Assembly: GCF_002563655.1 (NCBI RefSeq)
Contig: NZ_PDIY01000001.1
Coordinates: 1,297,501 to 1,361,500 of the forward strand
DNA from: Bacillus sp. es.034
GTDB lineage: Bacteria > Bacillota > Bacilli > Bacillales > Bacillaceae_B
DNA length: 64,000 nt
Reading direction: 5' to 3'
Every line of letters begins with the position of its first letter. Position 1 is the first letter of the stretch. The notes under the pieces were generated by a model, which worked only from the letters and a program-made list of their open reading frames with translations, had not been told where the DNA came from and did no database searches. Made by a program: the position numbers and the translations under genes. Shown here in pieces: positions 1 through 64,000 of the stretch.

Positions 1-2603
<2,603 letters not shown>

Positions 2604-2707
2604 ACAAAGAGTCATATTTATATGAACAACAATTGGTCGATATTCGGCTTTCTTGACATCAATTCTTTATCTAGTTTTGAAGGAACAATCCTTCAATTAA
2701 ATATTCG

Positions 2708-2824
<117 letters not shown>

Positions 2825-2831
2825 AAATGTG

Positions 2832-2863
2832 AAAAGAGTAGCTCTTAGGAGTTACTCTTTTTT
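2832..2863 (+). terminator. rrn operon intrinsic terminator
   Basis: A 12-bp stem (AAAGAGTAGCTC / GAGTTACTCTTT, one G-U) with a 4-nt loop followed by a T run, eight bases after the 5S gene. It ends the rRNA operon. Confidence 0.9.
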
Positions 2864-2870
2864 GTTCGTT

Positions 2871-2961
2871 GCCGCATGATAAATCACAAGCCCGCATGAA
2901 AGACTCCTACCCCGCACGATTATCATAAAACTGGCACGATCCCTCTCAAATCCCGCATGAT
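2871..2961. repeat. Iteron-like array: five 10-bp direct repeats at ~20-bp period
   Basis: Five copies of a (G/C)CCGCAYGAW motif start at 2871, 2891, 2911, 2931 and 2952: GCCGCATGAT, CCCGCATGAA, CCCGCACGAT, CTGGCACGAT, CCCGCATGAT. The 10-11-bp spacers differ in sequence, so the motif is conserved, not the whole unit. A two-helical-turn spacing suggests a protein-binding array on one DNA face. It lies between the rrn terminator and the recombinase promoter. Confidence 0.65.
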
Positions 2962-3016
2962 TCCTAAATTCAACCAATAATCCCCTCCCCACTCCAACCT
3001 CTTACATTCGGAGAAG

Positions 3017-3045
3017 TTGACTTCTTCTTCTATAAGCTCTACGAT
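3017..3045 (+). promoter_or_regulatory. Probable SigA promoter of the recombinase gene
   Basis: TTGACT (3017-3022), a 17-bp spacer and TACGAT (3040-3045). The predicted start near 3052 leaves a short leader to the recombinase start. Confidence 0.5.
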
Positions 3046-3083
3046 AATAGTAAATAGAGGATTGATTCGAAAGGGTGGTACTC

Positions 3084-3920
3084 TTGCAGGGATCTGGCAC
3101 TACGATTGATCAGTTTTTAACATGGCTTGAACATGAAGGGAAATCATCAAATACCATCTCGACTTACCATCAGGAGCTTAGGAAATATGAGAAGTGGCTT
3201 CAAGAGAATCACAGAGAACTAGTGGATATTACTCATCGTGATGTTCAGGAATACATTTTATTTTTAGAAGAGAAGGGGAAGAGCCCGATCACGACGGATA
3301 AAATTTTGGGAGTGATCCGTACTTTTTCTAAATTTCTAAAGAAACCTGATATTACGTTTGATATAAAGATTAAGCAGGGAACCAAAAAGGATGAAATAGA
3401 ATCACTTTCTAAAGAAGATTGTGAGGCACTTTTAACAGAAGTAAGAGAAAGTACAAATGAAAGAAATGTAGCGATTGTATATATGCTGCTTCATACGGGT
3501 ATACGGGTATCGGAGCTTTGTGCACTTGATATAGCTGATATTGATTTGGAAACGAAGCAGGTAAGCATTTCGGATACTCATGGTGCTCACCGGATTATTC
3601 CCCTGTCGGAAGAGGTGGTGCACTCTCTTTCTGACTACATGGAGGCTGTCCAGCCACAGTCCGCGTTGTTCGTTTCAAAAACGAATGAGCGATTAACCGA
3701 GAGATCGGTCCAGTATATGCTTAAAAAATATCACACCAATGCCCAAAAGCTGCGTCATACATTTTGCCAGCATCTTATCGATCAAGGGGTCAGTCTTGAA
3801 ATCGTGTCTAAGCTTGCGGGTCACAGGGACATTAATGTGACGAAAAGGTATGCGAAGTCACGGGTATCAGAAACGGAATTTGAACATGCAATCCGACGCA
3901 CTTTTTCAAAGGATTGCTGA
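3084..3920 (+). CDS. Tyrosine recombinase / phage-type integrase (XerC/D-like)
   Basis: About 278 aa. The N-terminal half (residues ~10-90) is a SAM-like core-binding domain (TIDQFLTWLEHEGKSSNTI), the C-terminal half the catalytic domain. Visible catalytic elements are Arg I in HTGIRVSEL, Arg II in KLRHTFCQHL, the LAGH box and nucleophile Tyr in TKRYAKS. The His usually found three residues before Arg II (HxLR) is Gln here. TTG at 3084 is preferred because AAAGGGTGG lies just upstream; the in-frame GTG at 3075 has no ribosome binding site. It may be a chromosomal orphan XerC/D paralogue; no element ends were found around it. A small membrane protein gene follows 6 bp later. Confidence 0.88.
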   Translation: MQGSGTTIDQFLTWLEHEGKSSNTISTYHQELRKYEKWLQENHRELVDITHRDVQEYILFLEEKGKSPITTDKILGVIRTFSKFLKKPDITFDIKIKQGTKKDEIESLSKEDCEALLTEVRESTNERNVAIVYMLLHTGIRVSELCALDIADIDLETKQVSISDTHGAHRIIPLSEEVVHSLSDYMEAVQPQSALFVSKTNERLTERSVQYMLKKYHTNAQKLRHTFCQHLIDQGVSLEIVSKLAGHRDINVTKRYAKSRVSETEFEHAIRRTFSKDC

Positions 3921-3926
3921 CGACTC

Positions 3927-4370
3927 ATGAAGGATCTTTATAATAAAGCATTAGCAACTATTATCTCGCCTCTGTTTTTTGCCCTGTTTATGGGGTGGGC
4001 TTTACATACACCAATGGATGAAAGAGAATATGAGTGTTGTTATATGAATGTTAGTGAAGGGTTTTTCATGACGATCATGCCTGCCATACCCATGTATATT
4101 GTGTTTGGCCTATTAGGTGCCTATCTCGTTGATAAGGGGACTGACGCTCTCAAAATCAAGCGTTACCTATATTTGTTCCAGCTATTGATGTACACGTTAC
4201 TGGCCATTCTACCCGGCATGTTTCTTGCCATTGCATCAGAGGGATTTGGATGGATATTTATTTTTAGCCTTTTTAGCGTTCCTGCTTCGCTTATTTACTA
4301 TCATATCTTTCTCTTCCTTCACCACTTCGAAAAATGGAGAAATTCACGAAGAAAACGGAAGGCAGCATAA
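3927..4370 (+). CDS. Small integral membrane protein of unknown function
   Basis: 147 aa with about four predicted membrane segments (near residues 8-26, 48-68, 80-103 and 106-130) and a very basic C-terminus (RNSRRKRK) expected to be cytoplasmic. No family is recognised. A CCY motif sits in the first loop. It starts 6 bp after the recombinase stop, so the two are probably cotranscribed; the ribosome binding site (AAAGGA) is rather far upstream of the ATG. No function is inferred. Confidence 0.7.
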   Translation: MKDLYNKALATIISPLFFALFMGWALHTPMDEREYECCYMNVSEGFFMTIMPAIPMYIVFGLLGAYLVDKGTDALKIKRYLYLFQLLMYTLLAILPGMFLAIASEGFGWIFIFSLFSVPASLIYYHIFLFLHHFEKWRNSRRKRKAA

Positions 4371-4439
4371 TGAGTTGGGAATTTCCGCAAACCGGAGATT
4401 CCTTTTTTCATTGATCTGCCATTTTGCTCCAACGAATAA

Positions 4440-4448
4440 TGATATAAT
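4440..4448 (+). promoter_or_regulatory. Extended -10 promoter candidate
   Basis: TGATATAAT (TGnTATAAT) at 4440-4448 with no good -35, about 40 bp before the ATG of the membrane protein gene. Confidence 0.4.
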
Positions 4449-4488
4449 TGGTATTCTACTATCTTGTTTTTAACTATTGGGAGGATTT

Positions 4489-6297
4489 ATGTTCACGTCT
4501 ATACTATTATTATTCTCGGCCCTTCTTTCCCTCGCTGGATGGGGAATGTTTTCTCTCTATAAGATGAGAGTTCATCCTGCCTTTATTCCTTTATTTCTAT
4601 TTTCAGTTGTCACGACGGTACTGTTCTGTGCCGGGTTGATTCATCATATGCCATTGGCAGCGAATATCATTTATTATTCAGGTTTAGTATTATGTTTGAT
4701 TTATTTCATATTATTCTTTTTTAAGAAGATCCAGTTGCAGAGTTTGCTGCATCCTTCGCTAATCTTTTTTTTCGTGGCCTTTCTATTTGTCATGCTTTAT
4801 ATGAAAGGGTCCCTTTTTTTAAACTATGATGATTTCAGTCATTGGGGACTGGTGCTGAAGGAGATTGTAAGACTTGATGGGCTGCCGGATGCCAGTACGC
4901 TGGTGACGTTTCAGAACTATCCGCCTGGAAGTGCCGTGTTCATTTATTATTTCCTCCACCAATTGGGGTTTCATGAAAGTGTGGCCCTGATGGCACAGGG
5001 ATTCATGACGATGGCTGGCTTCACCGTGCTCTTCACATGGAGCTCGGGGAAAAAGCCATGGACAATCATCCTTCCATGGGTGATTGCCTTTACTCTCTTA
5101 TTGGTGAATGCGAAAATCTTCTACAGTTTACTGGTGGATATTATTCTGGGGTCAGTGGCTTTGGCAATTCCTATTATCGCTTATTATTACCGTAAAGATT
5201 GGAAGAGACTGCTGCTTGTGAATCTTCCGATTGTGATTTTCTTAATTTTGTTGAAAGATAGTGGAAAGGTCTTTCTGCTATTTAACGGGATTGCTATGTT
5301 AGGGATCCTGATTGCCTCTCACCGGGAGGGAATTGTAAAGAGGATCGATATGGTCATGCCTTATGCTTCACTCTTACTACTGATGGTGCTTCCTTTAGTC
5401 GTGAATGTGTTTTGGCACACGTATACGTTGCATGCGTATAGTGAGAGTTACGGAAATAATAAGTTTGCCATTACGGAAGATAAGCTGCAGGGTATCGAGA
5501 AGTCGGAGCAGTTTATGGCTGGCTTCGACAGAATGATGCTGGACGCGGCGTTGAATCCTATGTCGTCGCCTCATGTCATGCTATTATTGGTGGTCAATCT
5601 GATTGCCCTCCTGTTAATGGTCCGCTTGAAGCGCAAAACCCCTAATGAACTGGTGGCTTCGTTTGTTCTGTCCAATCTCTTTTATGTGCTCTATATGTGT
5701 TCCCTTTATTATATGTATGTCTTTCTGATGCCTGAGAATGAAGCATCAAGGCTTGCAGGCTTCAACCGCTATCAGTCTACCATCACCGTGTATGCAGGGG
5801 GCATGCTCATGATGGTGGTTGCTTATGTATGGTCCAATTATGTGAAATCTTTTAAAAAAGTAACGGGCTTTCTACTGGCAGCCTGTTTCCTCCTCCCCTA
5901 TCTGGGGCATTTGGAAGTCTTGGTGACGAGGCCTGAAGCGCATGTCGAGCTTAGGGGTGCCGTGAAAGAGTACTCTTCTGTGATTAAAACATCCGGGGTA
6001 TCGAACCCCATGATTACCTATTATAGTCCCGGAAGTGCCAGTGATGGAGGGTATTTCAGCTATTTGATCCGGTATGAACACTTGTCGAAGAACTATTCTT
6101 TCATCAAGGGGGCCGAAACCGAAAGTCAACTCTCTTATTTGAAGGAAGTATTGAGGAAATCGGATTTTCTGATGGTGCTCGAAGGTGACGAATATATACA
6201 AGCTGGATTAGCCCCGTATGCTGAAAATGAGATTTCCGAAGGTGTGTACCGTGTTAAGCATAAGAATGGGATGTTTGAATTGGTGCCTGAGCGTTAG
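4489..6297 (+). CDS. Large polytopic membrane protein, GT-C glycosyltransferase-like
   Basis: 602 aa with some 12-13 hydrophobic segments filling residues 1-480, then a ~115-residue soluble C-terminal domain. The ATG at 4489 is chosen because GGGAGGA lies 4 nt upstream; the in-frame TTG at 4477 would sit on that ribosome binding site. After the third segment a loop carries NYDDFSHWG followed ~35 residues later by NYPPGS. That is the pattern of GT-C lipid-linked-sugar transferases (acidic pair in the first outer loop, then a YPPG-type motif). The GT-C assignment is an inference from these motifs; no specific family is recognised. With the next gene, an SGNH-like protein, it may modify a surface polysaccharide. 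Confidence 0.65.
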   Translation: MFTSILLLFSALLSLAGWGMFSLYKMRVHPAFIPLFLFSVVTTVLFCAGLIHHMPLAANIIYYSGLVLCLIYFILFFFKKIQLQSLLHPSLIFFFVAFLFVMLYMKGSLFLNYDDFSHWGLVLKEIVRLDGLPDASTLVTFQNYPPGSAVFIYYFLHQLGFHESVALMAQGFMTMAGFTVLFTWSSGKKPWTIILPWVIAFTLLLVNAKIFYSLLVDIILGSVALAIPIIAYYYRKDWKRLLLVNLPIVIFLILLKDSGKVFLLFNGIAMLGILIASHREGIVKRIDMVMPYASLLLLMVLPLVVNVFWHTYTLHAYSESYGNNKFAITEDKLQGIEKSEQFMAGFDRMMLDAALNPMSSPHVMLLLVVNLIALLLMVRLKRKTPNELVASFVLSNLFYVLYMCSLYYMYVFLMPENEASRLAGFNRYQSTITVYAGGMLMMVVAYVWSNYVKSFKKVTGFLLAACFLLPYLGHLEVLVTRPEAHVELRGAVKEYSSVIKTSGVSNPMITYYSPGSASDGGYFSYLIRYEHLSKNYSFIKGAETESQLSYLKEVLRKSDFLMVLEGDEYIQAGLAPYAENEISEGVYRVKHKNGMFELVPER

Positions 6298-6304
6298 TGA
6301 CATG

Positions 6305-6340
6305 GAGTCTATCTATTGAAAATAGATAGGCTCTTTTTTT
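6305..6340 (+). terminator. Intrinsic terminator
   Basis: Stem TCTATCTATT / AATAGATAGG with a GAA loop, followed by seven Ts, just after the membrane protein stop codon. Confidence 0.85.
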
Positions 6341-6479
6341 GATGTGAGTTGTGTAAAACCAATGGAAAACGTGGTATTTTGTCGTAACTTTTCGAACCGT
6401 CATCTACACGTATATACAAATTCTGTAATCTATCTGCTCTATCATATGACTCATAGACTTTACGTTATGGGGGATGAGG

Positions 6480-7298
6480 ATGAGAAAGTTTTTGTTGGGG
6501 GTTTTGGCCATTGTTACATTATCTACATTGGCTGGAGGGAAATATCATTGGGATCAAAGAGTCGAGGCCGTTCAGTTTAACGGTCAAACAGAAGAGGTAG
6601 TCAGCGTGCAGAGGGATGGTCCGGAAGAAAAGAAAGAGAAGAAAGAGAAGGCAGAGGAAGATAGAAAGAGACTGGTAAAACTGGATAAGCTTAATTATCT
6701 TCCGCCGGAGTTAAAGAAGACGTTCCAGAAAAAGATTGAAAAGAATGAATCCGTGCACCTGATGATCCTTGGTTCTTCCTCTACTTCCGGGGATGATGGG
6801 GCATGGCCGAAAGAACTGGAAAAGGCGCTTCTCGACACGTACGGTCAGGATCTGATAAAGGTGACATTAAAAGAAATCGCCGAAAAGACTTCACAACAGG
6901 TTGTGAAGGAGGGAATATATAAACCACTGGCTGAAATGAAGCCGGATATTCTTTTGCTGGAACCCTTTTTACTGTATGACAATGGGGAAATAAGGATGCC
7001 GGAACGCCTTCAGAATCTTGAGACGATCCTTTCAGATTTCAAGAAACAGAATCCTGAAATCACCTTCATCATCCAGCCGGCCAATCCCATTTCGGGTGCC
7101 TACTATTATCCTCAGGAAGAATCTGATCTGGAGAAGTATTCGAGAGAGAGAAAATATGTGTATCTTAACCACTGGGATGCATGGCCGGATGACAAAAGTA
7201 AAGATTTAAAGGACTATTTAACAGATGAAAATATACCTAATGAAAAAGGAAATAAGGTGTGGCTTGATTACTTGATGAAGTATTTTATAAGGGAATAA
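6480..7298 (+). CDS. Secreted/anchored SGNH (GDSL)-like hydrolase
   Basis: 272 aa. An N-terminal hydrophobic stretch (RKFLLGVLAIVTLSTLAGG) is a signal peptide or signal anchor without a lipobox Cys, followed by a charged linker (KEKKEKKEKAEEDRKR). The hydrolase fold starts at LMILGSSSTSGDDGAWP, the block I serine motif of SGNH proteins. Near the end PNEKGNKVW resembles block V, but the expected DxxHPN histidine is Ile (DENIPN), so catalysis is uncertain. ATG 6480 is preferred over 6474 because GGGGG then has proper spacing. It lies downstream of a GT-C-like membrane protein but behind that gene's terminator. Confidence 0.72.
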   Translation: MRKFLLGVLAIVTLSTLAGGKYHWDQRVEAVQFNGQTEEVVSVQRDGPEEKKEKKEKAEEDRKRLVKLDKLNYLPPELKKTFQKKIEKNESVHLMILGSSSTSGDDGAWPKELEKALLDTYGQDLIKVTLKEIAEKTSQQVVKEGIYKPLAEMKPDILLLEPFLLYDNGEIRMPERLQNLETILSDFKKQNPEITFIIQPANPISGAYYYPQEESDLEKYSRERKYVYLNHWDAWPDDKSKDLKDYLTDENIPNEKGNKVWLDYLMKYFIRE

Positions 7299-7342
7299 GC
7301 CCCCCGTGGTCTTCAATCCATAGCGGTTGAGGGCTTTTTTTA
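7297..7342 (+). terminator. Intrinsic terminator
   Basis: AAGCCC...GGGCTT stem with an internal loop, ending in a run of seven Ts, immediately after the SGNH-like gene. The following 410 bases (7343-7752) hold no convincing gene. They contain a small palindrome TAGGAGGAATATCCTA at 7685-7700 in the leader of the next gene. Confidence 0.75.
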
Positions 7343-7752
7343 ATGAATAAAAGGGCATTCTAAACAAACTGAGGAAAACAGCGGGAGTGAATCACGTAAT
7401 TACCTTTGATTCATGATAGTGTAATTTGCGGATCAGGTGTTCTTTCAGCTTTTCATCAAGACAATCTTGGATCAGGGTGTAGTAGTAAGTGGCGAGAAAC
7501 TTATGGATCATCTTCATTTCGATCTTCACTCCCCTTATACTTGATTCATTTATTTTCCCCTATAAAGGGTTTCGAATATATAGGGATTGTTGTTTATTTT
7601 TATTACAAAATTTGCAGTTGGAACTGTGGGATATGACATTTCTCCTCCAAAAGGATGGGTTTGCAGGTTTTGTCGATGAAAAATAGGAGGAATATCCTAC
7701 CGTTTCGGCCAATACCTATAGTTGGATTGCCAAAATAGAGAGGAGAACCATT

Positions 7753-9378
7753 TTGAAAAAAAATCTGAAACGTTCTTTGAAAGTGTTAACTGGAGCAATG
7801 ACTGTGGCGTTAATGGTGGCACCGACGACAACTCTTGCTGAAGTGAAAGAGGAGCAGACGTATGTAGATTATCTGGCTTTGGGAGATTCGTTAGCGGCAG
7901 GGGTATTGTATGACAATTCCCTCGGTAAGGGATATCCCGATTTCCTTGCAGATGAATTTAAGGAAGACGGCTTTCAAGTGGATTTCAACAAGAGCTTTGC
8001 GGTTCCGGGTTATACGTCTAAACAAGTCTTGGCGGACATACAGGATCCCACTAAAGGGTTACAAAAAGAAATCATGGAAGCCGATACCATTACACTGGAC
8101 GCCGGTGCCAATGACTTATTGCAGTTGATTGAACAGAAGGATGGCAAGATTTCCATTGATCCTGTAAAAGTGCAGGCCGCCCTGAAGGAAGTCGGGGTGA
8201 ATCTTGCCACCTCTTTTGGGATCATCCGTCAATTAAATCCTGACGTACCCGTGTATGTCATGGGATACTATAACGCATTCCCTTACTTGCCACAAGAAAC
8301 CCAGGCACAATTAAAGCCTGCTTTAGATGGATTGAATCAAGCGATCCAGGCAGCGAGTGTGCAGGGTGGAGGAGAATTTATACCCGTTGAAGAAGCGATG
8401 ACCGATAACTTCCAGGTGAAACTGCCGAACCCGCAAAATGTCCACCCGAGTGAAGCGGGATATGAAGCCCTGGCCGGGGAATTCTGGAAGGTCATGGATC
8501 CTGTCAATGATATAGTGGGGAAATCCACGGCTCGTTTATTCGGTCAGGATCGTTACGGAACCGCGGCTGAAATCTCAGAAGAAAGCTGGGAGTCTGCCGG
8601 AACCGTCATCATCGCAAGAGGGAACGAGTACCCTGATGCACTGGTCGGGACGCCACTTGCCTATCAATTGGAAGCCCCGATCCTGTTGACCAATGGAGCC
8701 GGCTTATCCGATGAAACGGTAGAAGAAATCGGTCGTCTCGGAGCAGAGCATGCCGTGATCCTTGGCGGAGTGGGAGCCGTACCGGAGAAGATCAAGGCGG
8801 AGCTTGAAGATCTGGGACTCAACGTGGATCGGATCGGGGGAGATGACCGGTTCGAAACGGCTGCGTTCGTTGCGAATGAATTGGGTTATTCAGATACGGC
8901 AGTGGTGGCGTATGGATATGACTTCCCAGATGCCCTGGCCGTTGCTCCGTATGCTGCCCAACAAGGGTATCCGATTTTGTTGACAGAGACCATGTCGGTT
9001 CCCGAAGCTACAGGATTCGCCCTTCAGGATGTCGAGAACACCTATGTGATCGGGGGAGGTGGTGTCATCAGTGAAGATTTATTTAAAAACGGAGAACGTT
9101 TGGCCGGTGACACGCGTTATGATACAGCCGCCGCCATCTATAAAGAGTTCCAGGGTCCAACCAACTATGCCGTAGTCGCAACTGGCCAGGATTTTGCCGA
9201 TGCACTTACGGGGTCAGTCTTTGCGGCAATCAATGAGGTTCCTTTACTGCTGGTGAAAAAGGATGACCTGCCTCACCAGACAAAAGGTTTAGTGATGGAA
9301 AACGGACTGAAGCACTTCATGGTATTAGGTGGGGAAGGCGCCGTTGAGAGCGGTGTGGTTGAAAAGTTAGTGAACTAA
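7753..9378 (+). CDS. Secreted GDSL/SGNH esterase with three CWB2 cell-wall-binding repeats
   Basis: 541 aa. Signal peptide (residues 1-29, ending TTTLA-E), an SGNH hydrolase domain (~35-255) and three CWB2 (Pfam CW_binding_2) repeats to the C-terminus. All key SGNH residues are visible: LALGDSLAAG (Ser ~46), GANDL (Asn) and VHPSEAG (His ~230). The CWB2 repeats begin RLFGQDRYGTA, RIGGDDRFETA and RLAGDTRYDTA, each with a FPDAL- or FADAL-type core. CWB2 modules bind surface polymers non-covalently, so this is a wall-attached esterase/lipase of unknown substrate. TTG start; GAGAGGAGA lies 7 nt upstream. Confidence 0.9.
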   Translation: MKKNLKRSLKVLTGAMTVALMVAPTTTLAEVKEEQTYVDYLALGDSLAAGVLYDNSLGKGYPDFLADEFKEDGFQVDFNKSFAVPGYTSKQVLADIQDPTKGLQKEIMEADTITLDAGANDLLQLIEQKDGKISIDPVKVQAALKEVGVNLATSFGIIRQLNPDVPVYVMGYYNAFPYLPQETQAQLKPALDGLNQAIQAASVQGGGEFIPVEEAMTDNFQVKLPNPQNVHPSEAGYEALAGEFWKVMDPVNDIVGKSTARLFGQDRYGTAAEISEESWESAGTVIIARGNEYPDALVGTPLAYQLEAPILLTNGAGLSDETVEEIGRLGAEHAVILGGVGAVPEKIKAELEDLGLNVDRIGGDDRFETAAFVANELGYSDTAVVAYGYDFPDALAVAPYAAQQGYPILLTETMSVPEATGFALQDVENTYVIGGGGVISEDLFKNGERLAGDTRYDTAAAIYKEFQGPTNYAVVATGQDFADALTGSVFAAINEVPLLLVKKDDLPHQTKGLVMENGLKHFMVLGGEGAVESGVVEKLVN

Positions 9379-9400
9379 AGATTTTTAAAAGGTTATTAAG

Positions 9401-9437
9401 AGTCCTGGACTATTTTTAAATGGTCCGGGGCTTTTTT
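9401..9437 (+). terminator. Intrinsic terminator
   Basis: A 12-bp stem AGTCCTGGACTA / TGGTCCGGGGCT (with G-U pairs) followed by T6, 22 bp after the esterase stop. Confidence 0.88.
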
Positions 9438-9440
9438 ATA

Positions 9441-9511
9441 TTAAACGATCGTTTAACGGAGCTATCATTGCTGTGAAAGGGTTTAATTTGACTAATCAAA
9501 CATTTGTTTAA
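9441..9511. promoter_or_regulatory. Two AAAC-N4-GTTT palindromes (putative operators)
   Basis: TTAAACGATCGTTTAA (9441-9456) is a perfect 16-bp palindrome; TCAAACATTTGTTTAA (9496-9511) is a near-palindrome of the same form, 55 bp further on centre to centre. Both lie upstream of the subtilase gene, in an otherwise featureless AT-rich ~250-bp leader. The form would suit a TetR-type repressor; no such gene is nearby. Confidence 0.4.
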
Positions 9512-9685
9512 TTATTTTAAGCATATGACGGCTGACATTATTTCTAGAGAAAATCATCTTGAAAGTTTCCATTTTCTATATCAAAACCATATAATATTTT
9601 CCTTAAAATATAAAATATTTCCAATTTAACCTTTCTGTGGTTTAATAGATTTTGTAGTTCATTTTATTAATAAGTGGAGGTTCTA

Positions 9686-12600
9686 ATGAAAAGGAAGATT
9701 CGTAGTTTAGTAGCTTTGGTTTTCGTTTTTTCGCTTATCTTCAGCCAGTTTTCCGTGATGGAAGCAGGGGCGGAAGAGTCCGGTGTACCGAATGAAGAAG
9801 GGACGTTGACGATCGGGACCCCTGTCGATGGGGAATTCGAAGCATCAGAGACCGTTCATTGGTATAAGGTCGATCCATCCGAAAGGGAAATCGCCGACTA
9901 TACTCATTTACGGGTAAAGCTTCAGTCTGAAAGTGAAGTAAACGTAACGATTTATTCAAGTTTGGAAAATGCCATCGACAATCGTGCTTTTGACCGCTAT
10001 ATGAGCTACTCCTATGAAAACGAACCAGCGATCATCGACTTCCCGATCTCTTGGGTAGGTCCTTATTACATTAAGATTGAATCGTATGGGATGGAAGAAG
10101 AGTATGCCGAGTTCGAAGAAGAAATGGACGATATGGTGACTCCGTACACAATCAGCTATGATGGCGTGACGCTGCCTCCATCTGACGAAGCCATCGCTGA
10201 GGAATGTCCGGCGGAGTTAAGTACGAAAGAAAGAGAAAATGGAAAAAGTATTTTAAGAGATTTACGTACCGTTCGTGAAACGGTTTTAGCGAAAACGGAA
10301 AATGGCCAAGATCTATCGGCTCTTTATTACAAAGCCGCTCCTTTCATCAGCTCGAAAATGGTCTTCAGCAAAGGGCTGCGTGATGATGTTTACCGTGATC
10401 TTGTTCAATTAAAGGACTTGTTTGCCGATGTTGCAAAAAATGGCAGTGCGAGTTCATATACAATCACGAAAGAAGATCAGAAAGCAATCAATGATCTATA
10501 CAACCATGCACTTGACTCGACTCCGGAGTTCATCCAGGAGAAAATCGAAAGCAAAGGCAAAACCGTCGGGATTTCGAACCTGACGAGTAAAACGGTTTCT
10601 TCGATACTGGCGAAAGCGGGACTTTCCCCTGTTAAGTCAGCGGGTGAAGAAACGCGCTTGATTGTGAAGCTGAAAGATAAAAAGGCCGCAGCAACGATCC
10701 AGGGGAAAACGAAATCAATGGATGTGCTATCCGTTTCTCCGTTAAAGTCGAAGGATGCGTTCTTCTCTAATATGTATATAGTAGAAGGAAAGGCATCTAC
10801 CGCTTCAGTACAAGCTGCTTCAAAAGAGATCTCACAGCTTGATGATGTAGAGTTCGTTGAACCAGTCCAGCAGTATAAGGCTTTATCAACGGATGCTCAA
10901 TATCCGTACCAATGGTCCCTTGATAACAAAGGAGACAACGGTGGGACACCAGATGCCGATATTCAATACGAAGAGCTTCAAGAACTTCTTAAGGATAAAA
11001 ATCTTAAGGATACGGTCATTGCAGTAGTCGATACTGGAGTGGATCACACCCTTGCCGATCTAAGCAATGCTGTCCTGAAAGATGAAGGCTATAATTTTGT
11101 AGGCCGTAATTCGGATGCCACGGATGACCACGGCCATGGAACACATGTATCGGGCATTATCGCAGCAGAGGCGAATAATCACTATTCCATGGCAGGAATC
11201 AACCCTCATGCGAAGATACTTCCTGTTAAAGTACTTGATGCTTCAGGAAGCGGTGATACGGAACAAATCGCTTACGGAATCAAATATGCCGTCGATCACG
11301 GAGCACAGGTCATTAATTTAAGTCTTGGCGGTTCATATAGCCGTGTCATCGAGTATGCGCTGAAATATGCCCATGACCACGGTGTGACCGTCGTAGCCGC
11401 AACCGGTAATGACGGGATGGAAGGCATTTCTTACCCCGGCTCCTCAAAATATGTCGTGTCTGTCGGGGCGACGAATAATATGGATCTTGTCTCGGATTAC
11501 TCAAACTTTGGAAATGGAATCGATCTTGTGGCACCTGGGACGAATATCCCAAGTCTTATGCCCGATGGAAACGTAACGTATATGAGTGGAACGTCCATGG
11601 CGACGCCTCACGTGGCGGCGGTAGCCGGTTTGCTGCTATCCCAGGATGACGGGTTGACGCCTGCTCAAGTAGAAAGGGTATTAACAAGGACAGCCCTTGA
11701 TATTTCGTTCAGTGAAGAAGATAACCCGGGTGATGGTTACTACTACGAAGAGGAGTATCCATACCCTGCAGAAATGGTCCTTCCGGGATATGATACTGTA
11801 TCCGGCTGGGGGAGACTGGATGCTTTAGGTACCGTGACAGGGATTGCTCAAGCGAATATTGGCACGGAACGGATCTTCGGAAGTGATCGTTATGAAACGG
11901 CCGTGAAGATTTCAAGTAAAGGCTGGGAGCAATCGGATGTAGCAGTTATCGCGACGGGACGTAACTATCCGGATGCACTAAGCGCCACACCGCTTGCTTA
12001 TCACCACGATGCACCATTACTCTTAACCAATACTTCAACCCTTCCTAAGTCGGTGAAGGACGAAATGAAGCGCCTGAAAGTGAAGAAGGTGCTACTGGTT
12101 GGAGGGAAATCGGTCATTACGGCAAATGTCGAAAAAGAAGTGAAGGATTTAGGAATCAAGACGGTTTCTCGCATCAGTGGAGCCGACCGTTACGAAACGT
12201 CCGTGAAAATCGCTGAGCAATTAGGCTTCACGGATCGGGCAGTCGTGGCAACCGGCCAAAGCTTCGCAGACGCCCTTTCCATTGCCCCGATAGCGGCTAG
12301 ATTGGAAATGCCGATTTTATTAACATCGAAGCACGGCACACCTGATTCTGTTCAGAGTTATATTGAAGAAAGCATGTTCGAGCAGTTCTATGTTATCGGC
12401 GGTGAATCGGCCATTCCGGAAATGGTGGCTGAAGAGTTCATGAACTATGAACGATTGAGTGGAAGTGACCGTTATGAAACGAATAGCAGCATCATCAGCT
12501 ATTTCGCCGGCGAACTGAACATGACCACACCTTTCATTGCAACTGGAAAGAACTATCCGGACGCACTTGCCGGTTCTGCCCTGGCAGCAGTAGAAGGAAA

Positions 12601-12748
12601 TCCTGTCGTTTTGACTCATCCGAAAGAGGCACAGTTTACAACGATGGATACCCTTGCTATGTTCGCTCCTGTTACGGATCAGTATTATATCCTCGGTGGG
12701 GAAGGAGCCATCTCGGATTCGGTGGTTGAATCACTCTTAGCACAATAA
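9686..12748 (+). CDS. Secreted subtilisin-like serine protease (S8) with CWB2 repeats
   Basis: 1020 aa. Signal peptide (1-31), an N-terminal region with a pre-peptidase-like beta domain (~40-150), a propeptide region (I9-like, ~320-400), then the S8 catalytic domain (~415-720). The triad is visible: VVDTGVDH (Asp ~448), HGHGTHVSG (His ~482) and SGTSMATPH (Ser ~635), plus the oxyanion Asn in AATGNDG. Three CWB2 repeats follow (RIFGSDRYETA, RISGADRYETS, RLSGSDRYETN), tethering it to the wall. Start is ATG 9686 with GTGGAGG upstream; the in-frame GTG 9674 is that ribosome binding site. It resembles other Bacillus wall proteases such as WprA in concept, not demonstrably by orthology. Confidence 0.93.
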   Translation: MKRKIRSLVALVFVFSLIFSQFSVMEAGAEESGVPNEEGTLTIGTPVDGEFEASETVHWYKVDPSEREIADYTHLRVKLQSESEVNVTIYSSLENAIDNRAFDRYMSYSYENEPAIIDFPISWVGPYYIKIESYGMEEEYAEFEEEMDDMVTPYTISYDGVTLPPSDEAIAEECPAELSTKERENGKSILRDLRTVRETVLAKTENGQDLSALYYKAAPFISSKMVFSKGLRDDVYRDLVQLKDLFADVAKNGSASSYTITKEDQKAINDLYNHALDSTPEFIQEKIESKGKTVGISNLTSKTVSSILAKAGLSPVKSAGEETRLIVKLKDKKAAATIQGKTKSMDVLSVSPLKSKDAFFSNMYIVEGKASTASVQAASKEISQLDDVEFVEPVQQYKALSTDAQYPYQWSLDNKGDNGGTPDADIQYEELQELLKDKNLKDTVIAVVDTGVDHTLADLSNAVLKDEGYNFVGRNSDATDDHGHGTHVSGIIAAEANNHYSMAGINPHAKILPVKVLDASGSGDTEQIAYGIKYAVDHGAQVINLSLGGSYSRVIEYALKYAHDHGVTVVAATGNDGMEGISYPGSSKYVVSVGATNNMDLVSDYSNFGNGIDLVAPGTNIPSLMPDGNVTYMSGTSMATPHVAAVAGLLLSQDDGLTPAQVERVLTRTALDISFSEEDNPGDGYYYEEEYPYPAEMVLPGYDTVSGWGRLDALGTVTGIAQANIGTERIFGSDRYETAVKISSKGWEQSDVAVIATGRNYPDALSATPLAYHHDAPLLLTNTSTLPKSVKDEMKRLKVKKVLLVGGKSVITANVEKEVKDLGIKTVSRISGADRYETSVKIAEQLGFTDRAVVATGQSFADALSIAPIAARLEMPILLTSKHGTPDSVQSYIEESMFEQFYVIGGESAIPEMVAEEFMNYERLSGSDRYETNSSIISYFAGELNMTTPFIATGKNYPDALAGSALAAVEGNPVVLTHPKEAQFTTMDTLAMFAPVTDQYYILGGEGAISDSVVESLLAQ

Positions 12749-12753
12749 AATAG

Positions 12754-12800
12754 TAATCCTCAATTGATATCTTCATGTATCAATTGGAGGATTTTTTTTT
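12754..12800 (+). terminator. Intrinsic terminator
   Basis: AATCCTCAATTGATA / TATCAATTGGAGGATT stem followed by T9, just after the subtilase gene. Confidence 0.92.
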
Positions 12801-12982
12801 GCTTGCATAAGCATTCTTTCGACACTATCTCCCAGGAAATAATCCATTTCCTCAAATTGTGAGATTTTTCTCAAAAAATAACAAATATAAATGGAAATAT
12901 TCTAGAATTGGTATATAATAGTAATAAAGTCTCATATCTAAGAAGATTCTGATAATAGAGGCTTATGAAAAAAGGAAAAAGG

Positions 12983-13543
12983 ATGGTGTTTGATTTGAAA
13001 GGTTTAAAAGAGATGGTTACTCGTAGGACTGTGGCAATTTGTCCAGCGTATGATGGGGTTCATCAGTCGGTCCTCCATGACTTTGATAGGAGAAAGACGC
13101 ACAGTGAAAAATCCTCCATGGAAATTCTGGACGAATCCTGTATGACTTACAGGTCTACGTACGATGGAAGGATCAAAGCCGTCCGGCATGCATTTGACTA
13201 CCTAAGAAAAACACCTCTTATGATCTGCCCGCAGCAATACATCTATGCGATACCCACCATGGCCCCAACCGAATTTGAATGTATGTGGCTTTTCTGTCAG
13301 CATATACAATCCACCTCTACCAGAGAAGGAAAAACCTATGTGCATTTCACAAACGGAGAACAGCTTGAAATCAACTGTTCAGAAAGTGTCATCACCAAGC
13401 AAAGGGAGAGGGCAGCCATCACCATGACCCACTTCTCCACCATCCCGTCCATCTCATCCATGAACCGCAACGAAACCGGACTCCATCTCCCTGGATTCCA
13501 CTCACCCTATCACAACCTGGACGAACTCGGCGCAGATCTCTGA
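12983..13543 (+). CDS. comK: ComK family competence transcription factor
   Basis: 186 aa. Recognised as ComK from the conserved central block: ILDESCMTYRSTYDGRIKA, TPLMICPQQYIYAIPT, a CMWLFCQH segment, then VHFTNGEQLEIN. ComK activates the DNA-uptake (com) genes of Bacillaceae by binding paired AT boxes. ATG 12983 is preferred since AAAGG lies 7 nt upstream; ATG 12965 has its nearest purine run only 3 nt away. A -10 TATAAT at 12914-12919 has no good -35, as expected for an activated promoter. The ~100 bp before it is AT-rich (A and T tracts at 12854-12880), compatible with autoregulation, though no clean A4-N5-T4 box is seen. The stop codon overlaps a dispersed repeat element. Confidence 0.88.
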   Translation: MVFDLKGLKEMVTRRTVAICPAYDGVHQSVLHDFDRRKTHSEKSSMEILDESCMTYRSTYDGRIKAVRHAFDYLRKTPLMICPQQYIYAIPTMAPTEFECMWLFCQHIQSTSTREGKTYVHFTNGEQLEINCSESVITKQRERAAITMTHFSTIPSISSMNRNETGLHLPGFHSPYHNLDELGADL

Positions 13544-13555
13544 GGGACGGACCTC
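13542..13555. repeat. Dispersed GAGGGACGGACCTC element, half copy (comK end)
   Basis: A single arm of the dispersed element described in the findings. Its first bases are the last two of the comK TGA stop codon. No inverted partner lies nearby. Confidence 0.8.
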
Positions 13556-13565
13556 TAACTGAATA

Positions 13566-13606
13566 TCAAATAACAGGAGTAGGAAACGTGTTCCAACTCC
13601 TATTTG
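13566..13606 (+). terminator. Hairpin after comK (possible terminator)
   Basis: CAAATAACAGGAGTAGGAA pairs with TTCCAACTCCTATTTG with a small bulge and a CGTG loop. No T tract follows, so termination is uncertain. Confidence 0.45.
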
Positions 13607-13695
13607 TCGTTCATTGAAATAGAAAACTTCCCCACTATTCCCATCAAAAACAATGGTCTAATCTAAAATTTAATTTCATATAATACAAAATGTAA

Positions 13696-13747
13696 TTGAA
13701 ATATTATTTTAAAAACGAGTATAATAAAATTAATGAAAACGCATACA
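13696..13747 (+). promoter_or_regulatory. murQ operon promoter with overlapping cre (CcpA) site
   Basis: TTGAAA (13696-13701), an 18-bp spacer and TATAAT (13720-13725). At 13733-13747 ATGAAAACGCATACA fits the cre consensus WTGNAANCGNWNNCW at every defined position and covers the predicted transcription start. CcpA binding there would block initiation, placing MurNAc recycling under carbon catabolite repression. Confidence 0.8.
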
Positions 13748-13768
13748 GATTTCTGGGAGGAATGACTT

Positions 13769-14671
13769 GTGAAAGAAGATAATGTTTTTGAATTATCAAC
13801 AGAGAAGGTGAATCAGAATACGCTCGGGATCGATACAGCGAGTACCGGCGATATTCTTCACATGATGAATGAGGAAGATCAAAAGGTGGCGGAAGCAGTC
13901 CGGCTCGTCATCCCCAAAATAGAAGAAGTAGTCGATAAGGTCGTGGCATCCATCTCTCAAGGCGGAAGATTGATTTACATGGGGGCCGGCACCAGCGGAA
14001 GGCTCGGTGTCCTGGATGCGGTGGAATGCCCGCCGACGTTCAGCGTGGACAGTGACGTCGTCGTCGGGTTGATTGCAGGCGGTGAAAAGGCGTTCGTGAA
14101 GGCTGTGGAAGGAGCCGAAGATGATGAGGGGTTAGGCGTATCGGATCTGAAAGGAATCGAGCTGACTCCTAAGGACACGGTTGTCGGGATCGCAGCAAGC
14201 GGACGTACCCCTTATGTCATCGGGGGACTGAAATATGCAAGGGAGCTAGGTGCGACGGCAGTGGCTCTTTCCTGTAATACAGGCTCGAAAATTTCTGCCG
14301 AAGCGGGGCTTGCCATCGAAGTGGATGCAGGTCCCGAAGCACTGACAGGATCCACACGGTTAAAAGCGGGTACGGCTCAGAAAATGGTGCTGAATATGAT
14401 TTCCACAGCAAGTATGATCAAGCTGGGAAAAGCCTACGGCAACCTGATGGTGGATGTGAATATCAGCAACTACAAGCTTGAGCAGCGGGCGATCGGCATC
14501 ATCGAGAGCATCACGGGGGCTGATAAAGAAACGGCAGCAGCGACATTGAAGAAGGCGAATAACGAAGTGAAACCTTCTATTGTGATGATTACCCTCGGCT
14601 GCGGGTACGAAGAAGCGAAGAATCGCCTGGAAGATGCCAACGGATATGTCCGGCTGGCCATTGAAAAATAG
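13769..14671 (+). CDS. murQ: N-acetylmuramic acid 6-phosphate etherase MurQ
   Basis: 300 aa, normal for MurQ. It cleaves the lactyl ether of MurNAc-6-phosphate to give GlcNAc-6-phosphate and D-lactate in the cytoplasm. The SIS-domain phosphosugar motifs GAGTSGRLGVLDA (~71) and GIAASGRTPYV (~135), and ALTGSTRLKAGTAQK, are all present. GTG start with GGGAGG 8 nt upstream. First gene of murQ-murP-mupG; the promoter carries a cre site. The operon repressor gene murR, often next to these genes, is not here. Confidence 0.96.
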   Translation: MKEDNVFELSTEKVNQNTLGIDTASTGDILHMMNEEDQKVAEAVRLVIPKIEEVVDKVVASISQGGRLIYMGAGTSGRLGVLDAVECPPTFSVDSDVVVGLIAGGEKAFVKAVEGAEDDEGLGVSDLKGIELTPKDTVVGIAASGRTPYVIGGLKYARELGATAVALSCNTGSKISAEAGLAIEVDAGPEALTGSTRLKAGTAQKMVLNMISTASMIKLGKAYGNLMVDVNISNYKLEQRAIGIIESITGADKETAAATLKKANNEVKPSIVMITLGCGYEEAKNRLEDANGYVRLAIEK

Positions 14672-14712
14672 TCTATTTGTATAGGGGTACCTGTCCCCTC
14701 CCATTCATAGAC
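14672..14712 (+). other. Intercistronic hairpin between murQ and murP
   Basis: Nested pairing: outer GTCTAT / ATAGAC and inner AGGGG / CCCCT with loop TACCTGT. No T tract follows, so it is more likely an mRNA stability or processing element than a terminator. Confidence 0.45.
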
Positions 14713-14765
14713 ATTAAATGGGGGGAAGAATCAATAGAAAGAAGGAACGAAAGGGGAAGGTGAAA

Positions 14766-16124
14766 TTGACGAATAAAGAACTGGCTGGAGTCCTGTTGGA
14801 ACGGTTTGGCGGTGCTGATAATATCGCAAGCTATGAACATTGTATGACGAGATTAAGAGTGAGAGTGTACAACGAAGACCTCATTCAGATAGCAGAAATC
14901 AAAAAAACCGAGGGTGTCCTCGGGTTCGTGGAGGATGAAACATACCAGGTCATTCTTGGACCGGGTAAGGTCAATAAGGTGACGGAAGAATTCGGGAAGC
15001 TCGTTGCCTCCACAAAAGGGGATCTTGACCTGAAGGCACGTGCAGCAGAGCAAAAGGCTGACCTGAAGAAAAAGAACGCGACGCCATTCAAGCTGCTGCT
15101 AAGACGCGTGGCGAATATCTTCATTCCCCTCATCCCTGCGCTGATTGCGTCAGGGTTGATTACCGGATTCACGAAGTTCTTCGTGCAGGCAGGCTTGCTG
15201 AACGGGGAATCCCAGCTGGTCATGATGCTTTCCATCATCGGAAGTGGATTATTCGGGTATCTTGGCATTCTTGTCGGGATGAATGCGGCGAAGGAATTCG
15301 GCGGATCGGCGGCACTCGGTGGTTTAGCCGGGATTCTGATCATCAATCCCGCGATTGGTGACGTGACACTGTTCGGAGAAAATCTGCTGCCTGGACGGGG
15401 CGGGTTGATCGGAGTTTTGATTGCAGCCATCTTCATGGCGTTTGTTGAAAAGAACGTTCGAAAGGTCATTCCTCAGGCGGTCGATATCATTGTGACGCCG
15501 ACGATAGCGTTACTCGTTACAGGTTTATTGACGTATACGGTATTTATGCCTGTTGGTGGTTTTATTTCAGACATTATTACAAATGGTCTTCTTTCTCTTA
15601 TTGACATGGGCGGCCTTGTTGCAGGATTCGTCCTTGGCGCAACCTTCCTGCCACTCGTTGTGACAGGCTTGCATCAAGGGTTGACGCCTGTGCATTTGGA
15701 ACTGATCAATACGATTGGGGACGATCCGCTATTGCCGATCCTTGCCATGGGTGGAGCCGGTCAGGTCGGGGCGGCATTTGCCATCTTCATGAAAACGAAA
15801 AAGAAGAAGCTTAAGCGGGCAATCGGCGGGGCGCTTCCTGCCGGGATGCTTGGAATCGGTGAGCCATTGATTTTCGGTGTCACCCTTCCATTAGGAAGAC
15901 CGTTCCTGACGGCTTGTTTAGGAGCAGGCTTCGGTGGAGCATTCCAGGCGTACTTCGATGTGGCAACGTTCGCCATCGGGGTTTCCGGTCTGCCGTTGAT
16001 CTTCTTAGTCAACGCTGGAGAAATTCTCTACTATACTCTTGGACTATTGATTGCCTATGCAGCAGGATTTGCATTGACGTACCTGTTTGGATTCAAGGAT
16101 GAAATGGCGAGTGAGTTTGAATGA
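14766..16124 (+). CDS. murP: PTS MurNAc-type transporter, EIIBC component
   Basis: 452 aa. EIIB domain (residues 1-~85) with the phosphorylatable Cys in YEHCMTRLRV (Cys26), a linker (~86-110), then an EIIC membrane domain with about ten segments. The EIIC substrate signature GIGEPLIFG is present. There is no EIIA domain, as in known MurP/SacX-class proteins that borrow a partner EIIA. It imports and phosphorylates MurNAc (or MurNAc-GlcNAc); specificity is inferred from its place between murQ and mupG. TTG 14766 is chosen because GGGGAAGG lies 5 nt upstream; the in-frame ATG 14718 has no ribosome binding site. The stop overlaps the mupG start by 4 bp. Confidence 0.9.
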   Translation: MTNKELAGVLLERFGGADNIASYEHCMTRLRVRVYNEDLIQIAEIKKTEGVLGFVEDETYQVILGPGKVNKVTEEFGKLVASTKGDLDLKARAAEQKADLKKKNATPFKLLLRRVANIFIPLIPALIASGLITGFTKFFVQAGLLNGESQLVMMLSIIGSGLFGYLGILVGMNAAKEFGGSAALGGLAGILIINPAIGDVTLFGENLLPGRGGLIGVLIAAIFMAFVEKNVRKVIPQAVDIIVTPTIALLVTGLLTYTVFMPVGGFISDIITNGLLSLIDMGGLVAGFVLGATFLPLVVTGLHQGLTPVHLELINTIGDDPLLPILAMGGAGQVGAAFAIFMKTKKKKLKRAIGGALPAGMLGIGEPLIFGVTLPLGRPFLTACLGAGFGGAFQAYFDVATFAIGVSGLPLIFLVNAGEILYYTLGLLIAYAAGFALTYLFGFKDEMASEFE

Positions 16125-17125
16125 TCGGAATTTCCGTCTATCTGTCAGATGAAGATGCCTCGGCGTCCGGTGTCAAACTCGCTTTTACCTCCCTTCATAT
16201 CCAGGAAGAATCAGGCATAAGTCCTGAGCGGGTAAGGGGGCTCCTGTCCCTTTTTAAAAGGGAAGGATTCCAGGTATTTGCCGATGTGTCGAAGAAGACG
16301 CCTCCTATGCTTGGGCTTCATCACTTTGAAGAACTGAAGGAACTGGGTGTCACGTCCCTGAGACTGGACGATGGATTCACGACGGATGAAATGCTCGGGC
16401 TATCCCGTCATTTTCGGATCGCCATCAATGCCAGTACCGTTGAAGAAAAAGAACTGCAGCGGTGGATCGATTGCGGCCTGGAAACAGGAAACATGATTAG
16501 TTGGCATAATTTTTATCCGAAACCGGAAACGGGTCTGGATGAGGAGTATTTCCTGAAGCAACAAGACTTGTATGATAGGCTCGGAATTCCTGTCTATGCG
16601 TTTATACCAGGAGATGAAAAAAAGCGGGGTCCCCTCCATCTAGGGCTGCCTACACTCGAAGATCATCGCGGCCAAAGTCCTTATGTCAGCGCCGTTCAGT
16701 TGAAGCGGTGGGGTGTGACTGGAGTCTTTGTCGGCGATCCTGGGTGTTCGGGGGAACTGCTTCGAAAGCTCCATCACTTTGATCAGGAAGAGGTCATCGA
16801 GCTCTCTTACGAGGGTAGCGGTGAAATCGAAGGGGAGTATCAGCTCCGGCCGGATCCTGGTCGGGACGTACTCAGGTTGCTTGATACAAGGACGAAGGAT
16901 GAGGTGCCTCCCCTTGATACAGTGGAAAGGCCGCGTGGTTCGATTACACGGGATAATGATCTGTATGGACGGTATAGTGGGGAAGTGCAGATTGTTCGGA
17001 ATGACCTATTGAGAAATCCTGCTGTGAACGTGATGGGGAGAATCCGCGAAGAAGATCTTGATCTGATAGGATTATTTGAACCAGCTCAAAAGATACGCTT
17101 TAAAAGAGGGACGGACCTCATTTAG
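16121..17125 (+). CDS. mupG: 6-phospho-N-acetylmuramidase MupG (DUF871 family)
   Basis: 334 aa, matching the DUF871/MupG family: N-terminal TIM-barrel-like part (GISVYLSDEDA at 3, LRLDDGF ~90, INAST ~109, SWHNFYPKPETGLD ~129), then a small C-terminal beta domain (~225-334). MupG of Staphylococcus aureus hydrolyses MurNAc-6-phosphate-GlcNAc, feeding MurQ. Its presence implies the disaccharide MurNAc-GlcNAc is imported through MurP. ATG overlaps the murP stop (ATGA). The last residues (KRGTDL) are encoded by an arm of the dispersed GAGGGACGGACCTC repeat, so the natural C-terminus was probably altered. Confidence 0.9.
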   Translation: MIGISVYLSDEDASASGVKLAFTSLHIQEESGISPERVRGLLSLFKREGFQVFADVSKKTPPMLGLHHFEELKELGVTSLRLDDGFTTDEMLGLSRHFRIAINASTVEEKELQRWIDCGLETGNMISWHNFYPKPETGLDEEYFLKQQDLYDRLGIPVYAFIPGDEKKRGPLHLGLPTLEDHRGQSPYVSAVQLKRWGVTGVFVGDPGCSGELLRKLHHFDQEEVIELSYEGSGEIEGEYQLRPDPGRDVLRLLDTRTKDEVPPLDTVERPRGSITRDNDLYGRYSGEVQIVRNDLLRNPAVNVMGRIREEDLDLIGLFEPAQKIRFKRGTDLI

Positions 17126-17135
17126 TGTCGTCCCT
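17106..17135. repeat. Dispersed GAGGGACGGACCTC element at the mupG end
   Basis: GAGGGACGGACCTC at 17106-17119 lies in frame inside the last mupG codons. A degenerate inverted arm (GTCGTCCCT) at 17127-17135 follows the stop, giving a hairpin that contains the stop codon in its loop. Confidence 0.75.
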
Positions 17136-17176
17136 GTCATAAGTATTTCCATTAATGATTCATCAAATGAGAACAA

Positions 17177-17213
17177 TAAAAAGCATGAAGAGGATGATCT
17201 TCATGCTTTTTTA
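17177..17213. terminator. Bidirectional intrinsic terminator
   Basis: AAAAAGCATGAAGA / TCTTCATGCTTTTTT hairpin, A-rich on the left and T-rich on the right. It serves the converging murQ operon and the npr gene. Confidence 0.88.
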
Positions 17214-17224
17214 AATGTCCTATG

Positions 17225-18871
17225 TTACTCCATAATTCCAACAGAATCAAAGCCTGCAGCCGCAGCTTCTGACTCTGCGCTGCCTTCTCCATATAAATCG
17301 ACAGCAGATTGAATGATTGCTTGACGGGCAGCGCTGAAATCAGACGTAGGCGTCAAATAAACCGTCAATGCCCGGTAATAAATTTTCCCGAGCTTTTCAC
17401 GTCCAATATCCTGAGCTGTCAGGTAAGCAGCATGATTGATAATCGAAGAGTTTATATGAACACCCCCATTGTCCAAAGACCGGGGAAGATCATAAAATTC
17501 ATCCATATGCGAAGGATATTTGCCTTCACCATTTCCGTACTCTACATATTTTGCTCCTACTGGATACTTGCTTGGGTCACTTAAACTGCGAAGAGATTCT
17601 CTTCCGTCTGCTTTGGCAGCTGGAGCCATAATATCTTCACCGAGCTCCCAGTTCTCATCATCTATCAATGCACCGAAAATGTCTGCGTAAGCTTCATTCA
17701 GCGCACCTGATTGATAACGGTAAAGAAGATTTGCCGAATTGGAAATGACCCCATGAGTCATTTCATGGGCCGCCACGTCCAGACCGGCAGACAATGGAAT
17801 CATAAATTCTCCATCCCCGTCCCCATACGTCATTTGTCGCCCGTTCCAGAAGGCGTTGTTGTAATTTGTTCCATAATGAACATAAGATACGATTGCCATA
17901 CCCTTATCATCAAGGGAGTTTCTACCGTGCTCATTAAAGTAATAATCATAGACCTTCTCTGAGTTATAATGGGCATCCACAGCAGGACGATCGTAACTTG
18001 CTTTAAAGGAAGCATCCTTATTGGAGAATAATTCTCTCGAAGGGTAATCATATGTTAAGATTCCCTCCAAGTTCTCATGACTATAATCTGCCATTTGGAA
18101 CCCGGTACCTGAATGCGGTTCCTTTACTTGTGAAATATGTAAAAGACGATGTTCACCTAATACCCCGGTTCCTGTCCCTGTTTGGGTTTTGATCTCATCG
18201 GCATGCATGATCCCATTATATTGGTCTATTACTTCCCCGCTTTTGGCATCCACGAACACAAACCAGTTACCAGGTTCTTCACCCAAGAAGTTTACATTCA
18301 CTTTATAGGCAATATGATTTTTTCCCTCCAACGGATAAACCACAAGTTCCGATGTCGGAGTGTACTCCGTTTTTTCTGGGGCATGAACAGAGTTTTTGGC
18401 TGATTCTATTGCTTCTTTACTCGTAACGAGTGTAGCTGTATTCAGTTCATTCGTTTCCACTTGCTTATTATATGAACCATTTACGGCTATAATTTCATTG
18501 TTTTTATTATAATGAACGATGATTTCAGATCCTTCAACAGGTAGTCCATTCTTTGTTTGATGGAATCGGACATGAGTCATTCCGAGCTCATCTTTCTTTG
18601 ATTCCCTTACTTCTAAACTGAATTTGGGATTCTTTATTCCGACCTTACTTTTATGTTGATCTAAATAGTTAATGGCATCATTCGAATTAGCTGCAAGACG
18701 TGACTGCTTTTCTTTTACAAAAAGAGGGACATTGGCCTTTTCGTTCCAAACTTTTGAGGTTGTATTTATTGTGTGTTCTTGAGGTTGGACGGCAAGGGCA
18801 TCACTGGACGGAAGGGCAGCGGAAAAGAGAGTGGTGGAAAGGATTATTGGTGCGATTAGTATTTTTTTCAA
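17225..18871 (-). CDS. npr: Secreted M4 neutral metalloprotease (bacillolysin/thermolysin family)
   Basis: 548 aa, typical of the family. Signal peptide (1-27), a long propeptide with FTP and PepSY regions (~30-225), then the mature protease. Zinc site HEMTH (~368) with the third ligand Glu in GALNEAYADIFG (~390); the catalytic His region is GVHINSSIINHAAY. An extracellular scavenging endopeptidase. AAAGGAGGAAA lies a few nt upstream of the ATG. Monocistronic, facing the murQ operon across a shared terminator. The upstream AT-rich region (18872-19170) should hold its promoter, but I see no convincing -35/-10 pair. Confidence 0.96.
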   Translation of the reverse strand: MKKILIAPIILSTTLFSAALPSSDALAVQPQEHTINTTSKVWNEKANVPLFVKEKQSRLAANSNDAINYLDQHKSKVGIKNPKFSLEVRESKKDELGMTHVRFHQTKNGLPVEGSEIIVHYNKNNEIIAVNGSYNKQVETNELNTATLVTSKEAIESAKNSVHAPEKTEYTPTSELVVYPLEGKNHIAYKVNVNFLGEEPGNWFVFVDAKSGEVIDQYNGIMHADEIKTQTGTGTGVLGEHRLLHISQVKEPHSGTGFQMADYSHENLEGILTYDYPSRELFSNKDASFKASYDRPAVDAHYNSEKVYDYYFNEHGRNSLDDKGMAIVSYVHYGTNYNNAFWNGRQMTYGDGDGEFMIPLSAGLDVAAHEMTHGVISNSANLLYRYQSGALNEAYADIFGALIDDENWELGEDIMAPAAKADGRESLRSLSDPSKYPVGAKYVEYGNGEGKYPSHMDEFYDLPRSLDNGGVHINSSIINHAAYLTAQDIGREKLGKIYYRALTVYLTPTSDFSAARQAIIQSAVDLYGEGSAESEAAAAGFDSVGIME

Positions 18872-19173
18872 TTTTTTTCCTCCTTTAATAGCTTACGTAT
18901 AAGTATAGAGAGGAAGGAAAATAATTACATGATTCATATTTATTATCTTAAAAGTCTGAAAAAATAGGTATTTTTTGGTAGTTAACGGATGATTTTTGGG
19001 TATATCTGAGTGTTTATCTCTCTTGACTCTCCCAAATTAGCTTTTTCAAATAATAGAAATGACCTGGTTTAAGTCGAATGAACAAGAATGCTGGTTGTTT
19101 TGTGGAAAAGGAAGAGAGGGATAGAAAAAAGGTTATTTGTGTAAAAAGTAGGAGTGAAAAGATAGTGAAGAGG

Positions 19174-19203
19174 AAATCCTGCCTTTAGATCGAGACAGGA
19201 TTT
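19174..19203 (-). terminator. Hairpin downstream of the exopolysaccharide operon
   Basis: AAATCCTG / CAGGATTT stem just past the deacetylase stop. In the minus-strand transcript only a short T-rich tail follows, so it is a weak terminator candidate. Confidence 0.45.
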
Positions 19204-19208
19204 ATTCA

Positions 19209-20159
19209 TCACTGATTAACATAGTTTTTAAATTGTTTCATGGTGACAGAATGAAAGATTTGATATCTTGGAATCTCATATATGTGAGATTCAGGGGTAG
19301 CTAAAGCTTCTTCGGTAGTGAACGCCATTTTGAAACCAAGTTCTTTCAGGATATTGATAGTGTCGGGTGAATATTCTCCATAAGGATAAGCGAAGGCGAG
19401 ATTCTCACCTTCTAAATGAAAGAGGCTTACCCCTAAATCTTTTTTTATTGCCTTTCGCGGCTTTGACAATAAATAAGGTGTGAGTGCGCCATTCTTTTCA
19501 TGATCCCGTTTATGAAGGTTATAGGTGTGACTCTCATATTGAAATACATCGCATGCCTTTGTGAGCTCTTTAGTGCTGAAGTACTGGACATAATCCGGGG
19601 TGTATGGCTGAATGCGGTTGGAAATGGATCCGGTGATCAAGAAGCTTGCAGCTTGAAAACCATACTCTTTCAATATGGGATAGGCTTCGACATAATTATC
19701 TTTATACCCGTCGTCAAAGGTTATGACGACACTTTTCTCGGGAATCTTCATATCCCGGGATAAAAAGGAATAAAGCTCCTCCAGTGTCAATGTCACAAAA
19801 CCATTTTCTTTCAGGTATTTCATTTGATTTCGGAAATTCTCCGTCGTCACGATCATCGGATTAATTTCATCATCGATGTAGTGGCGTTTTGACAGGTCTT
19901 TTTTTTCTGTAATACGGTGATACGTCAGGACGGGGATGCTTTTTGCTCCTTCTCCCTTCACAGAAAATGAACGGATCTCCTGCTCTGACCCCTTGATACA
20001 GGCATCAAGGCCAAGTTCTTTGTTTTCAGGGTAGGCACCTTTGTACTCTTTGGCCAGGAGATCATATTTGTTGATGAAGAACCCGAATCCTAGGAATATA
20101 AAGCTGACAAGAAAGAGAAATCCAAAGGCAAAAGTGACTTTCATGATAAACTGCTTCAT
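19209..20159 (-). CDS. Polysaccharide deacetylase (NodB homology, PgaB/IcaB-like), membrane-anchored
   Basis: 316 aa. An N-terminal membrane segment (residues ~8-30) anchors an extracellular NodB domain. Deacetylase motifs seen: TYHRI, the metal-binding TFDDGY (~150), SHTYNLH and FAYPYGEYS. The family removes acetyl groups from GlcNAc polymers; IcaB/PgaB partially de-acetylate poly-beta-1,6-GlcNAc outside the cell. ATG 20159 overlaps the upstream GT2 stop (ATGA), which fixes the start; a GTG at 20180 is also in frame. Last gene of the three-gene exopolysaccharide operon. Confidence 0.9.
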   Translation of the reverse strand: MKQFIMKVTFAFGFLFLVSFIFLGFGFFINKYDLLAKEYKGAYPENKELGLDACIKGSEQEIRSFSVKGEGAKSIPVLTYHRITEKKDLSKRHYIDDEINPMIVTTENFRNQMKYLKENGFVTLTLEELYSFLSRDMKIPEKSVVITFDDGYKDNYVEAYPILKEYGFQAASFLITGSISNRIQPYTPDYVQYFSTKELTKACDVFQYESHTYNLHKRDHEKNGALTPYLLSKPRKAIKKDLGVSLFHLEGENLAFAYPYGEYSPDTINILKELGFKMAFTTEEALATPESHIYEIPRYQIFHSVTMKQFKNYVNQ

Positions 20160-21502
20160 GCCCTTTTTTCTCCCTTCCACCCTACAGATCCGGATCGCTC
20201 CAGCTTATCCCACGCCTGAGGCTTGTAGAAATAAGATAATGTCCCATACACAACAAAGGCCAGGTTAATCATTCGGTAAATAAAGATTTCAAAAGGGAGG
20301 AAGAGCAGGATGCGCCCAATATCTTTTTTTGAAAATGTAATGTTATGCAGATGACAAATATAAATCGTTGTAATGCTTTGGTACATAAAAAGGAAAACCG
20401 CCGTAAACCCGAGTAGGATCAATAAAATGAAGTTTCCCCTGTTCATCAAGAGCACAAAGGGAGTGATGATGACCGGGAAGGCGTTGAGAGTGCCGATCAG
20501 AAACTGATCCAGGAGAAAGAAGATAGAGAAACGTTTTGAAAATTTGTGAAAATAACATCTGCGATAGTGAACGAGGCAATCAATAAAGGCCTTCTGCCAC
20601 CGGACCCTTTGTTTGAACATATCCCTGAATGTACTGGGGCATTCCGTATAACAGATGGCACCCGGGGCAAAGGCAATCTTCTCTTTTCGTCCGTTTTCTT
20701 CGATCCACTTATGGAGCTTTAAGGTAATATCCATATCCTCTCCGATTGTGCTCCGGAACCCTTTGATTCTAAAGAGGGTCCCCCTCCTGAAGGCTCCAAA
20801 AGCTCCAGCAATCACCGTTATGGCACCGACAGTGGCCTGAGCCCGTTTATGAAGGAAGAATGCAGTTAAATATTGGAGGAACTGGTATCTTATAATGCCG
20901 CTTACCTGAAAGGTAGGTCTTAATTGATGCAGTTCACCCGTGAATGCCTGAGCTATCATGACGTTTCCACCCGAGGCGATGACTTCCCTTTCTTGGAAAA
21001 CAGCATTCATTTCTGATAAGGCATTCGTTTCCAACATACTGTCTGCATCGAGGGTAATGACAATCTCATTTTTGCTAAAATTGATTCCGGCATTGAGTGC
21101 ATCTGCTTTCCCACCGTTTACCTTGTCCAGTACGAAGATGCCGGAATATTTAGCAGAACGATAGACATTGAGTATTTCCTTATGCTTCAGTCTGCTGTCT
21201 ACAGGTCGATAATATGCCTTCAAATCAAGGGTTTGATTCAATACCTCGAGGGTTTGGTCTATGGACCCGTCATTGACAATGACGAGCTCGGCACCACGGT
21301 GATCCTGATGAAGAAAACCTTGTATACAATTCCCGATCACCTTGTCTTCGTTATAGGCAGGGACAATGACAGAAAAGCTGTGATTCTTAAAGACGGCCTT
21401 TTTCTTCTTTTTTTCATTCTTGAAAATAGGAATGATGATATATACGGTCTGGAACAACACAAAAGCGATGAATATAGCGAATGTGAGATAGAGAAAAAAC
21501 AT
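20156..21502 (-). CDS. Processive family 2 glycosyltransferase (PgaC/IcaA-like polysaccharide synthase)
   Basis: 448 aa. One N-terminal membrane segment (~3-25), a cytoplasmic GT2 domain (~40-290) and several C-terminal membrane segments. Motifs of processive synthases are visible: VPAYNE, VNDGS (first Asp), TLDADS (DxD), GEDMDI (catalytic Asp) and QRVRWQ (Q-x-x-RW). It polymerises a UDP-sugar, by family UDP-GlcNAc into a beta-linked glycan, and extrudes it. The coupled deacetylase supports a PNAG-like product; the GH16 partner would instead fit a beta-glucan. ATG start close behind the GH16 stop. Confidence 0.9.
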   Translation of the reverse strand: MFFLYLTFAIFIAFVLFQTVYIIIPIFKNEKKKKKAVFKNHSFSVIVPAYNEDKVIGNCIQGFLHQDHRGAELVIVNDGSIDQTLEVLNQTLDLKAYYRPVDSRLKHKEILNVYRSAKYSGIFVLDKVNGGKADALNAGINFSKNEIVITLDADSMLETNALSEMNAVFQEREVIASGGNVMIAQAFTGELHQLRPTFQVSGIIRYQFLQYLTAFFLHKRAQATVGAITVIAGAFGAFRRGTLFRIKGFRSTIGEDMDITLKLHKWIEENGRKEKIAFAPGAICYTECPSTFRDMFKQRVRWQKAFIDCLVHYRRCYFHKFSKRFSIFFLLDQFLIGTLNAFPVIITPFVLLMNRGNFILLILLGFTAVFLFMYQSITTIYICHLHNITFSKKDIGRILLFLPFEIFIYRMINLAFVVYGTLSYFYKPQAWDKLERSGSVGWKGEKRA

Positions 21503-21507
21503 AGCAT

Positions 21508-22377
21508 TTATCTCTCCTTACTGTTTGCTTGATAGACCCTTACATAGTCGATCAGAAATTCTTTTGTGGAGCTATCATTAGGATCCGGTGGACCGGGCCA
21601 CGTTCCGCCAATGGCTGTATTTATATAAAGAAATAAGGGGGTGTCAGGTGAATACATTTTCGTTTCAAAAACGACTTCACCATCAAGGGTCCACGAAATG
21701 TTATCCTTCTCCCAAATCAATCCATACGTGTGAAAGTCATCAGAAAAATTGGTTTCGCTAATGTATGTTGAGTAGTCTCTCTGTTTTTCTCCATTTGAAT
21801 CTGTCCAGTGAACGACAAAATAAATTTCATTCGGCACCTGTCCGATATTTTCCATGATATCAATCTCAGGAAGCCATTTTTCACTATTGGAATTTACGAG
21901 CCATAAAGCAGGGAAAATTCCAGTTCCTTCAGGGATCTTTGCCCGTATTTCCACTTTTCCGTAAGTGAATTCAAAGAGATCTTCTGTGGTGATGGCCCCG
22001 GATGTGTAGTTTCTCTCTTTGAACCGTTCTTTTTTAGATTGTATAACCAGATGTCCATCCCTGATTTTCAGATTGTCAGGAGAGTAGTATTGTAACTCTT
22101 CATTCTTATCTGAAGCCCAATCCTGCAAGTTCCACCTGCTTTTGAAATCATAGCTGTCAAAATCATCGTTCCATACTAATGACCAGGGGCTTTCTTCTTT
22201 TTCTTCTGCCGATAACGCCTTTGGGGGAAGTTCCACTTCTCTTTTCATCACTTCACTTTCCTTTGTTCCCCCTTCCGTACTTTCGAATTTTTTCTTTACG
22301 GAATCAAGAAGATCTTCTTGATTAGAACAACCCGAGACTGTGAGCATCGCCAGTAATATCCCTGCTATTAATCGAAT
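21508..22377 (-). CDS. GH16 beta-glucanase lipoprotein, probable ATT start
   Basis: About 289 aa. A GH16 domain spans ~80-285: the catalytic ExDxxE signature is PEIDIMEN, with WNDDFD near the start and TAIGGTWPGPP near the end. These enzymes cleave beta-1,3 (or mixed) glucans. The only ATG (22347) lies inside the lipobox segment. Reading upstream in frame from ATT (22375-22377) gives RLIAGILLAMLTVSGC, a complete lipoprotein signal, with AAAGGGGGA 6-7 nt before the ATT. I therefore propose ATT initiation (or a mutated ATG). First gene of the operon; a GTTC-N8-GAAC palindrome lies ~80 bp upstream. Confidence 0.82.
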   Translation of the reverse strand: MRLIAGILLAMLTVSGCSNQEDLLDSVKKKFESTEGGTKESEVMKREVELPPKALSAEEKEESPWSLVWNDDFDSYDFKSRWNLQDWASDKNEELQYYSPDNLKIRDGHLVIQSKKERFKERNYTSGAITTEDLFEFTYGKVEIRAKIPEGTGIFPALWLVNSNSEKWLPEIDIMENIGQVPNEIYFVVHWTDSNGEKQRDYSTYISETNFSDDFHTYGLIWEKDNISWTLDGEVVFETKMYSPDTPLFLYINTAIGGTWPGPPDPNDSSTKEFLIDYVRVYQANSKER

Positions 22378-22457
22378 CGTACTTCCCCCTTTTTAGAGAA
22401 TAAGGATATTTCCCCTTTATTAAGAACATCTTGACGCAATCCTTGGAGAATGCATTT

Positions 22458-22473
22458 GTTCTGTATTGAGAAC
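22458..22473. promoter_or_regulatory. GTTC-N8-GAAC operator upstream of the exopolysaccharide operon
   Basis: GTTCTGTATTGAGAAC: inverted repeat GTTCT-N6-AGAAC, each arm matching 6 of 7 positions of the SinR half-site GTTCTYT. A further half-site (TAAGAAC, 22421-22427) lies between it and the GH16 start. Confidence 0.55.
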
Positions 22474-22547
22474 AATTGTAACAAAAAAAAATAAAGGGGT
22501 AAAGAATAAACAAGTCATTGTGAAAGTAAATTTGTTTTCCCCCATAT

Positions 22548-22706
22548 TTAATGAGTGTTGAATGTCTTCCACTGGTCGTACTCATGGATGGCCATTCCAC
22601 CAAAACCGGATTGACCGGCATACCATTTGTTCGATATCCAGTTGAGCACCGTGAAATCTCTCCATTTCATCTGCTTCATCATTGAAATCCAACCTGATCC
22701 CTTGTT
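22548..22706 (-). pseudogene. Remnant of a larger protein (C-terminal fragment)
   Basis: A 52-codon open stretch on the minus strand, preceded by an in-frame TGA and without a proper start, encodes a compact aromatic-rich sequence (NKGSGWISMMKQ..., NWISNKWYAGQSGFGGMAIHEYDQW). It reads like the C-terminal end of an enzyme domain; a glycoside-hydrolase-like origin is only a guess. It lies directly upstream of the exopolysaccharide operon and may be a decayed former member. Confidence 0.45.
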
Positions 22707-22862
22707 TCAACGGGTTTTGTAAAGAAAAAAAGACAGGTCACGACGAAGGTGATGAAATAGGTTCGTTTCTTCACTTTCCATGCTCCTTATTTGAAAAAAG
22801 ATACATTATCATGCTCTCCACCAATTTTCTTCGGCAAACATGATGATCACTATAGACTATGT

Positions 22863-22911
22863 AAAAACACAAGAAAAGAGCCGGTCAGACCGGCTCTTTT
22901 CTTGTGTTTTT
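22863..22911. terminator. Bidirectional terminator overlapping the DUF192 gene end
   Basis: A near-perfect long hairpin: AAAACACAAGAAAAGAGCC pairs with GGCTCTTTTCTTGTGTTTT around a short loop. The DUF192 gene stops within its left arm, so the hairpin encodes its last residues. Confidence 0.9.
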
Positions 22912-23244
22912 AATGATTTGTCCTTCCTTTATTCCAAGTAGCTTGATACTGCCTGCAGGGAGCTCTAAAACAGAATGTGCCTGTTTGACGGGGGAGGTTA
23001 TTTTCCAGGGCTGTAAGTCTGGCACGAGTTTGATCACTTTTTGTTCTCGATCGAGGAATGCTGCGTCAATGGGGAAGTTCATAAAGAACATATGAATGGA
23101 GTTGCAAGGAATGATCCAGAGCCCTTCTTTTTCCAGGGGGCGCCTTCTAAACATCAACCCCTTTAATCTGGAGGAAAAGCGATCGGCCTTCTTTAATGAA
23201 TAGGGAATTATTTGATATAAAGTGGTTTCCTCCGAGTCTTTCAT
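22885..23244 (-). CDS. DUF192 family protein
   Basis: 119 aa. A clear DUF192 protein: RLKGLMFRRRPL, the PCNSIHMFFMNFPIDAAFLD core, and a C-terminal ELPAGSIKLLGIKEGQII. The biochemical role of the family is unknown. Here it is divergent from the flp/tad operon, with ~200 bp between. No signal peptide is seen. Confidence 0.85.
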   Translation of the reverse strand: MKDSEETTLYQIIPYSLKKADRFSSRLKGLMFRRRPLEKEGLWIIPCNSIHMFFMNFPIDAAFLDREQKVIKLVPDLQPWKITSPVKQAHSVLELPAGSIKLLGIKEGQIIKNTRKEPV

Positions 23245-23345
23245 CCTATCTCTCCTTTAAAAATATAAAGATAGACCTACTATACATCAGAAAACGATTG
23301 GTTCTCAATAGCGAATTATGTCGATTTTTTTATAAGCTAAGACTA

Positions 23346-23404
23346 TTTACATGTTCATTATAATGAACTATTATGAGTGTACGAGGTAGTTCTTAAAAAA
23401 GAAC
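23346..23404 (+). promoter_or_regulatory. tad operon promoter with two GTTC-N8-GAAC operators
   Basis: TTTACA (23346-23351), a 17-bp spacer and TATTAT (23369-23374). The spacer is filled by the perfect palindrome GTTCATTATAATGAAC (23353-23368). A second, GTTCTTAAAAAAGAAC, lies at 23389-23404 just past the expected start site, 36 bp centre to centre; its reverse strand contains an exact GTTCTYT half-site. Two operators placed on the promoter imply strong repression, possibly by a SinR-type regulator. Confidence 0.65.
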
Positions 23405-23444
23405 AACCGGTAAAATCTAATGGACATAAAGGGAGGAAATACAA

Positions 23445-23600
23445 ATGGTAAACAAAATGAGGCAGTTAGTGATGGAAGAGGAAGGGCAAGGGTTGTCGGA
23501 GTATGGGTTGGTGTTAGCTGGTGTAGTGACAGTAGTTGCTGCAGCAATAGTTTTATTAAGAACAGAAATTACTGATTTATTTACAAACCTCTTACCTTAA
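23445..23600 (+). CDS. flp: Flp-type major pilin
   Basis: 51 aa, normal for Flp pilins. The leader MVNKMRQLVMEEEG ends at the prepilin peptidase site; cleavage before QGLSEYG leaves Glu+5 and Tyr+6, the Flp signature. The hydrophobic stretch LVLAGVVTVVAAAIVLL follows, then a short tail. GGGAGG lies 8 nt before the ATG. It is the first gene of the tad operon and is followed by a hairpin that may favour its mRNA over the downstream genes. Confidence 0.93.
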   Translation: MVNKMRQLVMEEEGQGLSEYGLVLAGVVTVVAAAIVLLRTEITDLFTNLLP

Positions 23601-23620
23601 TATACTTAGTTTCTACTATT

Positions 23621-23652
23621 TCTCAAGCCTTATTCCCAAATGAGGCTTGAGA
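23621..23652 (+). other. Intercistronic hairpin after flp
   Basis: TCTCAAGCCT / AGGCTTGAGA, a perfect 10-bp stem with a 12-nt loop and only a short AT tail. Probably a leaky terminator or 3' stabiliser raising pilin expression relative to the assembly genes. Confidence 0.6.
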
Positions 23653-23673
23653 TTAAAAACGAGGTCGATTCCA

Positions 23674-24186
23674 TTGATTATCTATACAACTCTCAGTCTG
23701 TTATTAGGCATATCCCTAATAACAGACATCAAAAATAGAAAAATATTAAACGTTGTCACTTTACCCACTATCCTAATCGGCCTCCTATTCCATTCCATTA
23801 CACAAGGATGGAATGGATTTTTTTTTAGCGGTGCGGGCTTGCTGATGGGGATCGGAACACTGCTTATTCCGTTCTTACTTGGCGGCATGGGGGCAGGGGA
23901 CGTGAAGCTGATGGGTGCGGTCGGGGCCCTGATGGGACCTGTGTTCACTCTAAAAGCATTTGTTGTCGTGGCCCTTATAGGAGGTTTGATTTCTTTGATC
24001 CTGATCATGAAGAAAAATGGCCTTATGGATTCTCTTAGAAGCTTATATCTCTTCCCGGTTTTGTTATCAGGAACAAAAGGAATGATTCACTTGAAGCCTG
24101 ACGCGAAATCGTCCATTGCCTTTCCTTACGGTGTCCCGATCGTCATTGGAACGTTAATGACAGTGGTTTGGGGTGTTGTCTCTTGA
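23674..24186 (+). CDS. tadV: Prepilin peptidase (TadV/CpaA, A24 family)
   Basis: 170 aa with about six membrane segments. Both catalytic aspartates are visible: ITDIKNRKI (~21) and GAGDVKLMGA (~78, the GxGD motif). It removes the Flp leader and, by family, processes TadE-like pseudopilins. TTG 23674 is chosen: GAGGT lies 8 nt upstream and the protein then starts at the first membrane segment. The in-frame TTG 23647 overlaps the upstream hairpin. The stop overlaps the tadE start. Confidence 0.92.
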   Translation: MIIYTTLSLLLGISLITDIKNRKILNVVTLPTILIGLLFHSITQGWNGFFFSGAGLLMGIGTLLIPFLLGGMGAGDVKLMGAVGALMGPVFTLKAFVVVALIGGLISLILIMKKNGLMDSLRSLYLFPVLLSGTKGMIHLKPDAKSSIAFPYGVPIVIGTLMTVVWGVVS

Positions 24187-24536
24187 AAAGTGAAAAAGGC
24201 CAGTCTCTTGTGGAATTTGCGTTTGTGCTGCCGCTCCTTTTATTGCTTATCTTTGGGATTGTTGATTTTGGAAGGTACTTCCACGCTGCGTTAACGGTGG
24301 ACCATGCCGGCCGTGAAGCGGCGAGGGCTGCCAGTGTAGGAAAGAGTGATGTGGTGGGGGTTGCTGTGAGGAACGGTTCGAGCATCGGTTTGAGTGCCGG
24401 GCAGGTACAGTTTTCGAAATCCACAGAGGAAGCTACCGTTCGCATCGTCTACCCGGTCACATTTATTACACCTGTTATAGGATCCCTTGTTGGAACTTTA
24501 CAAGTGGAAGATACCACAGTAATGAGGATTGAATGA
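24183..24536 (+). CDS. tadE: TadE-like pseudopilin
   Basis: 117 aa. Short leader MKSEKG followed by QSLVEFAFVLPLLLLLIFGIV, the TadE prepilin-like segment with Glu+5, then DFGRYFHAA and the REAARAAS region typical of TadE. A minor pilus component. TTG 24183 overlaps the tadV stop (TTGA); GGGGTG lies upstream. Its own stop overlaps the next start (ATGA). Confidence 0.9.
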   Translation: MKSEKGQSLVEFAFVLPLLLLLIFGIVDFGRYFHAALTVDHAGREAARAASVGKSDVVGVAVRNGSSIGLSAGQVQFSKSTEEATVRIVYPVTFITPVIGSLVGTLQVEDTTVMRIE

Positions 24537-25447
24537 TGATGAGCCGATTAAAATCTCTATTGATGAATGAACAGGGAAATATAGCGGTGACGGCAGCCTT
24601 ATTTATGGTCGTTTTGTTAGGGATGGTGGGGCTTGCTTTGGATGGGGGAAAGATTTATGCCGAAAAGAGCTCCCTGCAAAAAGCCCTGGATGCCTCCGTT
24701 TTAGGGGGAGTACAGGTCATTGCCAGTAAAGGGGAAGCAGAAGCGGTCACAGTGGCGAAAAACCTTGGAGCCAAAAACGGCCATTCCCTCGTTGGAGGTA
24801 CATTTTCCACTACCGGCAAATCGATAAAAGTCAGTCAGGAAGTGAAGGTTCCACTCACATTTGCCAGGTTTCTGGGTTTCAACGAAGCGACGGTTTCCGC
24901 TTCTGCCAAAGCGATTGCGGCGCCTCTGAAGAAAGGGATGAGGATTACCCCGATTGCGGTGGAAAAGGATTCGTTGCCATCTAATACGGAATTGAAATGT
25001 GAGAATACCGGAAAAAATCATGGAAACTGCGGCTACCTAGCCTTCGACGGCAGAGGGGCAAGCAATCTTAAAGACAATATCATAAACGGGGTGGAAGTTT
25101 CGGTTGGGGAACTTGGGACGGTTGAAACCGAGCCGGGACAGAAGTGGGGACCCGTTCAGGATGCCTTTGAAACCCTGATCAGCCGTGACGCCGGTAAGCC
25201 CCATTGTCAAAGCGCTGCTACGGCCGACAAACAATGTGCCCGTGTCATTTATATCGTCGTCATCGATACATGGGAAGGGGTTAATGGCCGGGATACAGTA
25301 AATGCTGTGGGATTGGCGGCCTATTGGCTGGAAGGCATGCCTGAGAAGAAAAGGGTAACAGGTAAGTTCCTTAAAATGGTCACTCAAGGAGATAGTGATG
25401 AATCGGCCCCTGATTATGGGTTATATGGTGTGAAATTGGTTGAGTAA
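24533..25447 (+). CDS. tadG: TadG-like pilus assembly protein
   Basis: 304 aa. N-terminal segment NEQGNIAVTAALFMVVLLGMV (the TadE/TadG-like Pfam region), then DGGKIYAEKSSLQKALDASVL, usual for TadG-type proteins. The extracellular part has an isolated pair of Cys-containing loops (KCENTGKNHGNCGYL; HCQSAATADKQC) that may form disulfides. The von Willebrand-type domain of long TadG proteins is not evident at this length. Translationally coupled to tadE. Confidence 0.85.
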   Translation: MMMSRLKSLLMNEQGNIAVTAALFMVVLLGMVGLALDGGKIYAEKSSLQKALDASVLGGVQVIASKGEAEAVTVAKNLGAKNGHSLVGGTFSTTGKSIKVSQEVKVPLTFARFLGFNEATVSASAKAIAAPLKKGMRITPIAVEKDSLPSNTELKCENTGKNHGNCGYLAFDGRGASNLKDNIINGVEVSVGELGTVETEPGQKWGPVQDAFETLISRDAGKPHCQSAATADKQCARVIYIVVIDTWEGVNGRDTVNAVGLAAYWLEGMPEKKRVTGKFLKMVTQGDSDESAPDYGLYGVKLVE

Positions 25448-25477
25448 ACTCTTTATTACTAGTAGCGGGAGGATATT

Positions 25478-26065
25478 ATGAAAACGAAGCGTATATGGAT
25501 GTGGTCATTTGTATTTGGAATCATTGCGGCACTTGTCGCTTATATCGTCGTCATTCCGGCACCTGCACCGGTTCCTGCTTCCACGACTACGGCGGTGAAG
25601 GACGATGGGAAGGAGAAGCAGGACGAAAAAGAGCCTGAAGTGCCAAGCAGGGAAATGAATAATAAAATGATTCCCGTTGCGGAGGGTATGAGGGCAATCT
25701 CCCTTAAAGTCGCTCTGGAACAGGGCGTTTCAGGGTATATTGAGCCAAATTCACATATTGATATCATTGCCTTTGAATCAACCATTGATGGGAAAACCAA
25801 GAAAGAAATGAGAACAGCAAATGTCCTACTGCAAAATGTGAAAGTCTTGACTTCAGGCAAATCAGCAGATGGACCGGATGAAGCCTTACGATATGAAACG
25901 GTAACCGTGGAGGTAACACCTGCACAAGGGGCTGAACTCAGTTTAGCTTCTAAGGACAAGGACGGATTCTACTTTATGCTACGGGGTAAAGAGGACACGA
26001 AACTAGAAAAAGACCCAATTTCATTTTCAAGGGAAGTCTTTAAAGAAGGGGAGAGTGAGGAATAG
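25478..26065 (+). CDS. cpaB: CpaB/RcpC-like Flp pilus assembly protein
   Basis: 195 aa. N-terminal membrane anchor (~7-28), a Pro/Ala-rich then charged linker (~29-58), and a compact SAF/RcpC-type domain (MIPVAEGMRAISLKV; GVSGYIEPNSHIDII). It is short compared with ~250-300 aa for proteobacterial CpaB. In Gram-positives it presumably stabilises the pilus path through the wall. Ribosome binding site GGGAGG about 6 nt upstream. Confidence 0.85.
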   Translation: MKTKRIWMWSFVFGIIAALVAYIVVIPAPAPVPASTTTAVKDDGKEKQDEKEPEVPSREMNNKMIPVAEGMRAISLKVALEQGVSGYIEPNSHIDIIAFESTIDGKTKKEMRTANVLLQNVKVLTSGKSADGPDEALRYETVTVEVTPAQGAELSLASKDKDGFYFMLRGKEDTKLEKDPISFSREVFKEGESEE

Positions 26066-27258
26066 TGATTAATTGGTTTTATTACTCAGATACCAACACA
26101 GCTCCGGGGGACCTGGAGTTACTCCTTCAGAAACAGTCATACGAACTCCACCAATTTCCACAATGGGAGGACTTGATTTACCGGATTAAAGAAACGGATC
26201 ATTCCATTCTATTCCTTAAAGCCAATGCCATCTATGACGGATTCGAGCTATGTCAGGAAATTTCGATCCTGTTTCCTCATCTCTATATCATTTTAATCGT
26301 GCCTGATCATATGGAGAATGCAAGAAAAGCCATGAATGTGGGGGCATCCAATATTCTTCGTCATTCCTCGGAACAAGGAGAGAAAAAGGAGGTCATCGAT
26401 CAAGCCGTTAAATACTTAAAGCTCCGTGAAAGTGGAGTGAACTTTCATCTTGCGAAAAATTGTAAAGTCATATCGGTCTGCAGTCCTAAAGGAGGGATCG
26501 GTCGAACCACTACGGCAGTCAACCTGGCAGTGACGTATGCCCAGATGGGAAAAAAGGTAGGGATGCTTGACGCCAACCTTCAATTTGGTGATCTGAATAT
26601 GCATTTTGATATCAGACCGAATGGAACGCTTTACGAATGGGTGAAGGAAGAGTATGAGCGACATAGCTATTCCATCGATAAATACCTGGTTTTACATGAC
26701 AGCGGTGTCTCGATCCTACCGGCACCCCTCAGACCGGAATTTTTCGAAATGATCACCGAGACTCATATAGAGAAGGTGATCGAAGAAATGAAAATGATGT
26801 TTGATATTTTAATCATCGATATCCCTTCCTATTTATCAGAAGTTCATTTGAAGTGTCTGGAACGCTCAGAAGAATGCCTTTTATTGGTGACGAATGACCT
26901 TCCTGTATTGAAACGCAGCAAGCTTTACATTGAAGCCCTGGATTCCTTCCAGCTTAGGGAAAAGATAAAAATCATTCATTTACTCAGTAAGAAGAATAAG
27001 CAGGTTGATTCAACCAAAATGGAAAGAATTCTGGAAGCAGCCGTATTCTCAACATTGCCGATTCAAGAAGCAGTGATCTCTCAATCGGTTAACCTCGGGG
27101 TACCGGTCGTCCTTTCACATCCACGTAAACCGATCGGGAAGAGTTTTCTCACATTAGCGAAAAAGCTTAGCGAGCCGACTGCAACTTTAAAACAAGAGGT
27201 CCCGCCAAAAACGAAAAAAGGCGTCAAGCAATTAGTCCCTATGAAAGGAAGGGTGTAG
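26065..27258 (+). CDS. tadZ: TadZ/CpaE-like MinD-type ATPase
   Basis: 397 aa. An N-terminal receiver-like atypical domain (~1-120) is followed by a MinD/ParA ATPase domain. The deviant Walker A motif is CSPKGGIGRTTTAVNLA (~138); the usual second Lys (GKT) is Arg, while the signature Lys of KGG is kept. DANLQFGDLNM and DILIIDIPSY supply the other nucleotide motifs. TadZ localises the Tad machine to its assembly site. GTG start overlaps the cpaB TAG by one base. Confidence 0.87.
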   Translation: MINWFYYSDTNTAPGDLELLLQKQSYELHQFPQWEDLIYRIKETDHSILFLKANAIYDGFELCQEISILFPHLYIILIVPDHMENARKAMNVGASNILRHSSEQGEKKEVIDQAVKYLKLRESGVNFHLAKNCKVISVCSPKGGIGRTTTAVNLAVTYAQMGKKVGMLDANLQFGDLNMHFDIRPNGTLYEWVKEEYERHSYSIDKYLVLHDSGVSILPAPLRPEFFEMITETHIEKVIEEMKMMFDILIIDIPSYLSEVHLKCLERSEECLLLVTNDLPVLKRSKLYIEALDSFQLREKIKIIHLLSKKNKQVDSTKMERILEAAVFSTLPIQEAVISQSVNLGVPVVLSHPRKPIGKSFLTLAKKLSEPTATLKQEVPPKTKKGVKQLVPMKGRV

Positions 27259-27259
27259 G

Positions 27260-28606
27260 ATGGCCGTCTTCAGCAAGGTTGCTCAAAATCAAAATCAAAA
27301 CCAAAACGGTAAGCATCACGTTGAAGCCAAGCTGAGAGCTCCTAAAACAAAGGAGTTCTGGGAAATGGGATCCAGACTGCATCACTATATAATAGAAGAA
27401 GTGAAGAAATATCCCGGTCTGAGTGAGGACGAGGAAAAAAGTAAAATAAAAGAATGGAGTGAAGAATTTATAAATGAAGAAGGGGGGCGTTTGACCTTTG
27501 AAGAAAAAAATCAACTTATTGAAGCGGTGGAAGATGAGCTTCTTGGGTACGGGCCGATCACCCCTCTTTTGGAAGACTCCTCTGTTTCAGAGATTATGGT
27601 CAACGGGCCCCATCAAATCTACTACGAGCAACATGGAAAGCTGATTCGAAGCTCATTCACCTTCAGGGACGATCAGCATGTTCAGAGAATCATCGAAAAA
27701 ATTGTTTCACCCATCGGCCGAAGGGTAGACGAGAGTTCTCCCATGGTGGATGCCAGGCTTCCAAATGGTTCCCGTGTTAATGCGATTATCCCTCCTCTTT
27801 CATTAAAAGGCCCGATCGTGACAATAAGGAAATTTTCCGAGACGCCTTTTTTAATAGAAGATTTAATCCAATTTGAGACATTGAATCATGATATGGCAGA
27901 ATTTCTTAAAGTATGTGTATTGGGACGCTTGAATATCTTTATCAGTGGGGGGACAGGTTCAGGAAAAACATCTTCCCTGAATGTCCTTTCCTCGTTCATT
28001 CCTCAGGATGAGAGAATCGTGACCATTGAAGATGCAGCAGAACTGCAGCTCTCCCAAGACCATATTATCTCTCTTGAATCCAGACCCACCAATATTGAAG
28101 GAAGAGGGGAAATCACGATCCGGGATCTCGTCCGCAATGCGCTGAGGATGCGTCCCGATCGGATTGTGGTAGGAGAAGTGAGGGGGACAGAAGCACTTGA
28201 TATGCTTCAAGCGATGAACACCGGCCATGATGGAAGCTTGAGTACGGGGCACGCCAACTCGCCACGTGATATGCTTGCCCGTCTGGAAACCATGGTCATG
28301 ATGGCCGGGTTTGATTTGCCGGTGCGGGCAATCCGGGAACAGATTGCCAATGCCATCGATGTCATCGTCCAACAGGTACGTCTGAAGGATGGGTCAAGAA
28401 AAATCACCCATATTACAGAAGTGCAGGGGATGGAAGGAGAAACCATCGTTCTTCAAGACCTTTTTCATTTCAAGGAAACCGGTTGGTCCCCTGATGGGAA
28501 AGTACAGGGAAGGTTTGTCTCCACAGGGATTCGGCCAACATTCATCGAACAACTTGAAGGAAATGGCTTAACAGTATCCTCTTCCTGGTTCAAGGGGGAG
28601 TGGTAA
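27260..28606 (+). CDS. tadA: TadA/CpaF secretion ATPase
   Basis: 448 aa. Type II/IV secretion-type ATPase that powers Flp pilus assembly. An N-terminal domain (~45-200) contains the TadA/CpaF motif DELLGYGPITPLLED and SEIMVNGP. The catalytic domain has Walker A SGGTGSGKTS (~232), the ASP box, RIVVGEVRG (Walker B) and GSLSTGHAN (His box). The unusual N-terminus has Gln-Asn repeats (NQNQNQNQN), a possible slippage site. Starts 1 base after the tadZ stop. Confidence 0.95.
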   Translation: MAVFSKVAQNQNQNQNGKHHVEAKLRAPKTKEFWEMGSRLHHYIIEEVKKYPGLSEDEEKSKIKEWSEEFINEEGGRLTFEEKNQLIEAVEDELLGYGPITPLLEDSSVSEIMVNGPHQIYYEQHGKLIRSSFTFRDDQHVQRIIEKIVSPIGRRVDESSPMVDARLPNGSRVNAIIPPLSLKGPIVTIRKFSETPFLIEDLIQFETLNHDMAEFLKVCVLGRLNIFISGGTGSGKTSSLNVLSSFIPQDERIVTIEDAAELQLSQDHIISLESRPTNIEGRGEITIRDLVRNALRMRPDRIVVGEVRGTEALDMLQAMNTGHDGSLSTGHANSPRDMLARLETMVMMAGFDLPVRAIREQIANAIDVIVQQVRLKDGSRKITHITEVQGMEGETIVLQDLFHFKETGWSPDGKVQGRFVSTGIRPTFIEQLEGNGLTVSSSWFKGEW

Positions 28607-28607
28607 T

Positions 28608-29570
28608 GTGGAAAACGGTGTTTGGATTTTTGGCGTATTCATACTGACAACCAGTATCTTCTATATTGTTTTTTCAGTGGTGATGAAAAAGAGACAGGTT
28701 CAAAAGCGCATTGATCGCTTTTTTGGCCCCACTTCCTCCCGGCAAAGTGAGAAAGGTGAGGTGAAGAAGGATCCAACTTTGGAGAGAATCAGTAGTGCGA
28801 TTGCCAAGATATTCAAAGGTGTACAGTTTAGTAAGAAAACGAAGGCCCTTATCTTACAGGCAGGCAGTTCCATCCCGCCGGAACAATTCCTAGCGTATCG
28901 GTTGATGAGTGCCCTCTCCCTCTCTTTGCTGCTGTTCTTACTGCAGCTGCATTGGGTGCTTGTGCTGGTGGGACTGATTGTCGGTTTCCTCCTTCCAAAG
29001 CTGATCATGTCAAGGAGGAGGAAAAAACGACTACAAGCCTTGCCGTTACAGTTGATCGATGCTCTGGGAATGATGGCGAATTCCATGAGGGCTGGCTTCA
29101 GCTTCATGCAGGTGATGCAGCTTGTCGGAAAGGAAATGCCATCTCCCATCGGTCCTGAATTCCAACGGGCGGTCCGTGATGCAGGGCTTGGGGTCCCACT
29201 TGAGAAAGTGTTTGAGGATATGATTTTCAGCTTGCCTAATAAAGAATTGGAGGTTGCCCTCGAAGCCATCATTGCTCAAAGGAGGAGCGGGGGGAACTTG
29301 GCCGAACTACTGGAAACGATGGAGGATACCATCAGGGGGAGAGTGCGGATCATGGGGGAGCTGAATACATTGACTTCTCAAGGTAAGCTATCTTCCTTGG
29401 TCATCACCATGCTCCCGATCGGGCTGGGCTTCTATTTATTCGTTGTGGATCCCGAATATTTCGGTCCGCTCATCCACGAGCCAATGGGTATTGCCATGCT
29501 TGTACTGGCAGGCTTCCTCGTTTTGCTTGGCTGGTTCGCCATTCAGAAGATTCTTCGGATTGAGGTGTAG
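28608..29570 (+). CDS. tadB: TadB-type inner-membrane platform protein
   Basis: 320 aa. One N-terminal segment, two central segments (~103-140), a cytoplasmic T2SS/F domain (LIDALGMMANSMRAGFSFMQVM ... RSGGNLAELLETM) and C-terminal segments (~262-318). It forms the platform with TadC. GTG start, GGGGGAG upstream; an ATG two bases earlier is out of frame. Confidence 0.92.
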   Translation: MENGVWIFGVFILTTSIFYIVFSVVMKKRQVQKRIDRFFGPTSSRQSEKGEVKKDPTLERISSAIAKIFKGVQFSKKTKALILQAGSSIPPEQFLAYRLMSALSLSLLLFLLQLHWVLVLVGLIVGFLLPKLIMSRRRKKRLQALPLQLIDALGMMANSMRAGFSFMQVMQLVGKEMPSPIGPEFQRAVRDAGLGVPLEKVFEDMIFSLPNKELEVALEAIIAQRRSGGNLAELLETMEDTIRGRVRIMGELNTLTSQGKLSSLVITMLPIGLGFYLFVVDPEYFGPLIHEPMGIAMLVLAGFLVLLGWFAIQKILRIEV

Positions 29571-29573
29571 ATT

Positions 29574-30497
29574 ATGAGTATTGTCTTTCTTTTAATGACC
29601 ATCTGTTCCTTTACATGCTTATCAGCGGCCGTCCTCTTGACCATTAACCGCAAAAGGATTGCCGTTGATCACCGGATCCATCACTATTTTAACCATATTC
29701 ACCAGGTGGACTCTGTTGAAAAGGCAAATAGGAAAAAGAGATCCCAGCGTCCTTATTCACCATTATGGAATCGTGGGCTGCAGCTGATCAGTAGAAAAAC
29801 GAGCAAAGCGAAACAAAAGAAGCTCGATCATCTCATCCGCGATGCCGGTTACGCGGGCAGGTTGACAGCTTTGGAATTCCGGCTGATTCAACTGCTTCTA
29901 AGCGTTGGAGGGGGTGTGACTGTTTTCTTCCTCTTTGCTCCTATAGCAGATAATATGATGATGACGATGCTTCTGGCATTTGGCGTTTTCTTTCTTGGCA
30001 TTCAATACTGCACATTCTACTTGAGTAAAAAAAGGACCAGGAGAATTGCCGAGATTAATAGGGCAATGCCTGATTTCTTCGATACGGTGAATCTATTGAT
30101 CGAGGCCGGACTCGGATTGGATGCCGCTATTTTAACGGTTTGCCAAAAGAAGAAAGGGCCGCTTTCCGAGGAGTTCATGTTTGTTCTCGAAGATATGAAA
30201 CGAGGAAAATCAAGAAGGGAAGCGTTCTATGAACTGAGGATGAGGGTACCCTCCGATTCCCTGCAAAGTACGTTGACCACCATGATCCAAGCAGACTATC
30301 TGGGAGTAGGGATGTCAAAGGTCATCCGAAACCTGACCATCCGCATCCGGGAGCAGAGAAGAGAAGCTGCCAGGGAGCAGGCCATGAAAGCCCCGGTCAA
30401 AATGCTTTTTCCCATGGTATTCTTCATTTTCCCTTCCATCTTCATCGTATCCCTGGGACCTCTCATCGTTAAAATCCTGACAGAAGGACTCATGTAA
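29574..30497 (+). CDS. tadC: TadC-type inner-membrane platform protein
   Basis: 307 aa. Same layout as TadB with the T2SS/F domain (AMPDFFDTVNLLIEAGLGLDAA ... MIQADYLGVGMSKVI), and an APVKMLFPMVFFIFPSIFIV C-terminal segment as in TadC. Last gene of the operon; a dispersed hairpin repeat starts three bases after its stop and probably terminates transcription. Confidence 0.92.
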   Translation: MSIVFLLMTICSFTCLSAAVLLTINRKRIAVDHRIHHYFNHIHQVDSVEKANRKKRSQRPYSPLWNRGLQLISRKTSKAKQKKLDHLIRDAGYAGRLTALEFRLIQLLLSVGGGVTVFFLFAPIADNMMMTMLLAFGVFFLGIQYCTFYLSKKRTRRIAEINRAMPDFFDTVNLLIEAGLGLDAAILTVCQKKKGPLSEEFMFVLEDMKRGKSRREAFYELRMRVPSDSLQSTLTTMIQADYLGVGMSKVIRNLTIRIREQRREAAREQAMKAPVKMLFPMVFFIFPSIFIVSLGPLIVKILTEGLM

Positions 30498-30499
30498 TC

Positions 30500-30536
30500 C
30501 GAGGGACGAGCCTCCCCTAGGGAGGTCCGTCCCTCG
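30500..30536. repeat. Dispersed GAGGGACGGACCTC hairpin element (after tadC)
   Basis: Full inverted repeat: CGAGGGACGAGCCTCC / GGAGGTCCGTCCCTCG with a 4-nt centre. It starts 2 nt after the tadC stop. A T-poor tail suggests 3' protection as much as termination. Confidence 0.85.
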
Positions 30537-30662
30537 ATTGAAAAACTTGTCGATAAGAATTTCCCCCTAAGTGATAGACTATTCTGATTTTTCTTTTATA
30601 ATGTAAATATAAGTAATTTCTGTTAATCTTTGAATTTATATTATTATAAGGGGGGATTGTCA

Positions 30663-30788
30663 ATGCCGGGATATTATATGAAGGAAATATGGACACCTTT
30701 AAAGATAGTGGGAATTAAAATTTTTCGATCAGAAGAAAATAGTATCTTTATGAAAGTCTTCCAAAAACCAAGAAAACGTATTTTCTAA
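30663..30788 (+). CDS. Small ORF with strong ribosome binding site (41 aa)
   Basis: A 41-residue basic peptide (MPGYYMKEIW..., C-term VFQKPRKRIF). AAGGGGGGA sits 6 nt before the ATG, and TATAAT at 30597-30602 is a possible -10. No family is recognised. It lies just upstream of the c-di-GMP riboswitch and could be an independent small protein or a leader peptide. Evidence is only the ribosome binding site and open frame. Confidence 0.4.
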   Translation: MPGYYMKEIWTPLKIVGIKIFRSEENSIFMKVFQKPRKRIF

Positions 30789-30814
30789 AACCAATATATT
30801 AAATACTTCTAAAA

Positions 30815-30908
30815 AGCGTACGATAAAGGCAAACCCATTGAAAAATGGTGACGCAAAGCTATAGGGGTTTCCGTCGTGGAGACGATGCCAGCCAGTTACC
30901 GTGTACGC
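30815..30908 (+). ncRNA. Cyclic-di-GMP-I riboswitch (GEMM)
   Basis: The GEMM-I core is readable: GATAAAGGCAAACC (30822-30834), a GAAA-type tetraloop hairpin (CCATTGAAAAATGG), GACGCAAAGC (30850-30859), the tetraloop receptor/variable helix, and GATGCCAGCCAGTTACCG closing it. Outer strands GCGTAC / GTACGC (30815-30820 and 30903-30908) form P1. It lies ~213 nt upstream of the CWB2 protein gene on the same strand. No terminator is visible right after it, so the output mode is unclear. Confidence 0.88.
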
Positions 30909-31121
30909 CATTTTCCATCCTTTTACCGCACTTGCCATACCTATATTCCATTTGCATATCTCCCTCACCATCTCTAGCACTATTTCAAACCATGAACCTC
31001 CCAGCTTTCATTAACAACAATAATCATTGATTCGTTTCACCCTTTGGATTCCTCCCACGCAAATAACCATTTCTGCATAGCAACAAGGCACTACATAATA
31101 AATTGAATAGGAGTTGAGATA

Positions 31122-32588
31122 ATGAAGAAAATCTGCACCTGCTTATGTGTGTTTCTACTTGTCTTCAGTTTCAGTATCACTCCAACCCTTGCTGCCGGTT
31201 CCTTTGATCCATCATCCGTCAAAAAAGAAATTCATTCTGTTTCAAAGCAACAATCATCCAAGGCACTCGGTGATTCCATTCCCGATGGTCTGAAGGAAAA
31301 GATGAAAGGATTGAAGAAGGTAGAAGATATGAAATTGATGGGGGATATATATGAACAGGAACCTAATGATGCCCCTCATCAGGCTGACGCGATCAATCTT
31401 GACGATATTGTATTCGGAACCTTCTGGTGGGAAGAAGACTTGGACTTTTATAGCTTGAATATGGATGAAACCCAAGATACGTATATTTACGGAGCCACAT
31501 TGACGCCCCTCAATGACCTTGGATATTTGCTTTTTAGTCCGGATGGAGAGGCGATTTATCCGGATGAGTTGCTCCAAGAGGGAAGTGAAAAACTACTGAT
31601 CTATTATTCATTACCGCCAGGTTCATATTATCTGGTAGCCACAGATCTAAACATGTTTGGTGGAGACGGAGTCTATGGTCTTACCGCTTTTACTGGTGAA
31701 GAAACCACAGATAATGTGTATCGGATATACGGAAACGACCGGTACGAAACTGCGATTGAAATCTCAAAGGCAGGATGGCCGGATGGTTCAGATACGGTTG
31801 TACTGGCAAGAGATACCACATTTCCTGACGCCTTGGCAGGTGCCCCCTTTGCTTATCAGGAAGATGCGCCGATCCTATTAAATTCAAAGGGTAGCTTAAA
31901 TAATAAAGTGAAAGAACGAATAAAAGAATTAGGGGCTAAGAAAGTGGTCATTTTAGGAGGAGAGGGAGCAATATCCGGTGAAGTAGCCAAGGACCTGAAG
32001 AAAAACGGCTTGGACGTACAACGGATCGGAGGGAAAACAAGATATGAAACGGCAGCAAACATCGCGAAACAACTGGGCGATTATAAACAGGCCGTCATTG
32101 CCTATGGCGGTAACTTCCCGGATGCCTTATCCATCGCCCCGTATGCTGCATCCAATGGGATTCCGATCCTTTTGAGCCCTAAACAAGAATTAGCGAGTGA
32201 AACGAAGGAAGCCCTGAAGCCTGTTTCGGATACGATTATAGTGGGAGGGAAAGCAGTCATCTCAGAGCAGGTGGAAAAACAACTTGCCAAAAAGAACCCT
32301 ACTCGCATTTCAGGTAAAGATCGTTACGAAACATCGGTCAACATCGCCACTCAGCTTCAAATTCCGGGGGATATCATTACGGTGGCAACAGGAGAGAATT
32401 TTGCAGATGCCCTAACAGGATCCGTGCTTGCTGCAAAATACTATGAGCCTATTATTCTGGTTCAGAAAAATAAAGTGCCAGCACCGGTAAGGACGTATAT
32501 TTCAGATAATAGAACCTGGTATTACACCGTACTTGGTGGAGAAGGGGCTATTTCTGAACAAGTGGTGCAAGAGCTGAGCGGTTTGTAA
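31122..32588 (+). CDS. Secreted protein with PPC-like domain and three CWB2 repeats
   Basis: 488 aa. Signal peptide (1-25, TPTLAAG), a linker, a pre-peptidase C-terminal-like beta domain (~80-190; NDAPHQADAINL ... LPPGSYYLVATD) and three CWB2 repeats (RIYGNDRYETA, RIGGKTRYETA, RISGKDRYETS). No catalytic domain is seen, so it is likely a wall-bound structural or adhesive protein. A c-di-GMP-I riboswitch in its leader suggests surface expression tuned by c-di-GMP. Ribosome binding site AGGAG is 8 nt upstream. Confidence 0.88.
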   Translation: MKKICTCLCVFLLVFSFSITPTLAAGSFDPSSVKKEIHSVSKQQSSKALGDSIPDGLKEKMKGLKKVEDMKLMGDIYEQEPNDAPHQADAINLDDIVFGTFWWEEDLDFYSLNMDETQDTYIYGATLTPLNDLGYLLFSPDGEAIYPDELLQEGSEKLLIYYSLPPGSYYLVATDLNMFGGDGVYGLTAFTGEETTDNVYRIYGNDRYETAIEISKAGWPDGSDTVVLARDTTFPDALAGAPFAYQEDAPILLNSKGSLNNKVKERIKELGAKKVVILGGEGAISGEVAKDLKKNGLDVQRIGGKTRYETAANIAKQLGDYKQAVIAYGGNFPDALSIAPYAASNGIPILLSPKQELASETKEALKPVSDTIIVGGKAVISEQVEKQLAKKNPTRISGKDRYETSVNIATQLQIPGDIITVATGENFADALTGSVLAAKYYEPIILVQKNKVPAPVRTYISDNRTWYYTVLGGEGAISEQVVQELSGL

Positions 32589-32593
32589 TGGTG

Positions 32594-32640
32594 AAGGACG
32601 AACGGCCATCCCTAAGGGCGGCCCTTCGTCTTTCTTTATT
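32594..32640 (+). terminator. Intrinsic terminator
   Basis: GACGAACGGCC / GGCCCTTCGTC hairpin followed by TTTCTTTATTTTT, right after the CWB2 gene. Confidence 0.8.
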
Positions 32641-32763
32641 TTTAAACAGAAACGATCCAACCTGAATAAAATACCAAATGACTATCATCCTACCCCTGAT
32701 TTTCTGTTATGATATTATCAACGAATATTTCGACAATAACCGGAATGAAGGGAATGCCAATCA

Positions 32764-33885
32764 ATGACTAGTGCTTCAACCATGCTGATACAATACCTGG
32801 AAGATCATTCGGACGAATTTCTACATAATTGGCGCAAAAGTATCGTACTTTCAGATAATGATATATATAAAGAAGAAGTATTGAACAATGGTGTGAAGAT
32901 GTTTCAATTAGTGAAGCGTGCGATTGTGAAGCCCCTCACGGAAGATGAAATCACCACACTTGCCAACAAGACGGCTCTTGAACGGGTCAATGCCAACGTG
33001 AATATCAGCGAATTTGTATATAACGTAAATATAGGCAAGAGCATCATCATCAAATGGGTGAGTAATTCTGGAATTGAACTCAGGGAATTACAGCCCTTGA
33101 TTGAAGATATCAATTCGCTATTTGACCGCTTTTCCTATCTTGCCGTCAGAAAATATACGGAGATCAAAGAGCAGCAGCTTCAAGAGAAGGAACTGTATAT
33201 TGATCAGACCCACAAGGAGCGCTTGACGATTCTCGGTCAGATGAGTTCAAGCTTCGTTCATGAATTCCGGAATCCACTGACGTCCATTATCGGTTTCACC
33301 AAGCTCCTGCAGAACGGCTACCCGGATCTTCCTTACCTGGATATCATGCAGCATGAGCTCGAGCAATTAAATTACCGCATTTCTCAATTCCTTCACGTAT
33401 CGAGAAAAGATCTGATCGATAGTACAAGGGAAGAAATCTTCCTGACCAGTCATTTGGGAGAGACCATCGAATTCCTGTATCCGAGTCTCCTGGATGGAGA
33501 TGTTTCAATCGAATTCAAATGTGAGCCTGATATCAAGGTGCTCGGAAACCGTGATGAGTTAAGACAGGTATTCCTCAACCTCATCATGAACTCCATCGAT
33601 GCCCTTCAAGAAGTGGACGGGCACAGGCAGATCAATGTCGCCTGTGATGTGAAAGATGGCCGAACGAATCTCGTCATCTCCAACAATGGCCCCCGGATCA
33701 AAGTAGAAACCATCGAAGCGATCTTTGAACCTTTTTACACGACGAAAGACCTCGGGACGGGGATCGGCCTTTATATTTGTAAAAAGCTGATTGAAAAGCA
33801 TGGTGGTTACATATACTGTCATTCTGATGATAAGTGGACCACGTTTACGATTGGGATTCCTGTTGAATCCAATTTGGTCATATGA
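32764..33885 (+). CDS. Sensor histidine kinase, soluble, sporulation-kinase-like
   Basis: 373 aa without membrane segments. An N-terminal all-helical sensor domain (~1-130) of the type preceding some Bacillus kinases, a coiled linker (EIKEQQLQEKELYIDQ), then HisKA with FVHEFRNPLTS (His ~166), N box NLIMNSIDAL, FEPFYTTKDLGTGIGLYICKKL (G2). The G1 Asp of the usual DNG is Asn (ISNNGP). The HExRNPLT H-box resembles sporulation phosphorelay kinases. No response regulator gene is adjacent. Monocistronic between two terminators. Confidence 0.88.
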   Translation: MTSASTMLIQYLEDHSDEFLHNWRKSIVLSDNDIYKEEVLNNGVKMFQLVKRAIVKPLTEDEITTLANKTALERVNANVNISEFVYNVNIGKSIIIKWVSNSGIELRELQPLIEDINSLFDRFSYLAVRKYTEIKEQQLQEKELYIDQTHKERLTILGQMSSSFVHEFRNPLTSIIGFTKLLQNGYPDLPYLDIMQHELEQLNYRISQFLHVSRKDLIDSTREEIFLTSHLGETIEFLYPSLLDGDVSIEFKCEPDIKVLGNRDELRQVFLNLIMNSIDALQEVDGHRQINVACDVKDGRTNLVISNNGPRIKVETIEAIFEPFYTTKDLGTGIGLYICKKLIEKHGGYIYCHSDDKWTTFTIGIPVESNLVI

Positions 33886-33894
33886 GCGGTTTGT

Positions 33895-33940
33895 CGGTGT
33901 CAATTCCAAAACCTGTTGGGATTGATACCGTATTTTTTTG
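33895..33940 (+). terminator. Intrinsic terminator
   Basis: CGGTGTCAATTCC / GGGATTGATACCG stem followed by TATTTTTTT. Confidence 0.88.
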
Positions 33941-33981
33941 AATTTTTTTAGGGATTGATTTAGTGATTAATAGAATGTGAA

Positions 33982-33990
33982 TGATATAAT
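33982..33990 (+). promoter_or_regulatory. Extended -10 promoter of the pilin-like cluster
   Basis: TGATATAAT (TGnTATAAT) at 33982-33990 with no good -35, about 40 bp before the first pilin-like gene. Confidence 0.45.
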
Positions 33991-34028
33991 TGGTGTAGGA
34001 AAATAGAATCATTTAGTTGGGAGCGGAT

Positions 34029-34460
34029 ATGGTCATGGTACAAAATGAAAAAGGGGTAACATTACTTGAAGTGCTCTTATCCATAACGATATTATCCATT
34101 ATTCTACTGTCCATCACAAATTTCTTTCCTCAAATGGGGATGATGAATGAGCACAATAGAGCGAAATCACAAGGTGTGAATGAAGCCAAAGAGGTATTGG
34201 TAAAGTTGAAAGCTTCCAAAGAAGTACGTGAATTCCTTATAGATCCCACACCAATCAATCGACCGGTGGAATATAAAAGTGAAGACAATACCTATTTCTA
34301 TTTTAATACTTCGGAACAAGATTTTGATATACATATAAAAATTAAAAAGAAATCTGACTTGAATTCGACTCCATCTAAAGCCCATTTGGTTGAGATTAAG
34401 TTACAGAAAGATCATCGTACGGTGAGTGAAACCTACGGATACATCTCTATCGATGAATAA
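34029..34460 (+). CDS. Type IV prepilin-like protein 1
   Basis: 143 aa. Type III signal MVMVQNEKG then VTLLEVLLSITILSIILLSIT; the peptidase site is G/V with Glu+5. The rest is a small soluble domain with no recognised family. ATG 34029 has GGGAG 5 nt upstream; an in-frame TTG 34017 and ATG 34035 are alternatives. First of three overlapping pilin-like genes without their own ATPase or platform genes. TadV belongs to another pilus class; the ComG/ComC machinery would be the natural partner. Confidence 0.83.
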   Translation: MVMVQNEKGVTLLEVLLSITILSIILLSITNFFPQMGMMNEHNRAKSQGVNEAKEVLVKLKASKEVREFLIDPTPINRPVEYKSEDNTYFYFNTSEQDFDIHIKIKKKSDLNSTPSKAHLVEIKLQKDHRTVSETYGYISIDE

Positions 34461-34473
34461 AGGGGGGAGTTTG

Positions 34474-34908
34474 TTGAATGAACGTGGAGTGACTTTAATT
34501 GAAGTTCTGGCCACCATTACCATATTATCGATTATCGGTGTAGTGATCTGGAATGTTTTTTTTCAAGGTCTTACTTATTCAGATAAGGCAGTTACTCAGA
34601 ATACAATGCAGCAAGAGTCTAACTATATTAGCTTGAAGCTTACAAGGATCCATCAAACCTCTAAAGAGTATGAACTTACTAGTTCAGACTGTATGATCAA
34701 GGTGGAGTACGTTACCAAAAACAAAGGGACATTGGAAGAAACGTTTAAAGAGCCGGGTTTATGTGTGTCAACAAGCTTCTCAGGAAGTATTGATCCAAAT
34801 AAAGAGGACCTGTCCCTGACCATTTCGATCCGTGATAAAGAGAGAGCTGCCAATAAGTTTGATTTGAAAACGGTATTCTACAGGTTGAAGGAGAATGGGA
34901 TAGAATGA
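34474..34908 (+). CDS. Type IV prepilin-like protein 2
   Basis: 144 aa. Leader NERG then VTLIEVLATITILSIIGVVI (Glu+5), followed by a soluble domain with two Cys (SSDCMIKVEY; EPGLCVST) that could form a disulfide. TTG 34474 is preferred because GGGGGGAG lies just upstream; ATG 34453, overlapping the previous gene, is possible but lacks a ribosome binding site. Its stop overlaps the next start by 4 bp. Confidence 0.82.
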   Translation: MNERGVTLIEVLATITILSIIGVVIWNVFFQGLTYSDKAVTQNTMQQESNYISLKLTRIHQTSKEYELTSSDCMIKVEYVTKNKGTLEETFKEPGLCVSTSFSGSIDPNKEDLSLTISIRDKERAANKFDLKTVFYRLKENGIE

Positions 34909-36122
34909 AGCATAATAAAAATGAAGAAGGATATGCACTGGTCACCGTGTTGTTAATCATTGTCGTATTCATGGTGATTTCCCTCTCCTTTATGGGACAG
35001 TCATTTAACAGTGTGAAGCAAAATAAAGTAGTAGAAAAAAACTATCAATCTGTTGCGTTGGCTGAAATGGGTATTTCCTTTTATCAACGCGCTGTTAGAA
35101 ATGCTTATCTTTCCAATCAAGCACATGTTTTAAATCAGGTTAATCAAATGAGGGCTACAGATCGTCAAAATAAAGTAGAAAAGTCACAGGAATACTATGA
35201 TGGTCTCGTTGTTCCCCTTATGAAACAAGCCATCCAGAACTCTCTCGAAAGTGAACAAAAAACCCTTAAAATAGAAGATCGTGACGATACGTTTTACTCC
35301 ATTCAGGATGTGAATATTTCTTCAGGAGAAAATGGTATCTCTATTACCTTTTCAAGTCTTGGAAAACAGGAGGATGAGATTTCAACCCTTAGTGCGGAAA
35401 TGACTATACCAGTCAACGATATCGGGTTGACAGATGGAGGGGAATCCGACCCTTCTACAACTTATTCGCTACCTGATTTCAACCAGATCAAAGAGCCTGC
35501 AGGTTTAGCGGAGAAATGCAAAAATCCTCCTGTCATCTACGATAATTGCAGTGAAATCTTCATTGCCGGGTCGGGATCTTTTTCTCAAAATCATAATCAA
35601 TTAGATGACAAACTCCTGTATGCTAAAGGCGCATTAGTATTAGGTGGGAATGCCAATAATATGAGTAACACAAAAATTCATTCAGATGGTTCCATGTCTA
35701 TCGGAAAGAACATGAATGGTACCGAGGATGTATTCATTGAGGTGAAAGGTGCCATGAGCTTCGGTGGACAATTAAGGATGGATTATTCGAACGTACATGT
35801 AGGAGGAAGTATGAGTCTGGATGGCCATCTTGAAATGGAAAACCACTCATTTATGTATGTCGGAGGCAGTGCAGATATATCAAAACACCTTTCCATTAGT
35901 CCCGATTCTAAGATGTGCGTAGCTGGAAATCTACATGCCAGCCAATTGAATATAGCTGGGGAATTATATGTGAAAGGATCTATAAATGGAAAGATTAAAT
36001 CTGGAGAAGCGGATGAGGTCAATCAGGTGGACTTTGAGAAGTATTGTGGCAAACCTGATTCTTCCAAGGAGCTTACTATTGAGTGGGGAAATATCGTGAA
36101 TAATGTTGAGTATAACTATTAA
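34905..36122 (+). CDS. PilX-like protein with bactofilin-like repeat domain
   Basis: 405 aa. N-terminal NEEGYALVTVLLIIVVFMVIS is a PilX-type pseudopilin segment lacking Glu+5. Residues ~60-190 are helical/mixed. Residues ~220-375 carry short repeats (GSMSIGKNM, GAMSFGGQL, GGSMSLDGHL, GGSADISKHL, GNLHASQLN, GSINGKI) that look like a right-handed beta-helix as in bactofilins. Four Cys are scattered in the C-terminal half. It could be a tip or adhesive subunit for the two preceding pilins. ATGA overlap with the preceding gene. Confidence 0.75.
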   Translation: MKHNKNEEGYALVTVLLIIVVFMVISLSFMGQSFNSVKQNKVVEKNYQSVALAEMGISFYQRAVRNAYLSNQAHVLNQVNQMRATDRQNKVEKSQEYYDGLVVPLMKQAIQNSLESEQKTLKIEDRDDTFYSIQDVNISSGENGISITFSSLGKQEDEISTLSAEMTIPVNDIGLTDGGESDPSTTYSLPDFNQIKEPAGLAEKCKNPPVIYDNCSEIFIAGSGSFSQNHNQLDDKLLYAKGALVLGGNANNMSNTKIHSDGSMSIGKNMNGTEDVFIEVKGAMSFGGQLRMDYSNVHVGGSMSLDGHLEMENHSFMYVGGSADISKHLSISPDSKMCVAGNLHASQLNIAGELYVKGSINGKIKSGEADEVNQVDFEKYCGKPDSSKELTIEWGNIVNNVEYNY

Positions 36123-36145
36123 TGATGGACCGAAATGCTGAACGA

Positions 36146-36175
36146 AACCCCCTGGAGGTCTCCAGGGGGTTATTT
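36146..36175. terminator. Bidirectional terminator
   Basis: AACCCCCTGGA / TCCAGGGGGTT hairpin between the convergent pilin-like cluster and the broken GGDEF-EAL gene; TTATTT follows on the plus strand. Confidence 0.85.
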
Positions 36176-37991
36176 CACCCGACAGCAGAAGGGGTTTCCC
36201 GCGCCGTGATATAATCCATCAGCTCCCCAGCCGGTACAGGCCTGCTAAAGTAATACCCTTGAGCATACTCACACTGCAGTTCCTTCAACCATGACAGCTG
36301 GGATTCTGTTTCTACCCCTTCTGCCACGATGGTCAGATTCAAATGCTTGGCCATGGCATGAATCGCAGATACGATTGCTTTATTGGACTCATGATCATCC
36401 AGTCCCATGATGAAGCTCCGATCGATCTTCAACGTTTGAATCGAGAATTTCTGCAGATAGCTTAACGAGCTGTATTCAATGCCGAAATCATCGATGGCGA
36501 TGGATACGCCGATTTCCCGCAGGGCCGTCAGTTTTGCCAGGGCTTCTTCCACATGATGCATCGTCGTGCTTTCCGTGACCTCGAGTTCGATGAGGGAAGG
36601 GGGGACGTCGTAAGTATTCAGAACATCCCTGACCATGTCGACAAATGTAGCATCGTGGAATTGACGGGAAGAGACATTGACTGAAATCTTGAACTCATGC
36701 CCGTCCTGAATCCAGATTTTCAGCTGCTTGCATGCTTCAATCAGAATCCGGTGTCCGAGAGGGCCATCTGCTCGTGACCCTCCTGAACTTTTTTCTCGAA
36801 CTCTTCATTGAAATAGCGACGATTCGGTAATCCTGTCAGTTCATCATGATAGGCGAGATACTGGATTTGCTCCTTGTCACGGATCGCTTCTGTAATATCC
36901 GTCGCCAGGACATGGGCACCCGTCACTTCCCCGTTGAGATGAATCGGCACCACGATGACCTGAATGGACATGATGTGCCCTTTCCGGTGGGGGAAGGCCA
37001 TTTCGAATTTTGACGCCTCCCCAATCAGGGATTTTCGGAATGCGGTCTGGATCTGATCCAGATCCTTTTCCATGACATACGAATGGAACCTTTGTCCGAT
37101 CATCATGTCGATAGGGTAGCCTGTCATTTCCGCCGCCCTGTTATTGGCCTCTATAATGATGGCATCTCGGTTATAGGTGAAAATGGCTGAAAGATTATTC
37201 TGATATAGGGATCTGTATTCCTGTTCCTTCTCGTAAATATCCTTCATCTGTTTTTTATGCATATCATTGGCCAAATGGTCCGGAATGAACCAAAGAGCCA
37301 GCAGGATGCCCATTTCAATGATAAAAGGAAGCATCTGATTGTTTTCCACCCGGGAAAGCTGCGGTCCATACTTCTCCGGTGAAAGCAGGGAATAAGCCGT
37401 CAGATAGGTAAGACCTGAGAAACCCAGCCCCATAATGAAGCTCCAGAATACGTGCGTTTTCCCTCGATACGAACTGCTTTCCTGATTATTAAGCTGCAGG
37501 AGCATCCGAAAAAAAGGAAACGTCACGCCAAGTGTCATCAGAATCGTCAGTCCTATGTACATCGGTTTGAATTCTATATGAGGATAAATCAGCCCCGTAT
37601 ACGTGGCAAAATTCCCTGCCATCATGATCAGGGAAAAAATGAATCCTCCCTTGATGAAGTGCACCTTATCCGTATTCACGTCCTGAAAAAGACGCAGAGA
37701 AAGAAAAATGCTGAAAAAGCAAACCACGATAAAAATCGGGGCGAAATAGACGAACCGCTGGATGAAGATATCATATGAAACCATCCACGTCACAGAAGCG
37801 TGAAGCAGGCAGTAAAAAATCGTATAAATAAAGGAAGGAAGCCATAATTCCTTTTTGTTGAAAACCTGCTTTTGACCATTTCGCTTGAACGCTTCCTTCA
37901 ACGCCAGATAGCTGCAGCCGGCCGATAATAGAACGCTTAAAGCTATATTTATAAAAATCACTAGAGTATCAGCCATTTGTACCTCTGTCAA
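36175..37991 (-). pseudogene. PAS-GGDEF-EAL c-di-GMP protein disrupted by internal deletion and frameshift
   Basis: The 5' part (37991 down to ~36770) encodes ~7 membrane segments (~1-240), a PAS domain (~265-370; AIFTYNRDAIIIEANNRAAEMTGY) and the start of GGDEF (YLAYHDELTGLPNRRYF). It then stops after GHEQMALSDTGF. In another frame from ~36775 the C-terminal EAL part continues (PLGHRILIEACKQ ... NVSSRQFHD ... ELEVTEST ... IDDFG ... LKIDRSF ... AEGVET). The missing stretch of roughly 300 residues includes the GG(D/E)EF loop and the EAL motif itself. Neither activity can survive. The two halves may be annotated as separate ORFs (36741-37991 and 36175-36636). Confidence 0.88.
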
Positions 37992-38093
37992 AATACCTAT
38001 TCCTAACAGTATATCATGTATTTCGACGGAATTTTCTTATTTTTTTGTTTTTCTTTTATTAATCGACAAGGAATTGAACGATCGAGTTTTACC

Positions 38094-38126
38094 CCAAAAA
38101 AACCTTCCCGAACCACCCGGAAAGGT
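38094..38126 (-). terminator. Intrinsic terminator of the Sco1-like gene
   Basis: On the minus strand ACCTTTCCGG / CGGGAAGGT forms a stem followed by T7. Confidence 0.85.
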
Positions 38127-38716
38127 CACTTCAATCGCTCAATATCTTCAATCATTTCCTCATAAGGGGGATTCGACACGCCTTCGTACTGCTTCAATAA
38201 TACGCCGTTCTCACTCACCAGATAAAAAGAGGTCCCGTGCACAAATTGGTCCGATCCCTCGACCTTTGCCGCAGGAGTTTTAAACGACACATTAGCGAAG
38301 TGTTCAATCTCATCCCGGGTGTATCCCGTCAGGAAGATCCAGTTTCCGGCATCGAATTCATACCGGCTGCTGTATTCCTTAAGCACATCGGGCGTGTCAT
38401 GCTCCGGATCGACGCTGATCGAAACCAATTGGACATCTTCATCCAATCCAGCCTCCTCAATCTTCTTCTGAAGCTTAGCCATATTCGCGGTCATCGGCAG
38501 ACAGACCGTATCACAATTCGTAAAAATAAAATCGGCTACCACGACCTTCCCTTTATTGAGAGCGGCAAGCGATGTCTTCTCCCCATTCTGATCAACGGCA
38601 GGCAAATCCCCAACCTCCACCTTCATCGGAAACGACTCCTCCACATCCTGACCCTGACACCCAGCCAATAACAGAAAACCCAAGGCGACAATAGAAATCA
38701 TAGACTTTACACCCAC
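38126..38716 (-). CDS. Sco1/SenC-family lipoprotein
   Basis: 196 aa. Lipoprotein signal MISIVALGFLLLAGC with Cys20. Thioredoxin fold with the copper-binding CxxxC (TNCDTVC, Cys68 and Cys72) and the distal His (DQFVHGTS, ~160), the three ligands of Sco proteins. It delivers copper to, or keeps reduced, the CuA site of cytochrome oxidase, outside the membrane. GTG 38716 is chosen because AAGGAGG lies 7 nt upstream; longer in-frame reading would run into the neighbouring gene. A dispersed hairpin repeat lies just upstream. Confidence 0.9.
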   Translation of the reverse strand: MGVKSMISIVALGFLLLAGCQGQDVEESFPMKVEVGDLPAVDQNGEKTSLAALNKGKVVVADFIFTNCDTVCLPMTANMAKLQKKIEEAGLDEDVQLVSISVDPEHDTPDVLKEYSSRYEFDAGNWIFLTGYTRDEIEHFANVSFKTPAAKVEGSDQFVHGTSFYLVSENGVLLKQYEGVSNPPYEEMIEDIERLK

Positions 38717-38738
38717 TGCCCTACCTCCTTCTATAATA

Positions 38739-38772
38739 GAGGTCCGTCCCTCCACGTTGAGGGACGGACCTT
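38739..38772. repeat. Dispersed GAGGGACGGACCTC hairpin element (between ssuA and sco)
   Basis: AGGTCCGTCCCTC / GAGGGACGGACCT with a 6-nt loop (CACGTT). It begins 6 bp from the ssuA stop, again at a gene end. Confidence 0.88.
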
Positions 38773-38778
38773 GCTTTG

Positions 38779-39774
38779 TTAGTCGATGAATTGTTTGTCG
38801 ATGAGATCGGTGAATTCTGGTTTTTCTTTCAGGAATTTGAGTTCGTAGGAGGAGTCGGCGAATGCCTGGACGGCGTCTGAATCCACTTTGTAGGTGAATC
38901 CGATTCGTTCCCATGCCTGGTCGACGACTTCTTTACTTAGTTCCTGGCCGGTGACTTCTTTTACGTCTTTGATCGTGATCTCTTTCGCTTCTTCAGGATT
39001 TTCTTCTATAAATGAAGTCGCTTCTTTATGGGCATCCACTATCTTTTGAATCGTGTCCGGATTTTCTTTTACGGATTTTCCTGACGCAACGAGTACGGAA
39101 GCAGGAAGTGTTTTCCCGAAGGAAATTTCATCATGATCGATGATGATGTTGGCGCCTGTTTCCTGTTGAATCACGGCTGCCCAAGGTTCAGGAGCGACGG
39201 CGATGTCGACTTTTCCGGATTTCAGCATGTTCGCATACTGTGCAGGGTTCCCTGTTACGTGCTTCATCGTACCCCCGATGCGCTGGGACTCGATCCCGTG
39301 CTCGCCGAGGAACGTTTCCACCTGTACATCATGGGTACAACCGACTGCCGGAGTGATGAAAGATTTGCCTGCAAAATCTTCTACGGATTTCACGCCGCTT
39401 TCCTTACTCGCAAGAACCACGGTTCCTCCCGTAGATCCGCCCCCGATGATTTTCACGTCCGCGCCGGTCATATAGTTATTCATCGCTGGACCCGGTCCTA
39501 CAAGACCCGCATCGATGTCACCTGTTTTCAAGGCGGTCATGAACGAAGAACCATCCGGAAACGTTTTGTATTCCACCTTCGTGCCGTCTCCCAGCTCTTT
39601 TTCATAAAATCCTTTGTCTTTCGCAACCATGGCCGGTACGTGGTTAATATTCGGGAAGTAGCCGATAACGACTTTTTTGCTGACGTCCGCACCCGAACTT
39701 TTTTCTGTCCCGCATCCGGCGAGAACCCCAAGGAATGTGAAGAAAATGGTGAGTAGTAAAAACGTTTTTTTCAT
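38779..39774 (-). CDS. ssuA: ABC transporter substrate-binding lipoprotein, sulfonate/nitrate/taurine type
   Basis: 331 aa. Lipobox FLGVLAGC (Cys21), then the SsuA/NMT1-like fold: VVIGYFPNINHVPAMVAKDKGFY, TALKTGDIDAGLVGPGPAM, AVAPEPWAAVI. It captures an aliphatic sulfonate or similar ligand for SsuBC; the exact substrate cannot be read. Last gene of the ssuB-ssuC-ssuA operon, which lacks the FMN monooxygenase ssuD within this window. Confidence 0.88.
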   Translation of the reverse strand: MKKTFLLLTIFFTFLGVLAGCGTEKSSGADVSKKVVIGYFPNINHVPAMVAKDKGFYEKELGDGTKVEYKTFPDGSSFMTALKTGDIDAGLVGPGPAMNNYMTGADVKIIGGGSTGGTVVLASKESGVKSVEDFAGKSFITPAVGCTHDVQVETFLGEHGIESQRIGGTMKHVTGNPAQYANMLKSGKVDIAVAPEPWAAVIQQETGANIIIDHDEISFGKTLPASVLVASGKSVKENPDTIQKIVDAHKEATSFIEENPEEAKEITIKDVKEVTGQELSKEVVDQAWERIGFTYKVDSDAVQAFADSSYELKFLKEKPEFTDLIDKQFID

Positions 39775-39813
39775 TATTTATCCTCCTAATGGCGGGGTGA
39801 ACCCGCAAATTTT

Positions 39814-40569
39814 TTATGATTCCAATCCCCAGCGCTTGATGACGGATTTCTCGATGCGCTGGAAAAGCAATTGATCGACGATGGCCCCGATGACACCGAT
39901 GATGATCATGACGGCGATCACAAGGCTCATATCACCGAAATCCGAAGCGTAGCGGAGCGTGTATCCAAGACCCGGACCGGTACTTAGGAGTTCGCCTGCC
40001 ATCAGTGCCCGCCAGGCGAATGCCCAGGCAAGGCGCGATCCGGTGACCACATAGGGGATCGACGCCGGGAAGATGACCCGGATGAATAAGTCCAATCCTC
40101 TCGAGCCCATTGTTTGTGCGGCTTTCAAAAAGAGGGGGGAGACGTTTTTGATCCCCATCCGGATATTCAGGGCCATGACAAATGTTCCCCCGAGGATGAC
40201 AACGAATATGACGGCTTTTTCATTGAGCCCGAACCACATGATGGCCAAGGGCAGCCAGACGATGCTCGGTACACTTTGAAATGCGAGAAGTAATGATCCG
40301 AGCGTATCGTCGGCGGTTTTAGATTTTGCCAGAAGCACGCCGATGCTTGTGCCGATGACTAATGAAATCCCAAGGCCGATGAAAAGCCGTTTGAAGCTCG
40401 CGATCAGATCGATGATCAGGGTCTGATCGGCAATGCCTGTGTAGAGGGCATGGAAAACGGATGTAGGCGATGGAAGGATGATTTCCGTCCAGAATCCCAA
40501 TCGTGACCCGGATTCCCAAAGGCCGATGATGAGGGCAAAGAAGATGATGCGTTTAAGAGCTGTGTTCAT
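39814..40569 (-). CDS. ssuC: ABC transporter permease, sulfonate/nitrate type
   Basis: 251 aa with six membrane segments and the EAA-like loop (AAQTMGSRGLDLFIRVIFPASIPYV). ATG 40569 with GTGAGGA upstream is preferred over the in-frame GTG 40584. Its start lies inside the 3' end of ssuB (17-bp overlap), indicating translational coupling. Confidence 0.9.
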   Translation of the reverse strand: MNTALKRIIFFALIIGLWESGSRLGFWTEIILPSPTSVFHALYTGIADQTLIIDLIASFKRLFIGLGISLVIGTSIGVLLAKSKTADDTLGSLLLAFQSVPSIVWLPLAIMWFGLNEKAVIFVVILGGTFVMALNIRMGIKNVSPLFLKAAQTMGSRGLDLFIRVIFPASIPYVVTGSRLAWAFAWRALMAGELLSTGPGLGYTLRYASDFGDMSLVIAVMIIIGVIGAIVDQLLFQRIEKSVIKRWGLES

Positions 40570-41341
40570 AGGCCAATTCCTCACTTATCACTTTGTCGAT
40601 TTCCTTCTTTAAATAGCTCATGATATGTTCTTCGATTTTTACCATTTCTTCCTTATGGGCATCCCGTGGACGAGGGAGATCCACTTTGATATCCGCCAAA
40701 ATCGTTCCGGGCCGGGTCCCCATGACGATGATCCTGTCTGATAGCTTGATAGACTCCGAAATACTGTGAGTGACGAACAGGACGGTCTTCTTTGTTTCCA
40801 TCCAAATCGTTTCAAGCTGGTGATGGAGACGGGAGCGGGTCTGTTCATCCAAGGCGCCGAATGGTTCATCCATCAGAAGAATCTCCGGGTTCATGGAAAG
40901 GGCACGGGCGATGGCAACCCTCTGCTGCATCCCTCCGGACAGCTCATGAGGATAATGATCCTGATAGTTTCCGAGCTGGACCATATGTAAGTATTTGGCG
41001 GCCTGGGCTCTTGCTTCTTTCTTGGACATTTCTTTTTTCAAAGGGAACGTCACATTGTCCCGGACATTCAGCCACGGGAACAGCGCAGCCTGCTGGAAAA
41101 CCATGCCCCGGTCTTTTCCGGGTTTCTTGATCTGATTTCCGTCAACAAGGACTTCTCCGGATGTAGAATTGGTCAATCCAGCCACAATCGAAAGGAGGGT
41201 GGACTTCCCGCAACCCGATGGTCCCAGGATGGAGACGAATTCACCCTTATCAATCCCGAGATTGATCTCTTTTAACACTTCAGTGGGCCTACCCGTCTTA
41301 TCAAGATATTGCTTATTTAAATGATTGATCTCGATGAACAT
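40553..41341 (-). CDS. ssuB: ABC transporter ATP-binding protein, sulfonate/nitrate type
   Basis: 262 aa. Walker A GPSGCGKST (~42), Q loop QQAALFPW, signature LSGGMQQR, Walker B ILLMDEPFGALD and the switch His (FVTHSISE). First gene of the transporter operon, preceded by a promoter with a CymR-like site. Confidence 0.93.
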   Translation of the reverse strand: MFIEINHLNKQYLDKTGRPTEVLKEINLGIDKGEFVSILGPSGCGKSTLLSIVAGLTNSTSGEVLVDGNQIKKPGKDRGMVFQQAALFPWLNVRDNVTFPLKKEMSKKEARAQAAKYLHMVQLGNYQDHYPHELSGGMQQRVAIARALSMNPEILLMDEPFGALDEQTRSRLHHQLETIWMETKKTVLFVTHSISESIKLSDRIIVMGTRPGTILADIKVDLPRPRDAHKEEMVKIEEHIMSYLKKEIDKVISEELAYEHSS

Positions 41342-41360
41342 CTCACCACCCCTTATCTTA

Positions 41361-41425
41361 TAATTCTTATTAGTTTAGTCGGAATATAAATAATACAATT
41401 ATAGTATATTGGGGGAGGTTGTCAA
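41361..41425 (-). promoter_or_regulatory. ssu operon promoter with CymR-like box
   Basis: On the minus strand TTGACA (41420-41425), a 16-bp spacer and TATAAT (41398-41403). Just downstream, at 41361-41387, the plus strand reads TAATTCTTATTAG ... GTCGGAATA, close to the CymR consensus (TAAWNCNNANWN ... GGAATT). CymR represses sulfur-acquisition genes when cysteine is plentiful, which suits a sulfonate transporter. Confidence 0.6.
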
Positions 41426-41466
41426 GGTTTCCTTTATTTTGGTAAAAGGATAGAAAAAGGAAGGGC

Positions 41467-41496
41467 TTGTCAACCAAATTAATTAAATTGTAAATT
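41467..41496 (+). promoter_or_regulatory. Possible promoter of the coiled membrane protein gene
   Basis: TTGTCA (41467-41472), 18-bp spacer, TAAATT (41491-41496). It leaves a ~140-nt leader with nothing else recognisable. Confidence 0.35.
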
Positions 41497-41644
41497 AAAT
41501 GAAAAAATATCCAAATAAATGAAATATTTAGAGATCCAACATCGTCTAATGTATATAAAGGAAAAACGGGGGAATGGGATGATTCGATCTACACGTTTCT
41601 CGTACAAGGAGTTAAAAATTTCCATTTATGACAGGAGGAAAAAA

Positions 41645-42616
41645 ATGAAAAATGTAAACAAAGAAAACCTTTCAAGAACTTCAAAAAACAGGATTTGGAA
41701 AGGTGATAAACGGGGTAGTCTCATTGCAGCGGCACTTGGTATTTTCGTATTTTCATTGCTTACCATTTACATCATTTCAGGAACAGAGAAAGAACCGAAA
41801 CATGAACGATATGTTCAGGCAGAAGAGGAAACCCAAGCAGTTTATGAAGAGATGGAAGGGAACCTGCAGAGTACAGAAGATGGCCAAATGTTAAGCTCTA
41901 TAGAAGAGTACAAGTTGAAGTCGGCTCAGTATCTTAAAAAAATGGCATTGGAACCAAGGGTGGAGGTCGAGGAAGTTGACCAAAAGACAGGGAAGGTAAC
42001 GAACCAGGAAAACCGTTTAAAAAACAAAAAAGGGTCTGTCATAGTGGAGGACGAAATCAACAAGCCGAAAGCAGAAGCTGAAGAGAATAAACGTAAAGAA
42101 GAAGAGAGAGTGGCCCAAAAGCGCAAAGAAGAACAAGCTTCGAAACCAAAAGAAGTGAACTCAAGCGTGCCGGTGACTAAAGAAAAAGAAGATAGCTCAG
42201 ATGAGAGCAGTCCGGAGGATGAGCTGTACCCGATGGAATTTACAATGACAGATCCTAACGGCCATACGTTTAAATTAAGTCGTGATTTCAGCATCTATAA
42301 AATCGGAAAAGGATATGACGACATTGCGAGAAGATATGGAGCGCGTTTTTACTATACTCCAAACTCGGATGTGTCCAATGTCATCATCGGCAGGAAAATC
42401 ATCGCCACCGTTTCACTTGTATCAGCTGCCAATGTGGAGTATAAAGACCTTTTTATTGACCTGATGACCTTTCAGTCTAAGCAGTACACAAGGAAAGAGT
42501 TCGCTGCCTTGGTTGATACTGTCATCCAGAGGGGAGAACCTTATATTGTCGAGGAAGGGGACTCGGGAGAATTATTAAAGGTGGAAAATGGAACAATCGT
42601 TTATCATAGTTGGTAG
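41645..42616 (+). CDS. Single-pass membrane protein with charged coiled region, unknown function
   Basis: 323 aa. Basic N-terminus (1-~30), one membrane segment (SLIAAALGIFVFSLLTIYII, ~30-50), a highly charged Glu/Lys/Ala region (~55-205, coiled-coil-like), then a C-terminal domain (~210-323; HTFKLSRDFSIYKIGKGYDDIARRYGARFYY). The tail is presumably extracellular. No family is recognised; it is not clearly YrrS-like. ATG 41645 follows CAGGAGG directly; longer upstream in-frame starts have no ribosome binding site. Confidence 0.68.
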   Translation: MKNVNKENLSRTSKNRIWKGDKRGSLIAAALGIFVFSLLTIYIISGTEKEPKHERYVQAEEETQAVYEEMEGNLQSTEDGQMLSSIEEYKLKSAQYLKKMALEPRVEVEEVDQKTGKVTNQENRLKNKKGSVIVEDEINKPKAEAEENKRKEEERVAQKRKEEQASKPKEVNSSVPVTKEKEDSSDESSPEDELYPMEFTMTDPNGHTFKLSRDFSIYKIGKGYDDIARRYGARFYYTPNSDVSNVIIGRKIIATVSLVSAANVEYKDLFIDLMTFQSKQYTRKEFAALVDTVIQRGEPYIVEEGDSGELLKVENGTIVYHSW

Positions 42617-42627
42617 AGTAAGGTGAA

Positions 42628-42665
42628 AAGAGGCATCCTGTTATTTAGGGGATGTCTCTTTCTTG
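42628..42665 (+). terminator. Intrinsic terminator
   Basis: AAGAGGCATCC / GGATGTCTCTT stem (one G-U) with an 11-nt loop and TTTCTT tail. Confidence 0.75.
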
Positions 42666-42838
42666 CTACTCAGGGACAATGTGAATGTGACCCGACAACA
42701 ATCTCCGATTCTCAATATGTGGCTGTCATGCTGAAATTTCCATGGCGCATAAGAAAATAGTCGTTTTTAACCACATCTAATAGGGTAACCCTATACTAAA
42801 TACCAAAATTTTCTTAAAACCAATAGGAGGGACAAAAT

Positions 42839-44218
42839 TTGATCAGCCAAACGAGAGATATCGTTCAGAAATCACTGGATGCGTTACTAGAGGATCAGTC
42901 ATTTTTACCGGAAGTGAAAGGTGAAAACCGAAAGAAAGCGTTTACGTCATTGACGTCGATCCTGTCGACGCCGAATCACGTACATAAATCGTATTTGCGG
43001 ATTCCGCTGGATGACGAGAAGGTCGTCCGGATCCCGGCGTTCCGGGTTCAGCATAACAATGCCCTTGGCCCGTATAAGGGAGGGATCCGTTTTCATGAGT
43101 CGGTGAATGAAGAAGAAGTCGTGAACCTGGCATCATTGATGACGTTGAAGAATGCCCTGCACGATGTCCCGTTCGGAGGGGGAAAAGGCGGGATCATCCT
43201 GAATCCCCGGGAGTATTCCGAGAAGGAGCTTCATTTGATTGCGAGGAAATATGTGCAGTATTTCAGTGATATCCTCGGACCTGATAAGGATATACCGGCT
43301 CCTGATATGGGATCCGGTGATCGGGAAATGGACTGGATGATGGCTGAGTACAAGAGCATTCGTCCCGGGTTGCCTTATAGAGGAAGCTTTACCGGGAAAA
43401 GCGTCGTGAATGGCGGGTCCCTTGGCCGACGGGAGGCGACGGGGAAAGGCGTGTTCTTTACATTCCGTTACCTCATCCATGATTTCGTGAAGGAGCAGAA
43501 GAGCCTGCTGACGAAGACGGATAATGTATTTGCGAAAACGGCCCTTGATTATGAGGACAGACCTTTGACGATCGCCGTCCAGGGATTCGGGAACGTCGGG
43601 TCGGTTGCGGCCCTTGAAGCTCATCAGTCCACTCATCTGCAAAATAAAGTGGTGGCGGTAAGTGACCGGAACGTGACGCTATACAATGCAGATGGTCTTG
43701 ATATTCCGGCACTGGTCGAGTTCACGATGAAGAATAAGGGTGACCTGCCGACAGAAAATGGGCAGCTGAAGGAAATAGGCGTAAAGGCGGAAATTCAAGA
43801 GCGTGATCAGGTCCTGTATTTGGACGTGGACGTTCTGATGCTCGCTGCCCTTGAAGATCAAGTGCACAAAGACAATGTAGGGAAAGTGAAAGCAAGAATC
43901 ATCGTGGAAGGGGCGAACGCGCCAATCACGACTGAAGCGGATTCGTACTTGAGTGATAAGGGGGTCATCATCATCCCCGACATCCTCGCCAATGCCGGCG
44001 GTGTCATCGTCTCCTACTTCGAGTGGCTGCAGGGAAGGGAAACACAGTTCTACACAGAGGAAGAAGTCTTCAACCTCCTCTACAACAAAATGAAATCCAC
44101 CCTGGACACCGTCCTGCCCCTATTCTTCGGAGACCCATTCCCACTCCGGCAGAACTGCTACATCCACTCCGTCATGAAACTCTCGACGGTCCTATATCGA
44201 CAAGGGAAACTGTATTAA
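42839..44218 (+). CDS. Glutamate dehydrogenase (Glu/Leu/Phe/Val dehydrogenase family)
   Basis: 459 aa. Interconverts glutamate and 2-oxoglutarate plus ammonium. Substrate-side motifs YKGGIRFH and the catalytic-Lys loop VPFGGGKGGI are intact; the nucleotide fold shows VQGFGNVGSVAA. VEGANAPIT and DILANAGGVIVSYFEW are family hallmarks. It is slightly longer than RocG/GudB and has a variant C-terminus (LPLFFGDPFPLRQNCYIH), so the cofactor is unclear. TTG start with AGGAGGG 7 nt upstream. A 13-bp palindrome TAGGGTAACCCTA (42781-42793) lies in its promoter region. A dispersed hairpin element ends the transcript. Confidence 0.9.
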   Translation: MISQTRDIVQKSLDALLEDQSFLPEVKGENRKKAFTSLTSILSTPNHVHKSYLRIPLDDEKVVRIPAFRVQHNNALGPYKGGIRFHESVNEEEVVNLASLMTLKNALHDVPFGGGKGGIILNPREYSEKELHLIARKYVQYFSDILGPDKDIPAPDMGSGDREMDWMMAEYKSIRPGLPYRGSFTGKSVVNGGSLGRREATGKGVFFTFRYLIHDFVKEQKSLLTKTDNVFAKTALDYEDRPLTIAVQGFGNVGSVAALEAHQSTHLQNKVVAVSDRNVTLYNADGLDIPALVEFTMKNKGDLPTENGQLKEIGVKAEIQERDQVLYLDVDVLMLAALEDQVHKDNVGKVKARIIVEGANAPITTEADSYLSDKGVIIIPDILANAGGVIVSYFEWLQGRETQFYTEEEVFNLLYNKMKSTLDTVLPLFFGDPFPLRQNCYIHSVMKLSTVLYRQGKLY

Positions 44219-44223
44219 CATTT

Positions 44224-44278
44224 GAGGGACGGACCTCTATTCCTAGGAGCTGGTGCTAGGAGTGGAGGTCCGTCCCTC
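44224..44278. repeat. Dispersed GAGGGACGGACCTC hairpin element (after gdh)
   Basis: Arms GAGGGACGGACCTC (44224-44237) and GAGGTCCGTCCCTC (44265-44278), with an inner TCCTAG / CTAGGA pair continuing the stem. Starts 5 nt after the dehydrogenase stop. Confidence 0.9.
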
Positions 44279-44349
44279 TAAATATTTTTATGCAAGGTGT
44301 CTTTCTGTCTCTCCTTTGCCTATATAAAGGGTGAAAGGAGGTGAGGCAC

Positions 44350-44568
44350 ATGGCAACAGCGGATCTGAAGTCGACGAAAATTCGACTCGCTTACAATGAC
44401 GGCCAGGATGAGAAAGGAAAGCCTAAGTTCGCGTACAAGTCGTACAGCTACATCAACGCGCTGGCATCAGCCGATGAAATGAACAGTGCAGCTTTATCCA
44501 TTGCGAGTCTTTCATCCAAAGTGCTTTTCAACGTTGAGAAGCTCCAGAGTTTTGACATTAATGAGTAA
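44350..44568 (+). CDS. DUF1659 family small protein
   Basis: 72 aa. DUF1659 pattern: STKIRLAYNDGQDEKGKPKF, YSYINALASAD, ASLSSKVLFNVEKLQSFDI. Role unknown in the family; it is usually paired with DUF2922, as here. AAAGGAGGTGAG is an excellent ribosome binding site before ATG 44350. Confidence 0.88.
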   Translation: MATADLKSTKIRLAYNDGQDEKGKPKFAYKSYSYINALASADEMNSAALSIASLSSKVLFNVEKLQSFDINE

Positions 44569-44608
44569 GAGAAAGTGAGTGATACCACATGGGAAGGAGG
44601 TATAAACG

Positions 44609-44827
44609 ATGGCAAAAGTATTGGAACTGGAATTTAAAACCGAGACGGGGAAGTCAGCGAAGTTATCCATTAATGACCCGATCGAGCCGATCGATACAGT
44701 GGCAGTGAAAGCCGCGATGGACAACCTGATTACGACCAATGTATTTGCAAGTGCGACGGGTGCATTTGTGAGCGTGGAAGGTGCCCGGGTGGTGGAACGT
44801 AATGTGACGGATTATGATGTGATGTAA
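44609..44827 (+). CDS. DUF2922 family small protein
   Basis: 72 aa. DUF2922 pattern: VLELEFKTETGKSAKLSINDPIEP and VKAAMDNLITTNVF. GGAAGGAGG lies upstream. Probably cotranscribed with the DUF1659 gene 40 bp before it; the function is unknown. Confidence 0.88.
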   Translation: MAKVLELEFKTETGKSAKLSINDPIEPIDTVAVKAAMDNLITTNVFASATGAFVSVEGARVVERNVTDYDVM

Positions 44828-44849
44828 TTTAGTTGAGGAAATTTTAAAG

Positions 44850-44887
44850 AGGCAGCGGAAACCATTACGGTTCCCGCTGCCTTTTTT
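44850..44887. terminator. Bidirectional intrinsic terminator
   Basis: AAAGAGGCAGCGGAAACC / GGTTCCCGCTGCC hairpin with T6 on the plus strand; it separates DUF2922 from the converging GH94 gene. Confidence 0.9.
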
Positions 44888-44891
44888 GATC

Positions 44892-47800
44892 TTATACATA
44901 TACTTCAATCGTATTTGCTTCCTCATGAAGCCATTTTTCAAGTTCCTGCTGCTTCAATTTGATCCCGCCTGAACGGTATCGGTTGGACAGGGATTCAAAT
45001 CGTGCTTCCTCCCCGTTCACCACAACTCGTTTTGAATCAGGATCGCCAAGGTGATAAACGAAGGTGACAGGGCGATTCATGATCTCGAAGTCCATTCTCA
45101 ATCCGTTGAGGTTGTCTGGTAAGACAGGATCGATGACCCAATCTTCCCCTTCCTGACGAATACCCAAACAATTTGAAATCAGCTGGTTCATATAGATTCC
45201 AGGACCGCTTGAGTAGATTCTCCATCCGCCTTTGACTGGTACACTTCCGTCACGGAGTTCGCTGAACCGTTCCTGTGCTTCATAGCGGGTACTGAATTTA
45301 CCGTCAGAGCTGCTGAAGTACGCATTGCTTTGTCTTCTTTCGGCATTCGGCACGACGTCTTTCAGTCCGATCGGATTGATGATTTGCAATCCATTCCATA
45401 CTTCATCCGTTTTCCCCAGCTTCGCCATCGCTTCCACATAGCGGATATGAGCATGTACGTATTGAAGTCCGATTTCACGTCCGAAATTCGAAGCCTGCTC
45501 GGCACGTTTAAAGTGTGTACTTACTCCACCTTCATACTTGGCGGGACGGTTCATCAGCCGCACACCATCGGGGCAGTAGAGATGCTCCTTGACCAAATGG
45601 TAATGTGCGTCCGCTTGTTCCGGTGTGAATAACTCTGAAATGATGCTCCGGTTCATGGGTAGAAGGCGGTAATGAATACCGGTCTTTGTATCTGTCGGAT
45701 GCACCATGAACTCTGGATTCCCCGGCTCTTCCATATAAACAAACCCGGGGATGACCTCATCCTTCAGAATGTAGGTGTTGAAATCCCTCTGTATTCCCTG
45801 AGCCAATGCGCTGATCTCCTGCGCCTCCTGGTCAAATGTACCATCAAGAACGGTTGCCAGTTTCTCAAGCACCTGATAGGTGAGGGCGACGGTCCAGCTG
45901 CTCGCCATATATTTCTTCAATTGAGCGTTGGCGGGCTGCAGGGTATCGTCCCAATCTCCATCACCATAGGAAGACAAGAACGTGTCATGGAGGAAATTGT
46001 CCTTGATATAGGAGATTTCTTTTTGAATGTGGTGAAGCAGTGTTTCTTTTTCCTCAGTAAAACCAAATCCGTTCCGTTGTGTATAGGGGATCCTTTCGTT
46101 CAGAATGCTGTAATCGTTCGTAGCTGCAATGTAGTCGCCGACGACTTTCAGCGGCCAGACGATGATATCCCCGTGGCTGTCGTCTTGTTGGAATTTATAG
46201 TACCGGTCAAACATGAACCATTGCGGCCAGTTACCGTCATCTTCATACTGATGGGAGTAGACGGTTTGAATGATTTCTTTAACCGATTGATAATTTTGAG
46301 TCGCCATAAAGTATTCTGTCGGCCCCTGGCACACATCACGGGTTCCCCAGGCTGCTCCGCCGTATTGTTCCAATCCGTGGGGAACGGAATAATGAACGAG
46401 CATGTTATGTGTGTACCACCAGGCGAGGGAGTTCACTTTTTCCAGTTCTGCAGGAATATCGTCGCCTAAGGATAGCCTGAATCCGTTCATGACCTTATGA
46501 TAATAGGCACGATACTTTTCGATTTCTTCCGTTATCTCCCGTGTCTTAAACGGTTGCTCTTCCCCGTCGATCAATCCCTGGATCGTCATCTTCCATTCGG
46601 ACGTTTCACTTATATCGATGACAATCAAGGAGGCAGAATGTTGTTCAACATTATGAGCCATTCTCTCTTCGTTGCCCACTTCAATGGAAGCGCCGTCCAC
46701 GTTCATCCGGTAGCATAACTGCGGGAAAACCTCACTGCTCTCTGACTGGCGGTCTGCCGAGATCATCAACCCGTTTGCCTCTTTTTCCACATGAAACCCG
46801 ACTTCATATTCATGGTTGTTCATCGTGACCTGATTGGTGACAAGGTAGCGGTGGTGCTGCTTGTTTTTTGATTCGACATGAAGCCTGACTTCAGGAGAGT
46901 CCACAACGGTATAGTTGGTGACGATGATCGTATCATCAGCCGTTTTATAGTACCAGCGGGCATAGTTGAATCCAAGTTCAAACATGGATGGCATGGCAAG
47001 TAATCGATACGATCCAGCAATTTCGATGTAAATCCGCTGACCCGATGTTTTCATCACGTTCAGATGATTTCGTTGATTCGTCATCATTTTGTTGAAGGAC
47101 GTGTTGCCGACAACGAGCTGTGAATTGAATAATCCATACATGAATGAAGTGGTGGTGATGGTATCTTCTTTCAGTTGATGGTTCTTTCCTGACATCAGAA
47201 TATGGCCATGGGGTCTTTCCGTCATCAATTCTTTTTCTTTCAATACGACATGTTCATGGGTTTCAGTGAAGAAGGAGAGGAGTGAATCTCCTTCGCGCTC
47301 TTCATTACGTCTGGCAGGGAAATAGGCGCTGACTTCTTCCTCAGTCATGGATAGAGAAGAAAGTGGCTTACCGAATTCCGGGTTCAAACGTACTTGCTCT
47401 TTTAATGGAGCGAATTCAGAATGAACCTGTTCCGCTTCTTGCCATGCGGCTTCTATTTCTTCCTGAAATTCCAGTGAAGAAATGGCGGTTTCATGATTTT
47501 CTTTGAAGGCCCCGTAGAAAACAATATGCGTCGACCCGTTCAGTCGTATTTTTTCTGATTGTAGCGCTGTATAAGCAAACTCATATTGATAGACTTCATT
47601 TGCAAGGGTGGCACTTTTTAACGCTTCAGGTTCGTTCGTATCTTTATATGTCAGTCCATAAAATTGAAACCCGTCCGTTGAGTAGCCGATTGTCCCTCTG
47701 AGGGATCCCTGTTGAATATAGGGGAATCCACTTGATTGGGGCTGGTTTTGCCGGGAGCAAAGGACGTAGCCTTTCTCTTCATCCTGGAACACTTTATGGT

Positions 47801-48224
47801 CGATGTACTGTGACATATAGGCTTCGTTTGAACGAACGGCCCCAATGTCTGCAAGACCGAGGTCCTGTCCGTAAATGACGTCTACTTCAGCATCCGTCCC
47901 ATCAAGTTTCACATCCCAGAACCATATGCCCATTCCTGTTAGGGTGAACGTGACTTCGTATGAAATCGTTTCATATGTTCCCGTCCATTTGACCTGTGAT
48001 TCAGCGAACTGAACGATGCTTGATGACTTCACCCCGATTAGAGGGATGGAGTGGATTCCTGAAGGCTCATGAATGCGCAGATAGAGATTATTGAGTGAGC
48101 CATCGATCGGGTTTGTCACTAACTGATTGATCATATTCTGTTTATGTGTGACGGTGAAAAGGTCACCGGTTTTTAAAAAATCAAATTGAAGATCCCCTGA
48201 TGTTACTTGAATATGTGAATGCAT
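44892..48224 (-). CDS. GH94-family phosphorylase, likely 1,2-beta-oligoglucan phosphorylase
   Basis: 1110 aa. The C-terminal half is an (alpha/alpha)6 barrel of GH94 type: AAWGTRDVCQGPTEYFMAT, DDGNWPQWFMFDRYY, HGDIIVWPLK and YGDGDWDDTLQPA (catalytic Asp region). The N-terminal half is the beta-sandwich. The length matches the 1,2-beta-oligoglucan (sophorooligosaccharide) phosphorylases of the Listeria innocua Lin1839 type, which release glucose-1-phosphate from beta-1,2-glucans. A GH3 gene 19 bp upstream and a divergent sugar ABC operon reproduce that gene context. Specificity is inferred; cellobiose-type activity is the alternative. GAGGGGAA lies upstream of the ATG. Cytoplasmic, no signal peptide. 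Confidence 0.82.
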   Translation of the reverse strand: MHSHIQVTSGDLQFDFLKTGDLFTVTHKQNMINQLVTNPIDGSLNNLYLRIHEPSGIHSIPLIGVKSSSIVQFAESQVKWTGTYETISYEVTFTLTGMGIWFWDVKLDGTDAEVDVIYGQDLGLADIGAVRSNEAYMSQYIDHKVFQDEEKGYVLCSRQNQPQSSGFPYIQQGSLRGTIGYSTDGFQFYGLTYKDTNEPEALKSATLANEVYQYEFAYTALQSEKIRLNGSTHIVFYGAFKENHETAISSLEFQEEIEAAWQEAEQVHSEFAPLKEQVRLNPEFGKPLSSLSMTEEEVSAYFPARRNEEREGDSLLSFFTETHEHVVLKEKELMTERPHGHILMSGKNHQLKEDTITTTSFMYGLFNSQLVVGNTSFNKMMTNQRNHLNVMKTSGQRIYIEIAGSYRLLAMPSMFELGFNYARWYYKTADDTIIVTNYTVVDSPEVRLHVESKNKQHHRYLVTNQVTMNNHEYEVGFHVEKEANGLMISADRQSESSEVFPQLCYRMNVDGASIEVGNEERMAHNVEQHSASLIVIDISETSEWKMTIQGLIDGEEQPFKTREITEEIEKYRAYYHKVMNGFRLSLGDDIPAELEKVNSLAWWYTHNMLVHYSVPHGLEQYGGAAWGTRDVCQGPTEYFMATQNYQSVKEIIQTVYSHQYEDDGNWPQWFMFDRYYKFQQDDSHGDIIVWPLKVVGDYIAATNDYSILNERIPYTQRNGFGFTEEKETLLHHIQKEISYIKDNFLHDTFLSSYGDGDWDDTLQPANAQLKKYMASSWTVALTYQVLEKLATVLDGTFDQEAQEISALAQGIQRDFNTYILKDEVIPGFVYMEEPGNPEFMVHPTDTKTGIHYRLLPMNRSIISELFTPEQADAHYHLVKEHLYCPDGVRLMNRPAKYEGGVSTHFKRAEQASNFGREIGLQYVHAHIRYVEAMAKLGKTDEVWNGLQIINPIGLKDVVPNAERRQSNAYFSSSDGKFSTRYEAQERFSELRDGSVPVKGGWRIYSSGPGIYMNQLISNCLGIRQEGEDWVIDPVLPDNLNGLRMDFEIMNRPVTFVYHLGDPDSKRVVVNGEEARFESLSNRYRSGGIKLKQQELEKWLHEEANTIEVYV

Positions 48225-48243
48225 CGTTTTCCCCTCGCTTCTT

Positions 48244-50403
48244 CTATTTTGTCAGTGTGAATGTTTTCTCCGTGACCTCTTTGCTGTTTCTTCCGATAAA
48301 AACGGTAAACGTACCCGGATCGCTCGTATACTGAAGGTCTGAATGATGATATCTTAATTGCTCTTCCGAAATCGTAAACGTGACGTTTGTCGTTTCTCCC
48401 GGATTCAGGCTGATTTTTTTGAAATCCTTCAATTCCTTTCCAGGGCGGATCACTTCTCCGCTGTGATCGCGGATATAGAGCTGTACGACTTCTTCACCTG
48501 CAACGGACCCATCATTTGTGACCTGAATGGAAACATCCACGGACTGTGTAGCACTCATCGTTTCCCGGGTTAACGTCATGCCGGAATAGGTGAAAGTGGT
48601 GTAGCTTAAGCCGAAACCGAATGGCAGCAGCGGGTCGTTCGGGATGTCGAGGTATTGCGATACATACCGTTCCTGTGCATCGGGTGCCCCTTGAGGTCTG
48701 CCTGTATTGAAATGATTATAATAAACAGGAACCTGTCCCACATGATAAGGGAAAGACATGGTTAAACGTCCTGAAGGATTCACGTCTCCATATAACAAAT
48801 CGGCAATGGCATTCCCGCCTTCCGTACCTGGATACCATGCTTCCAACACAGCGTCGGTTTCATCCAAAACGCCGTGTAAGTCAAGGGGGCGTCCGTTGAA
48901 CAGGACAGCCACCATCGGCTTATCCAATGATTTCAGGTGCCCGATAAGTTGTAATTGAGCAGAAGGGAGCTGGATGTTCGCTCTGCAGCCGGCTTCACCG
49001 CTCATTTCCGAATCTTCCCCTAAGGCCAATACGATCACATCCGCCTCACTTGCGGCTTTCATCGCTTCTTCCACTTGCAGGTCAGTGATGCTTTCGATGT
49101 CACAGCCTTTGGAGACCGTCAAGGAGCTCGTTTTCGAAAGGAATCCTTCCTTCACCGTGACGGCTTCATCTCTGGATCCGAGCCACGACCATGGTCCCAA
49201 TATATCTCCGCTCTCTGCAAACGGTCCGATGAGGGCCACTTTTTGTTCCTTATGAAGAGGGAGGAGCTGTTCATTTTTCAATAGGACGGAGGATTTGGCC
49301 GCGAGCTCCCGAGCGGCGTTTCGATGTTCTGCGCCCATGACGACTTCCGCTTCACGCTCCACGTTTGCTCCGCGATACGGATTTTCAAACAAGCCCAGCT
49401 TTTCTTTTAACTGTAAAATCCGTAAGACAGCTTCATCAATGATCGACTCATCCACCATTTTTTCCTCTACAAGCTCTTTCAAGTGATTCACATAGGCGGT
49501 TGTCATCATTTCAATATCCACCCCTGCCGTGATCGCCTTATAAGCCGCTTCCTTTTCGTTCTCTGCGACACCGTGGGGGATCATTTCCTTCACGGCACCC
49601 CAATCGGAAATAAGCACGCCGTCAAATCCCATCTCTTTCCGGAGAAGATCCCGCATCAACCGTTTGTTTCCGGTTGCTGGGATACCAAAGACGGTGTTGA
49701 AGGCGGTCATCACCATTTCGCAGCCTTCTTCAAGGGCAGCCTGATAGGCAGGGAGATAATTCTCACGAAGCTCTCTTTCAGACATATCGACGGTATTATA
49801 GTCACGCCCGCCTTCAGGTGCACCGTAAGCAGCAAAGTGCTTCACACACGCCGCCACCCGTTCGACTTCTTTCGTCAAATCCTGACCTTGGAAACCGCGG
49901 ACGAAGGCACGTGCGAATTCACTATTCAGAAAAGGATCTTCTCCCGTAGATTCCATCACTCTTCCCCAGCGAGGATCGCGGACAAGATCGACCATCGGGG
50001 CAAACGTGACATGAACACCTGAAACAGAAGCTTCCTTTGCCGCAATCTTCGCGCTCTTTTCGGTTAACTTCAGATCCCAGGAACACCCGATGGCGAGTGG
50101 GACAGGAAAAATCGTCTTAAATCCATGGACGATATCGGACATGAATAATAATGGGATCCCCAGCCGGTTTTCTTCCAGGTGCGTGCGCTGGATATTGATG
50201 ATTTCGTTCGCTCCCGATGCCCCGAGGACGGAACCGCTGTTTTGAACGACTTCCCCGGTCACGCCCATTTCAGCCATGGGTCCGGTGATTTGTCCCTGTT
50301 CTTTCGCTCCTTTGAAAAAAGGTGTGGCCAACTGCATAAGCTGGGCGATCTTTTCATCCAATGTCATTTGATTCAATAGTGAAAGCAGCTTGTTTTCCCT
50401 CAT
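48244..50403 (-). CDS. GH3 beta-glucosidase
   Basis: 719 aa with no signal peptide, so intracellular. Domains: N-terminal TIM barrel (~1-310) with nucleophile Asp in GVLISDWGA; KHFAAYGAPEGGRDYN; an alpha/beta sandwich (~360-570; SEMSGEAG bears the probable acid/base Glu); and a C-terminal fibronectin III-like domain. It would cleave imported beta-glucosides to glucose. ATG 50403 has GAGGGTC 7 nt upstream; an in-frame ATG 50430 lacks a ribosome binding site. First gene of the operon, controlled by a LacI-type operator. Confidence 0.92.
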   Translation of the reverse strand: MRENKLLSLLNQMTLDEKIAQLMQLATPFFKGAKEQGQITGPMAEMGVTGEVVQNSGSVLGASGANEIINIQRTHLEENRLGIPLLFMSDIVHGFKTIFPVPLAIGCSWDLKLTEKSAKIAAKEASVSGVHVTFAPMVDLVRDPRWGRVMESTGEDPFLNSEFARAFVRGFQGQDLTKEVERVAACVKHFAAYGAPEGGRDYNTVDMSERELRENYLPAYQAALEEGCEMVMTAFNTVFGIPATGNKRLMRDLLRKEMGFDGVLISDWGAVKEMIPHGVAENEKEAAYKAITAGVDIEMMTTAYVNHLKELVEEKMVDESIIDEAVLRILQLKEKLGLFENPYRGANVEREAEVVMGAEHRNAARELAAKSSVLLKNEQLLPLHKEQKVALIGPFAESGDILGPWSWLGSRDEAVTVKEGFLSKTSSLTVSKGCDIESITDLQVEEAMKAASEADVIVLALGEDSEMSGEAGCRANIQLPSAQLQLIGHLKSLDKPMVAVLFNGRPLDLHGVLDETDAVLEAWYPGTEGGNAIADLLYGDVNPSGRLTMSFPYHVGQVPVYYNHFNTGRPQGAPDAQERYVSQYLDIPNDPLLPFGFGLSYTTFTYSGMTLTRETMSATQSVDVSIQVTNDGSVAGEEVVQLYIRDHSGEVIRPGKELKDFKKISLNPGETTNVTFTISEEQLRYHHSDLQYTSDPGTFTVFIGRNSKEVTEKTFTLTK

Positions 50404-50451
50404 TGATAGACCCTCCGTCTGACGATTCATTCGTTTATTTTTTATCTTAAG

Positions 50452-50509
50452 TGAAACGTTTCGATAAACAATTGAGTTGAATTATAAGCGGGTTTCAGTG
50501 GTTAGTCAA
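50452..50509 (-). promoter_or_regulatory. GH3-GH94 promoter with LacI operator
   Basis: Minus-strand TTGACT (50504-50509), 17-bp spacer, TATAAT (50481-50486). The operator ATCGAAACGTTTCA (50452-50465) lies downstream of the -10, shared with the divergent operon. Confidence 0.82.
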
Positions 50510-50552
50510 CCCGTCCATCCTTATCCATAAACTACCTTTTATTGCAACATAC

Positions 50553-50580
50553 CAGTGTTTTAACTGGTGTTGAAGGTACC
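50553..50580. promoter_or_regulatory. Palindrome in the divergent regulatory region
   Basis: ACCAGT-N7-ACTGGT within a longer imperfect repeat (CAACA... / ...TGTTG), lying midway between the two divergent promoters. It could be a second regulator site; nothing identifies the protein. Confidence 0.35.
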
Positions 50581-50627
50581 TTTGTCAGGATGAAAATATG
50601 TTCTATCAAGTAATTTCTAAAAAAGTG

Positions 50628-50676
50628 TTGAAAGCGTATTCACGTTTGATTATAATGTAGTCATCGAAACGTTTCA
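50628..50676 (+). promoter_or_regulatory. Sugar ABC operon promoter with LacI operator
   Basis: TTGAAA (50628-50633), 17-bp spacer, TATAAT (50651-50656). The operator ATCGAAACGTTTCA (50663-50676) starts at the expected transcription start. It is identical over 14 bp to the operator of the divergent GH3-GH94 promoter. Confidence 0.87.
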
Positions 50677-50769
50677 ATAACTTGAATGATTTTTCACAAC
50701 AGATGAATCCATTCAATGCGCTTTACCATTTTTAAAGGTGTCAAATCAAATGGAAATGGAGATGGGGAA

Positions 50770-52005
50770 ATGAAAAAGAAGATGTGGTCCTTACTACTAA
50801 TCGGTATTCTGGCTTTATCCACGATTCTTACAGCCTGCGGAGGCAATGGTGAGTCGAAGGATGGAAAGAAAGAAATCACCGTGTGGGCGATGGGGGAAGA
50901 AGGTAAGAAGCTGAAGGAAATGGCTTCGAAGTTTGAAGAGGAAAACAAAGATATCTCTGTCAAGATCCAAGCGATCCCTTGGGGGAATGCTCATGATAAG
51001 CTGCTAACGGCCGTCGCTTCAGGAAATGGCCCGGACGTCCTTCAATTAGGGACAACATGGGTACCGGAATTCGCAGATGCAGGTGCACTGCTTGACCTGA
51101 CTCCGTACTTGGATGACTATCCGGAATTCAAACCTGAAAATTACTTCGAAGGGTCCGTCACTTCTATGAAGTATGACGACAAAGTCATCGGTGTTCCTTG
51201 GTATATCGATACACGCGTACTGTACTACCGCACAGATTTATTGAAAGAAGTCGGCTACGACAAGGCTCCTGCTACTTGGGATGAACTGAAGGATGCGGCC
51301 GGTAAGCTGAATGATCGAGGCGACGATGTATATGGTCTTGATATCGACCGCAATGATCAGATCACACCGTTCATCTTCGCGTGGCAGAATGGGTACGAAT
51401 TTGAAGGTAAAGATAAGATGAACTTCGATTCTCCTGAATTCAAGGAAGCAATGGAGTATTACACAGACTTCTTTAAAGAAGGCATCAGTCCTACGACAGA
51501 AGGAATCGATATCGTACAGGCATTCAAAGAAGGCGCAAAGCCAATGTTCTTCAGTGGCCCATGGATGATCAACATCATCAACGATCAGGCACCTGACTTG
51601 AAGGACAAATGGGCTGTAGCGGTAATGCCTAAGAAAGAAACGAACACATCAAGCATGGGTGGATCCAATCTATCTGTTTTCCATAATTCCGAGAATGTGG
51701 ACGAATCCCTGAAATTCATCTCTTATATGAATAAAGTGGACACGCAAATAGAATGGCTGGATGTATCCAATACCCTTCCTTCACGCGTCGATGCATGGGA
51801 AGAGCCTAAGTTAAAAGAAGATCCAATGCTGTCTGTCTTCGGTAAACAACTGGAAGATACAAAAGCATCACCGCAAATCAAGGAATTTGAAGTGATTGCC
51901 CAGGAGTTCCTTTCTACTATTGAAAAAGTCACAGTAGGCGGAGCCGATGTAGACAAAGAGCTTGAGAAATTCAACAAAAAAGCAAATGAAATCGTAGAGA
52001 AGTAA
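50770..52005 (+). CDS. Sugar ABC transporter substrate-binding lipoprotein
   Basis: 411 aa. Lipobox ALSTILTAC (Cys ~21), then the family 1 solute-binding fold (EITVWAMGEEGKKLKEMASKFEEEN; WGNAHDKLLTAVASGNGPDVLQLG; GPWMINII). It should bind an oligosaccharide; by context beta-1,2-gluco-oligosaccharides, but the GH13 gene downstream leaves alpha-glucosides possible. ATG 50770 follows GGAGATGGGGA. A hairpin terminator after it suggests higher expression than the permeases. Confidence 0.92.
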   Translation: MKKKMWSLLLIGILALSTILTACGGNGESKDGKKEITVWAMGEEGKKLKEMASKFEEENKDISVKIQAIPWGNAHDKLLTAVASGNGPDVLQLGTTWVPEFADAGALLDLTPYLDDYPEFKPENYFEGSVTSMKYDDKVIGVPWYIDTRVLYYRTDLLKEVGYDKAPATWDELKDAAGKLNDRGDDVYGLDIDRNDQITPFIFAWQNGYEFEGKDKMNFDSPEFKEAMEYYTDFFKEGISPTTEGIDIVQAFKEGAKPMFFSGPWMINIINDQAPDLKDKWAVAVMPKKETNTSSMGGSNLSVFHNSENVDESLKFISYMNKVDTQIEWLDVSNTLPSRVDAWEEPKLKEDPMLSVFGKQLEDTKASPQIKEFEVIAQEFLSTIEKVTVGGADVDKELEKFNKKANEIVEK

Positions 52006-52040
52006 GAGAGACTAAATAAAACTGACGCTGGCATAAGAAT

Positions 52041-52079
52041 AAAATGGAGTTACAGGTGTACAGCCTGAACTCCATTTTT
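52041..52079 (+). terminator. Internal (leaky) terminator after the binding-protein gene
   Basis: AAAATGGAGTT-CAGG / CCTGAACTCCATTTTT hairpin between the binding-protein and permease genes, a common device for excess binding protein. Confidence 0.78.
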
Positions 52080-52116
52080 AACATCATTTTGCGTACGTTT
52101 AGATAGGTGGGATATC

Positions 52117-53019
52117 ATGAGCAATGGATGGAAAAACAGTATGAGCAAAAATAAGCATCCCTATGTGTTTATCGCTCCTGCAGTGATCATTTTAACTGTT
52201 TTCAGTATTGTTCCTATTATAGTAGCTTTTTTGATCAGCTTCACAGACCTCGACTTAAAAGGGCTTGCCGACTGGTCGAATGTCAGCTTCATCGGCATGG
52301 ACAACTACTCAGCCTTACTTTCTGATGAATTGTTCCATAAGTCGATTTTCAACACATTGTTTTATGTAGTCATTGGCGTTCCTCTTGTCATTGTTTTCTC
52401 ATTGGGAATCGCCCTGCTGCTGAATTATGGGACAAGTAAGCTGTTTACCGTATTCCGCGGAGTATACTACATGCCTTCGATCACGAACATCATTGCCGTT
52501 GCCGTGATATGGGGATTCTTATACAATACCGAATACGGATTATTTAACTACTTACTCTCTTTACTCGATGTCGAGAAGATTCCTTGGTTAGGAGAGCCAA
52601 CGATCGCCAAGCTATCGTTGATTGTGTTAGCCGTATGGAAAGGGATCGGGATCAATATGATCATTTTCCTTGCTGCCCTGCAGGGAATTCCAAAGTCTTA
52701 TTACGAAGCGGCGGAAATGGATGGGGCGAACAGATGGCAGGTATTGAAGAATGTGACAATCCCGTTACTGCGCTACGCCACGTTCTTCGTCACGGTCACG
52801 ACTCTCATCGGATGGCTGCAATTCTTCGAGGAGCCATTTGTCATGACGAACGGTGGACCACTTGATGGAACGATATCCATGGCGTTATTCATCTATCAAC
52901 GGGGATTCCAGTTCAGTGAATTTGGATATGCAGCGGCAGGCTCATTCATCCTGTTTGTCATCATCATTATCATCACGCTTGTTCAATTTAAATTAAGAAA
53001 ATCTGATACAGAATATTAA
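52117..53019 (+). CDS. Sugar ABC transporter permease 1 (MalF-like)
   Basis: 300 aa with six membrane segments; EAA loop YYEAAEMDGANRWQVLKNVTIPLL. AGGTGGG precedes the ATG. Pairs with the next permease; the ATPase is not in the cluster, so a shared MsmX-type ATPase probably serves it. Confidence 0.94.
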   Translation: MSNGWKNSMSKNKHPYVFIAPAVIILTVFSIVPIIVAFLISFTDLDLKGLADWSNVSFIGMDNYSALLSDELFHKSIFNTLFYVVIGVPLVIVFSLGIALLLNYGTSKLFTVFRGVYYMPSITNIIAVAVIWGFLYNTEYGLFNYLLSLLDVEKIPWLGEPTIAKLSLIVLAVWKGIGINMIIFLAALQGIPKSYYEAAEMDGANRWQVLKNVTIPLLRYATFFVTVTTLIGWLQFFEEPFVMTNGGPLDGTISMALFIYQRGFQFSEFGYAAAGSFILFVIIIIITLVQFKLRKSDTEY

Positions 53020-53052
53020 GAATGAAACTATACAGTATCGGGGCTGACTAAT

Positions 53053-53883
53053 ATGAAAACCAAAACAACGAAAAGTAAAGCGGAAAAGCTGTTTATCATC
53101 CTCTTGCTTGCTCTCGGTGGGATCATCGTATCCGTGCCTTTTATATGGATGATCTCAAGCTCGTTCAAGCCTGAAAGTGAAGTACTTCAAATACCGCCAA
53201 GCTTGATACCGGAAAATCCGACGCTTGAAAACTACGTGAATTTATTTGAAAGCATGAATTTCGGTGTGTATCTACGGAACACGCTCATCATTGTACTATT
53301 TTCCTTTGTCGGCCTATTTTTTAATGCCATGGCCGGTTATGGATTTGCCAAATATGAATTTAAAGGCAGGGAGAAAATCTTCTATATCGTGCTTGCCACG
53401 ATGATGATTCCTGCACAGGTTACGATGATCCCTGTCTATTTAATCCTGAATGAAATGGGACTGACGAATACGATGACGGGGATCGTGCTGCCGGGACTGG
53501 CCGCTGCCTTCAGTATTTTCCTATTCAGACAGTTCATGACGACGATCCCGACTGACCTGATTGAAGCAGCGAGGCTTGACGGAGCAGGGGAATTCTATAT
53601 TTTCTTCCGATTGATCGTGCCGATTGCGAAGCCGATCTTCGCCGTACAGGGGATCCTCACCTTCATCGGAGCCTGGAACAGCTTCCTGTGGCCGTTGATC
53701 ATTGCCAATGATGAAAGCCTCTACACATTATCCGTCGGGCTGTCATTGCTGCAGGGGCAATATGCCAACAACTTCGGCCTGCAGATGGCCGGCGCCGCCT
53801 TCATGGTCGTGCCGATCATCATCATCTTCTCCTTTTTCCAGAAATACATTGTTGAAGGGTTTACGATGTCCGGAATTAAATGA
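53053..53883 (+). CDS. Sugar ABC transporter permease 2 (MalG-like)
   Basis: 276 aa with six membrane segments; EAA loop LIEAARLDGAGEFYIFFRLIVPIAKP. Starts 33 bp after permease 1 and completes the importer's membrane part. Confidence 0.94.
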   Translation: MKTKTTKSKAEKLFIILLLALGGIIVSVPFIWMISSSFKPESEVLQIPPSLIPENPTLENYVNLFESMNFGVYLRNTLIIVLFSFVGLFFNAMAGYGFAKYEFKGREKIFYIVLATMMIPAQVTMIPVYLILNEMGLTNTMTGIVLPGLAAAFSIFLFRQFMTTIPTDLIEAARLDGAGEFYIFFRLIVPIAKPIFAVQGILTFIGAWNSFLWPLIIANDESLYTLSVGLSLLQGQYANNFGLQMAGAAFMVVPIIIIFSFFQKYIVEGFTMSGIK

Positions 53884-53889
53884 TTGACG

Positions 53890-53930
53890 TGTACCAGGTA
53901 CAAAGCGGAATGATTGTACCTGGTACATTT
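53890..53930 (+). repeat. GTACCTGGTAC inverted repeat (hairpin)
   Basis: TGTACCAGGTACA / TGTACCTGGTACA arms (13 bp) with a 12-nt loop and TTT after it. Each arm is itself a palindrome. Sits right after the permease 2 stop and may attenuate transcription into the GH13 gene. Confidence 0.7.
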
Positions 53931-53964
53931 CTTTAGTTATACGTTAAAAAAGAGGTGACACGCG

Positions 53965-55602
53965 ATGGAAAAAGCATGGTGGCACAAATCCACAATTTAT
54001 CAAATTTACCCCCGAAGCTTCAATGATTCCAATGGGGACGGGATCGGGGATCTCCAGGGCATCATTGAAAAGCTTGATTATCTGAACCTTCTCGGCATCG
54101 ACATCATCTGGTTAAGCCCGGTTTATCAATCACCGAATGACGATAACGGCTATGACATCAGCAATTATTATGAAATCATGCCTGATTTCGGTACCATGGA
54201 AGACATGGAGACATTGATCGAGGAAGCAAAGAAAAGGAACATCCATATCATGATGGACCTCGTCATCAACCATACATCTGATGAGCACGCATGGTTTGAG
54301 GAATCGAGGAAATCAAAGGATAACCCTTATCGGGATTACTATATTTGGCGGGAGAGCGGGGACGGACCTCCAAGTGATATTCAATCCGTCTTCAGTGGGT
54401 CCGCATGGAAATGGGATGAACAGACTGGCGAGTATTACTTTCATCTCTTCAGTAAAAAACAGCCTGACCTCAACCTTCATAACCCCGACGTGCGGGAACA
54501 TTTATACAAAATGATGAACTTCTGGCTCGCTAAAGGAGTCAGTGGTTTCCGTATGGATGTGATCGATCTGATCGGAAAAGAGATCGATGAAAAAGTACTG
54601 ACCGATGGACCAAGGCTTCATGAGTATTTACAGGAAATGAACGAAATGGTTCTTTCTCATTATCCGACTGTGACGGTCGGTGAGACCCCATCTGCCACAC
54701 CTGAGACAGCTCAGCTTTATACAGGGAAAGGTCGGAACGAACTGGACATGGTGTTCACCTTCCAGCATATGTCCCTGGACGAGCGGGCAGGGGAAGGGAA
54801 GTGGGCGTTGAAGGATCTGGATTTCCCGGAATTGAAAAGAGTGCTGAGCAAGTGGCAGACATCCCTGTTTCAGAAGGGATGGAACAGTTTATACTGGAAT
54901 AACCACGATCAGCCCCGCATCGTATCCAGATGGGGGAACGATCAAGAATACCGGATCACATCAGCCAAGATGCTGGCAACCGTTCTTCACATGATGCAGG
55001 GGACGCCTTTCGTCTATCAAGGAGAAGAAATCGGGATGACGAATAGTAACTGGGACGATATCACTCAGTACCGCGACATTGAATCGATTAACTATTTTCA
55101 AGAAAAGAAAACAGAAGGCGTCCCCGAAGGTGAGATCATGAAATCGATCCGAACCAAGGGCAGAGATAATGCCAGGACACCGTTTCAATGGAATGAAGAT
55201 ATTCATGGCGGTTTTACCGAGGGGAATCCGTGGATTGAAGTGAATTCAAATCACAAAAAAATTAACGCAGAACAGGCATTGAAGGATCACGACTCCATCT
55301 TTTATCATTATCAAAAACTCATTGCACTGAGAAAACGACTGGATATCCTCGTTTATGGAGAGTATGAGCTTCTACTGAGGGATCATCCTGAAATCATGGC
55401 GTACAGACGGAAATGGGAAGACCAAACCTTGTTGGTCGTGGCGAACTTCTACGGAGGAAATCCTGAATTCCGTTTGCCAGAAGTATCGGATGATTCTCAT
55501 GCCGAAATCCTCATCAGCAACTATTCGGATTCAAGTGAACGACCGTCAGACATCAACTCCCTTCGTCCCTACGAAGCGATCGTTTATTTGTTAGAAAAAT
55601 AA
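53965..55602 (+). CDS. GH13 alpha-glucosidase (oligo-1,6-glucosidase-like)
   Basis: 545 aa. GH13 barrel with region I DLVINHTSDEH, region II GFRMDVIDL (nucleophile Asp; the following Val is typical of 1,6-specific enzymes), region III VGETPS (Glu) and region IV NNHDQPR (Asp), plus QPDLNLHNPDVR. Cytoplasmic. It hydrolyses isomalto-oligosaccharides or similar alpha-glucosides. An alpha-glucosidase in a beta-1,2-glucan-type cluster is unexpected; it may act on branched or mixed substrates or simply share the regulator. Confidence 0.93.
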   Translation: MEKAWWHKSTIYQIYPRSFNDSNGDGIGDLQGIIEKLDYLNLLGIDIIWLSPVYQSPNDDNGYDISNYYEIMPDFGTMEDMETLIEEAKKRNIHIMMDLVINHTSDEHAWFEESRKSKDNPYRDYYIWRESGDGPPSDIQSVFSGSAWKWDEQTGEYYFHLFSKKQPDLNLHNPDVREHLYKMMNFWLAKGVSGFRMDVIDLIGKEIDEKVLTDGPRLHEYLQEMNEMVLSHYPTVTVGETPSATPETAQLYTGKGRNELDMVFTFQHMSLDERAGEGKWALKDLDFPELKRVLSKWQTSLFQKGWNSLYWNNHDQPRIVSRWGNDQEYRITSAKMLATVLHMMQGTPFVYQGEEIGMTNSNWDDITQYRDIESINYFQEKKTEGVPEGEIMKSIRTKGRDNARTPFQWNEDIHGGFTEGNPWIEVNSNHKKINAEQALKDHDSIFYHYQKLIALRKRLDILVYGEYELLLRDHPEIMAYRRKWEDQTLLVVANFYGGNPEFRLPEVSDDSHAEILISNYSDSSERPSDINSLRPYEAIVYLLEK

Positions 55603-55610
55603 CCCAATAC

Positions 55611-55625
55611 TTGAAGCGCTTTCAT
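55611..55625. promoter_or_regulatory. cre-like site before the LacI gene
   Basis: Reverse strand ATGAAAGCGCTTCAA matches the cre consensus WTGNAANCGNWNNCW with one mismatch; TATAAT follows at 55627-55632. Suggests CcpA input on the regulator gene. Confidence 0.5.
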
Positions 55626-55693
55626 GTATAATGAACAGAAGAAATCAGTCAAGAAGGACGCCTTCATTTATTTAGCAATTAGGATGTGAACTT

Positions 55694-56683
55694 ATGGCAA
55701 CCATCAAAGATGTGGCTAAGCTTTCCGGAGTCGCCGTTTCGACCGCTTCTTATGCATTGAACAACAGTAAGAAAGTCAGTGAAGAAACACGACAGAAAGT
55801 GGTAGCGGCAGCCAAACAATTGAATTACCAAAAAAACGGGCTTGCTTCCGATTTGAAACGGACAAGCACGAATACCATCGCCTTGATTCTGAGCGATTTA
55901 TCAGGGCCTTACTATTCCGAACTGATCAAGGGCGTACAGGATGTGACCTCGACGAACGGATATGATTTGATCGCCTGCAGTTCCATCGGGGGAGCACAGT
56001 CCACCGCCGTGAAATTTTTAAAAGAAAAAAGGGTCGACGGTGTCATCATCCTTGCCCATAATATCAATGATGAGACCATCCTGGAGTCGGCAAGGGAAGG
56101 CTTTCCCATCGTGGTCCTCGACAGGAGCATCAAAAGCGATTACGTTACCCAGATCGAAGTCGACAATGTCCACGGAGCGTTCGTGGCCACAGAACACTTG
56201 ATTGAGAGGGGGAGCCGTGACATCGCATTTATCAGCGGACCTTACAACTCCCATGACAACGAGCTTCGTTTCCAGGGGTTCCGGGAGGCACTGGAAAAGC
56301 ACGGCATCGACTATAAATCGAAATGGAAAGTATCCGGCGGCTTCACCCGTGAAGGGGGATATCAGGCGACGAAAATGCTGATCGCCCAGCGGGATGTCCC
56401 ACATGCCATCTTCTATGCGAATGATGAAATGGCCATCGGCGGCTTGCAGGCCCTGAACGAAAAAAACATTTCCGTTCCAGGGGATATTTCCATCATTGGC
56501 TTTGATGACATCCAGCTGTCAGAATACGTTTCCCCGCCACTGACAACCATGAGGCAGCCGAAATATGAAGCGGGTGCCCTTGCCGTTCACCTGATCTTTC
56601 AGATGCTCTTGAAGGAAGAGGTCGATTCGTATTACAAGCTGACAACGGAGCTGATAGAGAGAGATTCGGTGAAAAGCCGTTGA
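55694..56683 (+). CDS. LacI-family transcriptional regulator of the glucan locus
   Basis: 329 aa. N-terminal LacI HTH (TIKDVAKLSGVAVSTASYALNN) with the hinge helix (GLASDLKR), then a sugar-binding periplasmic-fold domain (IALILSDLSGPYYSELIKGV; ANDEMAIGGLQALNE; IIGFDDIQLSEYVSPPLTT). The identical 14-bp operators at both divergent promoters are of LacI type and are its likely targets; an inducing oligosaccharide would relieve repression. Last gene of the cluster, followed by a terminator. Confidence 0.93.
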   Translation: MATIKDVAKLSGVAVSTASYALNNSKKVSEETRQKVVAAAKQLNYQKNGLASDLKRTSTNTIALILSDLSGPYYSELIKGVQDVTSTNGYDLIACSSIGGAQSTAVKFLKEKRVDGVIILAHNINDETILESAREGFPIVVLDRSIKSDYVTQIEVDNVHGAFVATEHLIERGSRDIAFISGPYNSHDNELRFQGFREALEKHGIDYKSKWKVSGGFTREGGYQATKMLIAQRDVPHAIFYANDEMAIGGLQALNEKNISVPGDISIIGFDDIQLSEYVSPPLTTMRQPKYEAGALAVHLIFQMLLKEEVDSYYKLTTELIERDSVKSR

Positions 56684-56698
56684 CTGAGTGGAAGAACC

Positions 56699-56735
56699 TG
56701 ACCTTTCCTGCATGGGAGAGGTCGTTTTTTTATAT
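56699..56735 (+). terminator. Intrinsic terminator
   Basis: GACCTTTCC / GGGAGAGGTC stem with a TGCAT loop and T7, after the LacI gene. Confidence 0.88.
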
Positions 56736-56801
56736 AAATAAAATTTCGTTGCCAGGACAACAAAGATAACGCTTACATAAAAACACCTCCAAAATCCACT
56801 A

Positions 56802-56830
56802 TTGACTTCCCGTCCTATACCCAGTATTAT
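56802..56830 (+). promoter_or_regulatory. metNPQ promoter
   Basis: TTGACT (56802-56807), 17-bp spacer, TATTAT (56825-56830), upstream of the S-box leader. Confidence 0.75.
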
Positions 56831-56869
56831 CCTCTATAAGGTAAATTTTTCGAAAATTACATACATTCA

Positions 56870-57018
56870 ATTATCAAGAGTGACCGAGGGATCAGGCCCT
56901 ATGACGTCCGGCAACCTCCAGAAGTGGAACGGTGCTAATTCCTGCAGAATGATTTCATTCTGAGAGATAAGTCGAGATAGACAGGCGATGCTTCTTTCAG
57001 TTGAAAGAGGCATTTTTT
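56870..57018 (+). ncRNA. S-box (SAM-I) riboswitch with terminator
   Basis: Conserved S-box blocks: TTATCAAGAGTGACCGAGGGA (start, ~56871), GGCCCTATGACG, CCGGCAACC, GGTGCTAATTCCTGCAG and GAGAGATAAG closing P1. It is followed by a terminator hairpin ATGCTTCTTTCA / TGAAAGAGGCAT with T6 (56988-57018). With SAM bound, transcription ends before metN; low SAM allows readthrough. Confidence 0.96.
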
Positions 57019-57042
57019 ATTGGAGAAAAAGGGGTGTGCACA

Positions 57043-58056
57043 TTGATCGAGATTCGGAATCTAGTGAAAACGTACAAAACGAAAAAGCAAACGGTGGTCG
57101 GTGTCGACAACGTCTCTGTCACCATTAAAAATGGGGAAATCTTCGGGATCGTCGGATACAGCGGAGCGGGGAAGAGCTCACTCATTCGCTGCCTGAATCT
57201 ATTAGAGACCCCGACATCAGGGAAAATCATCATCGATGGACAGGATTTCACGAAGCTCACATCCAAGGAGTTAAGGCTTGCCCGTCAGAAAACGAGCATG
57301 ATCTTCCAGCATTTTCACCTGATCAAATCGAAGACGGTGTTTGATAATCTCGCCTTTGCTTTGAAAGCAGCGCATGTACAGAAAGCAAAAATCAAACCGA
57401 GAGTCGTCGAGCTCCTGGAGATGGTCGGTCTTTCAGATAAAGCCGACGCGTACCCGGCCCAGCTCAGCGGAGGACAGAAGCAGAGAGTCGGCATCGCGAG
57501 GGCACTTGCCAATAACCCATCGGTTTTACTTTGTGATGAAGCGACATCGGCCCTTGATCCGAATACGACGAAATCAATCTTAAGGCTGTTGAAAAAAATC
57601 AACAGGGAACTCGGCTTGACGATCGTACTCATTACCCACGAAATGGAAGTGGTGAAAGAAATCTGCGACCGGATGGCTGTAATGCAGGACGGGAAGATCG
57701 TGGAGGAAGGCCCCGTGTATGACCTGTTTGCCGAACCGAAACAGCCTTTAACAAAGCAGTTCATCGAAACGATTCTCCAATTCGAACTGCCACAGCACCT
57801 GGTGGAATCGAGAAAAGGGAAGCTCATCAAGATTCAGTTCAAAGGATCCATCGCCGAGGAAAGCGTCGTATCAGAGGTGTTTCAGCGGTACAAGGTGCGG
57901 GGCAATATCCTTCACGGCAAGATCGAATATATTCAGGATGTCCCACTCGGGATCTTCATCATGGAACTGATCGGATCAACTGACGAAATCGAAGCGGCGA
58001 TCCGATATATTACAGCTAAGACGCAAAGCCTGGAGGTGCTTGAGGATGCTGCCTGA
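57043..58056 (+). CDS. metN: Methionine ABC transporter ATP-binding protein MetN
   Basis: 337 aa. Walker A GYSGAGKSS (~40), signature LSGGQKQR, Walker B VLLCDEATSALD, switch VLITHEME, and a C-terminal NIL-type domain (~255-337) usual for MetN, which lets methionine inhibit transport. TTG 57043 preceded by AAAGGGGTG gives the family N-terminus MIEIRNLVK; the in-frame TTG 57001 lies inside the riboswitch terminator. First gene of metNPQ. Confidence 0.95.
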   Translation: MIEIRNLVKTYKTKKQTVVGVDNVSVTIKNGEIFGIVGYSGAGKSSLIRCLNLLETPTSGKIIIDGQDFTKLTSKELRLARQKTSMIFQHFHLIKSKTVFDNLAFALKAAHVQKAKIKPRVVELLEMVGLSDKADAYPAQLSGGQKQRVGIARALANNPSVLLCDEATSALDPNTTKSILRLLKKINRELGLTIVLITHEMEVVKEICDRMAVMQDGKIVEEGPVYDLFAEPKQPLTKQFIETILQFELPQHLVESRKGKLIKIQFKGSIAEESVVSEVFQRYKVRGNILHGKIEYIQDVPLGIFIMELIGSTDEIEAAIRYITAKTQSLEVLEDAA

Positions 58057-58711
58057 TTCATTGACTTCTATATTGCCAGAATTAAATAAAGCGTTTTTTG
58101 AAACGGTGTATATGGTGGGGATATCACTAGCCGTAGCGATTGTGGTGGGATTGCCCCTTGGGATTCTGCTCTTTGTGACAGACAAGGGCTTATTTTTGCA
58201 AAATAGTGTGATTAAAAAGGTCGTCGGATTCGTCGTGAACATGGTCCGCTCGGTTCCATTCATCATTCTACTAGTCGCACTCTTACCCTTAACCAAACTC
58301 TTGACCGGGACGACGATCGGACCGACGGCGGCATCCGTATCACTCTCGGTTGCAGGCATTCCATTTTTTGCGAGAATGGTAGAAACGTCGCTCAGGGAGA
58401 TTGATAAAGGCGTCATCGAAGCCTCGGTTTCAGTCGGGGCTAGTCCATGGATGATCATCAAGGACGTGCTGTTACCGGAAGCGCGGCCAGCCGTCATTCA
58501 GGCGATCACGATTACGACGATCAGTTTAGTCGCCTATTCCGCCATGGCCGGCATCGTCGGCGGTGGAGGAGTCGGGGACCTGGCGATACGCTTCGGGTAC
58601 TACCGTTATGATAACACGGTAATGATTACGACCGTGGTCATTCTGATTTGTCTGGTTCAACTCATCCAGTATACGGGTGATATATTTGCACGATTAGTCG
58701 ATAAACGATAA
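58046..58711 (+). CDS. metP: Methionine ABC transporter permease MetP
   Basis: 221 aa with five to six membrane segments; EAA loop VIEASVSVGASPWMIIKDVLLPEA. ATG 58046, overlapping the metN end, has GGAGGT 8 nt upstream; TTG 58040 would be too close. Moves D/L-methionine with MetN and MetQ. Confidence 0.95.
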   Translation: MLPDSLTSILPELNKAFFETVYMVGISLAVAIVVGLPLGILLFVTDKGLFLQNSVIKKVVGFVVNMVRSVPFIILLVALLPLTKLLTGTTIGPTAASVSLSVAGIPFFARMVETSLREIDKGVIEASVSVGASPWMIIKDVLLPEARPAVIQAITITTISLVAYSAMAGIVGGGGVGDLAIRFGYYRYDNTVMITTVVILICLVQLIQYTGDIFARLVDKR

Positions 58712-58732
58712 CTACTATAGGGGGAACAACAA

Positions 58733-59548
58733 GTGAAAAAGTGGATATTATTTGTAGCATTAGCGGTAACAGTGAGCTTACTAGCTGCCTGCGGCGGAGA
58801 AGAGGCAAGCTCGGAAGATAAAAAAGAAGTAACCATTGGGGCCACATCCGGTCCATACAGTGATATGGTGACCAAAGCGATCAAGCCCGGTCTTGAAGAA
58901 AAAGGCTATACGGTTGAAGTGAAGGAATTCAGTGATTACATACAGCCGAACAACGCACTGGCAGAAGGGGACCTGGATGCGAATTTGTTCCAGCACAAAA
59001 TCTACATGGAAACCTTCGCGAAGCAGCATAACATGGACCTATCTGAAGTTATTGTCGTACCTACGGCGCCGATGGGGATCTACTCACAGAAGTTCGATTC
59101 AATCAAGGACATCAAAGAAGGCAGTGCCATCGCCATCCCGAATGATCCGACAAACGCCGCACGTGCCTTTCAAATCCTGGAAGATGCCAAGCTGATCACG
59201 TTAAAACCGGACACGGATCCATTGACTGTATCCGAAAAAGACATTGATGAAAACGTGAAAAACCTGCAGTTCAAACCGATCGAAGCGGCACAGCTTCCAA
59301 GAGCTGTCGACAGTGTCGATCTATCTGCTGTTCCTGGGAACTATGCACTGGCAGCGGATATGGACCTTCTCGATGCCCTGCAATTGGAGGACATGCCCGA
59401 CCAATACCGCAACCGCGTAGTAATGAACACCAAAGACGTTGACTCACAACTCGCCAAAGACATCAAAGCCGTCGTCGAAGCCGACCAATTCGAAAAAACC
59501 ATCGACAAAGAATTCAAAGGCTTCGGCAAACCGGAGTGGATGGAGTAG
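58733..59548 (+). CDS. metQ: Methionine-binding lipoprotein MetQ
   Basis: 271 aa. Lipobox VSLLAAC (Cys ~20), NlpA/MetQ fold: VTIGATSGPYSDMV, EGDLDANLFQHKIYM, PTAPMGIYSQK, IPNDPTNAARAF. GTG start, AGGGGGA 7 nt upstream. The stop codon is the junction with a dispersed repeat arm. Confidence 0.95.
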   Translation: MKKWILFVALAVTVSLLAACGGEEASSEDKKEVTIGATSGPYSDMVTKAIKPGLEEKGYTVEVKEFSDYIQPNNALAEGDLDANLFQHKIYMETFAKQHNMDLSEVIVVPTAPMGIYSQKFDSIKDIKEGSAIAIPNDPTNAARAFQILEDAKLITLKPDTDPLTVSEKDIDENVKNLQFKPIEAAQLPRAVDSVDLSAVPGNYALAADMDLLDALQLEDMPDQYRNRVVMNTKDVDSQLAKDIKAVVEADQFEKTIDKEFKGFGKPEWME

Positions 59549-59561
59549 AGGGACGGACCTC
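59548..59561. repeat. Dispersed GAGGGACGGACCTC element, half copy (metQ end)
   Basis: A single arm that begins at the last base of the metQ TAG stop codon. A complete copy lies 34 bp further on. Confidence 0.8.
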
Positions 59562-59594
59562 CATTTTCACCGTAATTCAATAGTGAAACGTGAT

Positions 59595-59635
59595 AGGGAC
59601 GGACTTCCGCATGAAAATGCGGAGGTCCGTCCCTC
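59595..59635. repeat. Dispersed GAGGGACGGACCTC hairpin element (before the SEC-C gene end)
   Basis: AGGGACGGACTTCCGCAT / ATGCGGAGGTCCGTCCCT, an 18-bp stem with a short loop between the convergent metQ and SEC-C gene ends. Confidence 0.9.
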
Positions 59636-59640
59636 ATCTA

Positions 59641-60704
59641 TTATAGGCAGCACTTCTTATACTTTTTTCCGCTTCCACAAGGGCAGGGGTCTTTGCGTCC
59701 GACTTTTTCTCCTGTTTGGACCGGTTGAGTAACGAGAAGAGGTTGTTCATCCAATGAATGCTTTTCCACTTCTTCGATGAATGCTTGATTTTTGGAATCG
59801 AATCGGTTGATAACTGCTGACATAAATAATCTGAGATCAGCGTTTTAGCGGTAATGTCATCTGTTTGATCAAATAATCGCAACAGTGCTTGTTCCGACTC
59901 CACGCTCTTTATTCTGCCTAATACATCCAGTGTATAGAAATAGGTGTTACCATAGAGAGCTACCTTTTCAACCTCGCGCACCACCTGATCTGTCCCTATC
60001 TTTACCAGTGCATTGGCCGCTTCCTCCAACAGCAAATCTTCTGCTTCCTCGTTTTTGAAAAGGTTCACCAATTGCGGGATCACGCTCTCTTCACGGATTT
60101 CCCCAGCCATATATACTGTGTATACCAGCTCGAAGCCCACCAGTTCATCTTCCTCAATCTGGACCTCCCAGATTTTAATTTCGCCTCTCTTAACAAGCTC
60201 GTGAACGATCCTTTTCCCATGATCAAAATACACCTGGTCATAATCATTCGTATCCAAGTAAAACATAATGTCAGCAAGCTCCATGAATAATTCCTCATCT
60301 TTTAAAGCAGGAAGCTTCGCGATTTTCTTCAGTTGCCCTTCATCTATATAAGGTTTTACTTCGCTACTGTACTTGATCAGCAATTCTGTATCGGCATTTG
60401 CTAGTAATTGAATATAGAAGAGTACGTCGGTATCCTTTTTGCTCAGGCTTTTCAACCGGTTGATTACCTCTTTCATCCCTTCCTCATTCAACGGAATGTA
60501 CATTAAGTAAGGGAGTACAGGCGAAGAGTATTCCGTAACCTGTCCCCGGTCATGGGCTTTTAATCCGGTTAAAAATGTATCACCATCAACCATATAGGAA
60601 CCTTCCAACATTTCAATCGCATACCTTTGCACAAACGGATCCTCACTTAAAAAATAAGGCTCGACCCTCTCAACAAAACGGTTCATCCAACCATCCTTTA
60701 TCAT
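59641..60704 (-). pseudogene. HEAT-like repeat protein with C-terminal SEC-C motif, frameshifted
   Basis: The first ~285 codons (60704 down to ~59830) encode an all-helical repeat protein (QRYAIEMLEGSY; LFMELADIMFYLD; ESVIPQLVNLFKNEEAEDLLLEEAANALVKIG). In frame one the reading then becomes unlike a protein ([15 protein letters not shown]) and ends at 59634. In the other frame it continues naturally ([14 protein letters not shown]) to a perfect SEC-C zinc motif, [16 protein letters not shown], ending at 59641. A one-base indel near 59815-59830 explains this. It could be a true mutation or a sequencing error. Confidence 0.8.
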
Positions 60705-60746
60705 ACATATTTCCTTCAGTGTAATGGGTGGAAGGGGAAAAGGGAA

Positions 60747-60834
60747 GAGGGACGGACCTCAGTTATGTCAACTCCAGGAGGGGAAAGTGTGATAGAGAAG
60801 GGCTTTCATTGAAATACCGAGAGGTCCGTCCCTC
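60747..60834. repeat. Dispersed GAGGGACGGACCTC element with long interior
   Basis: Arms GAGGGACGGACCTC (60747-60760) and GAGGTCCGTCCCTC (60821-60834) flank 60 nt with only weak internal pairing. This copy sits upstream of a gene rather than at a gene end. Confidence 0.85.
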
Positions 60835-60965
60835 CAACACACTCCAAAACAAAAAACTTTCCCAATTTCAAAGGGTTTCCCGCCTTGGTAGCGAATGTAT
60901 ATATTAACGGTATTATTAAGGAACTTTTCCTTAAATAATCATTCGACCGAAAAAGGAGATTTTTC

Positions 60966-62168
60966 ATGGATATTAAACAGCTTGTTCAATCAGTAGAGAG
61001 AGAAGTCATTACCTTGAGGCGACATCTTCACCAGCATCCTGAAGTGAGTGGGGAGGAATTTGAAACGTCCAAGACGATTCAACAGAAGCTTTCGGAAGCT
61101 GGCATCCCTTATCAAACAGGATATGCCAAGACCGGTGTACTGGGCATCATCAAAGGGGAAAAGCCGGGAGGGACGGTGGCACTCAGAGCAGACATCGATG
61201 CCCTGCCGATCCAGGAAGAAAATGACCTTCCATACAAATCATCCGTCTCCAATAAAATGCATGCCTGCGGACATGATGCCCATACGGCAATGCTTGTAGG
61301 GGCAGGGAAAATTCTCAATCAGCTGAAGTCGGACATAAAGGGAACGGTCCTCCTTGTCTTTCAACCTGCGGAAGAGAATGCCCCGATAGGAGGTTCCCAA
61401 CTGATGATGGATGATGGGGTCTTTGACGAATTCACGCCTGATGTCATTTTCGGACAGCATGTGTGGCCGGACCTGCCAGCAGGGGAAGTCGGTGTGTTAC
61501 ATAACGAAATCATGGGTGCTTCAGACCGCTTCAAGATTACTGTCAAAGGTTCAGGCGGGCATGCCAGTATGCCCCACCAAACCAATGACGCGATCATTAT
61601 TGCCAATAATCTCATCACCCAGCTCCAGACCATCGTGAGCAGAAACACCGATCCCGTTGATTCCGCTGTCCTCACCATCGGTAAAATCGAAGGTGGATAC
61701 CGCTATAATGTCATAGCGGATAGCGTGACCTTGGAAGGAACGATCCGGACGTTCAAACCGGAAGTGAAAGAAATGGTGAAGAATCGCTTTTATTCCATCA
61801 TAGAAGGAGTGGGCAGAAGCTTCGATGCTCACATGACCATTGACTATTTGGATGGATATCCGGCAACGATCAACTCCCCGGAATGGGTAGATGAAGTAAG
61901 GAATGCCGCTCAGAAGGTGCTTGGGGAAAACGCAACACCAACCGTATCACCATCTCTTGGAGGGGAAGACTTCTCCCGTTTCCTTCAGAAATATCCCGGA
62001 GCCTTCTACTGGCTTGGAACGTCAGTGAAAGATACAGAACCTCAATATCCCCTCCATGACCCTCGGTTTAAATTGAATGAACGTGCGTTAAGTAAAGGGG
62101 TTAAAGTAATGGTTCGGCTTGCGTTGGATGCCTTGGGAAGACTTGAGAAAGAGGGTTCAATCCGATGA
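60966..62168 (+). CDS. M20 family amidohydrolase (N-acyl amino acid deacylase type)
   Basis: 400 aa. M20D layout: HLHQHPEVSGEEFET (~19), RADIDALPIQEENDLPY, MHACGHDAHTAM (metal site, ~98), FQPAEENAPIGG (catalytic Glu-Glu), GSGGHASMPH (dimer domain) and LGGEDFSRF. The family includes hippurate hydrolases and N-acetyl amino acid deacetylases; the substrate is not evident. AAAGGAG precedes the ATG. First gene of a coupled trio. Confidence 0.92.
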   Translation: MDIKQLVQSVEREVITLRRHLHQHPEVSGEEFETSKTIQQKLSEAGIPYQTGYAKTGVLGIIKGEKPGGTVALRADIDALPIQEENDLPYKSSVSNKMHACGHDAHTAMLVGAGKILNQLKSDIKGTVLLVFQPAEENAPIGGSQLMMDDGVFDEFTPDVIFGQHVWPDLPAGEVGVLHNEIMGASDRFKITVKGSGGHASMPHQTNDAIIIANNLITQLQTIVSRNTDPVDSAVLTIGKIEGGYRYNVIADSVTLEGTIRTFKPEVKEMVKNRFYSIIEGVGRSFDAHMTIDYLDGYPATINSPEWVDEVRNAAQKVLGENATPTVSPSLGGEDFSRFLQKYPGAFYWLGTSVKDTEPQYPLHDPRFKLNERALSKGVKVMVRLALDALGRLEKEGSIR

Positions 62169-63484
62169 AATCACTTGAACAGTTTATGGAAGAAATAGCG
62201 CCGGGTCTCACTGCTTTCAGGCGAACCCTTCATCAAAAGCCTGAACTCGGCTTCACGGAATATGTCACTACCTATCTTCTGGGGAAAGAATTGATGGATC
62301 TCGGATTCCCGGTCCACCTGGGAAAGGACGCATTGGAATCAAGCAGCCGGATGGGGGTCCCTCCAAAGGAATACCTTCATCTACAAGAGGAACGTGCCAG
62401 GATGGAAGGGGTGGAGGAAAGTTGGCTGGATAAAATGAGAGGCGGTCATACAGGGCTGGTCGCCACATTGGATACAGGTCATCCCGGTCCTCATATGGCG
62501 TTCCGGTTCGATATCGATGCCTTGCCGATCAGGGAGTCTACTGACTCGGACCATTTTCCTGCAAGAGAGAATTTCAGCTCTTCCCATGAGGGCGTGATGC
62601 ATGCCTGCGGCCATGACGGACACGCTGCCATTGGCCTCGGTGTCGCCACCTTTTTAACTCAATACAAAGACCAGCTTTCCGGGAAATTCACCCTCCTCTT
62701 TCAACCTGCCGAGGAAGGGGGACGGGGAGCGAAAGCCATGGTGAAAAAGGGCTGGCTCCATCAAGTCGATTATTTTGCAAGCGGTCATATTGGAATCCGG
62801 AATACAAAACTCGGTCATGTCTATGCGACAACAAATTCATTTCTTGCTTCTTCCAAAATCAATGTCACCTATAAAGGGAAAGCGGCACACGCCGGCCTCG
62901 AGCCTGAAAAGGGAAAGAATGCACTACTTTCAGCAGCAGCTGCAAGCATTCATCTCTATACCATCCCGCGTCATTCCGATGGGGCATCAAGAATCAATGT
63001 CGGGAAACTTCAAGCAGGAGGAGGGCGAAACATCATTCCCGATGAAGCCCATCTTGAAATGGAAACAAGGGGAGAAACAACAACGATCAATCAGTACATG
63101 CTGAAAGAAGCCCTGCGAATCCTCCGGGCATCGGGTGAACTGTATGGGGTGAAAACCGTAATCGATGTAGTAGGGGATACGGTGGAAGCAGAATGTAACA
63201 GGGAATGGATCCAGTGGTTAAACCAGGCTGCGGATGCAAGTCCGTTCATCTCGGAAATTCATGATGTCTTACCTTTAAAGGCATCGGAGGATGTAACGTA
63301 CATGATCAATGAAGTACAGAAGCAGGGTGGGAGTGCAACGTTCATGGTGTTCGGGACCGAACTGAAAAAAGGCCATCATCATCACGCCTTCGATTTCGAA
63401 GAAGGGGTCCTGCAGGTGGCGGTGGATGCCTTCGCCCGTCTTATTTTAAAACGATCTCACCAAAAAGAGGAGGGTACACGTTGA
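62165..63484 (+). CDS. M20 family metallohydrolase, AbgA-like
   Basis: 439 aa. Motifs: TLHQKPELGFTEY, HTGLVATLDTGHPGPHMAFRFDIDALPI, the metal site GVMHACGHDGHAAIGLG, FQPAEEGGRGA and GKAAHAGLEP. The first two together suit the AbgA (p-aminobenzoyl-glutamate hydrolase subunit A) group; no AbgB partner is seen. ATG overlaps the preceding stop (ATGA). Confidence 0.9.
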   Translation: MKSLEQFMEEIAPGLTAFRRTLHQKPELGFTEYVTTYLLGKELMDLGFPVHLGKDALESSSRMGVPPKEYLHLQEERARMEGVEESWLDKMRGGHTGLVATLDTGHPGPHMAFRFDIDALPIRESTDSDHFPARENFSSSHEGVMHACGHDGHAAIGLGVATFLTQYKDQLSGKFTLLFQPAEEGGRGAKAMVKKGWLHQVDYFASGHIGIRNTKLGHVYATTNSFLASSKINVTYKGKAAHAGLEPEKGKNALLSAAAASIHLYTIPRHSDGASRINVGKLQAGGGRNIIPDEAHLEMETRGETTTINQYMLKEALRILRASGELYGVKTVIDVVGDTVEAECNREWIQWLNQAADASPFISEIHDVLPLKASEDVTYMINEVQKQGGSATFMVFGTELKKGHHHHAFDFEEGVLQVAVDAFARLILKRSHQKEEGTR

Positions 63485-64000
63485 AAGAGTGGCTTGATAC
63501 TACGATAAAAATGTTAAATCTTGTTGATACGATGAAACAGCCGGAAGGATTTACAAGGTTAGGATATTCAGAGGAAGAATTGGAAGCCATGCATGTATTC
63601 CGGAGCCTGGCAGAAAGCTTAGGTTTAACTGTCCGGAGAGACCAGGCGGGCAATCTTTTTGCCAGATGGGATGGGGAGACGGACCACGTTGTCATGATGG
63701 GCTCTCATCTCGACACGGTTGAGAATGGGGGAGGGTATGACGGCGCGGCCGGTGTCCTCTGCAGTCTTGGGGCCGTGAAATCCCTCAAAGAAAAAGGCTT
63801 CAAACCACACCATAGTATTGAAGTGGTCTGCTTTGCTTCAGAAGAATCTGCCCGTTTCGGTGTGTCCACGATTGGAAGTAAGAGTGTCGCAGGAATTCTG
63901 GATAAGGCCATTGAAACGGTAACGGACCGTCATGGGGTTTCGGTTAAAGAAGCGGTAGAATCCACTGGCCTGGACTGGTCAACGGTCCAACATGCCGAAC
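63481..64000 (+). CDS. Zinc-dependent amidase/carbamoylase (M20C type), 5' part
   Basis: 173 codons before the window ends. Read directly: an opening MKEWLDTTIKMLNL, EGFTRLGYSEEE, the metal site GSHLDTVENGGGYDGAAGV (His and Asp), then CFASEESARFGVSTIGSKSVAG (Glu-Glu and substrate-Arg motif). These define the hydantoinase/carbamoylase, allantoate amidohydrolase group. TTG 63481 overlaps the previous stop, with GAGGAGGG 5 nt upstream. Third gene of the amidohydrolase operon. Confidence 0.88.
   Translation, partial: MKEWLDTTIKMLNLVDTMKQPEGFTRLGYSEEELEAMHVFRSLAESLGLTVRRDQAGNLFARWDGETDHVVMMGSHLDTVENGGGYDGAAGVLCSLGAVKSLKEKGFKPHHSIEVVCFASEESARFGVSTIGSKSVAGILDKAIETVTDRHGVSVKEAVESTGLDWSTVQHAE

Follow-up and report, generated by a model that had tools for sequence, protein, structure and literature searches.

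Gene content and promoters of the tad and GH16 loci

The window, the whole 64,000-nucleotide stretch of Bacillus sp. es.034 DNA that was analysed, carries a tad operon on the plus strand and, on the minus strand, an operon for a GH16 glycosidase lipoprotein, a GT2 polysaccharide synthase and a polysaccharide deacetylase (Table 1). The expected components of a Tad operon are present, namely the Flp pilin, prepilin peptidase, secretion ATPase, two T2SSF proteins, RcpC and TadE, with the pilin itself giving no Pfam match at 0.001. A sensor kinase with a HisK_N domain (32764-33885) adjoins the tad locus, and 3' of it (34017-36122) lie two genes with an N-methylation motif and a 405-aa gene without a Pfam match. 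The window also contains an S-box SAM riboswitch at 56868-56973.

The GH16 gene probably begins near 22377 at an ATT codon, judging from the alignment of its start region. The bases at about 22375-22377 read ATT here, ATC in G014 and ATT in G047, with a good ribosome-binding sequence on the 5' side, and relatives such as G007, G051, G010 and G050 have ATG. A non-standard GH16 start codon in three species is thus possible.

Table 1. Coordinates of genes, promoter-like pairs and palindromes in the window
Feature	Position	Strand	Evidence and remarks
Polysaccharide deacetylase	19209..20180	-	PF01522
GT2 polysaccharide synthase	20156..21502	-	PF13641/PF00535
GH16 glycosidase lipoprotein	21508..22347	-	PF00722
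GTTCTGTATTGAGAAC, palindrome at the GH16-GT2-deacetylase operon promoter	22458..22473	none	SinR-type; exact pattern match
Weak promoter-like pair TTTACC-17-TACAAT, GH16 operon	22475..22503	-	Consensus scan; not above shuffles
GTTCTCAATAGCGAAT, third tad site, imperfect	23301..23316	none	7 of 8 fixed bases; 5' of the promoter
Promoter-like pair TTTACA-17-TATTAT, tad operon	23346..23374	+	Consensus scan; both hexamers identical in all four genus loci
GTTCATTATAATGAAC, putative tad operator 1	23353..23368	none	Perfect palindrome; within the -35/-10 spacer
GTTCTTAAAAAAGAAC, putative tad operator 2	23389..23404	none	36 bp 3' of operator 1; just 3' of the expected start
Flp pilin, 51 aa (P0001), first tad operon gene	23445..23600	+	Aligns with Flp-type pilins of other tad loci
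Prepilin peptidase	23647..24186	+	PF01478
TadE-like protein	24168..24536	+	PF07811
TadG-like protein	24533..25447	+	PF13400
RcpC/CpaB	25478..26065	+	PF16976
TadZ/CpaE-like ATPase	26065..27258	+	PF13614; Tad name from position
TadA-type ATPase	27260..28606	+	PF00437; Tad name from position
TadB-type membrane protein	28608..29570	+	PF00482; Tad name from position
TadC-type membrane protein	29574..30497	+	PF00482; Tad name from position

The first-pass annotation of this DNA had described three palindromes of the form GTTC-N8-GAAC, one filling the spacer of the tad promoter and another just past its start site, and had set their number against chance expectation. The letters were rechecked and the three palindromes are real, being the sole exact matches in the window (22458-22473, 23353-23368 and 23389-23404). 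The described geometry also holds. TTTACA occupies 23346-23351 and TATTAT 23369-23374, with operator 1 filling 16 of the 17 spacer base pairs, and 14 bases lie between the -10 hexamer and the second tad palindrome, which stands just past the expected start site. The GH16 palindrome is separated by one base from a weak minus-strand -10-like hexamer, in a GH16/tad upstream region where promoter matches show no excess over shuffled sequence (3 versus 2.9). A perfect GTTCTYT is found in one of the six half-sites of the window, that of 23389-23404 in its minus-strand reading.

The numerical argument fared worse. Three palindromes in the window is not a significant count, as shuffles average 1.04 and reach three or more in 10 of 100 cases, and genome-wide the pattern is not enriched, with 82 matches versus 109 for its reversed form. 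The annotation had proposed a genome scan for inverted repeats of GTTCTYT; in the form GTTCTYT-N2-ARAGAAC these likewise show no enrichment at up to two mismatches (96 versus 89 for the control). Since window shuffles and genome-wide counts are both unremarkable, the earlier argument from the window alone would not stand. A signal emerged only from the AT-core form GTTCNWWWWWWNGAAC and from comparison between genomes. The AT-core form occurs at five sites genome-wide, versus one for the control: two at the tad promoter, two at the sin locus and a fifth at 3597650. The GH16 site lacks the AT core.

Recurrence of the palindromes in related genomes

Within the genus, a pilin search of 41 genomes identified orthologous tad loci in four genomes, including that of the window, at identities of at least 66 per cent. 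Relatives matched by TadA include Rossellomorea aquimaris and [Bacillus] enclensis, both assigned to Rossellomorea in the NCBI taxonomy, which makes Rossellomorea the most probable identity of the genus. All four orthologous loci keep both palindromes 36 bp apart, together with the promoter hexamers and the third site. Operator 1 is identical throughout and lies inside the -35/-10 spacer, operator 2 differs by one base in G014, and the imperfect third site retains 6 or 7 of its 8 fixed bases. A fifth, more distant tad locus of the genus, in G036, has no palindrome.

The sites extend to other genes of the genus, scored within 400 bp 5' of each. GH16 operons taken as orthologous carry a palindrome in 11 of 12 cases, with diverged cores and varied positions; this set comprises 12 of 29 matches, the other 17 lying in frames of at least 812 aa and being left out. 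Second sinR genes carry one in 16 of 21, a set drawn from 30 loci, in the remaining nine of which the best match was canonical SinR. For DUF5658 genes, a palindrome is found in 8 of 25, and 17 of the 25 are without an exact site. Eleven permuted half-sites gave 0-1 site each in each of these three sets. Canonical sinR has no exact palindrome within the same distance in the nine loci tested. Conservation upstream of orthologous operons, on which the first-pass annotation had hung its proposal, is therefore seen for tad (4 of 4 in the genus) and for GH16 (11 of 12), and the comparison of tad upstream regions among relatives finds the palindromes recurring in 11 of 26 families.

The latter count comes from an order-wide survey in which 75 of 299 genomes gave a match to a Flp pilin profile; together with G014 and G036 these 77 genomes, from 26 families, supplied 87 tad loci. 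Already-counted downstream pilins of the same clusters were dropped (L186, L187, L189, L196, L203 and L208, for which L267-L272 were taken instead, and the like), as were two further loci, a second one of G039 on contig 32 and one of G292 on contig 33. Seven rows lack a start codon at their beginning (L201, L244, L253, L259, L262, L263 and L265). Counting exact matches only, within 400 bp 5', 32 sites were found at 24 of the 87 loci, in 24 genomes; 63 loci are without an exact site, including that of G036 from the same genus, and family f21 supplies 8 of the 24. The same regions yielded 0-2 sites for 11 permuted half-sites and 0-6 for spacings of 2-15 other than 8, showing the inverted-repeat arrangement with a preference for N8, and 87 kb of downstream sequence held one site.

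Paired sites are frequent in this survey. At 16 of the 24 loci, the gene-nearest site has a partner that matches at least 6 of the 8 fixed bases and is located 5' of it at a distance of 34, 35 or 36 bp, the background rate at a single position being 0.0064. As in the window, 13 of the 16 paired loci have TATTAT, TATAAT, TACTAT or TACAAT directly 3' of the upstream site, as judged by eye, and G121, from another family, shows the full layout of TTGACC, palindrome, TATAAT and palindrome. All four sets give GTTCTTTA as their symmetrised majority half-site, of which the search pattern itself dictates the first four letters. Among the 64 half-sites of the tad set, GTTCTYT is found in 26 and GTTCT in 46.

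A SinI-family domain is encoded by all 24 genomes with a tad site. Sites occur in 24 of 61 SinI-positive and 0 of 16 SinI-negative tad genomes, a Fisher p of 0.0017 that ignores kinship, with SinI-family status taken from a domain survey of the 299 genomes and determined separately for G014 and G036.

Among named tad loci, 13 were scanned of the 79 found by a TadA search, some of them likely the same genomes as in the order-wide survey. Seven bear a palindrome before the pilin gene, including those of [Bacillus] enclensis, R. aquimaris, Sutcliffiella horikoshii and Bacillus sp. B15-48; six do not, and in two of these no pilin was recognised.

An order-wide scan for close palindrome pairs matched 32 of 299 genomes, and its reversed control, by hand count, also matched 32. 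It was rejected as evidence of enrichment, with several matches lying in GC-rich or repetitive coding sequence, and was used just to pick loci for inspection (L162-L182). The lack of an excess of genomes indicates that the signal resides in particular promoters rather than in whole genomes. One inspected locus of another family, L174, has paired sites before a gene named by sight as exopolysaccharide-type, in agreement with the known targets of SinR.

The distribution of sites over Tad lineages was followed on a tree of 79 prepilin peptidases, eight of the 87 loci being left out for lack of a recognised prepilin peptidase. Sixteen of the 24 palindrome loci fall in a group of 20 rows (support 94/86), four form a group of four (98/95), one lies in a group of 40 other Tad loci (100/99) and three sit on long branches near the latter group. 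The palindrome label changes seven times on the tree, versus a mean of 20.8 when shuffled; seven changes imply that gain or loss has been common. The site of G066, in a clade otherwise without sites, may be due to chance. Five genomes with two tad loci (G121, G123, G312, G119 and G224) have palindromes at one locus and none at the other, and five further two-locus genomes have none at either. Together, the clustering on the tree and the mixed two-locus genomes point to particular Tad lineages under SinR-type control, not to a general promoter feature.

The sin locus and c-di-GMP aptamers

Homologues of SinR and SinI, which the first-pass annotation had proposed to look for, are present in the genome according to Pfam and PDB SinR matches. 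The sin locus, near 1.035 Mb, encodes a 106-aa SinR-like protein, SinI, and SinR in a 109-aa frame, SinR itself being probably 106 aa long from a TTG start. Both regulators, SinR and the second SinR-like protein, contain HTH_3 and SinI domains and match PDB SinR with E values of 2.6e-36 and 1.3e-22, respectively, and the recognition-helix region of SinR is nearly unchanged relative to the PDB protein. The palindromes of the sin locus, GTTCATTATATAGAAC and GTTCTTAAAAATGAAC, are close in sequence to the tad pair. Other close SinR-like matches at 4480502, 709738/709933, 912384 and 3671138 were set aside because they lie inside long open frames.

The DUF5658 gene of the same genome, encoding a small membrane protein, has two sites on its 5' side, one of them imperfect. 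This gene (PF18902; 6829-7131 of fetched stretch L041) has SinR-type palindromes in the genus, and similar small genes of another family, matched by sight (L163-L170), carry palindrome pairs 53-54 bp apart. At a separate locus, L173, a SinR-like gene stands beside an open reading frame resembling a sortase by sight, with three palindromes in the locus.

A c-di-GMP-I-GGC aptamer lies 31 bases before sinI in the genome of the window (5795-5910 of fetched stretch L040). An Rfam check covering 20 of 30 sin loci of the genus found a c-di-GMP-I type aptamer in all 20. In 15 of these, an open frame that resembles SinI on visual inspection follows after 9 to 33 bases, and in the other five the sequence ends before the next frame. 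The window holds a c-di-GMP-I aptamer of its own at 30818-30903 (64.5 bits), 3' of tadC and before a CW_binding_2 gene (31122-32588). None of seven other tad loci, out of the 79 of the TadA search, has such an aptamer at the Rfam gathering score, and it was accordingly rejected as a general part of the circuit.

Interpretation and relation to known systems

The reading we favour, with a probability of roughly 0.85, is that the palindromes are SinR-family operators through which the tad and GH16-GT2-deacetylase operons would be jointly repressed, and jointly freed once SinI removes SinR. The half-site GTTCTTTA fits the published SinR motif, and the published SinR inverted repeat is also N8-spaced. 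At the tad promoter, one SinR dimer would occupy the -35/-10 spacer and a second would sit about 35 bp 3', just past the start site, so that a single SinR tetramer could hold both sites and shut out RNA polymerase. The neighbouring GH16-GT2-deacetylase operon bears the same kind of site, which argues for its repression jointly with the pilus, and SinI, by taking SinR away, would release pilus and polysaccharide at once. Three steps of this model are predictions from sequence: that SinR itself rather than a paralogue binds, that binding represses, and that both tad dimers belong to one tetramer. The first-pass proposal of one regulator for pili and polysaccharide thus gains support from the presence of SinR and SinI and from the conserved sites, from which we infer SinR binding and repression.

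The sites could instead belong mainly to the second SinR-like protein, which in an SlrR-like role would act as a dedicated, autoregulated controller of tad and matrix genes. This protein resembles SinR in its DNA-binding region, and sites lie at its own promoter region in 16 of the 21 fetched loci, which lends this reading some substance. Against it, G044 has palindromes 5' of GH16 and G036 has them 5' of DUF5658, and each of these genomes yields just two SinI-family matches, one being SinI and one an adjacent SinR. With sites present alongside only SinI and one SinR, canonical SinR suffices there, making a dedicated second regulator unlikely overall. Canonical SinR is the simpler choice of binder on these genomic grounds, and the second SinR-like protein may share its sites.

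A regulator unrelated to SinR, of the XRE type or otherwise palindrome-binding, might recognise the same motif. SinI domains are common, being found in 223 of the 299 genomes, so their co-occurrence with tad sites is not exclusive. Such a regulator is nevertheless improbable given that the site consensus matches that of SinR, that sites occur at sin loci and before the exopolysaccharide-type gene identified by sight at L174, and that the 16 SinI-negative tad genomes are all without a site. Chance palindromes in AT-rich promoters would account for window and genome counts within or below expectation and for a pair scan equalled by its control; the conserved positions, and the 32 sites observed versus 0-2 for permuted half-sites of equal composition in those upstream regions, reduce this explanation to almost nothing. 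Control by SinR-family operators remains the preferred reading.

The aptamer before sinI in the genus suggests that c-di-GMP could set SinI, whether up or down, and so the whole switch. On balance we lean slightly towards a broader form of the model, in which Tad lineages of Bacillales-type bacteria would be wired to SinR/SinI through a conserved two-operator promoter and, in this genus, a c-di-GMP riboswitch acting on SinI and thereby on SinR would set pili and polysaccharide together.

SinR is the matrix switch of B. subtilis, a species that is not known to have Tad pili, and c-di-GMP and SinR/SinI are usually treated as separate biofilm signals in bacilli. Should SinR also govern the Tad pili of other bacilli, a class of adhesive pili would answer to a biofilm switch, and attachment and matrix production would become a single decision in many of these bacteria; the aptamer before sinI would join the two signals. 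An internal control is at hand in the five genomes that pair a palindrome-bearing tad locus with one lacking palindromes. A search by title or abstract start in the open-licence literature found no account of SinR control of Tad, in line, within that literature, with the first-pass statement that Tad control by SinR-type sites is not known to have been described.

Pilin control in Caulobacter crescentus is reportedly exerted by CtrA; like the control proposed here, it acts on a pilin gene at its promoter, in an unrelated bacterium and by an unrelated regulator. A closer parallel is Bacillus methanolicus MGA3, where a c-di-GMP riboswitch is predicted before sinI, as the aptamer is placed here; the relevant passages of that source present a prediction and draw no link to Tad or to operators (PMC4342826). 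The SinR tetramer binds its motif ten-fold better as an inverted repeat than singly or in tandem, and more than two motifs may, in the view of the same authors, be engaged by tetramers (PMC3163267). The sites described here resemble the SinR operators of B. subtilis eps and yqxM, as portrayed in the passages devoted to them, in their GTTCTYT-like half-sites, several copies per promoter, inverted repeats (bound tightly by SinR there), matrix-gene targets and SinI antagonist (PMC3163267). They differ from the operators so portrayed in that the putative targets include a Tad pilus operon, and in being 16-bp inverted repeats that often come in pairs, spaced by about 35 bp, of which the first overlaps the spacer of the promoter.
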